Source: Fomitopsis serialis
Taxonomy: Eukaryota > Basidiomycota > Agaricomycetes > Polyporales > Fomitopsidaceae
Reading direction: 5' to 3'
DNA: 64,000 nt
NCBI RefSeq assembly: GCF_022376445.1
Contig: NW_025955072.1
Coordinates: 62,001-126,000 of the forward strand
Shown: in pieces, positions 1 through 64,000 of the stretch
How the letters are laid out: each line of letters starts with the position of its first letter
How positions within the stretch are numbered: the stretch's first letter is position 1
Program-made: the position numbers and the translations under genes
Notes under the pieces: model-generated
The model's database searches: none
Told to the model about the DNA's origin: nothing
What the model saw: the letters and a program-made list of their open reading frames with translations, nothing else

Positions 1-478
1 GATAGCATCCCAGTCCACAAGTCTGTTGAATGTTCAACGTGTGCGATGATTGACTAGGAGCCTCACAGATACTCGACGCAATGCTTGTTTACATCACAAG
101 ACTGAGTGGACAGCAGCGCGTGGTGACGGCTCGCATTCCCACCACAACTATAAGAAGCCGAGCATAGGCGAGACCCAGAACCGGAGGTGTGCTCCTGATT
201 ACGAGGGTTTGCTGATGTGCGTTTCCCAAGGCCTCCGAGAAAGCGTGCGCGCACTCGGGAATACACGTATTCCCCTGCTTCTGCGTAAAGTGTGCGAGAA
301 TTCCCGTGACAATAGCAGTGCATATATAGCAAAGGATGCGGCATCAAGTTCTTTGGTCCTCTCCAGTGGCACACCCCTACACCTCCGAGCAGTAAGTCTG
401 CCAGTGCACAATCATGGTGGTTGGGCATACGTTGACCTAGCTTACAGCAATCCGCTAACACTGAAACGCTGATACTAC
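1..478. other. Left-edge intergenic DNA / P450 upstream region
   Basis: No gene is recognised here. Several short ORFs overlap on both strands but none has recognisable residues or intron structure. A TATA-like stretch (catatatag) lies near 321-329, about 155 bp before the P450 start codon; whether it is used is inference. Confidence 0.4.
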
Positions 479-2971
479 ATGGACGGCGTACTCATATTTT
501 ATGCAGCGGCCGCTGTCATCGCTTTGGCACTCAGCCTCCGCAAGTTCTTCAAGCGTTCACCGTTCAGGCATGTTCGGGGACCACCGTCGCCCAGCTGGCT
601 CTACGGTCAGTTCAGGTATCTGCGAAATTTGTGAAATCGCAGTCATGACACATTCATTAGGCCATAGTCTTGCGACAACAAGAGAGAAGGACGTCGGCGA
701 TATCCAGTTTGAACACATGCATGAATACGGTTCTGCATGGCGCATGAAGGAGTGTCTCAACGTAAGTCTCAGTATTTCTATCCGCCACAAACACGCCCAT
801 ACGCTGGATCATGCAGAAAGATAGTCTCTGGATTGTTGATCCCAAGGCGATCCAATATGTTTTACAAACATCGGGGTACCAGTACCCGCGGACGGTTACT
901 GGGAGACACATCGCGCGACAGATCATGGGGGACAGTATACTCTACGTGGAAGGTACTGTCACGACGTTCGAAGGTTTTCTGCATCATGACTGAGCCAAGT
1001 CAACTGTGTATTGCTGTACAAACAGGAGATGACCATGCGCGCGTGCGCAGAATCATGAACCCAGCGTTCAACGCCGCTCAGCTCCGCTCCTTCCTGCCCC
1101 TCTTCAGAAACTCGGCGCGCAGGGTGAGTAGCTGTTGCCCATCTGATTGAACTCTGTGACGTCCAGAGCTAACCGTATTCTATGTAGCTTACGAGCAAAT
1201 GGAGAGACAGTCTTAAGAATACTACCTCTCCCGCTGACCACGTCCTGAACGTAAACTCTTGGTTTACGCGGACGACACTGGATGTAATTGGAGAAGGTAT
1301 GGTCTGCTTCCAGCCTGCACCCGCGATTGATGCCCACATCTCGGGGTTCCCTCAGCTGCATATGACTATCGTTGCGGTGCACTCGACGAAGAGGACAATG
1401 AGGTTGTCGACGCGTACAAGAACATGTTGTGCGTAATCCTACGCCTGGTATGCTATCAGCGCCGAATAGCTAACCATGCACCCGCAGTCGGGACTCCGTG
1501 ATGTATCCGTCTGGCGCGACTCTTCTTTTCCGCGCCCTCTGGCCGTACATACCGGACCGTCTCATTCGAATCGTTGACTACTTTCCGACCCGGGAGGCCC
1601 GCCGTTTCCGGCACACCCTGACAGTCATCAACAGGCTCTCGAATAGACTGATTGCGGAGAAGACGCAAGCGTGCCTGGACAGAAAGGACGAGAACCTCAG
1701 AGACATCATGAGTATCCTCGGTAATTCTGTGCCCACTATTTGATGATGACGGTAAGCCTGATTTCATGCGCATTCTCAGTCAAGGCCAACCACTCGGAAA
1801 ACCCAAAGACGCGCATGAAGGACAAGGAGATGATCTCACAGATGGCGACGTTCTTCCTTGCAGGTACGTCACTCTTCTTAACAGCCGATCCGACAGTCTG
1901 ACGGCGATCGCTTCACGCACCTCAGGCCACGAGACAACTGCGTCCATGCTTACCTGGATCATGTTCGAGCTGGCGAAGGACCAAGCATATCAGTCAAAAT
2001 TGCGCGACGAGATTGCAGCTGTGCGCGCGAAGGTTACAGCTCGCGGAGATGATGACTTCACCGTCGCCGACCTAGACTCGATGACATTCGTCATCGCATG
2101 CATGAAGGTGGGTCAGGACTCAGATCCTCGACTCATGATTGACTCGCTATATCTATGATTCCCAGGAAGTGATGCGCCTCCACCCCATCGTGTACAATAT
2201 GGTGCGCACTGCCAGCAAAGACGATGTGATCCCCCTCTCGAATCCCGTACGGGATGTGAACGGAAATGTTATCTCAGAGATCCCTGTCAGAAAGGGTACG
2301 ACAATCAACCTCTCGCTGTGCGGATATAATCGGTCAGTCCCATCTAGTCTCCGAAACCTTCACCATACCCACGATTATCTGCCATGTCAGGCTGCCGGAG
2401 GTCTGGGGCGAAGATGCTCAGGTGTGGAATCCGTACCGCTGGATGAACACCAATCGGGAAAAGCAGATCAACGTCGGTGTTTACGGAAATTTGTGCGTGG
2501 TCATTGCTTAATTCGTGCGTGTCGTGGTCTGACACTGCACAAAGGTTGACGTTCAGTGCGTGCTTTCTCCTGCATGGTTGTGATGTGGTGAGCTCTTGTT
2601 GATCTGGCTACAGGCGGCGGCGTCAAGGCGTGCATCGGGTGAGCATTGATGATCCTTCTGCATCCCACCGGGCGACTCATGAATCCTATGCCTCAGATGG
2701 CGTTTCACGTATGTTATATCCTCCGACGTTGGTTTGAGAGAGCACACTCACTGAGTTAATTTGCGTGCGATCGTTTAGGGTCATCGAGCTGCAAGCAATC
2801 ATGGTTGAACTCCTAGAAAACTTCGAGGTCGCCATTCCCGACGACAAGCCGGACATCCAGCGCGTTCCCGGAGGTCTGATGATTCCGATGATCAGGGGCA
2901 AGCCCGAGCTTGGTTCGCAGATGCCTCTGAAGGTGACAGTCATCGAGCGTCCGCAGCCGAAGGAGGTGTAG
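479..2971 (+). CDS. Cytochrome P450 monooxygenase, multi-exon
   Basis: Heme-thiolate monooxygenase, expected on the ER membrane, oxidising a small lipophilic substrate that the sequence does not reveal. ATG at 479 opens a hydrophobic N-terminal anchor (DGVLIFYAAAAVIALALSL) followed by the proline hinge RGPPSPSWLYG. Later exons carry the early conserved block (SGYQYPR, then NPAFNAAQLRSFLPLF), the I-helix (GHETTASMLTW, spliced after ATFFLA), the K-helix ExxR as EVMR, the PERF-like NPYRWM, and the heme loop FSGGVKACIG with the cysteine ligand. The heme loop is split over exons of 11 bp (2545-2555), 25 bp (2614-2638) and 12 bp (2697-2708) before the last exon from 2779; phases fit throughout. It ends in KEV and TAG at 2969-2971. 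At least ten introns. The family number is not assigned; the layout resembles agaricomycete secondary-metabolism P450s. Lysine replaces the usual arginine in the heme motif. Confidence 0.94.
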
Positions 2972-3147
2972 GTTTTGGTTGAACAGCGGTTGTATAGTTG
3001 GGTTCGCGGTTGACTTCAGACTTGTTGTACAATGTATCTGTATACAGCATCGAATAGGAGATGACAGGTGTCGTGACATTGTACCGTTACCATGGATGGG
3101 ACCTCGGGCATGTAGATAAAGTGGTCTCAGGCTGGAAGAGTACTGTG

Positions 3148-5305
3148 CTAGCGACCCTCGATGACCGACCGTTTCTGCGGCGCTTCCCAGTCCGCGAGCC
3201 AATCCTTCATGGCAGCTAAGCCTTGGGCTTGCACAGACGCAATGGTCGGGTCTGCTTCCCCGTTGACCGCATACAGATCAGAAACGTGGAACCCGTCTCC
3301 GAGCGCGATAGGTTGCATGGCCGTGCTCGTAAAGTTCGTGCCGTCTGCGGACACCGTCGCATCGCGCCACGGATCCCCTACCAGGAGTAACGGCGGGTGA
3401 GGATCATGACGAGCCAGACATGTAGCGGGACGTACTCTGGCCATTGGCAAAAAAGAGTCGGTCGTCTTGGACGAACCAGCCGTCGTATGCTTCGTTCGTC
3501 GCACTCGCCCTAGGGCTTTGAGGCGCGCTAAAGGCCTCGGGGAACATATACGTGCACTGTCTCTGTTCGATGTGACTCATTTAGTAGACCGATGTCACTC
3601 TGACCGGGCGCGCCGACTTACCTCATCGTAGACGGGCTGAATCAGTCGAGATACAATGGTCTCTGTGTCATTCGGTGCGCCATCTTGGAAGAAACCCATC
3701 TCGTTGCACCTGTAGGTTCCGATGAGCGTGATTCTGCGATGTCGGGACGTAAACTTACACAATCCAATACCAGGAACGTTCTGCGTTGTTGACACTGGTG
3801 TCGGTGTACCGAGATGAGCTCGCGTCGTACGTGCCGAAGCAAGACCTGCATGATGATTAGCATTCATATCAGCAGCCCGGTGCGCGTCAAGTGTCACGAA
3901 CTCGTCATCGCCGTCTGGACAGACTGCACGCACAGCTGAGGCATCAGTAACGGTAAATTCCTACTGAGCGTGCATACCGTACCTGAAGGCAAGTAAGTTC
4001 CTGTCCAGTAACTAGACCAGGCGTTCAGCGCGTGATCCAGACCCCACCCCGCTGCGGGACCAATCTCATCTCCTTCGACTTCGAGAGCGTCACAAAAGTC
4101 AAAGAAAGCCGTCTCGGAGAGATATGGCGACGGCTGGAGGTCTTGCCACCAAAACAGAGGTTCACGCACTATATGTGTAGAGTCAGTTATTGACAGTATC
4201 AGGGAAATGGCCATGGAAGAGCAACGCACGGGCAGCAGCAAAATCATCGAGGTGGGCCAAGCTCATACCGAACATGTCTTGTATCTGTTCGATATCTGCT
4301 GCATTGCCGGAGGTGAAGACTTCATCAATGTGCGCGATGACCGCCTGGACGTCGGCGGAGCAGTTCTGCGGCATATGCGTCCGGACGACATCGAAATAAC
4401 CCCAGAGGTCGCTGCGAAATCAACTGTCGTCAACGATGCCGTGACTAGAACTTGAAGAGACAGTGATCTTACACGATGCTCTCAACAACGCCGGAAGACG
4501 ACCAAGCAGCATAGAACGCATCTGGTTTGCTGGGAATATCCGAGCTCTCAGTCAGAAACAACCCTCACTTCAGCTGCACGTCCGACGTACTTGACTTTCG
4601 TGAAGCTCGTCAATGCGCCAGCATAGCTGCCCCCAATGAGGACCCATGGCGCCTCGTCAGGAGTGACGTGTGCGCCGTTCGGCATGGGAAGCACGACATT
4701 GTAGGCGAAGTAATCGAGGTCGTCGATAGCCTGTTGAATGGTGTGGTAGCGCAAGCTCTCTGTCGAGAGGTCGGAGTACGGGTTGGAGTACCCGTAGTAG
4801 CGATGTTCGAGGACAATCGTGGCGCCGCCTTGCTGTTGAGCAATCATCCCGTTCACGGTTACGTTGGTCAGAAATGATTCATAACCTGCAAGATATGAAC
4901 ATTGCGTTGAGTTCGAGGTAAATGCGTGATTAAATGAACTCACCGTCCGCGTTCGTTTCTCCGGGGGTCGTTAAAACGATCGGACCACCTGCCGGATCAC
5001 AGGAGCGCATGAGGAAGGGACGCAAGGTGACGTATGGAGGCACCCTTACCCGGTTCATAAAATTCCCAAGTGTGCCAGTACCGCTGTTTAAACGTCCCTA
5101 GGCTCGGGTCGTCATGGTCGATGAGTTGATCGAAGTAGTACGTCGTATCCAGCGGTGGTAATCGTTCCCCTGGTGGTCCAGGGCAGGCCATGATGGACAA
5201 CTCGACCTTCTTGATGCCAGGCCGTCCATTAAATCTACCCTTCGCGGATACGAGAGCTACGCATGAGATCGAGAGAGTAAGGAAGTGGATAGTGTATGTC
5301 CTCAT
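3148..5305 (-). CDS. Secreted serine carboxypeptidase, family S28
   Basis: Prolyl-carboxypeptidase-like serine exopeptidase, expected to be secreted and to cut at proline. The start is ATG at 5305 (MRTYTIHF), giving a signal peptide ending near ALVSA; an upstream in-frame GTG was rejected. Exons in order give the N-terminal substrate block (YYFDQLIDHDDPSLGTF, then RYWHTWEFYEPGGPIVL), EHRYYGYSNPY, the nucleophile motif GGSYAGAL with its serine, a helical cap (KPDAFYAAWSSSGVVES), CNEMGFFQ, the catalytic-Asp block (FANGQ, intron, DPWRDAT) and the catalytic His in GDGFHVSDL. The stop is at 3148-3150. The triad Ser-Asp-His is therefore complete. About nine short introns. It is convergent with the P450, 176 bp apart. 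A TATAAA box sits 63 bp upstream of the start. Family call firm; substrate inferred. Confidence 0.93.
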
Positions 5306-5367
5306 GATGAATATATCACGCACGGGAGAAAAGTGTGGTTGGTCGTACCTCTTGCCACGTCCCCCGC

Positions 5368-5373
5368 TTTATA
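5368..5373 (-). promoter_or_regulatory. TATA box of the S28 peptidase gene
   Basis: TATAAA on the minus strand, 63 bp upstream of the peptidase ATG at 5305, a usual distance for a fungal core promoter. Seen in sequence; function inferred from position. Confidence 0.55.
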
Positions 5374-6151
5374 TGATGGTCCTATACTTATCGTCTGCAC
5401 TCCAAAGAACGATGAGGGTGCAAGCTGTGATGAACATTAGGGGCAAAGAATGGATGAGAGTGCATGCACATGGTGGCAGTTCATGAAAGACCAAGCCACC
5501 GGGGCGAAGAATGATTGGAGGGCAATGCATACCTCTCAGAATAACGACGACTCAAACTGACGCTGACGGTGGCCGGCGGGCCGGTGAGGCCTTGAGGGGT
5601 AGTGTGTTCGTTATTGAGATCTTTGAGAATGAAGCTCGAACTGACTTGCCGGCTCCATAGAGAACGAAGGTCGATCAGTGTGCATTGCTATGCAAACTGA
5701 CTGTCGAGATATGGAGAACAGCGCAGGCCTCGACACCGCCGTCCATGCGATATGTACGCTGTATGCAGTCGCACTCGACATGTGCACAACAGTGAATGTG
5801 GAGACGAGGTGAATCGGGGAGCTGCTTGTGGCTGCCAGCAATGGCGACCGCGACCTACGGTCACGTGTACCGTGTAAACGCGTCCTTCGCGTCTCCTCGT
5901 CGTCTCTCGCGTTGAGCTGCATTCCTGCTCGCGTAGAATACATAGTATAGTACCTGATAACAGCACATATGTAGAGAACATTACGGCAGCGCCATATCAC
6001 AATCACCACTCACGGAACATCCATGACACTCGCTTCACATGGACAGACTTGGAGGATCAGTCCACGGGCGGATCTGTGCACTTCCCCATTAGCCACGGCC
6101 TCGAACAATACTCCACCAGAGACCATCCGACTACAGAGGAGTCCACATCAT
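5374..6151. other. Intergenic; 3' flank of duplicated unit A
   Basis: From about 5374 to 5830 I see nothing. From about 5830 to 6150 the minus strand matches the flank downstream of the third DUF6534 copy (about 48320-48615), including a stretch around 5865-5925 that reads cacggtacacgtgaccgtag. This shows the duplicated segment extends past the DUF6534 stop codon. Confidence 0.6.
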
Positions 6152-7825
6152 TTACACGATCGAGTTCCGCCGCTGCCTACGCTTCTCTGACTTCTCAGAG
6201 ACCGTGTCGTCGCTCTCTGTGCCCGCGTCCCTCCGGTGCATCACGGCCCCGTGTTACGGCTGCTCTCGAGTGCGCCCGCGAGGGCAAAGCTCTTCTGTGC
6301 CATCTCCACGGTGCTCGTGTGGGCCTCGGAGGCAGTGCTATTGGCGAAACGGACCCGCTCACCGGCGGGAGTTCGACTGTGGATTTGTCGTACTTGCGTA
6401 GGTACACGCGACTATTGAGATTAGTAAGGAATGTGTTCGAGTACCTTGGACACCGTTAGTAATGTACGTTTACGCCTCGGAGAAGACCTACATCTTCGTG
6501 AGGATAAGCGCAGGCGCCTCATAGACTAGCGTCTCATGCAGCTGAGATGCAGGTCAGTCCGACCGACATCCTCCGAAGAAGCAGCTATCGTCACTCACTG
6601 GTCGGATGTTCGCGGTGATAAGGACAAGGATCGAGAGGCTAGCTACGAAGGACCTGTCGGATCGCTGACACGCGAAGAACAGGGGAGACATACCAGTCAG
6701 AGTGCCTGTCTCAACCACCAGGCGGACCATCCTGTTGATGAGCGCGTCTGTTGATGCTATACCGGTCTTGCTCCTCATGAGCTGCGGCGTCATTGAGTAC
6801 ACTAGTAGCGAATGCGCGAGGGGGACATACCAAGTAGGTCATGCATACGGCGATCAGCACGTCAACCGCGACGGCGCCCGCGAGCCAGAGCTAGGTTTCA
6901 TAAGCAGATGATGGGATATGGGGACTAGCAGGAGACCTACGATGGCGGCGGTAAGCAGCTGCCCGTGCAGTGCAGACGCAATGCCCTCAGCTTTCTCCTG
7001 CATTCAGTTCTTCAGCTTCGAGTCTACCCATTCGCCACGGGCTGTGACTCACCTTCGCTCCCGTGACCATGCATGCAACCATCTGCATGACCGCGAGCTG
7101 TTCGCATACCACTATCAACGTCGGCCCCATCACATGACACCAGACCAGACAACACGCACGGCGAGAATGAACGCAGCCATGGACCTGCCGAGCACGCGCG
7201 ACCGCGACAACTTGAAGATCCGCCACGCGAAGAATGTCTGCACGACGGCCGAGATGAGCCCGCACATGATCGTCGCGGAGAACCAGGTGTTGTGGAAGGC
7301 GAGCATCGAGATGACGTTCCCGTAGTCGTACACATAGATCTGCATCGCGGCTGCCGTGATCAGCCCGGTTTGCACCCACTCGTAGATGAGCACGCTGAGC
7401 ACTATGGTGAGTGACCGTGAGCGATTGGTCGTGATATATGGCAGAGAGGATGGAGCACACCGAGAAATTTAAGGGAGAGTCGGTCTGTCTTGAAGTTGTC
7501 GTAATATGAATCTGACCGGGCGTACTTATGGGCCGACTTGAAGACGCATACAGACAAACGAGGTCCGACTCACAGCATTGTAGCGTTAAGACTCCTAGGA
7601 GACCCCAGTTAAAGAACACACCAAGTAGCTGTGCCGTACGACGTCAGTCCTTCTCCGCGCTGTGCATAGTAGTGTACAATCACTAACCTGAGGTCCAGCA
7701 CTATCATGGGTCCATGGAGTCGGTCAGTACTTTGTACGACGGGCTGGATTAGACAGAGCGGAGGCTTACAGCAGTTGTAAAGGCGTCGATCACGCGAGAG
7801 GGACCGTCGCAGAGGAAGACATCAT
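6152..7825 (-). pseudogene. DUF6534 membrane protein, copy A (degraded)
   Basis: Copy A of a basidiomycete multi-pass membrane protein of the DUF6534 type (seven predicted helices, function unknown). Recognisable exons on the minus strand: LLGVFFNWGLLGVLTLQC near 7610; the family core EWVQTGLITAAAMQIYVYDYGNV near 7330-7390, continuing to FFAWRIFKLSRSRVLG; ALINRMVRLVVETGTLT; and the tail RVYLRKYDKSTVELPP. Against copies B and C it carries an in-frame TGA about 12 codons after the first ATG (7825) and two 1-bp deletions in the last exon (near 6355 and 6245) that change the C-terminus. It lies downstream of intact TSR3 in the same orientation. A shorter product using another start is possible, but decay is the simpler reading. 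Confidence 0.72.
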
Positions 7826-8808
7826 TGCTTGTCCGTTTCCGATACTACAACCTGGTGATCGGGGAGCTTCTCAAGAAAGAGGACATACTCCGCAAGAGCA
7901 TGAAGCTGCAAGATAAATACCGCGGAACCGGGGCGCAGTACAGCAAGATATGTTCCGGTCATATGGTCTCCAGCCGCCCTATGTACATGCAAAGTTCAAT
8001 CACAGCGCTCAGCGCGCACATCACAGATCGGGGCGTGCAACGCGCGATGTTCGATCATGGATCTCGATGAGAGTACTTTCAGTTGATCACCTGCTACTTA
8101 TTTGACTGTGACACGTCCGTATCAGGATTCAGCGTAAGTATTGTAAGCCCAGATCAGCAAACAGAGGCGCATGCCCTATGTACCTCCTTTGTGCGCGTGC
8201 TTCAGATACTGCGTATGAAGAATGTCTTAGAATTGAGACTCAGTTCCACCAGTAGAACATGCAGACGGAGGCTTTCCATTGTAACGGATGACCAAGAGGC
8301 TGAGTGTAAGTTCAAGATAGCAACGAGACTGAACACGACGGACCTGCAGCCACCTGCAGTCTTGGGCTCTTGGGTTGCATACGGTCAATGGATCAAAGTT
8401 ACGTCGCAGCAATTGATGGCCATGAGCTAAGGAACAGAACAGCGGCGCTACCCATCCAGCCTCAGCCCTACGCGGGAGGACGGATGTGGCAAGACGTGGA
8501 CTATGCGAGGTAGGTATCAGGGCACAGCCGTGAGCTGAGCGTGGTGGAACGGCATTTGCTTGTCCTGACCCAGCGTTCAGACGTTCGCCAGTGGGGCAAA
8601 GCCGGCGGAACAAGAACTGTCAGTGCGTATCTTACCGTCATGGCCGTGAATGACATCGGTGAGATTTTGCGAAGCCGTTGGGTTGTTGGGATCAATCCTG
8701 GTAACGCGTCAAAACAGCGATGAGGAAGATATGGATACCACACTGGCGCCAGAATGTTTGATATACACGGGGGCAGGTGATGATACACACTGAAAGTCGA
8801 GGCCGTGC
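7826..8808. other. Spacer between TSR3-A and DUF6534-A
   Basis: No gene recognised. The minus strand aligns with the spacers of unit B (about 22230-23278) and unit C (about 45506-46632), for example the block around atggccatcaattgctgcga near 8405-8425. It is part of the duplicated segment and not unique intergenic DNA. Confidence 0.6.
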
Positions 8809-9943
8809 TCAATGGTTTGGATTCTCGATGAGAAGATCACTTCCGTATCCTGCGCGAAAAGTTAGAAGCTGGTCGAGGAGCATAACCAACGCTCACCAGC
8901 TGCGCTGTCTTCTCGTGACTGTTGATAGCTCTGTTCTAGCTCCTGCATAATGCGTTCTTGTGTCGCGGTGACATCGGCGGCGTCGGTGCATTGACAGTAC
9001 TGTTCTAGATATACCCTACAACGACATGTTCATGTGTCAACTCGGCGAGACGATATGAATTTCACGCACTGGTTGATCTTCCAGAACGTCTCGCCCCAGC
9101 CAAACTTGCTCAGAAGGTGATCTGCGTATTCCTTGAAGCCGGTCAGATAGAAGGCAGCCGCTATTGCTTCAACACAGTTCAATCGCCAAGGCTTCCCATA
9201 GTTGACAGGATTCGCCGCAACGAGGTATGGCACTGGCCAGGATTCCATGTCAGAGGTAGAGACAGTACGGAGACAGTAGGCCGACTTACGTAGTCGCTCA
9301 TGTGGGCTCGCAATCTTGCCAAATGGAACATCATCCAATCTTGCCCAGGAGCACTCCACGACTGCGATACCATTTTGAAGGACGATCTCGCGGTCTGCCG
9401 GGCTGGCTACTTGCGTCCCTCTTGGTCTGAGTCCCATCTAGTCAGCTCAGCCCAATAGTGTACCTATGAACTCACTCACGACACCACAATACCCCTGAAT
9501 CGCTGTCCGATTTTCAGCTCTTTCATGAGGCCTAACCTCGCGAGTCGTTTGCCTGAACATCGCCGGGGGTCACAGTGGTCGAAGTCCTGCCAGAGTGCTC
9601 CTACTTGAGCGTGCATGGAAACCCGACTTGGTGGATACGCACCCACATAGCAACGGGTACATCGATGCTGACATCTAGCACACCATGAGCAAGTGTAGAT
9701 GCAGGATGCATCGACACTACTTACCAGGCCCACTGTCTTCCTCTTCGAGTCCCCAGACTCGTCGGTGGCACCATCTCCTTCCTCGCTCTCTTCATCGACC
9801 GCACTGTCCGGCCTGCGGTCGTCGATGTCCTGTGCAGGTCGTGAAGGCCGCCCTCCGCGACCACCTCTAAATTGATGCGATGAACCGCGGCCGCGCTTTG
9901 CGCCTCGGTGTGGGCGGGAGGTCGAGCCGCCTCCTCTGGCCAT
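8809..9943 (-). CDS. TSR3: 18S rRNA aminocarboxypropyltransferase Tsr3 (intact copy)
   Basis: Tsr3 transfers the 3-amino-3-carboxypropyl group of S-adenosylmethionine to a hypermodified pseudouridine of 18S rRNA during late 40S maturation in the cytoplasm. ATG at 9943 ([20 protein letters not shown]) starts a basic, then acidic leader. Next come the family blocks [50 protein letters not shown] and SPHERL, then the signature [20 protein letters not shown] and [21 protein letters not shown]. After an intron come [20 protein letters not shown] and, after another, [13 protein letters not shown] and a TGA at 8809-8811. About five introns, all in phase. It is divergent from the mL41 gene, with 87 bp between start codons, so the promoter is probably shared. 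Dead copies lie near 21.1-22.2 kb and around the LINE at 25.5/45.3 kb. Confidence 0.95.
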
Positions 9944-10030
9944 GACGGGTATGCGTGAGAATTTCGCGTACCTTGCGCGCGCGCTCAGCGCGAACGGGCG
10001 CGAGCTTGCAGTTGCCACCGTACCGTGACC

Positions 10031-10437
10031 ATGTTCCCGACCCTCGTCAGGCTCTCGAAAGCCTCTCGGAGAACGCTCACGCCGAAGAGGGGTAACAAAG
10101 ATTTCTACAAAGGTGCGCTCTTACCAGTTGGCTTCGTACTGCAACTCATGTTATGGCTAGGTACCGGACAGGCCTTTGTCCCTGGCGGAGGTTTACGCAC
10201 AGGCGCGCCGGGAAAGCATGTCGTTGGCGGCAAGGCGAAGTATCGCCTGGTGGACGAGAAGGTCCGAGCGTTTGTAGCACCATCCATAGAGACGATCCAA
10301 AACACTCAGGTGCGTCGTCTTGCGACCTTTGACTGTCAGGGCATGTGCTGAAGAAATGTCATTAGCTGCGACCATACGTTAGCGTCAATGTCAACCTAAC
10401 GAGGGAGCAGCGAAAAGAAGGCTCTGCGCCTCTATAA
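10031..10437 (+). CDS. MRPL27: Mitochondrial ribosomal protein mL41
   Basis: Protein of the large mitoribosomal subunit. ATG at 10031 gives a short basic mitochondrial presequence ([20 protein letters not shown]), then NKDFYKG, an intron, and the highly conserved family core [17 protein letters not shown] and [21 protein letters not shown] second intron leads to [20 protein letters not shown] and TAA at 10435-10437. About 100 residues, normal for the family. Its 5' end faces TSR3, with only 87 bp between start codons. The yeast name MRPL27 is used for the symbol. Confidence 0.94.
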
Positions 10438-10690
10438 TGTTCGACTCAGAGTGCTTCTGAGCTTGGCCTTCAAGTCAGCGACGACACGCAGGGTTTCCGC
10501 AGGCATTCCCGATCTGCTACCGGCTACGATGTTAGTCTTTACACAAGTTCAGACAATTTGCAGGCCTAGGAGGGTACAATAGAGCGCGAGCGTCACTCTC
10601 GTCAAGTCATGGCTACGCCTGTCGAGTGGATATCCATTTCACATTGCTTAGACGTACAACACTACTCCTACTTTACCATACTCAATTGCA

Positions 10691-13422
10691 TCAGTCGACT
10701 CCGTCCTCAACTGGTGGGTGTGCTTCATCCCCTTCATCCTCGTCAGACGAATCTTCTTCAGCTGCACCACTGCCCCAGAATCGGTTCACTAAGTTCCGCA
10801 GCACGCGTACGGGTAGAGGCTGCAGATACAGGCATTCAGAGAATGGTACGTTCGTACATTGGAGGTGACTCACCGCTACTGCTTCCTCATCCTCATCATC
10901 CTCGTCCTCCTCGTCTTCTTCTTCCTGGACATCATCTGCGCCCGCAAGTTCTAGCTCTGGGGCTGCCCCTGCAAGCTCCCCTAGCATCTCGTCCATGGGC
11001 ATGAAGCCTCCCGGCATCTCATCTCCTGCACCCTGCCCCGCCTGATCCGCCACCTGTATCATCAAATCCTCCACCGCCTCCGGGCCAATCTGCTGCAGCA
11101 CCTCCGCAAAGTGGACGAACCCCCCAGGGAACTGGCGCTGGAACGCCGGGTGCGCGGCCCAGAAGTCCTGCATCTGCCGGCGGAAGACGGGATCTGGGAT
11201 AAGCTGCTGCAGGAGGCGCTCGTTCGCCTTGCGGCTGCGCCGCTGGATGTGCAGTGCGTCCTCTACGCCGCGGAAAAATTCCGCGTCATACTCGTTCACG
11301 CGCGTCGGCGGCGGGAGCGGGTCGCACGCGAGGTGCTTCGCGTTTGTGACCTCACGCGGGATGAACCCGAAGAGTCGGCGGCAGGACCCCTCGTTCACGA
11401 TGGCGTGGCGGTAGACCCCGTGTGCGATCTCTGGTCTGCTGAAGAGCGCCATGAAGCCGAGGTAGGCGGGAGACGTGGTGTCGTATGACGGCGGTAGCGA
11501 CGATACGCTCGCGCTGACGGTCTGGGCGAACCAAGAAGCGCGTTCGGGTATCTTCCAGAGTGAAGATGAGCGTTGCGCGTAGAGATGAGACAGTAGGTGG
11601 AGGATCCCGGCAGATGGTGTGGGCAGCGAGCTGGCATCAGGGTACACGCGGAATGCTGAATGTCCTCTGACCGACGCTGGCAGTGAGATGTCCGCCTTGT
11701 CAGCGAGGAGGGGGACGATGGAGGGGAATGAGAGTATCGCCTCCTCGAGAGCGGCCGTACTCTCGGCATGATCCTGCGAGCATCTATCAGGTCAATGCTC
11801 CTGAAAGACCGAGCAGATATACATACCCGACCTTTCGTTTCTTCATCGGTATACTGGGCCAGTGCCCTTGCGTACGCCCATCCGGGCAGCACAGTAGGCC
11901 GCAGTCGGTTTCGGAAACCGTCATCGTCGTTGACCTTCGAGAAGAACTCCCAGACATCGAGCAACCACTGGCCCATACCCGCTTTGTGAGAGAGGTAATC
12001 GAGATGCAAGAGTGCGCCATGCGGGTCCGTCCAGGGGTCAAGTGAGTACAGCAGTCGCGTAAACTCGAACGAGGTGCGCACGCATCCTCGGCGTTGCAGA
12101 TCGCTATATCGCAAACATTGTGAGAGACCAACGTTGTGGAGAAAGACGACATACCTGATTTGTCGGTGTACGGCCAGGAAGAATGGTCGATTTTCCACGC
12201 GATCGAAATCGAGGCGGTTCACACCTGTTGTGAAGTTGAACGAGGTGCCTAAGAATGCTCGCTCATAGCCAAAGAGTGCCCTGTCAATCATGTCCGCAGC
12301 AGTGCTATGCTCTTCCCTGTGGAAGTACACCTCGGACATCTGCAGGAGCGTGTCTCCATGATATGGCATCTGGCCCAAGATCTGATTGAAGCCCGCAGGA
12401 TCTACGACATTCTCAGTTGACGGTATCGTTGGATATAAAGGGGAGTACCTCCAGACATGACAGTCTGCATGAAAGCTAAGGTGATAGCGCGGTACTTCTT
12501 GCTGTACTCCACCGCCCATACCTTCTCGCCGAGTAATGGTGACCACGCATGTCGTCCGCGCATCTCCTCTTCGTCTTCAGGGGTGTACTGTTGTGAGGAC
12601 AGCCCTTCCCGATGATTCACAGGCCACCAATTGCCCTTGGGGCGTGCGAGGGTCGCTTTGGCTTGTGACTTGAGCCTCGCCGCCGCTGCTGCCGCCCGCT
12701 TAGATGTTCCCGCCTCAGAAGACTTCGCAGCAGAGATGACTTTAGCTCCGAAAAACTTGCGGAGTTCCACTTCGGCGTCAAGGTTTTGGATAGATACTGA
12801 GAGCAGAGATGCGAGGGCCCCGGATGTGTTGCGTGCTGCAGGAGAGGCGCTGGTCGACGCTACGACCTGCTGAAGGTCCGGATACTTGATCGAGAGCTCC
12901 GCGAGTGCCTTGTCTACGTCGTCGCGGTCGTCTTTCTGCTCCTTTGCCTTCTGCTTCTTGGCTGCTTTCCGCTCCTTCTTGGACCGAGGTGAAGGGCTAG
13001 CTTCGCCCTGGGTCTTCATCTCAGCGATTTCGGGTGGAGGTGTAGGAGCAGCGGGCGACTGAGTGCTAGCGGGCTTCTTTTTCTTCTTCTTCTGCAAGTA
13101 GGGTCAGAATCAGACTATATGTGTACGCAACGGTGATGGCTCACGAGCCTTCTTCGGTTTCGTAGCCCGGGGTGTTGACGGAGCATCGCTCTCCGAGTCC
13201 GAGTCCGCTGCGTTCATAAGCTACGAAACAGTCAGTCTGGACCAAATGTGGAAGTATATGAGAGCTTACTGCCGCGTAACCACCACCCGTGCTCTTCCCC
13301 GGGTGCGATATCTCATCTGCGCTCTCTTCGACTTCTGGAGCCTCATCTTCCTCCTTCGCTGCCTCGAGAACAGCAAGCTCCTCTTGTTCGCGCAATTGGC
13401 GTTTATTCAATCGAGGAGGCAT
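10691..13422 (-). CDS. RQC1: Ribosome quality control subunit Rqc1 / TCF25 family
   Basis: TCF25-family protein; yeast Rqc1 works with Ltn1 and Rqc2 on stalled 60S subunits to help ubiquitylate and extract nascent chains. ATG at 13422 gives the typical N-terminus PPRLNKRQLREQEELAVLEA, followed by an acidic stretch and a Lys-rich stretch (KKKKKK near 13095). The TCF25 core follows: ELRKFFGAKV, LARPKGNWWPVN, the block around QMPYHGDTLLQMSEVYFHRE, ADMIDRALFGYERAF, HGALLHLDYLSHKAG and PGWAYARAL. The C-terminal part is rich in acidic residues (EEDEEDEDDEDEE near 10890), with a 54-nt intron there that keeps frame if retained. TGA at 10691-10693. Roughly 800 residues with several short introns. Family identification is firm; the role comes from yeast. 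Confidence 0.92.
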
Positions 13423-13816
13423 CTCGTAATTCCTTTTGTGTGGTGCACTGGCACAAAGGTGGTGTCGTAGGGTGCGCAGGACCCGTTCCGGCTGTCACGC
13501 TAGTATGTTAGTTGAATATGTCGCCCTTCCAAAAGACGGCGATGGTAGCAGCCCGTTCAGAGATGCTGGCTGGATCCAAGGGACGTGTTGATTGTACGTT
13601 CGAGAAGGCGGTGGTCGAGTGCCGCCGTCGCTCCCGAATTCCGAGGTCGCTGACTCTGGAGCGATGTTTGACCTCATGTCACGTGCCCACTACTTATGAA
13701 TATTGGTTGACCTGGTTGCTAATTCGCAGTGGTTTCAAATTGTACATACTGCATGCGCATAACTGATTCAACATCATGCATACCAGCTAGATAAAACCCG
13801 TTCCCAGGAGTCGAGA
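13423..13816. other. Intergenic between RQC1 start and URB1 end
   Basis: About 390 bp upstream of RQC1 and downstream of URB1. I see no gene and no clear TATA box; it must hold the RQC1 promoter and the URB1 terminator. Confidence 0.5.
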
Positions 13817-16800
13817 TTACACAGAAGCCAAATTTTGGACCACCTCCTGCCTTGCCCACTCTCCTACCACCGTCTGCTCACCGACCTTGACAGCATTCCA
13901 CACCAATAGTCGATGGGTCAAGGCATCCCACTCCACACACTTCACATCCTGTACCATGCATGTCCTCCATAGCCGTTCAACGCATTCGCCCCACTCCTGG
14001 ACCGCATCGTGAGGGCCATGATCGAACAATCCGTGCGAGCTATGCGGAGGCAGATGTCTGCTAGGCTGATCTTGACTGTAAACAGACAACGGTGGGGCCG
14101 AATTAACGTTCAAGCCCTCCTCCATCTTCGTTAGCCAAGAAAGGCAAGGCCCGACTATGCGATTGAGCGCTAGCGTGGGCGATCCGGGGAGGAGGGCAAC
14201 CCGGAGGAGCACGTCCGTCAGGTATGGGAAGATCAGCGATGTGCAGGCTACACGCAAACCTGATCAGCAATTTCCTACGCGTATGAGAGACACTGGGGAC
14301 TTGCCAGAGCTAGTCAAGATAGTGTGGATACATCTGCCCAACACGAGACGCCATTCGCCACTTGTCGCGGCTTCTATCTTCGCAGAATCCACGCTTGCTA
14401 CAACATTCGCCAATGTCTTCGCCCAAGCCAGTCCTTCGTCGTGTCCCATGGTCTTGACTTGCATCTCAATCCAAGGCAGCAACGCTGACTTGAGAATGAG
14501 CGAAGTTGTCGCCCGTGCATTGCAAGTGATGTTGGCCAGCACCTCCAGGATCCCGCGCCTCAACGCGCGGTCTCGTTCCTCGCTCTGGTACAGACTCGCC
14601 AGGAGGTCCCATGTGTGTCGTCTTTGCAGAATCCTCCATTCGTCGGAGCCGACCATCGCGTCGCTCAGGAACCTGACGATCCAGCCTCGCTCCTTCTTCC
14701 ATTGATCGGACGAGCTGTAGAGCATGCCAAATAACATGGGCACGTCGCTCGTGTCTAGCTTATCCCGCTGGAGTAGGAAGCGTGCAGTTAGAGGATAGAT
14801 AAAGTTTGACGGATAGAACATGGCCCGGAGCGCATGTGCAAGGATTAATGAAGTGAATGCTGGTAAGCGCGGGACGGTCTCCTTGGGAGCTTCGGCGAGA
14901 GCGTCCTTCAGCATGTTCAGTATATATAGCACGTGGGGCTGCTCTTGCATGTCGGCATCCTAAGCAACGATGTCAGCGGTGTGTGCAAGGATGTATCGCA
15001 AGGGAACGGCGCGCCTGAAGGGTCTTGTGCAACGCTGCCAACTGTGCCAGAGCAACGTCGCGCAGCTGCTCGTCCTTAGCAGACACAGCACGAATCAGGA
15101 GGCTGACCACATTTGTCCTGAACAATTGAACCCAGTTCAGCGCTGAGGTTGGAGGACTTGACGATAATGTTTGCGACAATAGCAACAAGATGAAGACTGG
15201 ATCGTAAATCGCGTCAACCGCTGCTTGACCATCATCCATGTTTGCTAGCATCCGACGGTACTGCGGGAAGTCGAGACACGTCTTCAGTACTCTATTCGGG
15301 TCCAAGCTCAGAAGAGCATCCAACGCAGTGGACGACAACCCAGATTGCGGAGAGGACCAACGGCTCAGAAGCGTCGAGCAAGACGTCTTGCGAGTAGATT
15401 CGAAGAGGCGGAATATGTATAGTATCTTCGTGTCAGGCGCGGAGAGAGATCCGGTGTACAGCCGTAGCAAGGGCTCAATATGCGTTGGTTGGCAGGCGTT
15501 GGAGGGATGGAGGCGGAACAGAACAAATAGTACATCTGCGATTGCATCCCGAATGCGAGCGTCTTGACCACAGAATGCATATAGTTGAGGGTGTTGAACG
15601 ATGCTCTGCAGGAACTTGTTGACTGTGAAGGGCTATGCAAGTGTTAGCAGATTCGTGCGGCAGTCACTGAGTCTCAATCTCACCTTCAAAGACGTAGCCT
15701 GGACGAGAATCCCCGCGAAATGTATTACGGAGACGTCGCCGAGACGTTGCTGTGCCACCGCTGTGAGAACTGGCTCGACCAAGTGGCTTCTAGGCGACAC
15801 GGCCTTTGCAATGATGCCTATGAGATGCATCAGCATACGAGGGGATCAGACCTGTCGGCATGCATACCCAAGTCAGCTAATACCTCGGTCTCTGCGGAAG
15901 TGAGGGCTTCTCCACTAGAGAGCAGCTGCACAGCCCAAGGAAGTGCCTTTGCCATCAGCTCTTCCGCGATGTCTGCCACGTCCGTCTTCATGCGTGGAGA
16001 CAAAATCGCTAAGACTCGTGTCAAGTGGAACGATACAGAGTTCGAGCTCTGCTTCTCGCATTCCCGTTGGAGAACGGCTAACAACTGCCCACGTATTGGC
16101 CCCACCTGCTCGATCAGCGCGCACGCTGTTTTGATGTACATGGTGCACAGTCGTCCGGTGTGTTCTGTGTTCTTTCCGCGAGCGAGACTGCGCACCACTT
16201 TACGGTGATGCTGGACGAGATGGGCTACGTCCTCCCCCGCGGATGCCGCAAGGAACCCGCGGTCAACCAAGGCGAACAACACGCGGGCAAGGTGGTATGT
16301 TGTGCACACAGTAGACACATCGTCCTGCAGCCACTTCAATACGGCGCCACGGGCGGAGGGCTGCCGATACACGAGGCTGACGACGATGTTTGCCGTGGCG
16401 TCGGACCATTGCTGAGACTTGAGGACCTCGTCGATGGATACGAACGACTGAGGTTGGACGGTGCACCTCGACCAGCGCCTGGTCGACTCGGCGATTACCG
16501 CGCGAAGGTCCGCATCACCCATGCCAGGAGCGATACCATCGTAGCAGAGCGGTAACTGATCGTGAAGTAAGGACCCAAGAATCCGTTCCAGCTGTGTTGA
16601 GTGCGGTAGAATCAAGTGTAGGGAGGCAACTGTCGATGCCTTGGGCTGGACGGCAGACAGACCGCTGGCGATTGCCCGAAGCGCCTCTTCAACGATGTCG
16701 GCTCGTTGGGCTGCTAGTGAACCTTTATCGGCGAAGTGATCAAGCAGAGCGACAAGATCGCTCGGGTCTGCATACGGAATCCACAATCTTGTCGTTTCGA

Positions 16801-19800
16801 TCTGCATTGTTTGAGATATAGGTAACAAGGTCAAGACTAATTGAAACTCACCTCGTCATCGCTCAAGTTCTCCACGCTTGCTCTGAGTGACCAGAAACGA
16901 CCGAAACCAGAGGCGATGTGATGGCGGCCCGCGGCACTGGCTGAGGGAAATGAGCACTCCAGGAGAGACGACAGCCCTGCGAGATCATGTCAATAACGTA
17001 AACGCCGACAGAGTCACCGACGTTACCTTCACGCAGCATGACTGACAACGGTTTCTCGCACAGCTGTTTCACGGAGTCCGTCTCAAACAGGCGCTCTACC
17101 AGTTGCGTGGACTCTTCGACTTTAACTTGTCCTCAACATTTTGCGCGAGATGCGTCAACAGTAATAGGACATCCCTGGCATATCTCTCTTCCTTCTTGCG
17201 AAGGTGCGTACGGAGCCGGTGGTTGATCAGGACCACGCCTCTTGTGATATCCAGCAGCGTTGAAGTCTTCGAGACCAAAGATGCAGTCAGGGTCTCGCGA
17301 ACGGCCGAGTCTTGCATGTATACGGCCCCGCAATGTGCGAATAGCACTTCGAACGACAACCTGCATAGTGTTAGTGTTAGTGTCGTCAAGACTAGTTATA
17401 CTTGGTACGCACTCTTCTTGCAAGTCGGAGAAGCGGACAGGAACATCGATGCATGTCCAGAGACAGTGCAGGTCCGGCCTGAGACCTTCGAGTAGCGCAG
17501 GCAGGGCAGGTTCGTATAGCCTCTCCACTGCTGTGATTAATCTGGTCACTTGGGTCGCGAGTAGTGAACGCTGTACAAAGCGGGACCAGTCGATCAGTTC
17601 GAACGCCGCCATCCTTCGTTCAATATCGCGTTCCGCTTATTGACCGGGTATTGATATGAGCATTTGTCGGAGCTATAAATTTGTGCGAGAACTCACGAAT
17701 GGGCGATGCTTCCGCTTGGGTTAACGTTTCTCTATTGCTGGGTCGTTTGCAGTTTTCGACTGCAAGCTCGACAGCCCCAAGTCGTTTGGCGAGACTTGCC
17801 ATTCGAAGTGCTCTACCTCCGATTGACAAGCGAGGGATATCGACGGGTAATCCGGAAAGGCCAACAACGGCCACACGTCCCGACGTAGACGTTCGAACAT
17901 CTGGTCAAGCAGCCCAGCTGGCACGTCTTGCTCATCAGCCTATAGACCAGCTTCCGCATGAACGTCGCGATTGCCAGAGCGTCTGACGGGGATATGTGGT
18001 TTCCCCTCAGCTTGGCAGTGAAATGTTCCGCGACAGTAATGAGGAGCGGGCTGGGAAGGCTCTCGTTGTCCACGCTCCCGACGACACCGTTAGCCCCATC
18101 CATGTTGATGTCTTCGTCGTTAGCGTCAAAACAGAGTGACTGCAGCTCCTCCAGGTAGCGATACGGCGTCTTCGCGCAATGCTGGGCGCAGTCGTCCAAG
18201 AACGCGATCACCGCGTCCCTCTCGTCTGACAGCGGCGCCCCGTCCGGAGCTTGTGCGCTGGTCGGGCGGACTGTGATGGGTAGAGATCTCAGCCAGAGCA
18301 CGAGCTCGTCTGAGTCGTGCTGGAACAGCAGGCTCGTAGAGAGGGACTGGCGGAGGATGGTCGCAGTGGCAGTGCGGATGGCCGGACTTCCAGTGGTGGC
18401 GTACATCTTGAGGAGGACGTAGAGATTACTGTGCGACCCGCCTAGAGCACTGTGAGTATCTCGAGTGTGCCTAAGAGGGACCGCATTGCTCACCAGCCTT
18501 GCCGGACCAGTTGAACTGATCGCTCTCGCTGAGTAGTCTGAGCACGTGGAGCTGGCGAAGGACGTCAAGACCGTCCGTCCGTGCTGATGTGGGCGTGCTG
18601 GCGATCGGACGATCGACTACATTTTGCAAGCTCAGGAGGAGCTTGCCAACATCAAACCGCGCCTCCGCCACCAGCGCAGGCATGCACCGGTGGTAGAGCC
18701 ACAGCAGCCTCTGTGCGCTCTCCGCGAGGAGGGCGCTCCGCACGGGGTTTGCCGCAGGCGTCTTCTGCTCCATGTCCATGTCGCCCTCCGCATCCACCCC
18801 ACTGCTTGCAAGTGTGCTCGCGGCCTCGGTCGACTTCTGCGCGAAGCCAAGGACGACCTGGAAGTCAGGCACGCGCTTTCGGATCTCCCTTTCCACCTCG
18901 CCCCGCCGGCGCGCCCACTGCCCGTCCGCGTCCTCCTCGAGTGCCCGCTCGACCTCGTGGAACGCGCACAAGACGGCGTCGTACTTGAGCATGCACTTCG
19001 CGAGCGCGAGCGCCGTGCAATGGCGCACGAGGGGGGAGGGTGCCTGGAGCCCGCGCGAGAGGTGGGCCTTGATGTTGACTGCGGCAGGATGTTCTCGGTG
19101 ATGGCGGAGAGCGGCGGGGGGACAGGGTTGTATTGCGGGGTGGAGGTGCTGGAGCTGGGGGCGGAGGTGGGCTGGAGGTGGAAGGAGGCGGTGGGAACGG
19201 GGAGGGAGATGACGAGGCCGAAGAACGCGATGTTGGCGATCCATTTGGAGAGAGGCGGGGTTCTAGAGTCAGCGCTGCAGCGGCCAGTAGCTACACAGAG
19301 GTGAGATTCTGGAGGACAAGACGGGAGCGCGGGTCGGACGTACCCAGCAACGAGTTCGGGGCAGGCAGCGATGACCTTGAGTGCAAGCTCCTGTTGGCGT
19401 GGGTCTTCGTTGACCTTCAGGGTCTTTAGAACGTTGGCCAGGATTTTATTGTTGATTTTGCTAGGCTTCTTCGAGCCAAAGTCCTCCGCGTCGTCGACGG
19501 CGGCGAGACCTACACTGTCTTCAGCGTTGACATCGCGAGGGTACCAGCCTCTGTCCTTGAAGCAAATCCCAACCCCTGGACGCGTGCAAATGGCGAGCAG
19601 GAAATGGTGCGCGACATCGGCAGGGACGTGGTCTGTGACGCCATCCTCAGAGGAGTTACGATCGTATATTCTCGCTAACTAGGGACCTCGGTGAGAACGA
19701 ACTTTCAAATAGTATTTCAGACCACGTACCTGGGTCAGCACCGTCTCGTTGAAGACATGCACTTTGAGTGTCCGTTTCACTTTTGGATCGGACCATATGC

Positions 19801-20794
19801 CCATCCAGCAGATTTCCAGCACGCGCCGGATAACAGAGTACGGATCCTGCCACAGCCCGCGAAATATTGAGGAGAATATGTCGCGACGCTGTTCCAGGAA
19901 AGCAGATTTGACGGAAGCCTGCGTCTCCGCGTCCACAAAGGAGAGGAGGAAGAGCACAAAGAACGTGCGAATGTCTGTCATCAGCGAGTGTATCAGCATG
20001 GACGGTTGAGGTGAAGTAATCGTATGCGGACCTGGCCTTGAGAGAATGTCGAAACCCTCGTCGGTGCGACCTTTTCGTCGCATGTGCAACATTTTGGGCA
20101 GCGACTGCGGTTCGGCTTGAGTGACGAATGGTTTTCGAGTACGAGCATACGTACCTTGGACTCCCAGGCGAAGACATCGAAAAGTGATTTGCGCTCGCGC
20201 CCATTTGCGAAACATGACAGTGCATAGAACAGTTTGAGCGTTACCAATGTGAGCTCGTTGTGGGTGCCGCCGAGGTAAGTGTTCAGACGATGTGCCCATT
20301 GCGGAAGGAAGAGATTGCTGATGATTGATTGTGCGAGTGTATGATACAAATAATGTGGGGATAGTAGTGTGAGCAGGGCAGACAAGCGCCGACGAGAGGT
20401 GTCAAGACCGATGTTTGTCGCTAAAGGGCATGGCTCAGCTATCGCAGGAGCACAAAGGTTAAATACGTACCGACGTTGCGGCCTCCCATATAGTAAACAA
20501 CTCTTCCGCACCAGTCGAGCTCTCCAACCATGCCTTAGCTAGTAGGAGGCGCTCATCGCCCACGCTGAGAGGCGGCTCGTCATGCTTGATGGTCAACTGA
20601 TTCCGCAGAGCGGTGAGGCCTGGTGTAGTCTCAGTGTCAGTACACACTGTGGATGACTGCACGATATCTACATTACCTTCCACTAATGCATGTTCGTCAT
20701 TGGAACCTAAAGCGCGTTTGAGGTCTGTGGCACTCGCAAACTTGTAATTCGCTCTGCTAGATGGGTCCTTGCGCAGATTCTGGCGGCCAGACAT
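13817..20794 (-). CDS. URB1: Nucleolar pre-ribosomal protein Urb1/Npa1
   Basis: Large nucleolar scaffold of early 60S pre-ribosomes, helical-repeat throughout. ATG at 20794 (MSGRQNLRKDPSSRANYKFA) begins the N-terminal domain: LFTIWEAATS, then FFVLFLLSFVDAETQASVKS, FLEQRRDIFSSIFRGLWQD, VIRRVLEICWMGIWSDPKVK and VAHHFLLAICTRPGVGICFK (about 20.0-19.6 kb). The middle holds LSRGLQAPSPLVRHCTALAL and long helical exons. The C-terminal domain near 14.9-14.5 kb has FIYPLTARFLLQRDKLDTSD, VPMLFGMLYSSSDQWKKERG and WIVRFLSDAMVGSDEW. TAA at 13817-13819. About 7 kb and near 2,000 residues, usual for Urb1, with ten or more short introns. I read it as one gene because domain order and strand are continuous. 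It is divergent from the TSR3-B pseudogene. Confidence 0.92.
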
Positions 20795-20903
20795 TCGGAA
20801 GCTTGAGAAACTTGTCGTACAGAGAGCCAGCGCAATGGAAGTGAGGTTAGAAGCCAATATGCTTGAGCAACAGTTACATACGATTCTTTGCTCGGACTTC
20901 AGA

Positions 20904-20957
20904 CACGGATATCCTGAGGCACGAAGGTTGAAGGAATTCTCTACGTCTGCCTGGGGA
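20904..20957 (-). repeat. Dispersed ~50-bp repeat, copy 1
   Basis: Just upstream of the URB1 start. Its reverse complement matches 58005-58054 over about 50 bp with a few changes (shared core accttcgtgcctcaggatat), and the core recurs at 25418-25441. Not part of any recognised gene. Confidence 0.6.
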
Positions 20958-21064
20958 GGAGGAGGAGAAGGAGGATGGGGGTCCATGTAGCAGACTACAT
21001 GCAAAAGTCAGGTCGCCTCCTGATCGTAAGATTCACATCTCCGATCTCAGATGCTAGATCACGG

Positions 21065-22220
21065 CGTTCCCCGATCGAGGAGACGGCTCCGAGGCGACCT
21101 CCGCCCACACCCGCGAGGCGCAAGGCGCAGCCGCCACGCCGACGGTGGTTCATCGCATTAGTTCACTCGGAGGTAGTCGCGGTGGCCTTCACGATCTGTA
21201 CAGGCTGTTGACGATCACAGGCTGGATAGTGTTGTCGACGAAGAGAGCGAGAAGAGGATGGTGTTACTGACGAGTCTGGGGAAGAGGAAGCCTAGTACAG
21301 TGCGCTCGGTGAGTAGGGTCATTGCATCCTGGATGTACACCTGCTCATGGTGTGCTAGATGTCGGCATCGATGTACCCGTTGCTATGTGGGTACGTATCC
21401 ACCAAGTCAAGTTTTCATTCACGCTGAAGTGAGAGCGCAGGTCTTCGACCGCTGTGACCCCCGGCGATGTGCAGGCAAACGACTCGCGAGGTTAGGCCTC
21501 ATGAAAGAGCTGAAATCGGACAGCGATCAGGGGTGTTGTGGTGTCGTGAGTGAGTTCACAGGTACGCTTTTGGGCTGAGCTGACTAGATGGGACTTAGGC
21601 CGCGAGGGACGCAAGTAGTCAGCCCGGCGGACCGCGAGTTCGTCCTTCAGAATGGTATCGCAGTCCTGGGCAAGACTGGATGATGTTCCGTTTGGCAAAA
21701 TTGCGAACCCATACGAGCGACTGCGTCAGTCGGCGCACTATCCCCGTACTGTCTCTTACATCTGACATGCTCTCCTGGTCCAGTGCCCTACCTCGTTGCG
21801 GCGAACCCTGTCAACTATGGGAAGCCTTGGCGATTGAACTGCGTTGAAGCCATAGCGGCTGCCTTCTATCTGACCGGCTTCAAGGAATATGCAGATCACC
21901 TTCTGAGCAAGTTTGGCTGGGGCGAGGCGTTCTGGAAGATCAACCAGTGCGTGAAATTCATATCGTCTCGCCGAGTTGACACATGAACATGTCGTTGTAG
22001 GGTATATCTAGAACAGTACTGTCAATGCACCGACGCCGCCGATGTCACCGCGACACAAGAACGCATTATGCAGGAGCTAGAACAGAGCTATCAGCATTCA
22101 CGAGAAGAAAGTGCAGCTGGTGAGTATTGGCTGTGCTTCTCGGTCAGCGTCTGACATTTCGTGCAGGATATGGAGGTGATCTTCTCGTTGACTCGTTGAG
22201 AATCCAAACCATTAATCGTT
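21065..22220 (+). pseudogene. TSR3 pseudogene, copy B
   Basis: Second, inverted copy of TSR3 lying head-to-head with URB1. Matching blocks run in the same order as the intact gene: the Arg-rich leader without its [22 protein letters not shown] at 21435-21510, the [20 protein letters not shown] region near 21625, an intact [20 protein letters not shown] at 21785, and the tail [20 protein letters not shown] near 22005. Damage: no start codon, a frameshift after GLMKELK (deletion in the sequence that codes for IGQRFRG), a deletion of about 11 bp at the SW position of VVECSW, and a changed 3' end in place of ENPNH. The PVNYGKPW exon is still nearly identical to copy A, so the duplication is not very old. 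Confidence 0.88.
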
Positions 22221-23278
22221 GTGCATCGTCGCATATGCCTCTGTACAACATATTGAAGCATTCTGGCGCCAGTGTCGTACCCATACTTCCTCCTCATCAC
22301 CGTTTTGACGCGTACCCAGGCAAAATACTTACTCCATGTAGCAGGCACAGTCCTATGGGCGTATCAGCACAGTACCTGGACGTGCTCGGGTGTTGCAGAA
22401 GACGGATGGTGTTCATACGGGATTATGAGAGCCATATGGATTTGGAAATTGAGGTAGCGCCTGGGAGCACCGCTGCCCTGTGCTTCAGCTTATGGTCATC
22501 AATTGCTGTGACGTAAGTTAACCTTGGCTCATTGGTCCATTGACCGTATGCAGCCCAAGACTGCAGGACGATCGTTTTCGGTCCCATTGTATTTGGAGGA
22601 CCTAGCCCTCCTACTTCGTCCGTTGAAGTCAAAACCTCCCACTTACGGTCGACTGGTGGAGCTGAGTCTCAGTTCCACGACATATCCTTCATATGGAGTA
22701 TGTGAGGCACACGGGTAAGCCTGCCACCATCCTGCCATTGAGGTAAGGCGTCTGCTTGATCTGGGCTTATGTTGATACGGACACAGCGCAAACAATTACT
22801 AGTAGCAGATGATCAACTCGTCCATGATCAAGCATCGCAGAGCATCGCGCGTTGCGTCCACCGAAACCACACGCATACACGGCATTCGAGAACTTCGATG
22901 TGCCCCGCGCGCGCTGTGACTGATCTTTGCATGTCGGCAAATAATGATAGACCACCCTGTACAACGCACACGCAGGAGCTAGGCGCGGCGAGCGATGCAA
23001 GTTCACGAGCGGTGGTCAGGCGGAGTTGTCCGAGGTTGAAATGGGCCTCGAGGAAGGACTTTCCACCGTCAAGTTACTATAACGGCACCTTGCCGAGAAA
23101 TCGTTTTCCGACGAAGCGTGATGGGTGGATTCTGCACCACGCTAGCCCAACCGATCTCTGCGTGCGCGCTGCGACGAGTGGTCCATCGGTATCTTATTTG
23201 CTATGCTGTCTCCCGGTTTTGGGGAAGTTAAAAGCTCCTCGATCACCAGGTCGTAGGATCGGAATCGGGCACGCAGCA
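22221..23278. other. Spacer of duplicated unit B
   Basis: No gene recognised. It aligns piecewise with the unit A and unit C spacers, for example the gggcgtatcag and ggacgtgctc stretches near 22355-22390 that recur near 45895-45925. Confidence 0.55.
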
Positions 23279-24924
23279 ATGGCCTCGTCTGCGACGGTCC
23301 CTCTCGCGTTGGTGACGCCTCTGCCACTGCTGTAAGACTGTCCAACACAATCTGTCGGATAGCGTACTGACTGCATGAACACATGTTAGTGCCGGACCTC
23401 AGGTAGGTCGTGCAGTATCATGCATCGGGCGAATAGGACTGACGTCGTACGGCGCAGTTACTTGGTGCGTTCTTCAACTGGGACCTCCTGGGAGTCATAA
23501 CACTACAATGCTGTGAGTCGGAGCTCGTCTGTCTGTATGCGTCCTCGGCCTACACTCTCGACCAGATTCATATTACGACAACTTCAAGACCAATCGACTC
23601 TCCCTCAAATGCCTCGGTACGCACCACAGTCCGCTACCCACACACACCGAGCAACCGCTCACTGTCCCTCACCAGTGCTTAGCGTGCTCATTTTCGAGTG
23701 GGTGCAAACCGGGCTGATCACCGCAGACGAGATGCGGATCTACGTGTATGACCACGGGAACGTCATTTCAGTACTCGCATTCCACAGCACATGGTTCTCC
23801 GTGACGATCATGAGTGGACTCATCTCGGCCGTCGTGCAGATGTTCTTCGCGTGGCGGGTCTTCAAGCTGTCACGGTCGCGCGTGCTCGGCGGGTCAATGG
23901 CTGCGTTCATCGTCGCGGTATGTGCTATGTGGTGCTTCGCACACTGGGAATTGCTGACGGTGGAGTGCGGATAGCTCGCGGTGTCGCAGATGGTTGCATG
24001 TATGATCGCGAGATCGAAGGTGAGTCGCCGCTAGTGGCTAATGCCTGGACGGCCGATGCTGAAGAAGTGGATGCAGGCGAAAGCTGAGGGCATTGCTTCT
24101 GCGCTGCACGGGCAGCTGCGCACTGCCATCATCGTAAGTTTTCTGTCGGTCTCCACCTCCCATTACTCGCTTCATGGAACTTAGGTCTGGCTCACGGGCG
24201 CCGTCGCCGTCGACGTGCTGATCGCCGTGTGCATGACTTACCTGGTATGTCCCCCCACGCATTCGCCGCCAGTGTACTCAATGACGGGAGCGCAGCTCCT
24301 GAGGAGCAAGACCGGTATAGCATCAACAGACGCGCTTATCAACAGGATGGTCCGCCTAGTGGTCGAGACAGGCACTTTGACTGGTATGTCTCCACCCACT
24401 GTTCTACACGCGCCAGCGCTTGACCCGACAGGTCACTCGTAGCTAGTCTCTCGATCCTCGGCCTTATCGCCGGGAGCATCCGACCGGTGAGTGAATTCAA
24501 CTACTTCTTCGGCGAATGACGGTCGGACTGACTGTCTCAGCTGCATGAGACGTTAGTCTATGAGGTGCTTGCGTTCATCTTCACGAAGATGTAAGTCTCC
24601 TCGGAGGCGTAATGGACGTACCCCAATTAACGGCATCCAAGGTACTCGATCACATTCCTTACCAACCTCAACAGTCGCGTATACCTACGCAAGTACGACA
24701 AATCCGCAATCGAGCTCCCGTCGATGAGCGGGCTCCGTTTCGCCCATAACACCACCTCCGAGGCCCAGACGAGCACCGCGGAGATGGCGATGGCGCAGAA
24801 GAGCTTTGCACTCGTTGGCGCGACGTGGTCCGCGATGCACCGGAGGGTCGTGGACGCAGAGAGCGACGACACGGCCTCTGAGAAGTCAGAGAAACGTAGG
24901 AAGCGGCGGAACCCGACCGTGTAA
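23279..24924 (+). CDS. DUF6534 membrane protein, copy B
   Basis: Best preserved of three DUF6534 paralogues; predicted multi-pass membrane protein, biochemical role unknown. ATG at 23279 (MASSATVPLALVTPLPLL), then exons LLGAFFNWDLLGVITLQC (near 23460), IFEWVQTGLITADEMRIYVY (23690), SGLISAVVQMFFAWRVFKLS, AKAEGIASALHGQLRTAIIV, WLTGAVAVDVLIAVCMTYL, the family block STDALINRMVRLVVETGTLT, VASLSILGLI, LHETLVYEVLAFIFTKM and the tail TNLNSRVYLRKYDKS, followed by a charged end (SEKSEKRRKRRNPTV) and TAA at 24922-24924. Eight to nine short introns. The 5' splice sites before 23460 are uncertain. The junction after VETGTLT (24384) reads out of frame with the simplest GT-AG pair, as in all three copies. 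Functional status is therefore likely but not proven. Confidence 0.78.
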
Positions 24925-25485
24925 GGTTGTGGGCTCGTCTGTACTCGGATGGTCTCGGGTGGGGTGTCCGACAGTTCGAGGCCGTGGCTAAGTCACTGGG
25001 GAAGTGCGCAAATCCGCCCGTTGATTCATCCTCTCCATGCGAAGCGCCTGTCATGGAGGGCCATGTCTGAGGCTATTAACATAGCTATGGGTAATTTGAG
25101 GTGCATTGAACAGGGCTAGTATCATATGCAGGAACATATACATACATAAAACTGACCTTTCGCCGACCGCGGGCGCTTACGGTGTCTGGGTACTGGTCCC
25201 ATTCCTTGTGCATTCACGGCCTTGCTGGCCCCTTTATTGTGCGGATTTCAAAGGCATAGAGGTCGCTGAGAGGCTTTTGAGCCTATCTGGAGAGTATTGA
25301 GGGAGCTAGCGAGAGGCGAGAGAGGAACACCGTGACTGCGAGTCGCGATGTGGTGGAGGCGAGTGGCCGCAGCGGGCCCCTGTGGCGCGTACCACTGACA
25401 ATCTCTGAGTCCAAGTCAACCTTCGTGCCTCAGGATATCGGATGTCCTTGCAGTCTGATCTCCACCGTTCAACATCAGCTAGCGG
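24925..25485. other. Flank of unit B and junction to unit C
   Basis: The first ~150 bp after the DUF6534 stop match the 3' flanks of units A and C. The rest shows no gene. A copy of the dispersed repeat core lies at 25418-25441. Confidence 0.5.
25418..25441 (+). repeat. Dispersed repeat core, copy 2
   Basis: Carries the core accttcgtgcctcaggatat, also present at 20904-20957 (inverted) and 58005-58054. Only the core is shared here. Confidence 0.55.
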
Positions 25486-25834
25486 GTCACTATAGTGCTC
25501 CTGGGCAAAACCGGATGATATTCCGTTTGACGAGATTGCGAGCCTACATGAACGACTCCGACTCTCTCGCCCAGTGCCGTACGTCGTTGCGGCAAACCCT
25601 ATCACTGCGACTAGGATGGGAGGCCTTGGCGGCGGAACTATGTCGAAGCAACAGCGGCTGCCTTCTATCTGACTAGCTTCAAGGATCTGCAGATCATTTT
25701 CTGAGCAAGTTTGATTGGGGCGAGGCGGCGGTTTCAACTTGGCTTTGGGGGATCAGCTACTACTAGTACGTGACAGATTCTGTCATGTCATCTCGCCGAT
25801 CGAGTTGACACATGACAGAACATGTCCGATCGGT
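25486..25834 (+). pseudogene. TSR3 pseudogene, copy C, left half (split by LINE)
   Basis: Third copy of TSR3, strongly decayed. From about 25490 the DNA aligns with the intact gene from the SW/PFGKI block through the PVNYGKPW exon (degraded around 25580-25640, ending near tttgattggggcgagg) and into the following intron (tctcgccgatcgagttgacacatga, compare intact copy near 9050). It stops at the LINE insertion; the right half resumes at 45307. The 14 bp catgtccgatcggt are present on both sides of the insertion. Confidence 0.82.
25821..25834 (+). repeat. LINE target-site duplication, left
   Basis: catgtccgatcggt, repeated exactly at 45307-45320. It flanks the 3' end of the LINE, directly before the (TTTG)n tail. 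The last base may be shared with the tail, so the duplication is 13-14 bp. Confidence 0.9.
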
Positions 25835-25871
25835 TTGTTTGTTTGTTTGTTTATTCCATTTAATGTCACTG

Positions 25872-25884
25872 AGGGCGAAGCCCT
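25872..25884 (-). other. LINE 3' UTR stem-loop before the AAAC tail
   Basis: Perfect 5-bp stem (AGGGC/GCCCT) with a 3-nt loop, about 20 bp inside the (AAAC)n tail. In several LINE families such 3' hairpins are what the reverse transcriptase recognises; that role here is inference. Confidence 0.55.
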
Positions 25885-26078
25885 TAGTATGTAGACATTA
25901 CATACGCTACTCTCGGTGTGTCTCGTCTGGTCCGTGGTCGCTTAGCATCGCCGTTCGCCGGAGCGTAAGGCAGGTATAGTAGTATGTGCTGTAGTGTAGT
26001 GGGATGTGAATGCGTCGAGTGAAATGAGTTCTGGGTGTGCGGGATCTCGGTTCTCTGTGCGTCGGCCGTTGTTCATCG

Positions 26079-27446
26079 TCAGCGCGCGCCCTTGTCGCGG
26101 TCTCTCGCCTTCTCTTCTTTCATCGCCAGGTCTCCGTAGGCGGCCGCGAAGCGGCCGGTACTGTGTATGTATCGGAAGAGGGGTCGCATCGTACTCGCTG
26201 AACTGAGGAGGTCCTTGATCGAGCGAGCGGCTGGGCCGGCGTCGCGGGCGAGCTGGTCGCGTTGTTCATTGAAGGCTGGACACTCCATCAGGTAATGGTA
26301 CACCGTCTCGCGGGTGGTCCTGCAAGACGGGCATATGGGGGTGTCCTCCTTCTGTATCCTGAAAAGAAATTTCTGCAACGGGACATGTTCGGTGCGTAGC
26401 TGGATGAGTATACTCGCCTGCCTTCGAGGTAACCGTTCTGCCAACTTCCCATACTTCTTCGACGGCATCTCCGGGTCAATTCTGTCCATCCGTTCTGCCC
26501 TTGGGGACGCCTTCCACTCCTCCTTCGCCATCCGTCTCAGCCTCTCGTTTTGCGTCTGCCTGACCCTGGATAAGCTCGCCGGGAGCGCGTTCTTCAGCCA
26601 GCCCGGGAGATCCTCGACCGGGCTACTATCTCCTCTTGCCGCCTTCTTCGCTTCCACGTCCGCCAACTCGTTCCCATCTATTCCCTTGTGGCCTGGTACC
26701 CATCTCAGGGTTAGGTCGATGTTCGGGTGACGCATCTCGAGTCGTCCTATCGCATGTAGGAGTTGGTCGATCATGTAGTGTGCCGGGTGTGGCTTACGGT
26801 TCTTCGCTGCATGTAGGCTCGCTAGGTTGTCCGCTGCCGTGGACGCTCGTGCGCACGATAGCTCCCGGTGAAGGAGTGCGATCCCGAGGTTGAGGCCAAT
26901 TATTTCGCCTTCATACACTGTGTGTTTCGTCGACGGGCCAAGATGGTATCGGAGGACTTTTGGCTCGCTATCAGGCACCACCAGGACCGCTGCTGCTCCG
27001 ACTCCGTCGTCTATATCTGACCCATCCGAGTAGACTCGCCATCCATTCTTCCTCGCCCATGCCTGTTCCTCGGCTGCCGCTTCCTCCTTCGACGATGCTA
27101 TCGAGACCCGGAACGGAGGTCGCCAGCTTGGTGGTAGGCGCACTGCTTCAATAGTCTCGATCTCCTGGGGGTCTAGATCATACGCTCCGAGAATCTCGTG
27201 GAGGGGGCTTCGATGTCTTTTAACCCATCGCGAGGCTTGTGTGACGTGGCGGTGGAGTGGGTGAGAAGTGGGTAGGGTGCATAACCTAGAGGCCTCGTGC
27301 ATTATCATTTTGTCCACTAGTAAATGAAATGGAAGCAAATTCAAGTGCGCAGTCAGGGAGTCTGTGGGCGTTGACCGCATCGCACCAGATATCATCAGAC
27401 ACGCCTGTCTGTGGACCCGTTCGAGCTTGCGGATTATGCCAACAGA
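26079..27446 (-). pseudogene. LINE ORF2 3' part: RT thumb and RNase H
   Basis: End of LINE ORF2 after the 4.9-kb insertion. It begins IIRKLERVHRQACLMISGAM (RT connection), TAHLNLLPFHLLVDKM, then an RNase H domain near 26990-26690 with its acidic residues: YSDGSDID (first Asp), EGEIIGLNLG (Glu), TAADNLASL (Asp) and GHKGIDGNELAD (last Asp). A C-terminal zinc-binding-like block follows: TPICPSCRTTRETVYHYLME (CxxC...H...). TGA at 26079. This part has no stop or frameshift. Confidence 0.9.
27439..27446 (+). repeat. 8-bp target duplication of 4.9-kb insertion, left
   Basis: ccaacaga, repeated at 32352-32359. Removing one copy and the insert restores the LINE frame GSVG-IIRKL. Confidence 0.8.
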
Positions 27447-27477
27447 GCCCATTCAGCTGTCTCATGGAAGGTTATGG

Positions 27478-27504
27478 TACAGCCGACGCGCAGTCTCATG
27501 GAAT
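27478..27504 (+). repeat. Subterminal inverted repeat, left arm
   Basis: Reverse complement of 32289-32315 with 25 of 27 bases matching; contains cagccgacgcgcagtctc. It ties the two ends of the 4.9-kb insertion together as one unit. Confidence 0.7.
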
Positions 27505-27656
27505 GGGATGGGATGGGCCGACCTCGGCCGACCGCAACTGTCTCATGGAAGGTGATCAAGTCGGCCGAGCGCAAGGCGGGCAAAGCGGCACAAGGCGGGC
27601 AAGGCGGTGCGTGGGACGATTGGCTGCCCCAGACATTCTCACCCAGCTGACCATTC

Positions 27657-28060
27657 TGTCTCGCCCAAGACAATGCACTATCCGACTCTCGGCTGGAGAA
27701 AATCTGTAGCCGACCACCGCCTTGATTCAGCCGACCTTCTTGTCTCGCCCAAGACGATGCACTATCCGACCGTCGGCTGCAAAGCTTTTGCAGCCGACCA
27801 CCGTCTTGATCCAGCCGACCTTCTTGTCTCGCCCAAGACGATGCACTATCCGACTCTCGGCTGGAGAAAATCTGTAGCCGACCACTGTCTTGATTCAGCC
27901 GACCATCTTGTCTCACCCAAGACAATGCACTATCCGACCGTCGGTTGGAGAAGGTTTGCAGCCGACCACTGTCTGGATTCAGCCGACTGTCTTGTCTCAC
28001 CCAAGACAATGCATGAGCCGAGCATCAGCTGAGGTATCTTTCCTGGCCGATATCCGTCTT
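27657..28060 (+). repeat. 84-bp tandem repeat, about five copies
   Basis: Units begin tgtctcgcccaagac or tgtctcacccaagac at 27657, 27741, 27825, 27909 and 27993, an exact 84-bp period. Each unit contains GCCGAC motifs and a variable central part. Since 84 is divisible by three, both strands show long but meaningless ORFs. Confidence 0.92.
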
Positions 28061-28070
28061 GACTCAGCCG

Positions 28071-28136
28071 ACCTTCTTGGACCTTCTTGACCTTCTTGAC
28101 CTTCTTGACCTTCTTACTCACTAAGACCTTCTTGAC
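28071..28136 (+). repeat. 10-bp tandem repeat (CTTCTTGACC)n
   Basis: About five units, the last separated by a short interruption. Directly follows the 84-bp array. Confidence 0.85.
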
Positions 28137-28313
28137 CCAAGGTAACTAATGGTTGGCTCATCTTGGTCAATACCAACGTGTTAATGAGGTATCTAGGTGG
28201 GCAAACACCAATGAGGTTTCAATGTGGAAAGTGTCAAGGAGGATATCAAAATGGCGAGCATATTGAAGAAGCCTTCTTGGAGGTGTCAAGACGGACAAGT
28301 GAAGACAGACAAA

Positions 28314-28610
28314 TCAAAACGGGCAAGTTAAGACGGACAAATTAAGGCGGACAAGTTAAGACGGACAAGTTAAGGCTGACAAGTTAAGGCTGACAAGTTA
28401 AGACGGACATTGTCAAGACGGACATTGTCAAGACGGACATTCTCAAGACGGACATCTCAAGACGGACATTGTCAAGACGGACATTGTCAAGACGGACATC
28501 TCAAGACGGACATTGTCAAGACGGACATCTCAAGACGGACATTGTCAAGACGGACATCTCAAGATGGACAAGTTGAGATGGACATCTCAAGACGGACATC
28601 TCAAGACGGA
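28314..28610 (+). repeat. 14-15-bp tandem repeat (AAGACGGACATTGTC-like)
   Basis: About twenty units, first of the form aagttaagacggac, then aagacggacattgtc and aagacggacatctc alternating. Flanked by less regular relatives from about 28260 to 28650. Confidence 0.88.
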
Positions 28611-28649
28611 GAGCTCCTTGGAGGTATCAAGGCGGACTGGTCAAGAAGC

Positions 28650-29950
28650 CTCCTTGACACTCACCGTCTTGAATCGTGATAACCTCCTTGACATTGACAA
28701 GGCAGCAAGTATGCATCTTGTTTCTTGACTCGACTTGAATGGTATGTACGTGCAAAACTGTATGCTGTTTGCTCATTGGTTTGGGGCCAATGGTGTGGAT
28801 GTATTATTGAACATGTCCAATATATGTTTGTACCGTGACTGTGTCTATAGACAGTCATTACGGTGTTGAGGTGCAATACACCATGTAGTAACTGTATATC
28901 AGCAAATAGAGATACAATGGTAAGACACTGAGGTATTCCTTGTTCTGTTAGAGTGATTCCTGAATGGCTCGCAGCAATTGACAATGATGATACTTCGCTG
29001 ATCTACTGTATTTGCTGTGGAACTACATGTAGTAGATTAGGGAAGCCACTCACGTAGGCCATTAGCCTCATTGTTGTGTATGTAAAGAGCACTTTGGCTT
29101 TGTGTAATCTCAGCTCGTATGGGAAGAGGATCTCAGGATATGTTTCAAAAATGACATGTTGTTTGGAGATATTGAGAGGCATGTGGATTAAATCTCAGCT
29201 TCTGCAAGACAATTGTTTGAATCAAGTACATACAGAAGTTGTATTCATGCTGTGTCTATGGTACATGTGGCTGCTGGCAATTCTCTGAAGCAATCTGGCA
29301 ATGTTATAGCTTGAGATAGCTAAGAAGGTTATACATGGAGAGCATGTCTTAGACAAACACACCCCACGGTTCAATTCTCACAGAATTCTATACAAGCCAT
29401 GTACTACACATAGTCATGCTTGGTACAAAGTCTCATAGCATATGGTGGCTCAGAGGTGAAGTTATAAAGAGAATGAGACCATCTCGGGTGACTCGGGGAC
29501 ATGGCCGAGGCAATGTCCGAGGGCAAAACACTGGAGAGTGTTCACGCATTTAGTGGGTGCTCTGACCACTATCATTGAGTTCGTGTACATATCTTCTAGT
29601 TGTCCACTCCTTTGTACTTCTATACTATTGAATGCTGATAGAGGTTGTACTGAACATATGATCATGACATCCCGAAGTCTATATCAAGTGTAACTGCAGT
29701 ACAGTTACGAAGAGTGTATGTGCATGTTGGGCCAACTGACAACGAGTTTCATTGCTCAAAGCGAACCATCACATCCATACAGTGACAGAGTATGAATTTG
29801 GCAGTGTTGGCCATAGGCAAGCTCGACTGGAACTATATTGAGCAAGCCTTATAGCAACAGATCACACTTCTTGTCCATGCTCTCTCTCGTCTGAAACTGC
29901 CCACAATGCTGTCAACAAACAAATCTAGTTTATATCGGAAGTTTGATCTA
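28650..29950. other. AT-richer core of the 4.9-kb insertion
   Basis: About 1.3 kb of lower-GC, non-repetitive DNA between the arrays. No ORF with recognisable protein. An imperfect palindrome around gtctatagac lies near 28843-28852. Confidence 0.5.
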
Positions 29951-30052
29951 GTTTGTAGGCTCTTACAGTTTTAGTACACCGAGACTTCAAACAGACAAGA
30001 AAGCGAGCACAACCAGAAGGAGAATGTAACGGTGGGTGATTGATAATGCAAG

Positions 30053-30150
30053 ATGGCAGGTAGGCGAGCAAGACGGTGGGTGTGCAAGACGGCGGGTGTG
30101 CAAGACGGCAGGTGTGCAAGACGGCGGGTGTGCAAGACGGTGAATGTATA
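30053..30150 (+). repeat. 16-bp tandem repeat (GTGTGCAAGACGGCGG)n
   Basis: Five to six units of gcaagacggcgggtgt and close variants. A similar array recurs at 31720-31870. Confidence 0.85.
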
Positions 30151-30489
30151 AGATAGCAGGTGAGACATGCCGCACCCGCAACGAGCGTACCCGTATCCAT
30201 GGGTGGTGCTACCTGTATCCTACCCCGGTTCACTGTGGGTTGGCGTACCTCGGTGGTCCCTGCGCGGGTTTGGGCTCGTTGCCCGCGCCCGCCGCCGTCC
30301 TCCTCGCTCGCTTAGGCTTACTCGTCCCTGCTTCTTACGCGCCATCCGCACGCCCTCCCACCTGCTCGGCGCTGTGCCCACGCCCACGGCGCGCTCGTCG
30401 GCTGCATTTGTACGCGGGGCACTGGCCCTGTGTGCTCGTGGTCGACGTGTTCCGCACACCCCGGCCCTGTCCATTGTCTGTCCCGTCCT

Positions 30490-30820
30490 GAGCTCATGCG
30501 CGCGCGCGTTTGTTGGCCGTGTTTGCGTGCTGGGCGGTTGCCCAGCGCACACGCGGTCGGCGTGTGCTCCCGCACGCCCGCTCGTCCGCCCGCCGCCGTT
30601 CATCGGCCGTGTCTGCACACGGGGCATTGGCCCCTGGGTACATGTGGTCGCCTTCCGCGTCGCGCCCCACGTCGCCGCCGCCTTCTGTGCCTACCGTTAG
30701 TGATTTCGCTTGCGTGTGTTTGCACTCACATGTGGTGGGCAATTCCCCTCGCCCGTCATGCCCATCGTGCGATACATCGCCGCGTCGCATACTCGCCTTT
30801 TTGCTCGTCCGGGGCCCGCG
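30490..30820 (+). repeat. ~330-bp direct repeat, copy 1, GC-rich block
   Basis: Aligns with 31066-31373 at clearly recognisable but imperfect identity: cgcgcgtttgttggccgtg, ttgcccagcgcacacgcggt, ccgccgccgttcatcgg and the end tcgcctttttgctcg have counterparts in the second copy. Open frames here are by-products of high GC. Confidence 0.75.
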
Positions 30821-30906
30821 CGCGCAGTGCGCTTGTTGGCCGTGTTTGCATCCGGGGCAGTCGCCCTATGTGCGCCGTCCGCCTTCTAAGGTATCCGCTC
30901 ACTCGC

Positions 30907-31022
30907 TTGGCTGCTCGTCGTCTTGCCCGTCTACTTGCCCGCCGTCTTGCCCGTCTACTTGCCCGCCGTCTTGCCCGTCTACTTGCCCACCGTCTTGTCC
31001 GTCTACTTGCCCCCCCCCCCCC
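30907..31022 (+). repeat. 24-bp tandem repeat followed by a C tract
   Basis: Four units of cttgcccgtctacttgcccgccgt, then an unbroken run of about 13 C ending near 31022. Confidence 0.85.
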
Positions 31023-31065
31023 TGCCCACCTGCCCACCCACTGACCTGCCCGCTGACGCGCTCGC

Positions 31066-31373
31066 CTTGCGCGCGTTCGTTGGCCATGTTCGTGTGCCGG
31101 GTAGTTGCCCAGCGCGCGCGCGGTCGGCGTGCGCTCCCGCCCGCCCGCTCGTCTGCCCGCCGCCGTTCATCGGTCATGTCTGCGCAAAAGGCATTGGCCC
31201 TTGGTACACGTCGTCGCCGTGCGCGTCGTGCAGCACGTCGCCGCCACTTCCTGTGCCTGCAGTCAGTGAATTCACTCGCATGTGTTCGCACTCACGCGCG
31301 GCGGGCAACGCGCCCGTTTTGCCCGTCATGCGACACATCACCGCGTGTGCGTACCCGTCTTTTTGCTCGCCCG
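31066..31373 (+). repeat. ~330-bp direct repeat, copy 2
   Basis: Second copy of the 30490-30820 block, same orientation, about 580 bp downstream. Confidence 0.75.
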
Positions 31374-31719
31374 TCTCACCACTCGTCCACCCCCGCCCTG
31401 CTTGTGCTTGCACTGTCTGGGCGCCCTTGTACGTTGCCATACCCTGTGCCCGCTGACCTCTCGCACTCCTCCCGGCTCGTCGTTGTGTCCGCGTGTTGTG
31501 TCCGCGCGCTGTGTCCGCGTGCCATGCGGTGAGCTTGCATCTGGGGCAGTTGCCCTATGTGCGCCCGTCGCCGTCCTCGTGTGTTGTCTCACCTGAGACC
31601 GTGCGTGGGGGTACTCACCTGCTCGAGTTGCCCGCATCCCCGCAGTCTTGACGCCCTCGTGGCGTTTCCGCGTGCCCTTGTGGCACTGCATGTGGCACTC
31701 CAGACAGTAGGCCGGTGAA

Positions 31720-31870
31720 TTGGCAGGTGAGAAAGACGGCAGGTGAGCAAGACGGCAGGTGTGCGAGACGATGGGCGTGCAAGACGGTGGACGGCGGGTG
31801 AGTGAGACGGCAGGTGTGTGAGATGGCGGGTGTGTGAGATAGCGGGTGAGACGATAGACCGGCGAGACGG
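31720..31870 (+). repeat. 16-bp tandem repeat (GAGCAAGACGGCAGGT-like), second array
   Basis: Eight to nine degenerate units related to the 30053-30150 array, near the right end of the insertion. Confidence 0.8.
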
Positions 31871-32288
31871 CGTGCGAGCAGGACAGCAGGACAGCAGTGG
31901 GGCGAGGGTATGCAGGCGATAGGGTAGGCGGGCAAGACGGTATGAGCGCAAGACGGCGAGCGACAGGTCGCCTGGTGAATGAGAGGGCAAGGCGGTGCAT
32001 GAGAGTGAGATCTTGAGAGCTGACGCACTGACACGTTGAAAGTCTCCGAGTCAACGCGTCTGAACGCGTGCCCAGTTGTGACGCACCGCGCTGCACTGCG
32101 CCACGATCGCACTGTGCCAACCGACGCTTTGAGCACGCAAGAAGAGCCCAGCCGACCGTAAAAGTATTACTAGGATCACTACGGTACTGTATACATCACC
32201 CCAGCCAAACACATTATACACCTATGTCGGCTGCACGATCCTCATCGTACAAGCCGACGCGTCGGCCGCCGTCGACTCATGCGATGGT

Positions 32289-32315
32289 ATTCCGCGAGAC
32301 TGCGCGTCGGCTGTA
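32289..32315 (-). repeat. Subterminal inverted repeat, right arm
   Basis: Partner of 27478-27504 (25 of 27 bases). Confidence 0.7.
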
Positions 32316-32351
32316 GGATGAGGATCGGTCAGAAAGCGCTGCTTGGTGTGG

Positions 32352-33023
32352 CCAACAGACCCATAGCGCCGTTTCCGGCCCTCCATCTGCCTCTGCGGGA
32401 CAATCCATACACTCGCCGCATAAAGCATGGCTGGGATGAGCATCTGGAGGTATAGGGACTTCACGTGTCTCATCGGGATACCATGTTTCGGACACGCGAG
32501 GCGTCCGAATTGCAGCAGCCATGTGGTACCCTTCTTCAGGGCATACTCGGCCTGCTTTTTGAATCGCAACTTGCGATCTATCCAGACGCCCAGGAACTTC
32601 GCGTCTTCGGAGGGCTGCACTGACCCGTCCGAGAGGTCTAGTGACGGGCCCATATCGTCTTTCGGTAGACTTGGATCAGCGTGCAACAGGCACAGTTTCG
32701 AGATCTCGAAACGGGAGTTCCGCGTCCTCGACCACTCCTTCGCGCCGCCAGCGCGCTCCATGTAACTCCGTAACTTCGAGCAGGTCTCGTCTAGATCTTT
32801 TCCCACTGCCACTGTAGCCACATCGTCTATGAATCCTAGCGCCAGCTCGCCCCTCTTTTGGTCAGCGCATTTCAGCAGGACGAGGTTGTATATCTTGTAC
32901 AACAAGACCGAGAGTGGGCACCCCTGGTCGATCCCGCTGAGGATCTCAAACAGGTCCGACACGAAGTCGTCAAACGTCATGCACGTTTTGCGCCCTCTGA
33001 GCTTCTCGCGCAGCCAGTCTACC
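32352..33023 (-). pseudogene. LINE ORF2 middle part: reverse transcriptase palm
   Basis: Minus-strand coding reads VDWLREKLRGRKTCMTFDDF, LSGIDQGCPLSVLLYKIYN (RT motif B), ALGFIDDVATVAVGKD (motif C with the two catalytic aspartates, here F-I-D-D), EDAKFLGVWIDRKLRFKKQ and MLIPAMLYAASVW. It joins the upstream RT half after removal of the LTR element and the 2.2-kb element, and the RNase H part after removal of the 4.9-kb block. No stop codon in this piece. The first 8 bp (ccaacaga) are also the right target duplication. Confidence 0.9.
33019..33023 (+). repeat. 5-bp target duplication of LTR element, left
   Basis: ctacc, repeated at 39060-39064 on the other side of the LTR element. Confidence 0.88.
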
Positions 33024-33224
33024 TGTAATGCGCCTTACTCGTCGTGCCTCGTATGCGCTGCACCCAGTCTCTATTCAAGAGGTACTGTCTACAGATTGCA
33101 TACAAAGGCGGTGACGAGGTAAAGGCTCAGGACTCGTAGGTGTGCCGGCGCGCCATACGAGTCCTAGAGCAAACAAGGACAAATATGTAATGTAAGATAT
33201 ACTATAACGGGAATATCCGTTACA
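33024..33224 (-). repeat. 3' LTR (201 bp)
   Basis: Identical by eye to 38859-39059. Contains a perfect 10-bp inverted repeat (33129-33138 with 33156-33165, AGGACTCGTA/TACGAGTCCT) around a 17-nt loop and a smaller one at its edge (AACGG/CCGTT). Confidence 0.92.
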
Positions 33225-33240
33225 CTCTCCCCCACTGGAC
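33225..33240 (-). other. Polypurine tract of LTR element
   Basis: Minus strand reads GTCCAGTGGGGGAGAG immediately upstream of the 3' LTR, the place and composition expected for the plus-strand primer. This sets the orientation of the element. Confidence 0.7.
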
Positions 33241-33454
33241 ACGACCACGGGTCCCAGCGATAACCAGAGAAACAGAGAGAAAAAGGAAAGAAAGGAATAG
33301 TACATGCAACCACCCAACGGTGGTAGCAATTGGCAAGACAAAGATGATGTTGAACTGTAGACAGCGACAAACTACTTCATGTCAGTGAGCAGACACGACC
33401 GTTCACCATTGTCATACACAACTCGACAGAGTTGTGCAACCAGCATGTAGACTA

Positions 33455-36400
33455 CTACTCGGACTCCGAGTAATAGTCTGCATCTTCGGAGTTACCCTCG
33501 TCTTCAGCAGATAGTGCAGAAGAACTGTAGGTATCCTCCATCTCGGACTGCTCGTAGTAGTCAGAGACTACTACTGAGTTTGCCCCCTCAGAACCTGGAT
33601 TCGAAGAATCCCACGAGCTATGATGCTCGGACTCGGAGAGAGACTCTGACTCAACATGGTCAGAGTAATCCTCACGAGTTGTGGTACGAGGCTCCTCATC
33701 AGAGGAGTTGTACCAGTCGGAGTCATCCTGAGGTTGACTGCGAGGTGGTACAACAAGCCATCCCAGCTTGTTGTAGGCCCAATATCGCACCATCTCCATA
33801 GGTAATGGTGCAACCAGCAGAGGATCGAACTCGAGAGGAACCACTTCCAACTCCCTCTGGAAGTGGTCCCATGCTCGACGAGCTGCACGAGAATATGTCC
33901 CCAGTCGCGGGGACATCTCCTCGATTGCATGCCCACAGCTAAGTGCTGACCTCTTGCAGTGAGCCCAAATGTCCCACTCGCCAACACTCGCCGCAAAATC
34001 AGCCTCATCGAGGTCGAGGTCGAGTTGGTCTGCAAGGAGTGTGAAGCACTCCTCGCGCGACGCCTTATCCATGGGCCATTGACTCACATCGACAGTCACT
34101 GGGTGACCCCGTGCAGTCGGTACTCGGTTCAATCCCAGTACTTCGCGGCGCGAGGTACTGGCTTCCAAGGTGATGTCGTGGCTGCGATGATCACTAGTAT
34201 GCTGCACGTCGAGTCGATCGCTCGACACTCGTGGTACAGGTAGTACCTGCCTTGATGTTCGACGTGAGGCCCGTACGTCAAGCTCGATGCTTGGCGTCCG
34301 TGTCACTGCAGGATCCGAGACCAGTACCTCTTCACGCGATGTACTGGTGGTAGCGTGAGATAGGCGGCGGCCACTCGAGGCCCCGCTCCCTTCCCCTCTC
34401 AGAATAGCATCCCACTTCGTAGTGGTTGACGATTTCCCCTGCACTCGCCCCGACTCGGTCCCAATGCCATGGATAGTAGTAGGTGAACGTTGCCATTCAC
34501 CCACCTCCGTTCCGACCAGTTCCCGGAAGCGCTTCCTTGATCGGGTACGCGGCGACGTCGTCGTCGTCGTGCTAGTCGACGCGGGCACCTCACTCGAGGT
34601 GCCTGCCGTGCTGCGCACCCGCGAGAACAAATATTCGTTCTCGCTAGGTGTTCCAATTCCAGGTACTTCGCAGTACTTGGGCTGGTGCTCGCTGTCGAGG
34701 GATACAGCCAGCTCACGTCGGTCTTGCTGAACGCGACGTGCCGGTAGCACGTAGCGTCCCGACGGTCGCCCTTCGGACTCAGGTGCGGCCTGCCGTACGT
34801 CTACTGTGGTAGACGTCTCGGTCGACAGTTCGCGATCCACGGAATTGGGCTCGGACGCCATCCCCTCTTGACATTTGTTCACGACGATCGGTGGGCCCGT
34901 CGTGTTCGATGCGTGAGAGGGCGGCGACACTGTGACTAGGAAGGGTGAGTTGGCGAGTACCTCATGGTACTCGCCCTTGGCAGTGGAGGGGTCGCGTCCG
35001 CGTGTGACATCCTCTGCATGACTTGCATCGACCAACGAGGTCGATGCCTGTACTGCGTCGGATGCGGATGTTAGGGGTGCCTCGGTACTGCAACCATGCA
35101 GTCCGAGTGCACCGCGATATGCACTCTCGGGAACGACCTTGAGGTCATTCCCTAGTGAAGTGCATGGGACCGATGACGGAGGTCGCGAGTGGAACGTATG
35201 GTCGCCGGTGACATCAGCGGCGCGTCCGTTGAGCGTAGGGCTCACCATCTGTGCGTCGTGATTGCGATGCTGGTCCGTGCTGGGCGCGACCTGTAGATCG
35301 CCTCGTGAATCGGCGGTACCACTATCCTTCATGGTGAATGCCACGACAACCGATGTGGTTGTCGTGGTCGTCACCGGTGGTGGTATCGGCACAGGAGGTG
35401 GTGACGGCGGAACGAGTACCGTGAGGTACTCGCTTTTCGACTCATCGCCGATCTCCTCGGTATAAACTTCGTTCGCGAAGTAGTACGTCTGCGCGTGAGC
35501 TGTACAACCGTTGGGCACGTCGGTCGAGCAACCTCGCTCGCCAACTATATCGCAATGCATTGCCAGGCCAGGTGCGACCTGTAGGTCGCTCCATGGGCCA
35601 TCCGTACCACCATCGTACGTGGTAACTGCCACGACAACCGTGTTGGTAGTCGTGGTCGTCACAGGTGGTGGTAGTGGGATAGGAGATGGTGGTAGGGGAG
35701 GAAGAGATACGTCTAAAGAAGACGTACCTGTCGTCGAGCTATCCCGCTCGACGAGCTCATCTTCTCTTCTTGCCCTGCACCCTTCCCCCTCTCCTCCTTC
35801 TGCCTGACCTTCCTCATCTACCTCTCGTGATTCCTCGCCCTCACCCACATCGCCCTCGTCCCCGTCCTGACCGTCCTTCGGTCCTTCACGCGCTCTTCGG
35901 AGTTCGCGGGCGACCTCCGACTTGCGGTGCCTGTCATTGTCGCCAACGATATCGGGGGCCGCGGAGAGGTCGGTATGAAGCTGGGTGGGGGTCCCTAGGA
36001 GCGAGCCATCGACGAGAACTGTGAAGTTCTCGCCGGGTTGACGGTCGGGAGGCCGTTCTAGTCGGTCGGGGTTCGTAAGCGCCGGCCGCTGCACTGTTGG
36101 TAGTGCAGTAGTCGGGTCGCGATCTCGAGCTCGCGCGTTGCTCGGGAATACGCGATCGTCGGGCAGCGCGCTCGTCGGGGCACCAAGATCGCGGAGAGAG
36201 CGGTGGATGCTGTTGCTGGAGAGGTCGAGGTCGAAGTCGAGGCCGAGGTCCGCCGCTTCGTCGAGTCGGTCGGGGTTGTATCGTGGACCTGTCAGCTGAA
36301 CCGCGAGATGTTCAGCTGTCTTGGAACTACCGGGGGCTTGTACTTCCGGTTGGGAGTGCAAGTCTTCTCGGAGGTCGGCTGCGCGCGATTGGGGGCTGCT

Positions 36401-38719
36401 GGAGATGTCGTCGAGGTCGTCCCACGACCTGGCCAGCTGAACCTCAGGAGGTTCAGCTACATCGGAGCAACTGGGGGCCTGCACTTCCGTGAGGACGTGC
36501 AGGCCGTGTGGCGTCGCAGTTGGTCGAGCGATGGGCCTGCCAGACGAAGGGTCAGGGACGGTCGACGCGCAGTGGTCATAGCCACCGGGTACGTCTAGCA
36601 GTAGGCTAGGCGTACGCGCTGCACAATGGACGGTCGAAGCTGAGTAGAGCACTTCGGACATGCATCGCTGCAGGTCCGTCGTGCTGCCTCGCGAATTAGG
36701 AGGTACAACCGCAAGGTCGTCTCCTACCACATGCGCTCTGCCTTGCAGAATGGGAGGCACGACCGTTGGGTCGTCCCGTAGCGCAGACGCACCGTCTTCA
36801 TGACCAACAACGCGTACGACGAACTGAACGTTCGTCGCTACGCTTGTTGGTGCGGATGCGGGCAAGGTAGGAGGTATCGAGGTGGGTACGTCCATCAGGG
36901 GCGTACCTTCAGTTCTCGACCCTTTATGCTGGTCGGTAGCGTGTACGTCGAGCATCAATCTCGGCGTACTCGCTATCCATCGGTCGGTGATGGATGAATG
37001 GGACACGTCGGACGTGCACTGCTGCGCGTCCGCCGTGTCGCTTTGCGAGATGGACGGTACGACCACGAGGTCGTCCCGTATCCTGGGCGTACTGCCTCGG
37101 AGATTGGAGGGTACGACCGCGAGGTCGTCCCGTATCCTGGGCGTACTGCCTCGGAGATTGGAGGGTACGACCGCGAGGTCGTCCCGTATCCTGGGCGTAC
37201 TGCCTCGGAGATTGGAGGGTACGACCGCGAGGTCGTCCCGTAGCACAGACGTGCTATCCCGCGAAACATCCGGTACGACTTCGCAGTCGTACCTGGAGGC
37301 GGAAGTGCCGTCTTCGTGGTCAATAGGACGCACGACGAACCTCTCGTCCGTCGTTACGCGTGCTGGCGCGGGCACTGGAAGCGGAGGCGGCGATGCAGGG
37401 ACGTACGGTGAGTACGTGCCTGTGGTTGTCGAGCCTTCGTGCTCGTGCATCCTGCTCGCCCCGCACCCTTCCTCCCTCTGTCCCTGTGTTCCTTCCTCAA
37501 CCTCGCTACTCCTCTGCCCCCTGTCCTCCTTCCACTCTCCTTGCTCCGCGTTGTCCATGGTCCGCTCAGTCTTGCGGCTCGGCGTTGGACTTGAACGCGC
37601 GTCGTTCAAGTCCTGGGTCATGCGGCTGGGTTGCGTGTCGCCAGAGCCGCTGTGACGGTCGCCAGAGTCATCGGACTCGAAGAGGGGACCTCCCAAGTCG
37701 AGGCGCGGGACCAGAAGGGAGAGTTGAGGAGCCGGTGAGGGAGGAATTGGCGATCTGGTACCGGGAGGTACCAGGTCGTTGGTCGCCACTGACTGGACTG
37801 GCGGTAAGTCAGCCAGCCATTCGCGAACGCGAGTTCGCACTCGCGTCGGGGCGGCGCGCGCGTCTGGTTCGCCAGACGGGCGCTCGAGGTGGCTGCCCAG
37901 AGAGTGGGAGGAGGCGAGGACGAGGGGTCGGTGGTGGCGGTCGAGCGTAGTGCGGTGGGCGCTAGAACTCGGGGCGCTCACCACAGACTCGTGGCGCTCG
38001 ACGCCTGTAGCGTTGAGCGCGTCGCGCGTCGCGTCGAGCAGGCTGCTCGTCGTGGCGCGCACGGCGTTCGACGACGAATATATATATTTTGTGTCGCGGC
38101 TCATCTCTGAACACGCGACGAGCGTATCTACACGCGTGGGCTCGTTCCCACTGCACACAGTACTACTGTAGTACTGTGTGCCTATGCCCTCCCGGGTGCT
38201 GATACGAGTCAGCTCCTGGCGCTGCTCGTTCAATCCAGGCACGAGCTCGACTACGGCTACGTTGTCGAGCTCGGCGCGCTCACCACTCCTCAGAGTGGTG
38301 CCGAGCTTCATCGGCTGGGTCGAAGCAGGTGGAGAGTCGGTCTCCGGGCGGTTTTGAGCGGGCTCGACATTGGGCTCGAGCCGCTCAGTGCGCGGTGCCT
38401 GTTCGACCTCACGGTCGGACGGCGCCTGCTCTGTGAGGGCTCCGGCTGAGTCCTCGCGGTGATAAGACTCAGTCCGGGTGGTCTTCGTGCGAGAAGACCG
38501 ACTGCGGCTGCTGGCCTCGGACAGAGCGGCGTCGACCGTTGCCAGCAGTTCGGCCTCGAGTTGCTTGGATTCCTCGAGGGCTTTGTTGATCCGCTCTTGA
38601 CTTGCGGCGAGCTTTGCTCGGACTTCCGCACGCAACGCCTTCAGCTTGCTGCGGGTTCCACTGTGGGACCCGCGGCTGCCTCGCGAAGGTGCGGACGGGG
38701 TGTTGGTCGACTCGGACAT
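33455..38719 (-). CDS. 1,754-aa ORF of LTR element, unknown function, hairpin-rich
   Basis: Single uninterrupted ORF from ATG at 38719 (MSESTNTPSAPSRGSRGSHS) to TAG at 33455-33457. I do not recognise a family. Visible parts: a coiled-coil-like stretch at about residues 20-65 (KLKALRAEVRAKLAASQERI, then NKALEESKQLEAELLATVDA); a very long low-complexity middle rich in S, T, P, D, E and V; an 18-residue tandem repeat (DDLAVVPSNLRGSTPRIR, DNA period 54 bp) around residues 495-555; two related modules containing PPPVTTTTT then VVVA and DLQVAP; and a C-terminal region with Trp (SVGEWDIWAHCKR, MEMVRYWAYNKLGWLVVPP) before an acidic Ser-rich tail. No zinc knuckle and no polymerase motif. It could be a Gag-like structural protein. 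The DNA is unusually full of short inverted repeats, so its sequence may be shaped by RNA or DNA folding as much as by protein function. Confidence 0.75.
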   Translation of the reverse strand: MSESTNTPSAPSRGSRGSHSGTRSKLKALRAEVRAKLAASQERINKALEESKQLEAELLATVDAALSEASSRSRSSRTKTTRTESYHREDSAGALTEQAPSDREVEQAPRTERLEPNVEPAQNRPETDSPPASTQPMKLGTTLRSGERAELDNVAVVELVPGLNEQRQELTRISTREGIGTQYYSSTVCSGNEPTRVDTLVACSEMSRDTKYIYSSSNAVRATTSSLLDATRDALNATGVERHESVVSAPSSSAHRTTLDRHHRPLVLASSHSLGSHLERPSGEPDARAAPTRVRTRVREWLADLPPVQSVATNDLVPPGTRSPIPPSPAPQLSLLVPRLDLGGPLFESDDSGDRHSGSGDTQPSRMTQDLNDARSSPTPSRKTERTMDNAEQGEWKEDRGQRSSEVEEGTQGQREEGCGASRMHEHEGSTTTGTYSPYVPASPPPLPVPAPARVTTDERFVVRPIDHEDGTSASRYDCEVVPDVSRDSTSVLRDDLAVVPSNLRGSTPRIRDDLAVVPSNLRGSTPRIRDDLAVVPSNLRGSTPRIRDDLVVVPSISQSDTADAQQCTSDVSHSSITDRWIASTPRLMLDVHATDQHKGSRTEGTPLMDVPTSIPPTLPASAPTSVATNVQFVVRVVGHEDGASALRDDPTVVPPILQGRAHVVGDDLAVVPPNSRGSTTDLQRCMSEVLYSASTVHCAARTPSLLLDVPGGYDHCASTVPDPSSGRPIARPTATPHGLHVLTEVQAPSCSDVAEPPEVQLARSWDDLDDISSSPQSRAADLREDLHSQPEVQAPGSSKTAEHLAVQLTGPRYNPDRLDEAADLGLDFDLDLSSNSIHRSLRDLGAPTSALPDDRVFPSNARARDRDPTTALPTVQRPALTNPDRLERPPDRQPGENFTVLVDGSLLGTPTQLHTDLSAAPDIVGDNDRHRKSEVARELRRAREGPKDGQDGDEGDVGEGEESREVDEEGQAEGGEGEGCRARREDELVERDSSTTGTSSLDVSLPPLPPSPIPLPPPVTTTTTNTVVVAVTTYDGGTDGPWSDLQVAPGLAMHCDIVGERGCSTDVPNGCTAHAQTYYFANEVYTEEIGDESKSEYLTVLVPPSPPPVPIPPPVTTTTTTSVVVAFTMKDSGTADSRGDLQVAPSTDQHRNHDAQMVSPTLNGRAADVTGDHTFHSRPPSSVPCTSLGNDLKVVPESAYRGALGLHGCSTEAPLTSASDAVQASTSLVDASHAEDVTRGRDPSTAKGEYHEVLANSPFLVTVSPPSHASNTTGPPIVVNKCQEGMASEPNSVDRELSTETSTTVDVRQAAPESEGRPSGRYVLPARRVQQDRRELAVSLDSEHQPKYCEVPGIGTPSENEYLFSRVRSTAGTSSEVPASTSTTTTTSPRTRSRKRFRELVGTEVGEWQRSPTTIHGIGTESGRVQGKSSTTTKWDAILRGEGSGASSGRRLSHATTSTSREEVLVSDPAVTRTPSIELDVRASRRTSRQVLPVPRVSSDRLDVQHTSDHRSHDITLEASTSRREVLGLNRVPTARGHPVTVDVSQWPMDKASREECFTLLADQLDLDLDEADFAASVGEWDIWAHCKRSALSCGHAIEEMSPRLGTYSRAARRAWDHFQRELEVVPLEFDPLLVAPLPMEMVRYWAYNKLGWLVVPPRSQPQDDSDWYNSSDEEPRTTTREDYSDHVESESLSESEHHSSWDSSNPGSEGANSVVVSDYYEQSEMEDTYSSSALSAEDEGNSEDADYYSESE
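37057..37245 (-). repeat. 54-bp in-frame tandem repeat inside giant ORF
   Basis: Units start gtacgacc at 37057, 37111, 37165 and 37219 (last partial). Each encodes DDLAVVPSNLRGSTPRIR on the minus strand and each contains the hairpin ACGACC-GCGA-GGTCGT (first unit ACGA loop). Middle units are almost identical. Confidence 0.93.
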
Positions 38720-38858
38720 CTTGTCGAGTTGTCGAGTTGGCCAGAGGATGATCAAAGTAGCATAGAGTTTGTTGATGTCGAATTTCGAGGTTCGAGAGTT
38801 TGTTGCCTAGAGTAGATAGTCCCCAGAGAGATAGAAGCTTTTCTGGAGCGCAAAAAAG

Positions 38859-39059
38859 TGTAATGCGCCTTACTCGTCGTGCCTCGTATGCGCTGCACCC
38901 AGTCTCTATTCAAGAGGTACTGTCTACAGATTGCATACAAAGGCGGTGACGAGGTAAAGGCTCAGGACTCGTAGGTGTGCCGGCGCGCCATACGAGTCCT
39001 AGAGCAAACAAGGACAAATATGTAATGTAAGATATACTATAACGGGAATATCCGTTACA
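38859..39059 (-). repeat. 5' LTR (201 bp)
   Basis: First LTR in transcription order (minus strand); identical to 33024-33224. Its outer edge touches the duplicated ctacc at 39060-39064. Confidence 0.92.
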
Positions 39060-39080
39060 CTACCACCTCTACTGGTACCC
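39060..39080 (-). pseudogene. 21-bp remnant of LINE ORF2 between two insertions
   Basis: Minus strand codes GVPVEVV, which links RMLG (41281 side) to VDWLREKL (33023 side) in frame. Includes the right ctacc duplication (39060-39064). This tiny piece proves that the LTR element and the 2.2-kb element are separate insertions 16-21 bp apart. Confidence 0.85.
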
Positions 39081-40734
39081 CATCAGCAAATGTGCGCGGG
39101 TTCTGAGGGCGCCTGAGGGATCTGAGGCGTCTGATCCGGTGCCTGAGAGCTCTATCGCATCTGAAGCAATCGGGCGTCTATGGCCGCGCCGTTCGTCGCT
39201 CTCCGTCTGCTCATTCCGTGCTCGTTCTCTCAGGGCGACGCAGTCCACTCAGACCCGTCAGACCCGTCAGACCCTCCGGGCGCGACCTCAAGCCACCCGC
39301 AGCGAATCTCCCCCAAGTCCACTAGGCGCCTGCCCTAAACTGCGCCACGCTGGCACCTCGCCACGTCATCGTTCCCTCGCCTCTCTGTCGTGTTACTCGC
39401 CTTTCAAGTTCCCCACCTCTCGACTTGGTGCGCTGCGCTGTTCGTCGCTGACACGCAGCGGCTGCAGAAGCCTGTCGCGACGCACGAGGCGTCCGGAAGG
39501 GTGCACAAGCGCCGGCTTGCCCGTAGCCACGATGTGCGGCTACAATGCACAGCGAGCGGACACCATCGCGAGGGCCGCGCCTCCCACCTCCACCATGCCT
39601 CGCTAGCCTCCCTTCTCACTGCCTCTCCACTCTTTAACATCTACAACCCTCGGGCAGCCCGCGGAATCGCTGTGCATCGGCCTAATGCATGCAGATGAGC
39701 AGAACATCACGGGGAGAGGCCGCGTCATTGTGACGTGGCCCGGCCAGCGCGAACCCCGCGATCCAGATTTTATGCCCAACAGTGTCGCGCGTCGGGTGGA
39801 CAGCGCTCGGAGGAAGCAAAGCTGAGACAGAATAAGTAAGTTTCCTTTCCACTCACTCTCCCGTGTTGCCCTGTCATTCATGTACTGTTACCTGTCGCCC
39901 GCTGCCGGCTCATACGCATCAGAAGTGTTCCGAGGACGTGACGACCCCGCGCAAGAGCGGGTTCGTCACCTCGTGCTCTATGCCCGCCGCCACGTCACCG
40001 CCTTCCACCATCGCGCCACCCCGCCCTCTATGCCTTGCAGACGCACCAAACACATGCCGAACACAAGACGACCCCGCATCACAGCGGGGGCGTCCATTCG
40101 CATCGTACCGCCCTCCCCACCACCGCATCTCTCTCCCTGCTTACTACCGCCCTCCCTAGCACGTCACGCGTCTCGCACACATCACAAGCGTGTCGCGGTC
40201 TTGGCACAAACGACGGGCGACCCGCAGAAGAGCGGGGCCGTCCGATTCTGTCCGTTTGCCACCGCCTTCCCAGTCTGCCCCCGCTGTCCCAGCGTCCCAG
40301 GCATCCTGGCGCGACAACGGGACATCTGGTCGTAGATTCGGGCCCTCCCCGCCACGTCACTGCCTTCTCGCCATGCCTCAGCCCTCCTACCTCGCCGCCC
40401 CGCGCTCTGCAGCTCTCGGACGCGTGAAGCGCATGCCGAGCACGTAGCACGTACCCATGACGACCCCGCGGAAGAGTGGGGTTGTCTATTCATGGCTGCC
40501 GCCTTCCCAGTCCTCCCCTGCCGTCCTACAATCTCCCGGGCGCGTGCGATGCACGCCGAGGACCTACCGCACACGCCAGGCGACCCTGCACAATAACAGA
40601 ACGTCTAGTCGCGAGCTTGGGCCCTCCGCGCCACGCCACCGCCTTCTCGCCCTGCCACAGCCCTGCTACATCGCCGCGCCACCCTCTACCATGCGGCCGG
40701 CGAGCGTGTGGGCGAGCGAGCAGACGGCGGGAGA

Positions 40735-40790
40735 GTGGGCTGGCGAGCGGGCGAGCGGGCGGGCGGGTGAGCGAGCGGGCGGGCGAGCAT
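40735..40790 (+). repeat. Simple repeat (GCGAGCGGGCG)n
   Basis: Run of gcgagcgggcgggcgggtga-like units in the 2.2-kb element. Confidence 0.8.
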
Positions 40791-41100
40791 GACTGACGAA
40801 TGGAAGGTGGGCACGGAACAATCATGAGTGACCGCGACGGGCAGGGCGCGCGCAACGCACGCCAACCGCGAGTACCTACACGATTGCCCACGGATCCGCG
40901 GCCCGTGGACATCAGTTCGCCGAACCTCGACACGATAGCCCGACGCCCAGCAAGTGGGGTGTTGTCGGAAACGGCAAGCACAGTGGCGAAGGCAGGGTGG
41001 GTATGTGGGTGGGCAGACAGGTAAGATCACGATGAGTACTAGCTGGTAGTTTACAATGTATTGTATGTACTATTAGTACTACGTTCTGTTACGCTCTAAG

Positions 41101-41258
41101 TAGCAGTCTGACGACCATCTGAAATGGTCTGAGCAACGGTCTGAAGGCCGTCTGACATCAGAGATTGCTTCTGATGTCAGAACTAATCTCCCGTTGTCAG
41201 ACGTGAAGTCTGACGGGTCTGAAGAGTCTGAGTCAGTACTCTCAGACTGCTTCAGACA
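41101..41258. repeat. Hairpin cluster at right end of 2.2-kb element
   Basis: Perfect inverted repeats in a row: GACCAT/ATGGTC (41113-41129, loop 5), CTGACATCAGA/TCTGATGTCAG (41152-41180, arms 11, loop 7), GTCAGAC/GTCTGAC (41196-41214, loop 5), AGTCTGAG/CTCAGACT (41225-41248, loop 8). All share the TCTGA/TCAGA word. Confidence 0.85.
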
Positions 41259-41278
41259 AACTCGCAGTTTTGCTGATG

Positions 41279-43168
41279 CCCGAGCATCCGGAGCTCATGG
41301 AAGAGCCGCTCCGGGATTGCACTAGGGAACGCCGCCTCAACGTCGAGGAACAAGACTGAGGCGACCTTCTTGGCCCGCCATGCGTCCCGGATCGTCTTGG
41401 TCAGTAGGTGCAGTGAGTCAGTCGTCGTACGACCAGCTCGGCCTCCGAAGTGGAGGTTAGGAAACAGGTTAAGCTTCTCCAGCTCGTATTCCATTGTCTC
41501 AGCAACGCATGAAGACAGGATCTTCGCCATGCAGCTCATAAGAGCAATAGGCCGGTATGCCTTAGCGACGGAGTAGTCACTCTTCCCGGGTTTGCGCAGC
41601 ACTACTGTCGTAGACAGTTTCCACTGCTCGGGGTAGTAACGCAGGTCGAATGTAGCACGATAGAGAGGGCCGAGCATAGGAACTAACAGATCTGCGCACC
41701 GTTTATACACCTCATTCGGTATTCCATCTGGGCCCGGAGCCTTGAACTCTTTGAGTCAATGGCAGGCCGCGTGGATCTGGTGGTCGGAGACGTGTGCGAA
41801 GTCGAAGACGGGGGTTGGGTAGTGCTCAGCATCTGGGTCTGGGAGTTCAAGGTCGGGCGGGGGCTGCGGGAAGAATGTCTCGTATAGGACCCGGCTCTTC
41901 TCCTCGTTTCCGCGCTCGAGTTGGGCACTGCCCGGGCGATGTAGCGGCGGCACCCGGCTCTTGCTCCCATCTGTGGACCCTGCACGGATATACTTGCCGA
42001 CCGTCCAGATTGACTTAGCATCCGCTTCTTCGAGCCATGCGTCCCAGTGCGCTTTCTTGGCTGCGCGCACCTGGTCGCCGTACCTGTTCCGAAGTTGCCT
42101 GTACTCCTTGTGTATGGGGTGGTTCGGGAACTCGCGCTGTTTGAACGCGCGACGTCCCTGACGTCCGACCTCTCTCCTCAGCTTGTCAAGCTCCTTCGAG
42201 TACCATCGTTTGGCAAAAGGTGGCGGCTTCGTCTCTGGGACCGTCTCCTGAATTGTTTCCGTGAGCGTAGTCATAAGTGTCGCTAGCAATTGATCAAAAC
42301 TCTCCTTGGAGTCAATCCGTCCATTTGGTTCAGGTACGTCCTCGAGTCGTATGGCAAGTTCAGTCCTGAACTCGTTCCAGTCGACCTTCCTGAAGTTCCG
42401 GAACTTGCGTGGTGGCGCCTGGGGGACATCTAGCAGGAATGTGGTGCGGATGGGGAAATGGTCGGTGTGGGGGGGGCGTATATCCGGGGCGACATCACAG
42501 GTTAGGAGACAGTCTTTCAGGCCCTCCGATGCAAAAACGTTATCAGGGCGCGTGTGGTTCTTCGTTCGCATAGCTTCGAGGGTGGGAATACCCTGCGGGA
42601 GGAGCATGTGCATGTCGAAGGCGCTCAGCATATCGATGAGTCGATCTGCTTGGTCTAGGGCCTGATTCGTGAACAGGTGGGTGTTCCGTTCGTCGTCCCA
42701 GAGGGGGTGGTGGCGGTTGAAGTCCCCAAGCCACAGGATGTGACGCTCGGGGTCCTCATCGTCATCTCGTAGGAGCTTCCGCGTCTCCCGAGATAGGACC
42801 GCCTGAGCTAGATTGCTGTCCTGAGGGTTGTAGATATTAAAAATATGTATCGTAGAGGTGTCGAGACGGAGTGTGATCGCCGTAATGTCAGGGGACTTGA
42901 TCGGGATCGCTGTCCAGCTATTAGTAGATACGCGTTTGTTAATTAATATGACAGAGCGAGACGTAGCTTCATTATCCTTATGACCAATCGGGTAGATCAC
43001 TATCCAGTCTGCAGCCGCGCGGGTGTTGTCAAGGTGGTCGATATAGGGCTCTTGCAGGGCCACCACATCGTACTCGGCAACATCGTGAAGGAGGGCGCAC
43101 TGGGCAATGTTCGACTTGTTCACGTTGGCTTGGCAGACCTTGAGTTCCCTAGAACGTTCCATCATCAT
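41279..43168 (-). pseudogene. LINE ORF2 5' part: endonuclease and RT start
   Basis: ATG at 43168 (MMMERSRELKVCQANVNKSN). Apurinic-type endonuclease domain: CQANVNKSN, ALQEPYID (Glu), LGDFNRHHPLWDD (Asp/Asn/His), DNVFAS. Then a linker with RWYSKELDKLRREV and the RT start APGPDGIPNEVYKRCADLL, YRPIALMSCMAKILS, and motif A LFLDVEAAFPSAIPE. An in-frame TGA near 41757 lies between the endonuclease and RT (after IHAACH, before LKEFKAPGPDG) in what is otherwise one frame. The start overlaps the end of ORF1 by 20 bp, a normal LINE arrangement. Confidence 0.9.
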
Positions 43169-45154
43169 TGAGGTGGTTGTAGTACTCCTGAGATCTCGTA
43201 GATGTGCGTGAACTGGGGCGTGTCGGTGGACCAGAACGCGTAGTGAATCCGCCTTCGCCTGTCAGTGTCCCCTGGCGCTTGCCATCCGCTGTTCGGAAGC
43301 TGGTGGTCTGTGGACGAGAGTAATTAGTAGTTACGCTCGGGCCAGGGCCCTTGCCTGCACGCTTCCACCCCTGGTCGCCCATGTCTGGGAGCGGTTCATC
43401 ACCCCACGAGGTCGCGAGGCGGCTCGCTCGTGCAGGGTGCATGCGGCCAGGGTCAGCTGGCGGGTGCGCAGGCAGGTCATCGTTGCGCCGCGGGGGAGCA
43501 GCATCCTCTGGGAATGGGAAGCGAGGCTGGTCCGGTACGTAGCGCGGTTCCCAAGAGGTCGGGTCATCAGCAATCGGGAAGAAACGATACTGTTCCAGCG
43601 TGTTAGCACGCTGGATCCTGTGATTCGCTTCCATGAACGAGGGACAGTGGCGTTCCCAAGACGCGTGTCCTGCCATCTCGCAATTGACGCACCAGCGTTT
43701 GCGCCCCGGAGGGACCTTGCACTGCTGGGTCGTGTGTTCCGGGGACGCGCAGGTTCCGCACTTCGCAGTCTCCGTGCAGTCAGAGGCCATATGGCCAGGC
43801 TCCATACGCTGGCATTTCATGCAGCGTCGCGCCTCCTTGACCAGACGCCAGGCATTCAGTCGCTGACCGAAGTACATGAGGCCATTGACGATGACGTCGT
43901 TGGCTCTCTTCGCGCTACTGAACTTCGCAATAGCGTACGCGGTCTGTTGGTTCAGCTTTCGTTTGTCGATTGGTTTAATCCAATGGACCACCATTAACTC
44001 CCGTTCGTTCCAGCCGTTCTCTTTCTCAAGCAATCTGTACGATTGCTCGCTTGGTACGAAGGACGTCGACACGTTCTGCCAAACTACAGCGTAGTGGCGT
44101 GCTCGAACGGTCGCTTCGAGGCCAAACTTGCCTGTAAAAGCAGCCAAGTGCTTCTCGATCCTCAGCCAGTCAACCACCGCCTTGGAGGTTAGCTCGTACA
44201 GGATTCCCCCGTTCTTGAGCTTTTGCGCGGTCAAAAACTTCGCCCCCTCGGGGATGATGATTCCCCCTCATTGGCCATCAGTTCGAGTGCGAGGTTGGCC
44301 TTTGTGACCAACTCCAGCTCGGTGAGGGGCGTCCCGTCCTCTCTCGTTCTCGACTTTACGTCGATTAGCATCTGGCGTCCTCGTGCGCTCTGTCGCTGCA
44401 TCGTCGAGGCGTGCGCAGCGGGGAGCTGGTGCTGTATGGCCGCCGCGTACGAGGGTCGTCCCCCCGTACCATCCGTGTAGGCACCTCCGTTGCTCACAGG
44501 AGCAACATGCTCGTGATGCACGACCGGGGGAGGTGCCTTCAGCACCTCCTGTGTCTCTTTCAAGGCGCCTTGAAGGTCGCCTCGTAGTCCATCCACCGTC
44601 TCCAAATCCTTTGCTAACTTCTTTTGGGACGCAGCGATCTTACGTACCTCTTCCGTGAGCCTCCCCAGCATCCCATTCAGCTCCGTGGTCGATTGCGCCT
44701 GCCTATCCACCATCTCTTCCAGGCGGCTGGCTTTATCCTCGTTGAGTTGCCCTGGCTCGGCTTCACTCTTCTCCGTGAGGTGCACGAGAATCGGGCGCAG
44801 GTCGTCCAGGACCTTGGCGGCGGGCCGGTTGTCGCGGATAGCCTCTGCATAAGATGCAAACGCATAGATGGCCTCTCGTACCTGCGCCTGGTTGCTCGTC
44901 TCGGCGCAGAAGCGCAGGCCCTCTACCAGGGCGCCCACCGAGGGCAAGGTCTCTTCCGGGATTAGTGCTCGGCCCACTAGGACCTTGTACGCTTTATCGT
45001 ACGAGTCCACCTTCTCTCTTTCTGTCTTTAGGTCCATCGGCGGCGCCGAGGCTGTAGCTCTCGTGTTAGGTCGCTCACTGGCGCTTCGTGTCGTCGGTGA
45101 TGCCGCCGGTTTCGCTGCCTTAGACGTCGCCCCTCCCTTTGCGGAGTTCGACAT
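43149..45154 (-). pseudogene. LINE ORF1: Gag-like protein with zinc knuckles (frameshifted)
   Basis: ATG at 45154 (MSNSAKGGATSKAAKPAASP). The first 300 residues are coiled-coil-rich (KLAKDLETVDGLRGDLQGAL). After a frameshift in a G run near 44265 the other frame continues EGAKFLTAQKLKNGGILYEL, TSKAVVDWLRIEKHLAAF, and CCHC-type zinc knuckles: CMKCQRMEPGHMASDC, CGTCASPEHTTQQC and CVNCEMAGHASWERHC. It ends NDDGTF and TAG at 43149. The nucleic-acid-binding role follows from the knuckles. Confidence 0.88.
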
Positions 45155-45306
45155 CGAGTCTGTGTAGCGTAAGGTACCAGTTATATTTGCCTAGAGAGCT
45201 TTCTGGAAGCTCTAGTTGCTGTCCTCACGTCCGTATACCCCTCCCGTCAGAGGTTCGGACCGTGGGAAAATTCGCCAGTGGTGAGCGTTAGAAGCAAAGA
45301 GGGATC
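45155..45306 (-). other. LINE 5' untranslated leader
   Basis: About 150 bp between the right target duplication and the ORF1 start. The short leader after the duplication suggests a full-length or nearly full-length insertion. Confidence 0.6.
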
Positions 45307-45320
45307 CATGTCCGATCGGT
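45307..45320 (+). repeat. LINE target-site duplication, right
   Basis: catgtccgatcggt, partner of 25821-25834. Directly beyond it the TSR3-C sequence resumes (gtaggatatacctggagcag). Confidence 0.9.
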
Positions 45321-45505
45321 GTAGGATATACCTGGAGCAGTACTGTCAGTGCACAGACGGCGCCGACGTCACCGCGACGCAAGATCGCATTATGCAGGAG
45401 CTAGAACAGAGTTATCAGCAGTCACGAGAAGAAGAGCAGCTGGTGAGTGTTGGCTGTGCTTCTCGATCAGCTTCTGACGTTTTGCGCAGGATACGGAAGT
45501 GATCT
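45307..45505 (+). pseudogene. TSR3 pseudogene, copy C, right half
   Basis: Continues the TSR3 copy interrupted at 25834: [20 protein letters not shown] at 45330-45390, then [17 protein letters not shown], an intron-like stretch and gatacggaagtgatcttctcg, matching the last two exons of intact TSR3. Confidence 0.88.
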
Positions 45506-46632
45506 TCTCGTTGCGACAAATCATTGAGCACGACCCCGACATTCAGCGTGTATCATCTCATGCCCTCGTGTACGGTATTTTCAAGCGTTCTTCCTCCAGC
45601 GTTGTGTCCATATCCTCCTCGCCGCCGTTCTGACTCGTGATCAGAATTGACCCAACGACTTGGGGAGGAGGAGGAGGAGGGGATTGGGGGGATCTTGCCG
45701 ATGTAATCACAGCCACGACTCGACGGCAAGATTGGCTACGATCGCTCTTATTCCGCCAGCTTTGCCCTACTGGTGAACGTTTGAACGATAATACTAACAC
45801 ACTCAACGGTTCACGGCTGTGCCCCATACTTACCCCACATAGTCCACGTCTTTTCGCACATGGCCTCCCCGTGCTCAGGTACACTGGATCGCTGGGCGTA
45901 TCAGGACATGCCTTGGACGTGCTCAGATATTGCAGATCACGTTGTGCTCTAGCCTAGGCCCCATGGCCATCAATTGCTGCGACCTAACTTTGGTCCTCAG
46001 CCATATGCGGCAGCCCAAGGCTGCAGCTCGATTGTTATCGGGTTTGTTGCTATCCTGGATGAGTCCTGAAGCACCCTCCCACTTCAAAGCCTCCGTCATA
46101 TGTTCTACTGGTGGAGCTGAGTCTCATTTCCACGTCATATTCCTGATACAGTGGATATGACTCGGAGGCACACGCATAAAGCCTGCAACTAAGGTCTCCT
46201 AGTCTCCCGCGTCTTAGCACATTGTTTAGTACTTGTTTCGGTTAATAACTGTTGAGTCCATCATCATCATATCAAAACCAAGGTCTGCCCCTGTTCGTTG
46301 GTCTGGGCTTATGTTTATGCTGATATGGACGGCACAGCCAAATAACAGATGATTTACTCATCCATGATCGAACATCGCGCGTTGCCTCGCGTTGTAGTCT
46401 CCGCTGCTGACCAAAAAAAGTTACTCTACTCGCGTTGTGCGCCCCAGGTGATCGAACTTTGTATATAGGTGAGCGGTCATCCGTACTGGGGGTGCCCTGC
46501 CCCGCACCGTGTTAGCCTCTACCTGCCGCGTCCCAATTCTGGGGAAATCTAGCTACGACTTCGTGCTCCTACGAAGTGTCCTCTTCGTTGAAGCTCCCCG
46601 ATTCACCAGCTTATAGTATCAGAACCACAGCC
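45506..46632. other. Spacer of duplicated unit C
   Basis: No gene recognised. Aligns with the spacers of units A and B. Contains a GGA/GGT-rich run (ggggaggaggaggaggagg at 45661-45679). Confidence 0.55.
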
Positions 46633-48319
46633 ATGACTTCGCCTGCGACGGTCCCCCTCGCGTTACCGACGTCTCTACCGCTGCTGTACGCCTCCGCTCT
46701 AGTCCGTCGGGTAAAGTACTGACTCTCTGCGTGGACGCATGTTAGTGCCGGACCTCAGGTTAATTGTACAGCAGCATGCATAGTGCTGAGAAGGACTGAC
46801 GTCGTACGGCGCAGTTACTTGGTGTTTTCTTCAACTGGGGTCTCCTGGGAGTCTTAACACTACAATGCTGTGAGTCGGACCTTGTCTGTCTGTATAGGTC
46901 CTCGGCCCACACTCCCGACTAGATTCATATTACGACAACTTCAATCGGACCGACCGACTCTCCCTCAAATTCCTCGGTACGCCCTCTCCTCGTTTACTGA
47001 CCACACACCGACCAACTGCTCACTGTTCCTTTACAGTGCTCAGCGTGTTCATCTACGAGTGGGTGCAGACCGGGTTGATCACGGCCGCAGCAATGCAGAT
47101 CTACGTGTACGACTACGGGAACGTCATCTCGGTGCTCGCGTTCCACAACACCTGGTTCTCCGCGACGATCATGTGCGGGCTCATCTCGGCCGTCGTGCAG
47201 ATATTCTTTGCATGGCGGATCTTCAAGCTGTCGCGGTCGCCCGTGCTGGGTGGCTCGATGGCTGCGTTCATTGTCGCCGTGCGTACTCTCTGGTCTGGTC
47301 TAATGTGCTGGGGCTGACGGTCGTTGCGGTGTGTGAATAGCTCGCAGTGGTGCAGACGATTGCATGTATAATCACGGGAGTGAAGGTCAGTCGTCGCCGA
47401 TGGCGGATGCGTACCAGATGGCTGAACCCGAGGCATTTGGTGCAGGAGAAAGCTGAAGGCATTGCTTCCGCGCTGCATGGGCAGCTACTCACTGTCGCAA
47501 TCGTCAGTCCCGTATGATCATGCACTCTCGGAAACCTGCTCATGGGCACTTAGCTCTGGCTAGGGGGGACTGTCGTAGTCGACGTGCTTATCGCCGTGTG
47601 CATGACCTACCTCGTACGTCCTCTGCGCGTTCGTTTCTCGGATATCCCCTCAATGACGCGAATGCAGCTCCTGAGGAGAAAGACAGGGATATCATCAACA
47701 GACGCGCTTATCAACAGGATGGTCCGCCTTGTGGTCGAGACAGGCACCCTTACTGGTATGTCTCTACAGCTCTCGCGTCAGCGCTCAACCTGACAGGTCC
47801 TTCGTAGCCAGTCTCTCGATCCTCGTCCTCATCACCGCGAATATCCGACCAGTGAGTCAACACAGCTGCTTCTTCGGGAGATGACGGTCAGACTGACTGC
47901 CTCTTAGCTGCACGAGACGCTAGTCTATCAGGCACCTGCGCTTATCCTCACGAAAATGTAAGTCGTCTCATAGGCATGACGGACCTCACCTTCACTCACG
48001 CTTTTCAAGGTACTCGAACACATTCCTTACTAACCTCAACAGTCGCGTATACCTACGCAAGTACACCCAATCCACATGCGAGCTCCCGCCGGCGAGCGGC
48101 GTCCGTTTCGCCAACAGCGGCACCTCGGCGTTCGAATCCTCCAGGGACCAGACGAGCACCGAGGAGATGGCGCAGAAGAGCTTTGCGCTCGCGGGTGCGC
48201 TCGAGAGCAGCCGTAGCGCGGGGTCCGCGATGCTCCGGAGGGACGCGGGCACAGAGAGCGATGACGCGGTCTCTGAGAAGTCGGAGAAGCGTAGGCAGCG
48301 GCGCAACTCGATCGTTTAA
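46633..48319 (+). CDS. DUF6534 membrane protein, copy C
   Basis: Third DUF6534 paralogue. ATG at 46633 (MTSPATVPLALPTSLPLL), then LLGVFFNWGLLGVLTLQC (near 46825), IYEWVQTGLITAAAMQIYVY (47050), LISAVVQIFFAWRIFKLS, SSTDALINRMVRLVVETGTLT (47700), VASLSILVLITANIRP, LHETLVYQAPALILTKM and TNLNSRVYLRKYTQS, with the charged tail SEKSEKRRQRRNSIV and TAA at 48317-48319. More similar to copy A in the core, but with an open tail. It has a longer acidic/Ser-rich tail than copy B. The 5' exons and the junction after VETGTLT are uncertain, as in the other copies, and some internal exons (near 47340-47620) look less regular, so it could be decaying. Predicted integral membrane protein of unknown role. Confidence 0.7.
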
Positions 48320-49877
48320 AGTTGTGGACTCCTCTGTACTCGGATGGTCTCGGGTGGGGTTTCGTTCGAGGTCGACGCTAATGGGGAAGTGCGCAGGCCC
48401 GCCCATGATTGATTGATGCGTCATGGGTGCTCCAGAAGTGGTAATTATGACATGGAGCCGTTGCGGTGTACACTTAGTCTGTGTTCAGATCTTATACCTC
48501 TGTATTTTTCGTGAGCAAGAGTTACGAACAACGATGAGCAGGACGCGAAAGACGACGAGGAGACGCGAAAGGACGCGTTTACACGGTACACGTGACCGTA
48601 GGTCGCGATTGCGCCATCGTTCGCCACCGTCTGAGTTGCAACGCCTCGCTGGATGCAACGGCCTCCTTTCCTCCTGCCCTCATCTCGCCCCGGCCCTGCG
48701 TTGTCTTCGTCACGACTATCCTCTATACCTGCTCGTTGACCTCGTCGTTTGCGACTTATCTGCCGCGGTTGGATGGTTCTCTTGGTCAAGCACGTGATCA
48801 CATTGGGCGCATACGACGTTTCCTCGATGCAAGTCTTTGACGTATCCGAGCGACGTGCATTCTCAGGCGTATCGCGTTGCCTCGCGGAGGAATGCGAGGC
48901 CCTCACAGGTAATCAGCCTTTGGCGGAATAAGGTCTAGTCGCGACGATGCGTTCGGGATGGAGATGCCCTGTGGTAAGCTGTCATGACGGACAGTCTTCT
49001 CCCGGGTGGAAGGCAGCAGGTGGGGAGCAATGGCCTACTGTGGTGCGTACTCGGATCCTGGTCTGACCCGACACTTCGCGATGCAGTCAGTGTACACATT
49101 GTGGGAGTATTCACCAGGTTTTGCTACAGGCGGCTTACCCCAATCACCGTTTGACTCTCGGCCACTGTAGGCAACTGTCTGGCCCCGCTATGTTCTGCAC
49201 GCAGTACCTTCGCTCGGCTGTCTTCGGATGTCCATGCTGCAGCCTGCCCAGCCCCTATGTCTACGCCCTCCTTATCGCCGCCGCCTTACCGTCTGTCGCC
49301 TACGTCCTCTCCCTGCGCGCTTCGACTGCTCCCCACTGGTACTCCAGGTCTTCTGTTCTGCACCATCTGGTCACCGTCGCTCTTTGTTGCGCTGTGTAGT
49401 CCAGAGTCTCTGGAACTGCTGCCTGCGGCTGCTACTCAGGCGTGTCTGCTGTTCAAGCTCCGCTCTTCTTTCTCACGAGGACTGGGCAATCTGTTGCACG
49501 CGTGCCGGTGAACGTGTGCCTCGTCCCCCTGTCGCAGGTCGTGCGCGATAGCTTTGGGGTCGCCATCGCTTCGTATTCCGAATTCTCGCCAGCGCCACGG
49601 TGTTGCGGGCGTCCTTCTGCCTGTCTCTTCCGTTGCTGCCGATGGTTCTGCCAACCTTGTCTGCGATAATCTGTGCCTACGGTCTTCTGATTCACCATGT
49701 CTGTTGCTCGGCTACTCTCCCGAGTCCCAGGAGTGCCCCCGATATGTGTCAAAATCTATGCTATCGAAGTCATGGGCGCGTAATTGAGACGATGTCTCGG
49801 TACGTTTTGTTCTGGTCTATTCCTTTCTGCTCCTCCGTGTGACCACTGCATTGTACATATTTGTTCCCCTGCTCGTC
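48320..49877. other. Intergenic; end of unit C, then no gene seen
   Basis: The first ~300 bp (to about 48615) match the flank of unit A. The rest to 49877 has only short ORFs without recognisable protein; a few pyrimidine-rich stretches. Confidence 0.5.
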
Positions 49878-49884
49878 TATAAAA
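49878..49884 (+). promoter_or_regulatory. TATA box of the Egt1-like gene
   Basis: TATAAAA, 75 bp upstream of the ATG at 49959. Confidence 0.6.
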
Positions 49885-49958
49885 GCTTGCATTTTCTCCG
49901 TCCGAACAGCCCAGTGTGACGCTTCAGTCGCAATCTGCCCCTCCAATATCCAGCCGCC

Positions 49959-52112
49959 ATGTCTCGTTCTGCCTCTTCGTCGTCCTCCTATTCTCCGACC
50001 TCGACTGCGCCGTCTACTCCGCCCGTCGAGTCTGCCCCTGCTTACTTCCTCCTCACCCACGAGTCAAGTGCGGCCTTCCTGAAGGCACTGCCGGCTCAAC
50101 AGGGGAGCGGCGACCGTGTGCTCCTCCTGGAAGGCCATGGCGCTGCGCGGACCTTGCTGGAAGAGGCGGCCGACGTCGTCGAGGACAAGTCACTCATCGA
50201 CGCAGAAAAGTGGGAATGCGTGAAGAGGACCGACGAAGGCGCCGAAGTGGCATTGTACCGAACGAACGCCTCAATTCTGAGTGCTGCAACTGACGCGGTT
50301 GCATTCGACCAGCTGCATGTCCAGACGGGACGCGTACGTATCTTTGGTCTGCCTCACTAGCCGCTGATTCGAACGATTATGCAGCGATCGTTTGAGGACA
50401 TGCTCAACATAGTTACGGATGCTCATCTCCGGATCGTCGTGACACTCCGATCCCCTACCGACGACTCCCTCGCTCTCCACATCCTCGAGCGCCCCGCCGT
50501 CACCTTCCCCCGCCTCTCGCTCACTCCCTGCTCGCCCCTGAACCCCACAGGCAGCCCCTACAACATGCCCTCCCTCTCCGAATTCCAAGACGGCTGGCGC
50601 GTGTGGGACCTGATCACCCTCGGGATGATCCCACCCTCGCTCCTGCACAGCAAGCCCATCGACCTGCGGCACAAGCCGCTCTTCTACATGGGGCACCTGC
50701 CGACGTTCCTCAACCTGCTCATGACCGCGTACCTGAAGGAGCGCCCCGTCGAGCCCGTGCGGTTCACGAGCATCTTCGAGCGCGGCATCGACCCACACGT
50801 GGACGACCCGGAGTACTGCCACTCGCACTCAGAGGTCCCGGAGAAGGACGAGGACTGGCCCGCGCTGGGCGAGGTCCTCGCGTACCGCGACAGGGTGCGG
50901 GAGCGCCTCATGCGGCTGTATGAGGAGGTCAAAAAGGGCGAGCGACCTTTGACGAGGAGACTCGCGAGGACGTTGGTGATGGTCCTGGAGCATGACGGGT
51001 TCCACATCGAGGTTGGTCCCCATCTGCCCGTCAGCTCAACTTGGCACTGACCAAGGGTAATATAGACCCTACTCTATATTCTCATCCAGCGCGCTGGCAC
51101 CGGCATGCTCCCGCCGCCCGGCTTCGCCACCCCTCCTTGGAAGCACCTCGCCGCGCAATGGGACGCCACCCCTGCGCCTACCACGCCCTATGCCACGCTC
51201 GGACCCTGCACGCTCACAATGGGCCACGACGACCAAGAGCCGGACGATCTCCTTCCCGAGTTTACCAACGCCGTCGCCGGTCACGATTTCGGTTGGGACA
51301 ACGAGAGCCCGAAGCGCACCGTCTCCGTCGGGCAGTTCAATATCTCCTGGCGGCCCGTCACAAATGGGGACTTCCTCGACTTCTGGCGGGGCGCGGGCAA
51401 GGACCGCGTCGGGCTGCCGCCGAGCTGGGTGCTCGACTCGGACTCGGAGGACAGCGAGGTGAGCGTGCGCGCGCTGTACGGGTCCGTGCCGATGGACGTC
51501 GCGCGGCACTGGCCGGTGCTCACGGCGTACGACGACCTCGTGGCGTATGCGGCGAGCAAGGGCGGGCGGATCCCGACGGAGCCGGAGCTGCGGCTGTTCT
51601 TGGACACGTACCAGGTTGGCTACGAGGAGGGCGCGAACATGGGTTTCAGAAATTGGCACCCTATGCCGTGAGTTTTACTGACTCGTCTTGTCTCCAATCT
51701 GGCGGCGGGCTGAGCGACTGTGTAGTGCGACGGCCGGGGGCGAGAAGGACGAAGGACGGGGCTCCAACGGCGGTGTCTGGGAGTGGACGTCGACGCTCTT
51801 CGACATGCATGAAGGCTTCGCGGGCACGAGCATCTTCCCTGGGTGTGTACGGTCTCGCGTCTACTGCAGCGCGTCATCTAATCGAGTCATGCCTTCCAGC
51901 TACTCCTCCGACTTCTATGACACGAAGCACCAGGTCGTGGTATGTGCTTTTCTCTGCTTGGCAAAATTATTCGCTGACTCGGTCACCTTCTAAAGCTCGG
52001 CGCATCGTACGCGACCATCCCCCGCCTGGGCGAGCGCTGCACAGTGCGCAACTTCTACCAGCACAACTATCCGTACCCGTGGGTCGGGGCCAGGGTGGCG
52101 TACGACTGTTGA
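49959..52112 (+). CDS. Egt1/EgtB-like DinB plus FGE-sulfatase-fold protein
   Basis: Related to the iron-dependent sulfoxide-synthase half of fungal Egt1 (ergothioneine pathway), which joins hercynine and cysteine using O2. ATG at 49959 (MSRSASSSSSYSPTSTAPST). The DinB-like part has VWDLITLGMIPPSLLHSKPI, DLRHKPLFYMGHLPTFLN (first His ligand candidate), FERGIDPHVDDPEYCHSHSE and LEHDGFHIE (the HxxxH pair), then TLLYILIQRAGTGMLPPPG after an intron. The C-terminal FGE-like part has FGWDNESPKRTVSVGQFNIS, WRPVTNGDFLDFWR, GGRIPTEPELRLFLD, GGVWEWTSTLFDMHEGF and RCTVRNFYQHNYPYPWVGAR, ending YDC and TGA at 52110-52112. Five introns, all in phase. The N-terminal ~140 residues show no SAM-methyltransferase motif, unlike full Egt1, so it may serve another substrate or pathway. 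The three-His iron site is conserved. Confidence 0.83.
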
Positions 52113-52590
52113 ATCCAGAAGTCCTGGTGGCGTAAAAGCAATGGTGTAACGTCGAGTATGCTCTCGTTGATTATTATGTCTGTGTATGTACGAATAACTG
52201 TCAGAACTGTAACTGTACTTGTAGAATTTGTTGATGCATTCCATATTGTCTCACTACACGGACTGGAGCGCCGACCCAGTTGTCCCGCATCTGTTTCGTT
52301 CTTCCTTTGGTCGCAGCCGCAAGTAAAACTCGTTCAGAGTCGTGTACTTGATTAATTGGTATATGCCCCGTCGATTGAGGAATCGTACGCGACGAAGATT
52401 CTACCTTCTTCAGCTTTAGCGTACAGCCTCAGCAGGGCCCGTAATATTCATTTGAGAAAATCATCAACCCCTTCGGACGGTTAGGACATATACATGTACA
52501 CAGTGGACAGCAATAGAAAGTCTGGACAGCAATGCAGATATGTAACGAACGGAGCTGCACTAAGTTATATGTGAACGAGCAACATGATTC
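52113..52590. other. Intergenic, nothing recognised
   Basis: AT-richer DNA between the Egt1-like gene and the kinase-like fragment; must contain both 3' ends. No ORF or repeat of note. Confidence 0.5.
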
Positions 52591-53256
52591 TCAAGTAGGG
52601 GGACCATGCCAGAAACAATAGCTCCGAAAGCCCCAGCGTTGGTGGTCACGTATGTTCTTCAACTTGATTTCGGTATCACCGTTTGCATCGTCGACGCTGG
52701 TCCAGGCAAAATCAATGATATTCCACTCGTGGACACGATTGTGTATCTTGCACAGTTCCGTGCCTGCCGGCGCACGCACAAGATTGTTGGGGCGCAGATC
52801 ACCGTGCCATAGGTAGCTGGCTGCCAAGTCATCCAGTATCGCACGTACGTCCTCTCTGGGTACACCGACTTATGAGTAACATTGATCGAGAGTGAAGGCA
52901 TTAGACTCACTGCGTCGCTTTGTCGGCATCATCCTCCCTTGTGTAAACCGCACCCCCACATGACATGACGATAACAGCTAAGAGCGGTGCGTCAGGATCC
53001 GGCTGCCAGTCGCACCACGGCGAGAGCTCCCTGCCCCCAGGACCCTCGTCGTACACCTCATCCGACTTGTCATCCGGCAGGGGATCGTCGCGACTGGGGT
53101 CGTCTTCTGGGTCGTCTTCGGGAAGGTCGAGCTCGAAATCCTCAGAGTCCCAAAGCGGAAACGGCAGTTGCTCGCCAGATAGGGCGACAGCGAAGAAGCC
53201 ATAGGTACGGGGGGTAATCACACCCTGCAACTGGCCCCTCGAGCGTAGCTTGTCAC
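52591..53256 (-). pseudogene. Kinase-like (APH/protein-kinase fold) gene, 3' fragment
   Basis: Minus-strand remnants of a basidiomycete kinase-like protein: VCDKLRSRGQLQGVITPRTY then GFFAVAL near 53250-53170, an acidic loop (DLPEDDPEDDPSRDDPLPDD), an intron, and the catalytic-loop-like WHGDLRPNNLV (HGD...N) followed by NIIDFAW (DFG-like metal site) and a stop at 52591. No N-terminal lobe with glycine loop or lysine is seen; upstream DNA belongs to the divergent methyltransferase fragment. So I call it truncated. An unseen upstream exon cannot be excluded. Confidence 0.6.
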
Positions 53257-53262
53257 AGACCC

Positions 53263-53740
53263 ATGCCTGGCGACATCTTCGACGCCAACTATCTCACGAG
53301 CGCGCTGCCATTCTACGCGCCGCTCTCCACGCCAGCACCCGCGCTCCCGAGCCTGAACAGCCTCACTCCGCTGCAAGGCCGCATCTCAGCGATCAACGCA
53401 GCGACGTTCTTGCACCTTTTTTGACGAGACGAAGCAGCTCGCGCTCGCACAGCGCCTCGCAAGTCTACTCTCGCCTCTCCCCGGCACACTGATCCTTGGC
53501 CTCCATTACAGCGCGGACGTCAAGGGCGTGCGGGACTCGCAGCCTGGCGGCGATGACACCCCGGATGTGATCCAGGTGTTCTGCCACTCACCCGAGTCGT
53601 GGGCCGCGCTGTGGGATGGCGAGGTGTTCACAAAGGGCACGGTAAAGGTCGAGGCGGAGCTCCGAGACGTCCCTATCTATGCGACGGCGCCACCGCAGGG
53701 AAAGCTGTGGCTGATGGTCTGGTCGGTGACGAGGCTGTAA
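53263..53740 (+). pseudogene. SAM-methyltransferase gene, 3' fragment with frameshift
   Basis: Coding DNA reading PGDIFDANYLTSALPFYAPL, SLNSLTPLQGRISAINAATF, then after a run of six T (near 53420, one T too many) the next frame LFDETKQLALAQRLASLLSP, LPGTLILGLHYSADVKG, FCHSPESWAALWDGEVFTKG and VPIYATAPPQGKLWLMVWSV, with TAA at 53738. This matches the C-terminal half of fungal methyltransferases of meroterpenoid-type clusters (AusD-like); the N-terminal SAM-binding half is absent. It is head-to-head with the kinase-like fragment, the two truncated ends almost touching. Confidence 0.65.
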
Positions 53741-53841
53741 GCCCACAATTTATCCAGAGCCCACCAACAGATACATCCAGAGAGAGCGAGAAGGGAGATA
53801 ATACACAAAGACATGTTGTCTTGAGAAGGAGTGCTCGATAC

Positions 53842-55334
53842 CTAAACTTCGATGTCTGCGAGGATCTTCTCTGTCGTCTCCCATAGCTCCTTCCCGAGCT
53901 CGGGGTCCTCCGTTGGCGAATACACGGAGCCTAGCTTCCCTGGAGGCACGATGTATCCGCCCTTGTACTTCACATCCTCGCGTAGAGCTGGAGCAGCTGC
54001 CGCGAAAACGGTGCTGTAGGCGCCCTTCTCGGGGCTGGTGAAGAATGCGTTGGCGATGAAGGCGTACACAGGAGCCTTGAAGGTCCCCGCGGAGTGAGCG
54101 AAGTTCTGAACGCCATCTGAGTCATGTAAGCTACACTTCTCTGAGAGGCCGAGGTATAAACTAGTGTCACCTGTGTTTACGATCCCAGGGTGAACGGCCG
54201 TGACGATGATGGGAACCTCTTCGGCATCCAGACGTCTCTGTAGTTCCTTCACATGTAGGACGCCCATGTACTTGCTCAAGTCTTCCGTACGAGTACAAGG
54301 TCAGCACTGGAGCTGTGAACACGAACCTGGAGGAAACATACTGTATCGCCTATTCGAAGCGAATGATTCGTCCTTGAACTCACGGTTGAAGTCTTCGATA
54401 CTGCGGAAGTGGCAGTCCTTCGGAGGCATACGGTGACCTTCTGACGTGAGCTTAGAGCAATATGTCAGTCGGATTTGTTTCATGCAAAGAGACAAGCAGA
54501 CTTGCCATTACTATTCGGACGTCGCTCTTTGGTTCTTGGGCAGTGCGCTTGAGCAGAGGGAGTAGTGTTCGAATGAACACAAATGGGCTGAAGTAACTGC
54601 GGAAGATGCATTCGTTTTGGAATATCTAGCATTCTGGAGAGATGGGCATACTTGACCACTGCAATTTCTTGGATGCCTAGGCGAATACTAATGAGTACAT
54701 TCGGTGATGGGCAGTCGTCACGGGAAGTCAGGGAGGAACTCCTTACCATCATACGTCTTCGTGAACGGAGTCAAGAGTCTTTATATCGTCAACATCAGAA
54801 CTACAGTCAACTGACACGAGGAGAGTGTCGTACAATGCAGCAGAGTTGACTGCGTTCGAACAGGAGTCGGTCAGAGTCACTTGCCCGCCCGTTGTTCCAG
54901 ACAACGACCGACTCACCAACAATGTCCAAGCGCTGCTCCTTCTCCATGAACACCTCAGCCGCCTTCTTCGCATCCCTCGGGTCGCTGTAGTCCAACGGTA
55001 GCCAGACGACCTCGCCGTTGCCCGGCTCGAGGCCGGCCTTCTGCACCTTCTCGATCGCTGCCTTCGCCTTCTCCTCGCTTCGTGCGGCCATGTAGACCTT
55101 CGCGCCCTTTCGCGCGAGATGCCGGATGGCAGCGCATCCTACGCCGGAACTGGAGGTTCACAGGTGGTGAGCGAAATGTGGGAGACGCGCGGATAGAGTT
55201 AGGGCGCGGATGGGCATAGGTGGGCAGGATTAAGTAGTACATGACGCTCACTTTCCTCCAGTGACAATGATGACCTTGCCCTTCAAGTCAGGGAGGTCGG
55301 TTTCAGGACTGAACGACTTCGAAAAGAGACCCAT
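53842..55334 (-). CDS. Short-chain dehydrogenase/reductase, paralogue 1
   Basis: NAD(P)-dependent oxidoreductase of the retinol-dehydrogenase-like SDR group. ATG at 55334 (MGLFSKSFSPETDLPDLKGK), VIIVTGG, then SSGVGCAAIRHLARKGAKVY (cofactor Gly motif split by an intron), MAARSEEKAKAAIEKVQ, GNGEVVWLPLDYSDPRDAKK, RLDI and NSAALYD (in place of NNAG), FVFIRTLLPLLKRTAQEPKS, DVRIVMAS, IEDFNREFKDESF, then the active-site region RRYSKYMGVLHVKELQRRL, VTAVHPGIVNTG and the end TTEKILADIEV with stop at 53842. About eight introns. With the simplest splice the active site reads Y-S-K, two residues shorter than YxxxK; either the intron is mis-drawn or the site is altered. Tandem paralogue of the next gene, same strand. 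Confidence 0.85.
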
Positions 55335-55558
55335 AGCGTCGAGGGAGAGATGGCCGAAGCTGTGAAACTGCCATAGCGTCCGCCTTGTAGTGTGACTGTT
55401 GCCATCGAGAAGCGATGAAGTCGAGGACTATTTGGCGTGGATTTCAAAGGCTGGAAGCCACAGTTATGTAAGTTACAACGCCGAACGTTGATTGGTGCGG
55501 CACTGACGGTGTGCAACTGTGCCTTATGGCACGCAGACGTGAGGACTAAATGGAATCC

Positions 55559-55582
55559 CCTCCTCCTCCTCCTCCTCCTCCT
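55559..55582 (+). repeat. (CTC)n trinucleotide run
   Basis: About eight CTC/CCT units between the two SDR genes. Confidence 0.9.
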
Positions 55583-55697
55583 ACCCAGTTATATTGACAC
55601 TATTGAATATGTACGTAGATAGGCACAGCATTGTGGGCACGGCTCCAGAAGGCTGGTTTTGCACGAGCACACAAGATACACACGTTTAGAAGCGGCA

Positions 55698-57480
55698 CTA
55701 CACGCCGATGTCCTTCAGCGTTCTCTCCGTCAACTCCCACAACTCCCTGGCCGCCACCGGATCCCGCGCCTTTTCGTTCAGCCCAGTGTTCTTCGTAGGC
55801 GGCGTGATGTATGCAGAACGATACTTTCTAGGTTCGGCGCGCACTTCCGGCGCGGCCGAAGCGAAAACGGTGCCGTACGCGGCTATTGTGGGGAGAGTGA
55901 AGAAGAGGCTGACGATCCAAGTCGCGAGGGTCGCGAGGAAGCCGGTACCGAGAGTGGCGAGCCAATTCTGTGCGCCATCTGTGGGTGCAGGATCAGTGAC
56001 AGGTGTCGCCACCATAAATCTGAGGCAGGTGGCTGAAGTGCACAGCAGCGTGCAGGCCCTTTCAGCTCACGGATCGGCGACATCCGCCTTCTGAGGTGGG
56101 ACATGACGGGACGGAAATAGCAGGGTCATTGAACACACACCTGTGTTGACCGCTCCTGGGTGTGTGGACAGGACAATGATGGGACGCCCTCTGCGTCCAG
56201 TCGTCGCTGCAGTTCTGCGACCTGCATGCAGACAAGTAGCTTGCTATAGCCTAAACGATAGCTGTCAGTTGGTTTATCTGACGGTGCACGGCGAGACCGT
56301 ACAGTATCGCTGCAACGACGGCCAGGGGAAGACAGCGTCTTTGTACTCCAGATTAAAGTCCTCGATAGTCTCAAACTTGACAGGGTGTCGAACCGCCTCG
56401 TAGCCATCAGAGGATACCTAGGCAGCATGTCATTCTTTGTGTGATTTTTCATGAGTAACCAGACGGACTTACAACCACTATGCGGACATCGCTATTAGGT
56501 TCGCTCGCGGTGTTCTTCAGGATGGGCAGGAGTGTTTTGATGAAGACAAAATGTCCGATGTGGCTGGACACTGTTTAAGTTCCGTGATGAACATAGGATG
56601 CCTATGGACTAACTTGATCATCACGACATCCTGAATACCTACATGCCTCGATCGTCAGCACGGTATTGTTACAAAATATGAGTATCTCCATATCGTTGGG
56701 TCCCACACTTTAGTCGGTACTGAATTCAAGTGACACAGAACGCGCGTCACCTGAAGCCAGGATCCGACGTAGATTCACATAGGCATAAGCGACTAGATCA
56801 ACTCTGCGAGTTGACAGGACTGCACAACTGGATACATGCCCATTATAGGACCGTTCAGTCCCGCTCTGACAGCGGATTCCATAGCGTTACTTCTCAAGGC
56901 TGGGGCCCGACAATATGGAAACAACTGCCAGGCGTCATTAACTCACCGTGGTTTGTCTTCTGATACGGGCACATCATGCTGTAGAGAGGAGCTTGTATCA
57001 TTACCGGGTCGATCCTCTGGCTAACCGATCACTTACATGGCAGCACAATTGACTACGGCTCGTCAGCGAACAAGGCACGTTTCGAGACACAGCGCAACTC
57101 ACTCAGCACATCCAACCGGCTCTCCCTGCGCATGAACTCCTCCGCCGCCCGCTTCACGGTATGCGGGTCAATCAAGTCAAGCTCCAAGCTCTCGAGTTGT
57201 CCATTGCCCGGACCGAGGCCCGCCGCCTTGAGCCTCTTGATAGCATCCTCCGCACGGTCGATGGCACGCGCTGCGATGTAGATTTTGGCACCTTTGCGGA
57301 CAAGGTGCTGGGTTATCGCGAATCCCAGGCCTGCTCTACAAAGTTGGACATGCTGGTCAGAGGCTGAGTGCCTGAGACCCGAACAAGGCACACTCACGCG
57401 CCGCCAGTGATGACGATTACTTTGCCCGTTAGGTCTGGCAGGTTAGCAGGGTTGAACTTCTTCGACTGCGAGAGACCCAT
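55698..57480 (-). CDS. Short-chain dehydrogenase/reductase, paralogue 2 (one frameshift)
   Basis: Second SDR. ATG at 57480 (MGLSQSKKFNPANLPDLTGK), VIVITGGA, intron, AGLGFAITQHLVRKGAKIYI, AARAIDRAEDAIKRLKAAGL, GNGQLESLELDLIDPHTVKR, RLDVL, FVFIKTLLPILKNTASEPNS, DVRIVV, IEDFNLEYKDAVFPWPSLQR, then YCYSK (a good YxxxK) in LLVCMQVAELQRRLDAEGVP. Here one base is missing (near 56190): the other frame gives IIVLSTHPGAVNTG as in paralogue 1. The last exon is AQNWLATLGTGFLATLATWI, VSLFFTLPTIAAYGTVFASA and TERTLKDIGV, stop at 55698. The lesion may be a real pseudogene mutation or an assembly error; all else is well kept. Confidence 0.8.
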
Positions 57481-58432
57481 GGCGGCGGTACGACTCCTTT
57501 GGATCCACCAGACGGTCGGTTTAAGGACTGTCACGCAGGGGAGGGATGGAAGAGGGTGTCGTACGACGTGAGCTTGAGTTTGTTGTTCGCCTCGTTGCCT
57601 ACTGTTCGGTGAGTTGCGAACTTTCCCATGTTCCCCGCATCGCACAGACCTTGTCAGGGCGAGGCCGGGTCGTTTACGGGATTATGACGCAAATTAGCGG
57701 CGGTACGGCGGCCATGAATTATTGAATCCTGCCTACCGCGTGTCTGCGGCGCGCCGAATCAGGGGAAATGCAGGGAACAATGGCGGTAGAACGGTTGGCC
57801 AGTCATGGAACGAGACGGACAGGGTATAGGTCACGTCAATGTGTGGGATGCTCGCAGTGATGATGATAGATGCCAGTACTATGTCAGTGCATAGTTCTGT
57901 ACTTACGACATCACAGTAAGTACTTATGGTTACTGACCTGCTATTATTGAATTATTAGCTTCTGATTAGCGCCGGACAGATCATTGAGCTGGTCTCCCAA
58001 TGGTCTCCCCAGGCAGACGGACAATTCCTTACACCTTCGTGCCTCAGGATATCCTTATCTGACCCGGACGCGCCAGGGTACTTAGTAAGGTTAACTCTGA
58101 TCATTTGAATGTTCGAACACCACCTGATACCTCTGCCAATCCTGACGATAACCGCCAGGAATCTTGCCTAGATGTGAACCATCCCGTATTCGTCACTGCG
58201 GGGTATATGTACAGGCAAGGGATACGTGTGGTAACAATGTGCGATCTGTGTCGGTCCTCCACGACGAGCCAATTAAATCCGATCGTCGCCTCGTGGTATT
58301 CAAACTGGGTTCACCAGTCTGAGAACCCAACGATCTTTCCGTCCCATACCCACCAGATCATCTCGTCTGCCTCATCCTCGTCAACGTCGCTGCCAAGCTG
58401 CATGCCAGCAGCGAGATTCGAGCTACTGCACC
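57481..58432. other. Intergenic with dispersed repeat
   Basis: Contains the SDR2 promoter region and, at 58005-58054, a copy of the dispersed repeat. No gene recognised. Confidence 0.5.
58005..58054 (+). repeat. Dispersed ~50-bp repeat, copy 3
   Basis: ctccccaggcagacg, then aattcctt, then accttcgtgcctcaggatat; the same order is found inverted at 20957-20904. About 37 kb separates the two. Confidence 0.65.
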
Positions 58433-58964
58433 CTACCCAGACACCCTCTGTCTTGGCTCCTCTTGCGAGGCCCTTCTTCTTGGTCTGTGCAGCGTCGTCC
58501 GCGGCACACGCATCATCGAGGAAGATTGGAGTGTCCCTTCAAGCGAACGTGTCAGGTTTTGCCTCGGGATCCACGCAGGGTGCGCGAATCGCCTCGGTGC
58601 GCGGAGTAGAATGTGGGTTTGCGTCGGGCTGGGACAGAGAATCAGCGATGCTGAAAGACGCATGAAATCGAGGAACCCGTACCAAGCTCAGAGGACATGC
58701 CCCCGCCGTCTTCTGCGCAAGCATTCGCGAGAGTTCGCGAGAGAAGTCGTTCCGCAATGCGTAGACTCTGTTGTTCTTCCGCGTATGTCTGACTGGATAC
58801 TTGACCCGGTGGCGACGCCGAGGCGCGTCGAGGCGCTGGTGGTGGGGCAACGTTCTCTGACAACTCTCGTGTCGGCGACGATGTGTGCGACTGGGAGCGG
58901 GAAGCTGGGGGTGAAGGTGAAGGTGACCGCGACGATGGCGGCCCGGACGGAGATTCCTCATCGC
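58433..58964 (-). other. Possible extra 3' exons of the p31comet-like gene
   Basis: Directly downstream, one reading frame gives SDEESPSGPPSSRSPSPSPP, then ENVAPPPAPRRASASPPGQV and SLRIAERLLSRTLANACAED, a Ser/Pro-rich continuation in style with the acidic tail of the gene above, and a possible intron (gtacgg...cccag) near 58680-58628. It is out of frame with the TGA at 58965, so a splice or a frameshift would be needed. Low confidence. Confidence 0.3.
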
Positions 58965-59741
58965 TCACGTCTGATCCTCTGCGTTTTCGGCGTCATCTTC
59001 GGACTCTTCGTCTCCGCTTTCGCTCTGTTCATCTGAGTCGTCTTCGGCTTCCTCCTGTTCTTCGCTGTCATCGGCATCGGGTTCCTCTGCCCGTGGATGT
59101 CTAGATGGACCCGGAATATCGTCTCGTTCACCCCACACTTTGACTTCCAAGCCATTGACAGTGTATACGATCCGCGCACGAGCAGCTCCGACACTCGGCC
59201 CAAGCACAAAGGCTAGATGCGCCGTACCCGTCGAAGGCAAAGCAACATCTTCATCTCGAGACTTGCGACGGGCGAGCGCAGTAGACAGAGCGGTAAATGT
59301 CGTGTGCATATGAGACTCTAGCGTGTCGATTGTGGCCAGGAGGTCATTTCGGCGCTTCGCTGCCCGTGTATCGGACCGTCCACCTGGCATGCGGGCAAGC
59401 TGGACCACCGGGCTGTGGCGGAGATAAGCGTCTCGAAATAGAAAGGAAACGGAATGTGCGCACAAAGGAATCTGGCTCTTGAGGAAGAGAATGTGGCCTA
59501 GCAGTGACATGGCCAGCCTCGCTGCCATGGTATGCGTCACCACCGAAGCGTCTAGAAGCACATAAGGGATTTTCAGGTGTGATAGGCTTGCGTCTGAGCA
59601 TTGTGGATCCTCTTTGCGAACCGGAGCCTTCGCAGATGCTTGGGTGAGGGGTGGCTGCACCACAGCAGGTCGCGTGCCGTGTGCGGATGGCGTAGCAGAG
59701 TTGAAGGCGGGCGGAGGCGCCATGGATGGTGTTAGAATCAT
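58965..59741 (-). CDS. p31comet-like (MAD2-binding) protein
   Basis: ATG at 59741 (MILTPSMAPPPAFNSATPSA). Core: LKIPYVLLDASVVTHTMAAR, LAMSLLGHILFLKSQIPF, a 51-nt intron, PVVQLARMPGG, then RRNDLLATIDTLESHMHTTF, TALSTALA, HLAFVLGPSVGAARARIVYT and VNGLEVKVWG, and a long acidic tail (EEQEEAEDDSDEQSE) to TGA at 58965. The block H-(V/I)-L-F-(M/L)-(R/K)-x-Q-I-P-x-P, restored by the splice, is what I know from p31comet/MAD2L1BP, the HORMA-like partner that silences the spindle checkpoint with TRIP13. The rest is compatible but weakly diagnostic. If wrong, it is a conserved fungal protein of unknown role. Confidence 0.55.
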   Translation of the reverse strand: MILTPSMAPPPAFNSATPSAHGTRPAVVQPPLTQASAKAPVRKEDPQCSDASLSHLKIPYVLLDASVVTHTMAARLAMSLLGHILFLKSQIPLCAHSVSFLFRDAYLRHSPVVQLARMPGGRSDTRAAKRRNDLLATIDTLESHMHTTFTALSTALARRKSRDEDVALPSTGTAHLAFVLGPSVGAARARIVYTVNGLEVKVWGERDDIPGPSRHPRAEEPDADDSEEQEEAEDDSDEQSESGDEESEDDAENAEDQT

Positions 59742-60175
59742 CCTGTCTTGTCTATGGCTATGAATCTTTTACTGCATGCACGCCGAGGATGACCATGCAT
59801 GCGTACCTGCAATTCGATGTGTAACTGCGAAACCTGGTACTGGATCCTCTCTTATACGAGTGGCTCAGAGACCGCTTCAATTACCCGTTTTCTAGTATGA
59901 TGCAGTGGATTGGGTTTGTTCAAGATCCGTTGAAGTCTTGGGGCTGCGTGGGGAGGAGAGAGGACGCAGAGAGATGGTACAGGACGATCGGTTGTGGCGC
60001 CAACGACCAGGCGCGCGACGCGAACAACACGCGAATCATCACGTGGTTCATCGGCTTCAGGGCAGGCGTCTGCGTGTCGAGTCGTTTTGCCAGCTCGCCG
60101 AGAACCCGTTCCTTCTTACTCTCGTTTTCTTTGGTGAGATCAACGACGACTTCAACTTCAAGCATTGTGATTCTT
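59742..60175. other. Upstream region; conflicting ORFs, no call
   Basis: Open frames of about 90-99 codons exist on both strands from about 59900 to 60196. The minus one (MEDRRITMLEVEVVVDLTKE) could follow the exon at 60176-60466, but no splice joins them in frame by eye. Not resolved. Confidence 0.3.
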
Positions 60176-60466
60176 CTATCCTCCATCGTACACTAAGCTG
60201 ACACAATTTCTGCTCTGCACGAGCTCTACATGAGCTTTTGAGCTCGTCTTCGCGACTTTTGCACTCTTCTGGAAAATTTCCCGCTGTGCACTTCTACCTA
60301 CGGGCGTGGACGCGCTCCGTACCCACTCGCTAATGCCTAGGGACATGGCTCTCAATGCCTTCGTCTCCTCTACTGGTGATGTGGGAGATTGACTGCTTGA
60401 TCCACGCTTGACTGTTCTCCATTCGTGGCTTTCGATGGACAATCGAGTACTAAATCGTGCAGACAT
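60176..60466 (-). CDS. Hypothetical protein / 5' exon, unknown
   Basis: ATG at 60466 (MSARFSTRLSIESHEWRTVK), 96 codons, basic and Ser-rich, no family recognised. The frame may continue through an intron toward 59920, but the only GT-AG pair that fits is 32 nt, shorter than other introns here. It may be a real first exon or chance. Confidence 0.25.
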   Translation of the reverse strand: MSARFSTRLSIESHEWRTVKRGSSSQSPTSPVEETKALRAMSLGISEWVRSASTPVGRSAQREIFQKSAKVAKTSSKAHVELVQSRNCVSLVYDGG

Positions 60467-61149
60467 CTCTCCCTCTCGTTGCGGTTGTGTATCATGATCG
60501 TGTAGGTGAACGAATGTACGGTCCTCCCACTAAACATGTCTCCGTGCTATAGGGCATTGCTGTGCACAAGCACGCGTATACCCTACGCTTCGTCGTCGGT
60601 TGGACTTAGGTGTGTGTTGATCATACTCGGCGACGTTCGCGAGCTGACGACCTCTTCTACGCAGATTCCGAAGCGGCCACCGGTCTGCAGGGAGTCTGTA
60701 TCAGATGTAGCCCTGACGGGCTCTGTTGTCACCATCAGCGAGTGTGGTCACTCGCTCCTTTTAGGCACAGCGCCACCATGGAAGACAAGCTAACGCACTA
60801 ATATGGACCGTGGACCTCCTGATGAAACGTGAGTCATGGCTTAGCGAGGCTTGCGTTCGGACGGAACGTGCGGTGCGTGTCATGTAATTTACCTGCACAG
60901 ACGTCGAGTATATATCATTTACGTCGGCTCCATTGTCACACTCTTTGAAGTGATACGTTCGCTTGTCGTCCCCCCTCGCATACAACATTGAAACACCGCT
61001 AACGCCATCCTCCCTTCCGCTCCTCCGCCCCAAATCCCGTCCTGGAATTTACTCGCGGGTCAGGTAATGTTCATCGTTATCATACACACCTCCTGGGGTT
61101 GGCCGGGCCACCTCCTAAATAGGCCTGATGTGTGGCTTCCGCACAAGCG
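60467..61149. other. Intergenic, nothing recognised
   Basis: About 680 bp upstream of the cyclin gene. No convincing ORF. Pyrimidine-rich stretches near 60960-61040. Confidence 0.4.
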
Positions 61150-61156
61150 TATAAAT
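61150..61156 (+). promoter_or_regulatory. TATA box of the cyclin gene
   Basis: TATAAAT, 80 bp upstream of the ATG at 61230, followed by a C/T-rich leader. Confidence 0.6.
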
Positions 61157-61229
61157 GGCAGGAAAAATGGGCCTCTACGCTCATTCACTCACTGCATCCC
61201 TCATCCTCATCTCCCTTCTAATCATCACA

Positions 61230-62030
61230 ATGAACGCGCCCCAGCCTGATCACACAGTGCGTTCATCTCTCCGGTCGTTACATTATCCTCCGCTGACTTG
61301 CATTCTCTCCCCCTCCCCAAAATAGTATGTCGCCCACGCTGAACTGGTCGCGCTCAGCGCGCGGTTCTTAGACCATATACACTATAACGATGCGGCTCTG
61401 GTGACCTTCGTTCCGAATGGCTTATCCAATGTCATTTCGAACACGTTCCGAATCGGGAACTTCCACCGCAATGTCGCAATAGCCACACTGTACCTTGTCG
61501 ATAAAGTCAAGACAAAATGTCCCGAGCCTGTGTTCCAGTCCGCCACAGACTGCTTTCTTGCAGCCTTGACCGTGGCGCAAAAGGTCTTGATGGACCACAA
61601 CTGGAATAACGCGGCCATCGCGACCATGGCTAGGCAAGGCTACACGCGCGAGAAGGTCGGCGAACTGGAACGAACCCTGCTCACAGCGCTCGAATATGCA
61701 GTCACCATCCCGGCGCAGGAGCTGAAAGTCTTTGAGCGGTATGTGGAAAAACACTTCGGCCATACACTCGTGTTGGTCCTGCGTGCGAGGCGCGTCGAAA
61801 TACTCCAGCCTGGCGTGTGGCCGGACGGCTCCCTCGCACAATACAACGCCATTTTGGCCGCGGCGCGTAGGCAATCGAGGAGCGCGCGCATCGTCGTGCC
61901 CTCGGCATCTCAACGCGCGTACTTTGAACAAATTCTCGTGCTCCGTGCGCAGCGATTTCCGTCGCGGTACGCGAATGAATGTCTATGTGCATTCTGCTCG
62001 CCACCGAATGGCAACGGCGGATGGGCGTGA
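61230..62030 (+). CDS. Cyclin-fold protein, Pho80/Pcl-like
   Basis: ATG at 61230 (MNAPQPDHT), one intron (61257-61324, gtgcgt...aatag), then a single long exon. The cyclin box is visible: GNFHRNVAIATLYLVDKVKT, SATDCFLAALTVAQKVLMDH, NWNNAAIATMARQGYTREKV and GELERTLLTALEYAVTIPAQ, the order seen in Pcl/Pho80-type cyclins (ALTVAQK-L-D, W, N-LE--LL-ALE-). A basic C-terminal part follows (RRQSRSARIVVP) and ends NGNGGWA, TGA at 62028-62030. About 240 residues. Probably a regulatory partner of a cyclin-dependent kinase; which kinase cannot be told. Confidence 0.8.
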
Positions 62031-62624
62031 CACTGCTGACGGTCCAACATGTGCATCAAGGATGGACGGTTACGTGGTACATATGTACGATATAATCGCA
62101 TATACTGATGGACTCACTCTACGTAGTTGAGGACGTTGGAATCAATACTTACTGTACCTGCGCATCCGTTGTCTCTGTGCCATTTGCTCCTTGCCTGTGT
62201 AATATTGCCTCCTGTCGTACATATATGGAGTCAATCATATTGTCTCTGCCGGACCAAGCTGTGCGAACCTATGGCTGTCTCCAGTCCTCCCGAGCAACTA
62301 AACCAACGCGACGTGAAGCCTGTGGATGCGACAGAGCTCTGGGACCTGAGCCAAAGCTGAGCGCTGAGCGCTGAGGTTGACCTGTTGGTAACTTACCGTC
62401 GACGGCCAGTTCAATGCGAATGCGCATACCGCACGTGATGTCTCCACATTTTGCAGTGCAAGCTTGGTGCAAGCCGAGGAATGGCCCGTACTTGAACCGT
62501 ATACACGGAGAACGATGTTCCGGGTATACGAGACGTCGTATAAAGGACCGTGGCAAAGGCAGCCGCCCCCGGGTAGCATTCAAACGCAAAGCGCCTCACC
62601 AGTACCGGTGTCCTTCCACGAGCC
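62031..62624. other. Intergenic, nothing recognised
   Basis: Contains a short direct repeat gagcgct-gagcgct near 62360-62372. Promoter of the hydrolase must lie here; no TATA box is obvious. Confidence 0.4.
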
Positions 62625-63574
62625 ATGTCGACGACGAAGCAGGTCCGCATCGATCCCGGGCACCCGTACGCAAAGACGAAGCACATCTCCTTCGAGTTCT
62701 ACAAGCAGACCCGCTCAGCCTCTGCATTCGGTTATGAGTACTTCGTGTCTCTTCCGCCCTCTTACGATGCCGACAGCGAGAAGCGTTGGCCTCTGGTGTT
62801 CTTCCTCCACGGCGCAGGCGAGTCGCAGAGAGGGAAGAAGGAAAGCTACGCCACCCTGCGGCATGGCGTACCCAAAATCATCCTCTGTTACGACAGACTG
62901 AAAGACGGCCTAGGGCCAAAGGTCGACATCCCATTGAGGGGCGGACAACGGGTGCAGAAGGAGGACTTGAGCGCGACGCCCGTTCCCGCGAGCGTGTGCG
63001 AGTTCGTCGCGGAACGCTTCATCACGGTCACACCTTCCCTGAACATGCAATACGGATACGGGTGGAACGCGCCGGCCTTGTCGTCGCTGCTCGATGAGAT
63101 CGTCGAGGATTACCGCGTCGACATCAGGAGGGTGCACGCCACTGGGTTCTCGATGGGCGGGTATGGTACGTGGGAGCTGGCGCAGCATTCGCCGAGACGC
63201 TTCGCGAGCCTTGTGCCGATATGCGGAGGAGGTGAGCCACTGCTCGCACTAAACATCAAGCACATCCCGCAGTGGTGAGCACCAAGACGGTCTTTGCATG
63301 ACTGGCGTACTGATATCGCGACAGGATCCATCATGGCGAGAGGGACGACATCATCTCGATTTCGCAGTCTAAGGAGATGTACGAGGCGCTGCAGCAAATA
63401 CACGCGCCTCAAGTGAAGTTCTGCAGATATCCTGGCCTCGGGCACGACTCCTGGACGGAAGCGTACAATCAACTCGAGCTTTGGGAGTGGATGGTGGACC
63501 AGAGCTTGCCGGAAGGGAGCGGTGAGGTTCAACGGGAACCAACGAAGAATAAAGCGAATGTCGAGCACGTCTAG
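62625..63574 (+). CDS. Alpha/beta-hydrolase, esterase/peptidase S9-like
   Basis: ATG at 62625 (MSTTKQVRIDPGHPYAKTKH). Exon 1: YFVSLPPSYD, WPLVFFLHGAGESQRGK (oxyanion HGAGE), YGWNAPALSSLLDEIVEDYR, VDIRRVHATGFSMGGYGTWE (nucleophile G-F-S-M-G) and LVPICGGGEPL. After a 51-nt intron: IHHGERDDIISI (acid Asp), YPGLGHDSWTEAYNQ (catalytic His), ELWEWMVDQSL. TAG at 63572-63574. About 300 residues with a full Ser-Asp-His triad; no signal peptide, so probably intracellular. Similar to predicted esterases of the feruloyl-esterase/phospholipase-like group. Substrate unknown. Confidence 0.87.
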
Positions 63575-64000
63575 AGGCCGAAATGAAGATGCCAGAGGAT
63601 TGAGATTTCAAAGTCTCCCAGTAGTTCCGTTATGCCAGTTGTATAATGCCAGTGCTAAGTGTACCGCGCCTGTTAGAGCACGTGTAGAGTAGCTTCAGGG
63701 CAGGCAAGTAATGCCTCGAGAGTCGTCGAGTCTCGACGGCCTCGATGCTTTCTTTCCATACTAGTACTGCCACGTCGATGCTTGGGCATATAGAAATCTT
63801 GCTTTGCTTCATGCATGTCGATGATTTGGACGTCTATATGCGTGGTCTTCGCCATCTTTGTACGCATCTTCCAGCACCGCGCGCCAAAGCGGCTCGCCCT
63901 CGCCCCAAGGTCATCCCGCTGAAGTAGAAGGGCCTATGGTTCTTTCTCGCAATGTGGAATACGAACAAGCTCGCTCTAGCCTTGGCTGTTCCGACTTGCG
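63575..64000. other. Right edge; possible last exon of a minus-strand gene
   Basis: On the minus strand a good acceptor (cttctacttcag, near 63925) is followed by an open stretch to a TAA at 63673, encoding RDDLGARASRFGARCWKMRT then KMAKTTHIDVQIIDMHEAKQ. No family recognised and the rest would lie outside the window. Confidence 0.25.

What the first reader, a model, noticed from the sequence alone, without database searches (positions are those of the whole stretch)
33455..38719. Giant ORF built as a chain of short perfect hairpins
Reading the 5.3-kb ORF of the LTR element base by base, I find about 50 inverted repeats with arms of 6-12 bp and loops mostly of 2-8 nt, spaced about every 100 bp and nearly all different in sequence. 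Checked examples: 33554-33574 (GTAGTAGTC, loop 3), 33840-33867 (ACCACTTCCA, loop 8), 33895-33916 (ATGTCCCC, loop 6), 34584-34603 (GGCACCTC, loop 4), 34952-34975 (GGCGAGTACC, loop 4), 35025-35047 (GCATCGACC, loop 5), 35341-35367 (CCACGACAACC, loop 5), 36435-36458 (AGCTGAACCTC, loop 2), 37272-37293 (GGTACGACT, loop 4), 37587-37613 (GGACTTGAACG, loop 5), 37755-37774 (CTGGTACC, loop 4), 38154-38180 (arms 12, loop 3). More than 20 have arms of 8 bp or more; a rough chance estimate for 5.3 kb is about 0.5-1. They lie inside an open frame, so protein coding and folding coexist. Possible causes: an RNA fold needed for packaging or retrotransposition, a defence against or bait for RNA interference, or a repeated template-switching process that writes inverted copies. 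I know of no described element with this design.
Basis: seen in the sequence. Interest (0 to 1): 0.93.

Follow-up and report, generated by a model that had tools for sequence, protein, structure and literature searches.

The report
Retrotransposon gene packed with hairpins
A jumping element of a wood-rotting fungus carries a giant gene whose DNA is also written as a chain of dozens of short, nearly perfect hairpins, and the hairpin stems are kept by evolution more strictly than most of the protein they encode.

Summary
All 12 cited examples are present (the 38154 one is longer than stated: arms 14, loop 1). The ORF has 24 perfect hairpins with arms >=8, against 1.0 in dinucleotide shuffles and 1.9-2.4 in synonymous-codon shuffles (0 of 1000 reach it). 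The element is a young, apparently non-autonomous LTR retrotransposon (201-bp identical LTRs, 5-bp duplication GGTAG) of Fomitopsis serialis. The 20 further copies first fetched carry 3.1-5.4 such hairpins per kb of their longest frame; four integrase-bearing elements average 0.29. Between other copies, stem arms diverge 0.44 times as fast as flanks (CI 0.31-0.59) while loops diverge freely; arms are also conserved at four-fold sites. Stems occur in all codon registers, prefer 4-5-nt loops and C-G closing pairs, and show compensatory changes. A distant family (38-48% identity in the C-terminal domain) has the same design, with hairpins at homologous sites. G.U is not favoured over A.C, so ordinary sense-RNA folding is not the whole story. 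Best reading: folded hairpins are selected in the element's nucleic acid, probably for handling by another element's proteins, and renewed by template switching. The function is inferred.

The parts
39060..39064 (-). target-site duplication GGTAG (5' side of the element)
   Evidence: read in the sequence; matches 33019-33023
38859..39059 (-). 5' LTR, 201 bp, TGTAACGG...TTACA; carries a 10-bp stem AGGACTCGTA/TACGAGTCCT with a 17-nt loop
   Evidence: identical to the 3' LTR; stem region printed for 15 copies
33455..38755 (-). 1766-codon ORF (TTG 38755; first ATG 38719), no Pfam domain at 1e-3; hairpin-bearing region
33458..34114 (-). conserved C-terminal domain (219 aa); dN/dS 0.27 outside hairpins for aa 1481-1766
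   Evidence: structure prediction poor
33225..33235 (-). polypurine tract GTGGGGGAGAG next to the 3' LTR
   Evidence: read in the sequence; junction pattern found at 34 places in the genome
33024..33224 (-). 3' LTR, identical to the 5' LTR
33019..33023 (-). target-site duplication GGTAG (3' side)
   Evidence: read in the sequence
38281..38300 (-). hairpin arm 8 loop 4
   Evidence: perfectly paired in 12 of 17 aligned sequences incl. the window
38242..38273 (-). hairpin arm 10 loop 12
38153..38181 (-). hairpin arm 14 loop 1
37827..37846 (-). hairpin arm 8 loop 4
37755..37774 (-). hairpin arm 8 loop 4
37587..37613 (-). hairpin arm 11 loop 5
37272..37293 (-). hairpin arm 9 loop 4
36817..36837 (-). 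hairpin arm 8 loop 5; compensatory A-T to G-C change in L020/L021
36476..36505 (-). hairpin arm 9 loop 12; the loop appears inverted in L017/L019, where the stem is also damaged
36435..36458 (-). hairpin arm 11 loop 2
36293..36318 (-). hairpin arm 9 loop 8
36013..36032 (-). hairpin arm 8 loop 4
   Evidence: perfectly paired in 18 of 19 aligned sequences
35731..35754 (-). hairpin arm 9 loop 6
35413..35432 (-). hairpin arm 8 loop 4
35341..35367 (-). hairpin arm 11 loop 5
35025..35047 (-). hairpin arm 9 loop 5
34952..34975 (-). hairpin arm 10 loop 4; the loop occurs as gtga and as its inverse tcac in other copies
34797..34816 (-). hairpin arm 8 loop 4; compensatory G-C to A-T change in L017, L019, L025, L026
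34621..34644 (-). hairpin arm 8 loop 8
34584..34603 (-). hairpin arm 8 loop 4
33895..33916 (-). hairpin arm 8 loop 6
33840..33867 (-). hairpin arm 10 loop 8 at the DHFQR motif; a homologous hairpin exists in L040-L042 of the distant family
   Evidence: perfect in 20 of 20 aligned sequences
33749..33775 (-). hairpin arm 10 loop 7
33643..33666 (-). hairpin arm 8 loop 8
33554..33574 (-). hairpin arm 9 loop 3 at the SVVVSD motif; homologous hairpin in L041 (9 bp; only 5 bp in L040)
33445..33483 (-). stop-codon hairpin (perfect core 33456-33472; 19-bp arm with two mismatches); homologous hairpin in L040 and L041
33417..33436 (-). hairpin arm 8 loop 4 just after the stop codon, non-coding, with compensatory variants

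Best explanation
This is an apparently non-autonomous LTR retrotransposon family of Fomitopsis serialis whose long ORF doubles as a chain of local hairpins, and the folded stems are themselves under purifying selection (shown: enrichment, slower evolution of arms than of loops and flanks, compensatory changes, hairpins at homologous sites in a distant family). The stems act as short, sequence-independent folded units in the element's single-stranded nucleic acid, that is the genomic RNA and/or the first cDNA strand (inferred). Most likely they help this element, in which no gag or pol domain was found, to be packed, compacted or reverse-transcribed by proteins of another element (inferred). 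Template switching during copying probably creates, inverts and re-perfects stems, and selection keeps those that work (inferred from the patterns).
For: Hairpin excess over synonymous shuffles in the window and in the longest frame of each of 20 further copies. Hairpins defined in the window, divergence measured between other copies: arm 0.080, loop 0.199, flank 0.182, arm/flank 0.44 (CI 0.31-0.59). At four-fold sites, window against 15 diverged copies: arm 0.075, loop 0.224, flank 0.240. 101 of 167 hairpin-by-copy cells are still perfectly paired, against 955 of 5077 control segments unchanged. In stems with at most one unpaired pair, two-sided Watson-Crick changes are 76 against 259 one-sided ones, control 877 against 8731. 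Loops of 4-5 nt 63 of 152 against 157 of 1094 in shuffles; closing C-G:G-C 83:24 against 483:310. Local folding z -14.4 sense and -26.3 antisense for the window ORF against 20 shuffles. Distant family: 9 hairpins in the 1279-aa ORF of L040 against 1.04 in shuffles, and hairpins at homologous sites. Four integrase elements: 6 hairpins in 21,004 bases. Outside hairpins dN/dS is 0.73, 0.69 and 0.27 for the N-terminal, middle and C-terminal parts, so most of the protein is weakly constrained. LTR pairs of 18 of 19 copies are 0.97-1.00 identical (a few of these copies may be duplicates or alleles), so diverged lineages have moved recently.
Against: G.U is not favoured over A.C in otherwise paired stems (81 against 111, control 2346 against 2562, p 0.13; 19 against 37, p 0.06), unlike ordinary selected RNA stems. 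Without conditioning, the compensatory excess is modest (odds ratio 1.58, p 0.003; two-sided paired versus two-sided unpaired p 0.064; on counts). Hairpins defined in L022 and L017 are less conserved (arm/flank 0.69, CI 0.42-1.00, and 0.58, CI 0.37-0.79). Hairpins turn over: 84 separate loci with arms >=8 were found over 17 reference sequences, many absent or imperfect in some copies. L045, a further branch, is only mildly enriched (6 against a mean of 1.12, maximum 5 of 200). No experiment, no expression data and no partner element support packaging.
Confidence: 0.5

Rival explanations
1. Mutation only: template switching or hairpin-primed copying by reverse transcriptase keeps writing and homogenising inverted repeats in a weakly constrained ORF; the hairpins do nothing.
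For: Possible loop inversions in 8 of 196 loop pairs (4.1%) against 1.9% in a null; preference for 4-5-nt loops and C-G closings, where four-base loops are reported as enriched among template-switch-like changes (passages of PMC8794818); no G.U preference; all registers; precedent and conversion argument in nematomorph mitochondria (PMC6649704 Discussion).
Against: Unbiased arm-to-arm conversion predicts that each arm site evolves at the flanking rate (my reasoning, not simulated), but arms evolve at 0.44 of it and at about one third at four-fold sites (a reference-biased measure). Hairpins sit at homologous sites in a family with 38-48% identity. Four integrase elements in the same genome lack the excess.
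Confidence: 0.22
2. The constrained object is double-stranded DNA: palindromic binding sites for a dimeric protein, or cruciforms.
For: Watson-Crick pairing without wobble preference is strand-symmetric; inner arms lean to ACC-loop-GGT; GNNA four-base loops are about equally common read from either strand (12 and 10 of 41).
Against: Arm sequences are mostly different, arm lengths run 7-14 and spacers 1-14 within the limits searched, unlike a binding site; the loop-length and closing-pair preferences point to folding.
Confidence: 0.12
3. Ordinary selected structure of the sense RNA (genome-scale ordered RNA structure as in some RNA viruses).
For: Strong local folding, synonymous-site conservation in stems, compensatory changes.
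Against: G.U is no commoner than A.C; antisense folding is at least as extreme in z-score in the three copies folded.
Confidence: 0.12
4. Decoy or shield against RNA interference or another host defence.
For: Only that structure is dense; no direct evidence.
Against: Stems of 8-14 bp are short for Dicer-type enzymes (established knowledge); not testable here.
Confidence: 0.03
5. By-product of repeated peptides, composition or codon bias.
For: Some hairpins recur in related form (for example EYLTVL, EYHEVL, ENFTVL), and 54-bp-spaced tandem repeats exist at 37051-37309.
Against: Synonymous shuffles, which keep the protein and codon use, give 1.86 on average and at most 8; all registers.
Confidence: 0.01

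Closest known systems
LARDs (large retrotransposon derivatives) and other non-autonomous LTR elements
   Same: LTR element without recognisable gag-pol domains, presumably mobilised in trans; [quoted passage not shown] the original Kalendar 2004 was seen only as a reference there)
   Different: LARDs are described there as encoding no protein products; here a conserved ORF of about 1,700-1,900 codons is kept open in several copies and is studded with perfect hairpins; LTRs are 201 bp
Coding palindromes in nematomorph mitochondrial genes (PMC6649704; abstract and Discussion read)
   Same: numerous perfect inverted repeats inside protein-coding sequence
   Different: there repeats reach 284 bp in respiratory genes, and the near absence of imperfect long repeats is taken as a sign of conversion; here arms are 7-14 bp, dozens per gene, in a mobile element with a weakly constrained protein, imperfect stems are common, and arms evolve slower than their surroundings
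Template-switch creation and maintenance of RNA hairpins (PMC8794818, abstract and passages; PMC8604942, abstract)
   Same: perfect stems, compensatory changes, loop or spacer inversions, preference for four-base loops
   Different: a mutational mechanism, not an element; does not by itself predict slower evolution of arms
Genome-scale ordered RNA structure of RNA viruses (PMC3695492, start of abstract in a search listing only)
   Same: structure spread through the genome, coding sequence included
   Different: here stems are short, nearly perfect and without G.U preference, in an LTR retrotransposon

Membership tests
LTR retrotransposon | two long terminal repeats, TG...CA ends | tested here: met
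   201-bp identical LTRs TGTAACGG...TTACA
LTR retrotransposon | target-site duplication | tested here: met
   GGTAG on both sides of the window copy; a 4-base match was found in 17 of 19 copies with two LTRs, extending to 5 bases once the LTR edge is set at TGTA in those I read by eye (window, L009, L010, L011, L015)
LTR retrotransposon | polypurine tract next to the 3' LTR | tested here: met
   GTGGGGGAGAG; junction pattern at 34 genomic places
LTR retrotransposon | primer-binding site for a tRNA or self-priming | not tested
   the sequence after the 5' LTR was not matched to tRNAs
LTR retrotransposon | gag and pol domains in an autonomous element | tested here: not met
   no Pfam family at 1e-3; only weak, below cut-off hits at E<=1 for parts and homologues. 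Hence non-autonomous, or carrying an unrecognised gag
LARD | non-autonomous, conserved internal domain with RNA structure | tested here: met
   no pol domain; conserved hairpins
LARD | no protein-coding capacity | tested here: not met
   1766-codon ORF; the longest frame is 1686-1865 aa in 7 of 20 fetched copies; C-terminal dN/dS 0.27
Selected RNA structure (genome-scale ordered RNA structure) | folding energy well below codon-preserving shuffles | tested here: met
   sense z -14.4 (window), -15.7 (L011), -10.9 (L022), 20 shuffles each
Selected RNA structure (genome-scale ordered RNA structure) | G.U tolerated as a pair | tested here: not met
   G.U 81 against A.C 111 in stems with <=1 unpaired pair, control 2346:2562
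Conversion-maintained coding palindromes (nematomorph type) | arm identity kept by conversion rather than by selection on the pair | tested here: inconclusive
   compensatory changes and a few loop inversions, but arms evolve slower than flanks

The most novel reading that the evidence does not exclude
A lineage of fungal retrotransposons has turned its entire coding region into a selected array of dozens of sequence-diverse, strand-symmetric Watson-Crick hairpins, so that fold rather than protein is the main inherited trait of most of the ORF; the functional fold may be in the cDNA (DNA) strand as much as in the RNA.
Probability: 0.35. Interest if true: 0.9.

Novelty: new variant of a known kind. 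Interest (0 to 1): 0.78.

Why it matters
It is a natural case in which dense local folding and protein coding are superimposed over more than 5 kb and can be followed through some 20 copies, most with near-identical LTRs, and at least one distant family. It offers a test bed for two open questions: whether pervasive hairpins in mobile RNA genomes serve packaging or copying, and how far template switching during reverse transcription, as opposed to selection, writes perfect stems with compensatory changes. My eight paper searches listed no retrotransposon whose title or abstract start describes this design; most subscription papers are not in the library.

Tried and rejected
Chance, composition and codon bias: rejected by three kinds of shuffle. 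Repeated-peptide origin: rejected by the mix of codon registers and the synonymous shuffles. Strict regular spacing of hairpins: not found, pooled CV about 0.86. Strand orientation of stems (A/C-rich 5' arms): shuffled chance hairpins lean the same way (211:125), and an inverted repeat has the same arm order on both strands, so not used as strand evidence. Loop inversions: 8 of 196 pairs at five reference hairpins (two of which may be one site), plus one 12-nt loop seen by eye; suggestive only. Autonomous partner with the same LTR: not identified. The LTR search scored 40 of 82 candidates; of nine extra loci fetched, L029 and L033-L037 carried the hairpin ORF or parts of it, L030-L031 end at the contig end next to the LTR, and L032 is the outer side of the C44 copy. 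None of the 34 tract-LTR junctions lies within 8 kb of an integrase hit (compared by eye; the nearest noticed is 9.9 kb away on C788, outside the LTRs); 13 of the 34 junction places were not fetched. Viral contigs: no relative. Structure prediction of the C-terminal domain: mean pLDDT 46, so no fold search was made. Solved-structure search of that domain: best E 0.17. P0008 (distant homologue, 31% over a short stretch) was never placed in the genome because the search stayed unavailable. The first count of pair changes uses non-independent copy pairs and a reference-biased set; searches are the better tests. One search's compensatory excess is conditioned on stems with at most one unpaired pair, which favours paired states.
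Full report
WHAT WAS CLAIMED AND WHETHER IT IS THERE. The finding says the 5.3-kb ORF of an LTR element is a chain of short perfect hairpins. All 12 examples are in the sequence; 38154-38180 is in fact a 14-bp arm with a 1-base loop at 38153-38181. In the ORF 33455-38755 there are 58, 35, 24, 12, 7 and 4 perfect inverted repeats with arms of at least 6, 7, 8, 9, 10 and 11 and loops of 0-8; means of 60 shuffles for arms >=8 are 1.03 (dinucleotide), 2.37 (synonymous codons, maximum 8) and 0.65 (codon order). In 1000 synonymous shuffles the mean is 1.86 and the maximum 8, against 23 observed in that frame. Outside the element the window has 14 in 57,962 bases. About 12% of ORF bases lie in hairpins with arms >=8 and 20% with arms >=7, loops up to 14. 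The hairpins use all three codon registers (11, 10 and 5 of those with arms >=8 and loops up to 12), and one lies just after the stop codon in non-coding sequence (33417-33436), so they are a property of the nucleic acid.

THE ELEMENT. It lies on the minus strand: identical LTRs at 38859-39059 and 33024-33224 (201 bp, TGTAACGG...TTACA), a polypurine tract, and a 5-bp duplication GGTAG. It seems to interrupt a non-LTR retrotransposon (endonuclease ORF 41756-43168 by Pfam; the reverse-transcriptase part at 32222-32980 is my reading of a recalled motif, no Pfam hit). The ORF product has no Pfam match at 1e-3. The eight homologous proteins found in the large database all come from Fomitopsis serialis (two of the three searches scored only the 8000 candidates sharing most words, so relatives elsewhere may be missed). 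The contig lengths given for P0001-P0004 (307180, 463813, 1827906, 456024) equal those of contigs C335, C146, C112 and C179 of the window's own 66-Mb assembly, so I take the window to be from that polypore. The assembly may hold duplicated or allelic copies (L010 and L012 share 8-base flanks and duplication).

COPIES. A protein search of the assembly gave 112 matching stretches (only 27 of 475 candidates were scored). In 20 fetched copies (L009-L028) the longest frame holds 3.1-5.4 hairpins (arm >=8, loop <=8) per kb, each above every one of 25 synonymous shuffles of that frame. LTR pairs could be compared in 19 copies, the window's included; 18 are 0.97-1.00 identical, and L022 appears as 0.80 because the fetched piece cuts its second LTR; four of the other fetched copies had only one LTR in the piece. 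Copies that differ from the window by up to 24% in aligned parts have thus moved recently. Four integrase-bearing elements from the same genome have 6 hairpins in 21,004 bases: the design is not general to LTR elements here, though four is a small sample.

SELECTION ON THE STEMS. Against 15 diverged copies, window arms differ at 6.3% of sites, loops at 20.1% and flanks at 19.0%; at four-fold degenerate sites 7.5, 22.4 and 24.0%. Because requiring perfect stems in the window biases that comparison, I also measured divergence between nine other copies only: arm 0.080, loop 0.199, flank 0.182; arm/flank 0.44 (bootstrap over 25 hairpins 0.31-0.59), loop/flank 1.09 (0.82-1.36). Hairpins defined in L011 give 0.42 (0.33-0.52), in L017 0.58 (0.37-0.79), in L022 0.69 (0.42-1.00). 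Of 167 hairpin-by-copy cells 101 are still perfectly paired, while 955 of 5077 control segments of the same geometry are unchanged. The protein does not explain this: dN/dS outside hairpins is 0.73, 0.69 and 0.27 in the N-terminal, middle and C-terminal parts, and synonymous divergence is itself reduced in codons inside hairpins.

COVARIATION. Individual loci show classical compensatory series, for example ACGTCTAC/GTAGACGT to ACATCTAC/GTAGATGT, CACAACTC/GAGTTGTG to CATAACTC/GAGTTATG, and GGTACGTCC/GGACGTACC to GGTACGTCT/AGACGTACC; others are simply broken in some copies. Over 84 loci the ratio of two-sided Watson-Crick changes to one-sided changes is 57:378 against 687:7218 in chance pairs (odds ratio 1.58, p 0.003), while two-sided paired versus two-sided unpaired changes is not significant (p 0.064). 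With 253 loci (arm >=7) in 27 sequences, restricted to stems with at most one unpaired pair, it is 76:259 against 877:8731; the restriction favours paired states. Pairs in which both bases are third codon positions behave alike: 81% unchanged against 67% in controls, and two-sided paired changes 4.1 against 2.7%.

WHICH STRAND AND WHICH MOLECULE. If sense RNA folding were the selected trait, G.U should be tolerated more than A.C. It is not: 3 against 9 in imperfect window stems (no control), 19 against 37 (p 0.06), 100 against 144 (p 0.07) and 81 against 111 (p 0.13), the last three each tested against its own control. The lean to A.C, which is G.T on the other strand, is a hint at the minus strand, not a result. 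Loop length and closing pair carry a folding signature: 63 of 152 stems have 4-5-nt loops against 157 of 1094 chance stems, C-G closes 83 and G-C 24 against 483 and 310, and GNNA loops read from either strand make 22 of 41 four-base loops against 34 of 103 (p 0.025). The chance set used arms >=7 and the real set arms >=8. Local folding is far below synonymous shuffles for both strands in the three copies tested. So the evidence favours folded hairpins over palindromic binding sites, without settling RNA against cDNA.

A DISTANT FAMILY. The C-terminal domain finds relatives of 38-48% identity. One, L040, has a 1279-codon ORF with 9 hairpins against 1.04 in shuffles (maximum 2 of 50); L041 and L042 have broken frames and 8 and 13 hairpins in 5.2 and 4.5 kb; L045, from a further branch, has 6 against 1.12 (maximum 5 of 200 shuffles). 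Three hairpins of the window have counterparts at homologous places: at the DHFQR motif (L040, L041, L042), at SVVVSD (9 bp in L041, only 5 bp in L040, motif not located in L042) and across the stop codons (L040, L041). Loops differ while stems persist.

HOW IT MOST LIKELY WORKS. Shown: the excess, its presence in each of the 20 copies first fetched, slow arms with free loops, compensatory change, and the same design in a second family. Inferred: stems are selected as folded units; no gag or pol domain was found, so handling of the element's RNA or cDNA by another element's proteins is the most natural place for such units to act; template switching, described as able to create and maintain stems (PMC8794818, abstract and passages), supplies them. 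A purely mutational origin, as discussed for nematomorph mitochondrial palindromes (PMC6649704 Discussion), explains perfect arms and absent wobble but not arms that evolve at less than half the local rate. I put about 0.8 on selection for the folded stems, about 0.35 on a packaging or reverse-transcription role, and 0.5 on the whole statement.

NOVELTY. The element is a non-autonomous LTR retrotransposon, and conserved RNA structure in such elements has been stated for LARDs and TRIMs (passages of PMC7215508). What is new, as far as my listed searches go, is a multi-kilobase ORF built as dozens of perfect, selected hairpins. I therefore rate it a new variant of a known kind.

Noticed in passing
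37051-37309: In-frame tandem repeats spaced 54 bp (about four units, encoding DDLAVVPSNLRGSTPRIR) inside the ORF; P0001 does not show the array in that form. Each unit carries a 6-bp perfect stem.
   Followed up: partly
L040, L041, L042: The distant family repeats one stem, CAGTACATCC/GGATGTACTG with variable 6-8-nt loops; L040 has three perfect copies with arm 10 and loop 8.
   Followed up: partly
33445-33483: The tandem stop codons TAG TAG lie inside the 3' arm of a hairpin in the window family and in L040 and L041, so stem and stop are superimposed.
   Followed up: partly
38859-39059 and 33024-33224: The LTR has its own 10-bp stem around a GGCGCGCC-containing loop; the stem variants seen (L014, L020-L023) make A.C mismatches.
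   Followed up: partly
L010 and L012; L028 and L037: Copies on different contigs share flanking bases (L010 and L012 on both sides with the same duplication; L028 and L037 8 bases on one side), which suggests duplicated or allelic contigs in the 66-Mb assembly.
   Followed up: no
6056-9849, 21184-25033, 45316-48413: Several stretches of up to 1.9 kb repeated at 78-88% identity in both orientations within the window, probably other mobile elements.
   Followed up: no
27644-28610: Two tandem-repeat arrays (offsets of about 84 and 42 bases in self-comparison) with a 12-bp perfect palindrome at 27772-27798.
   Followed up: no
41151-41248: Two perfect hairpins (arms 12 and 8) close together next to the ORF 41252-41710, outside the LTR element.
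   Followed up: no
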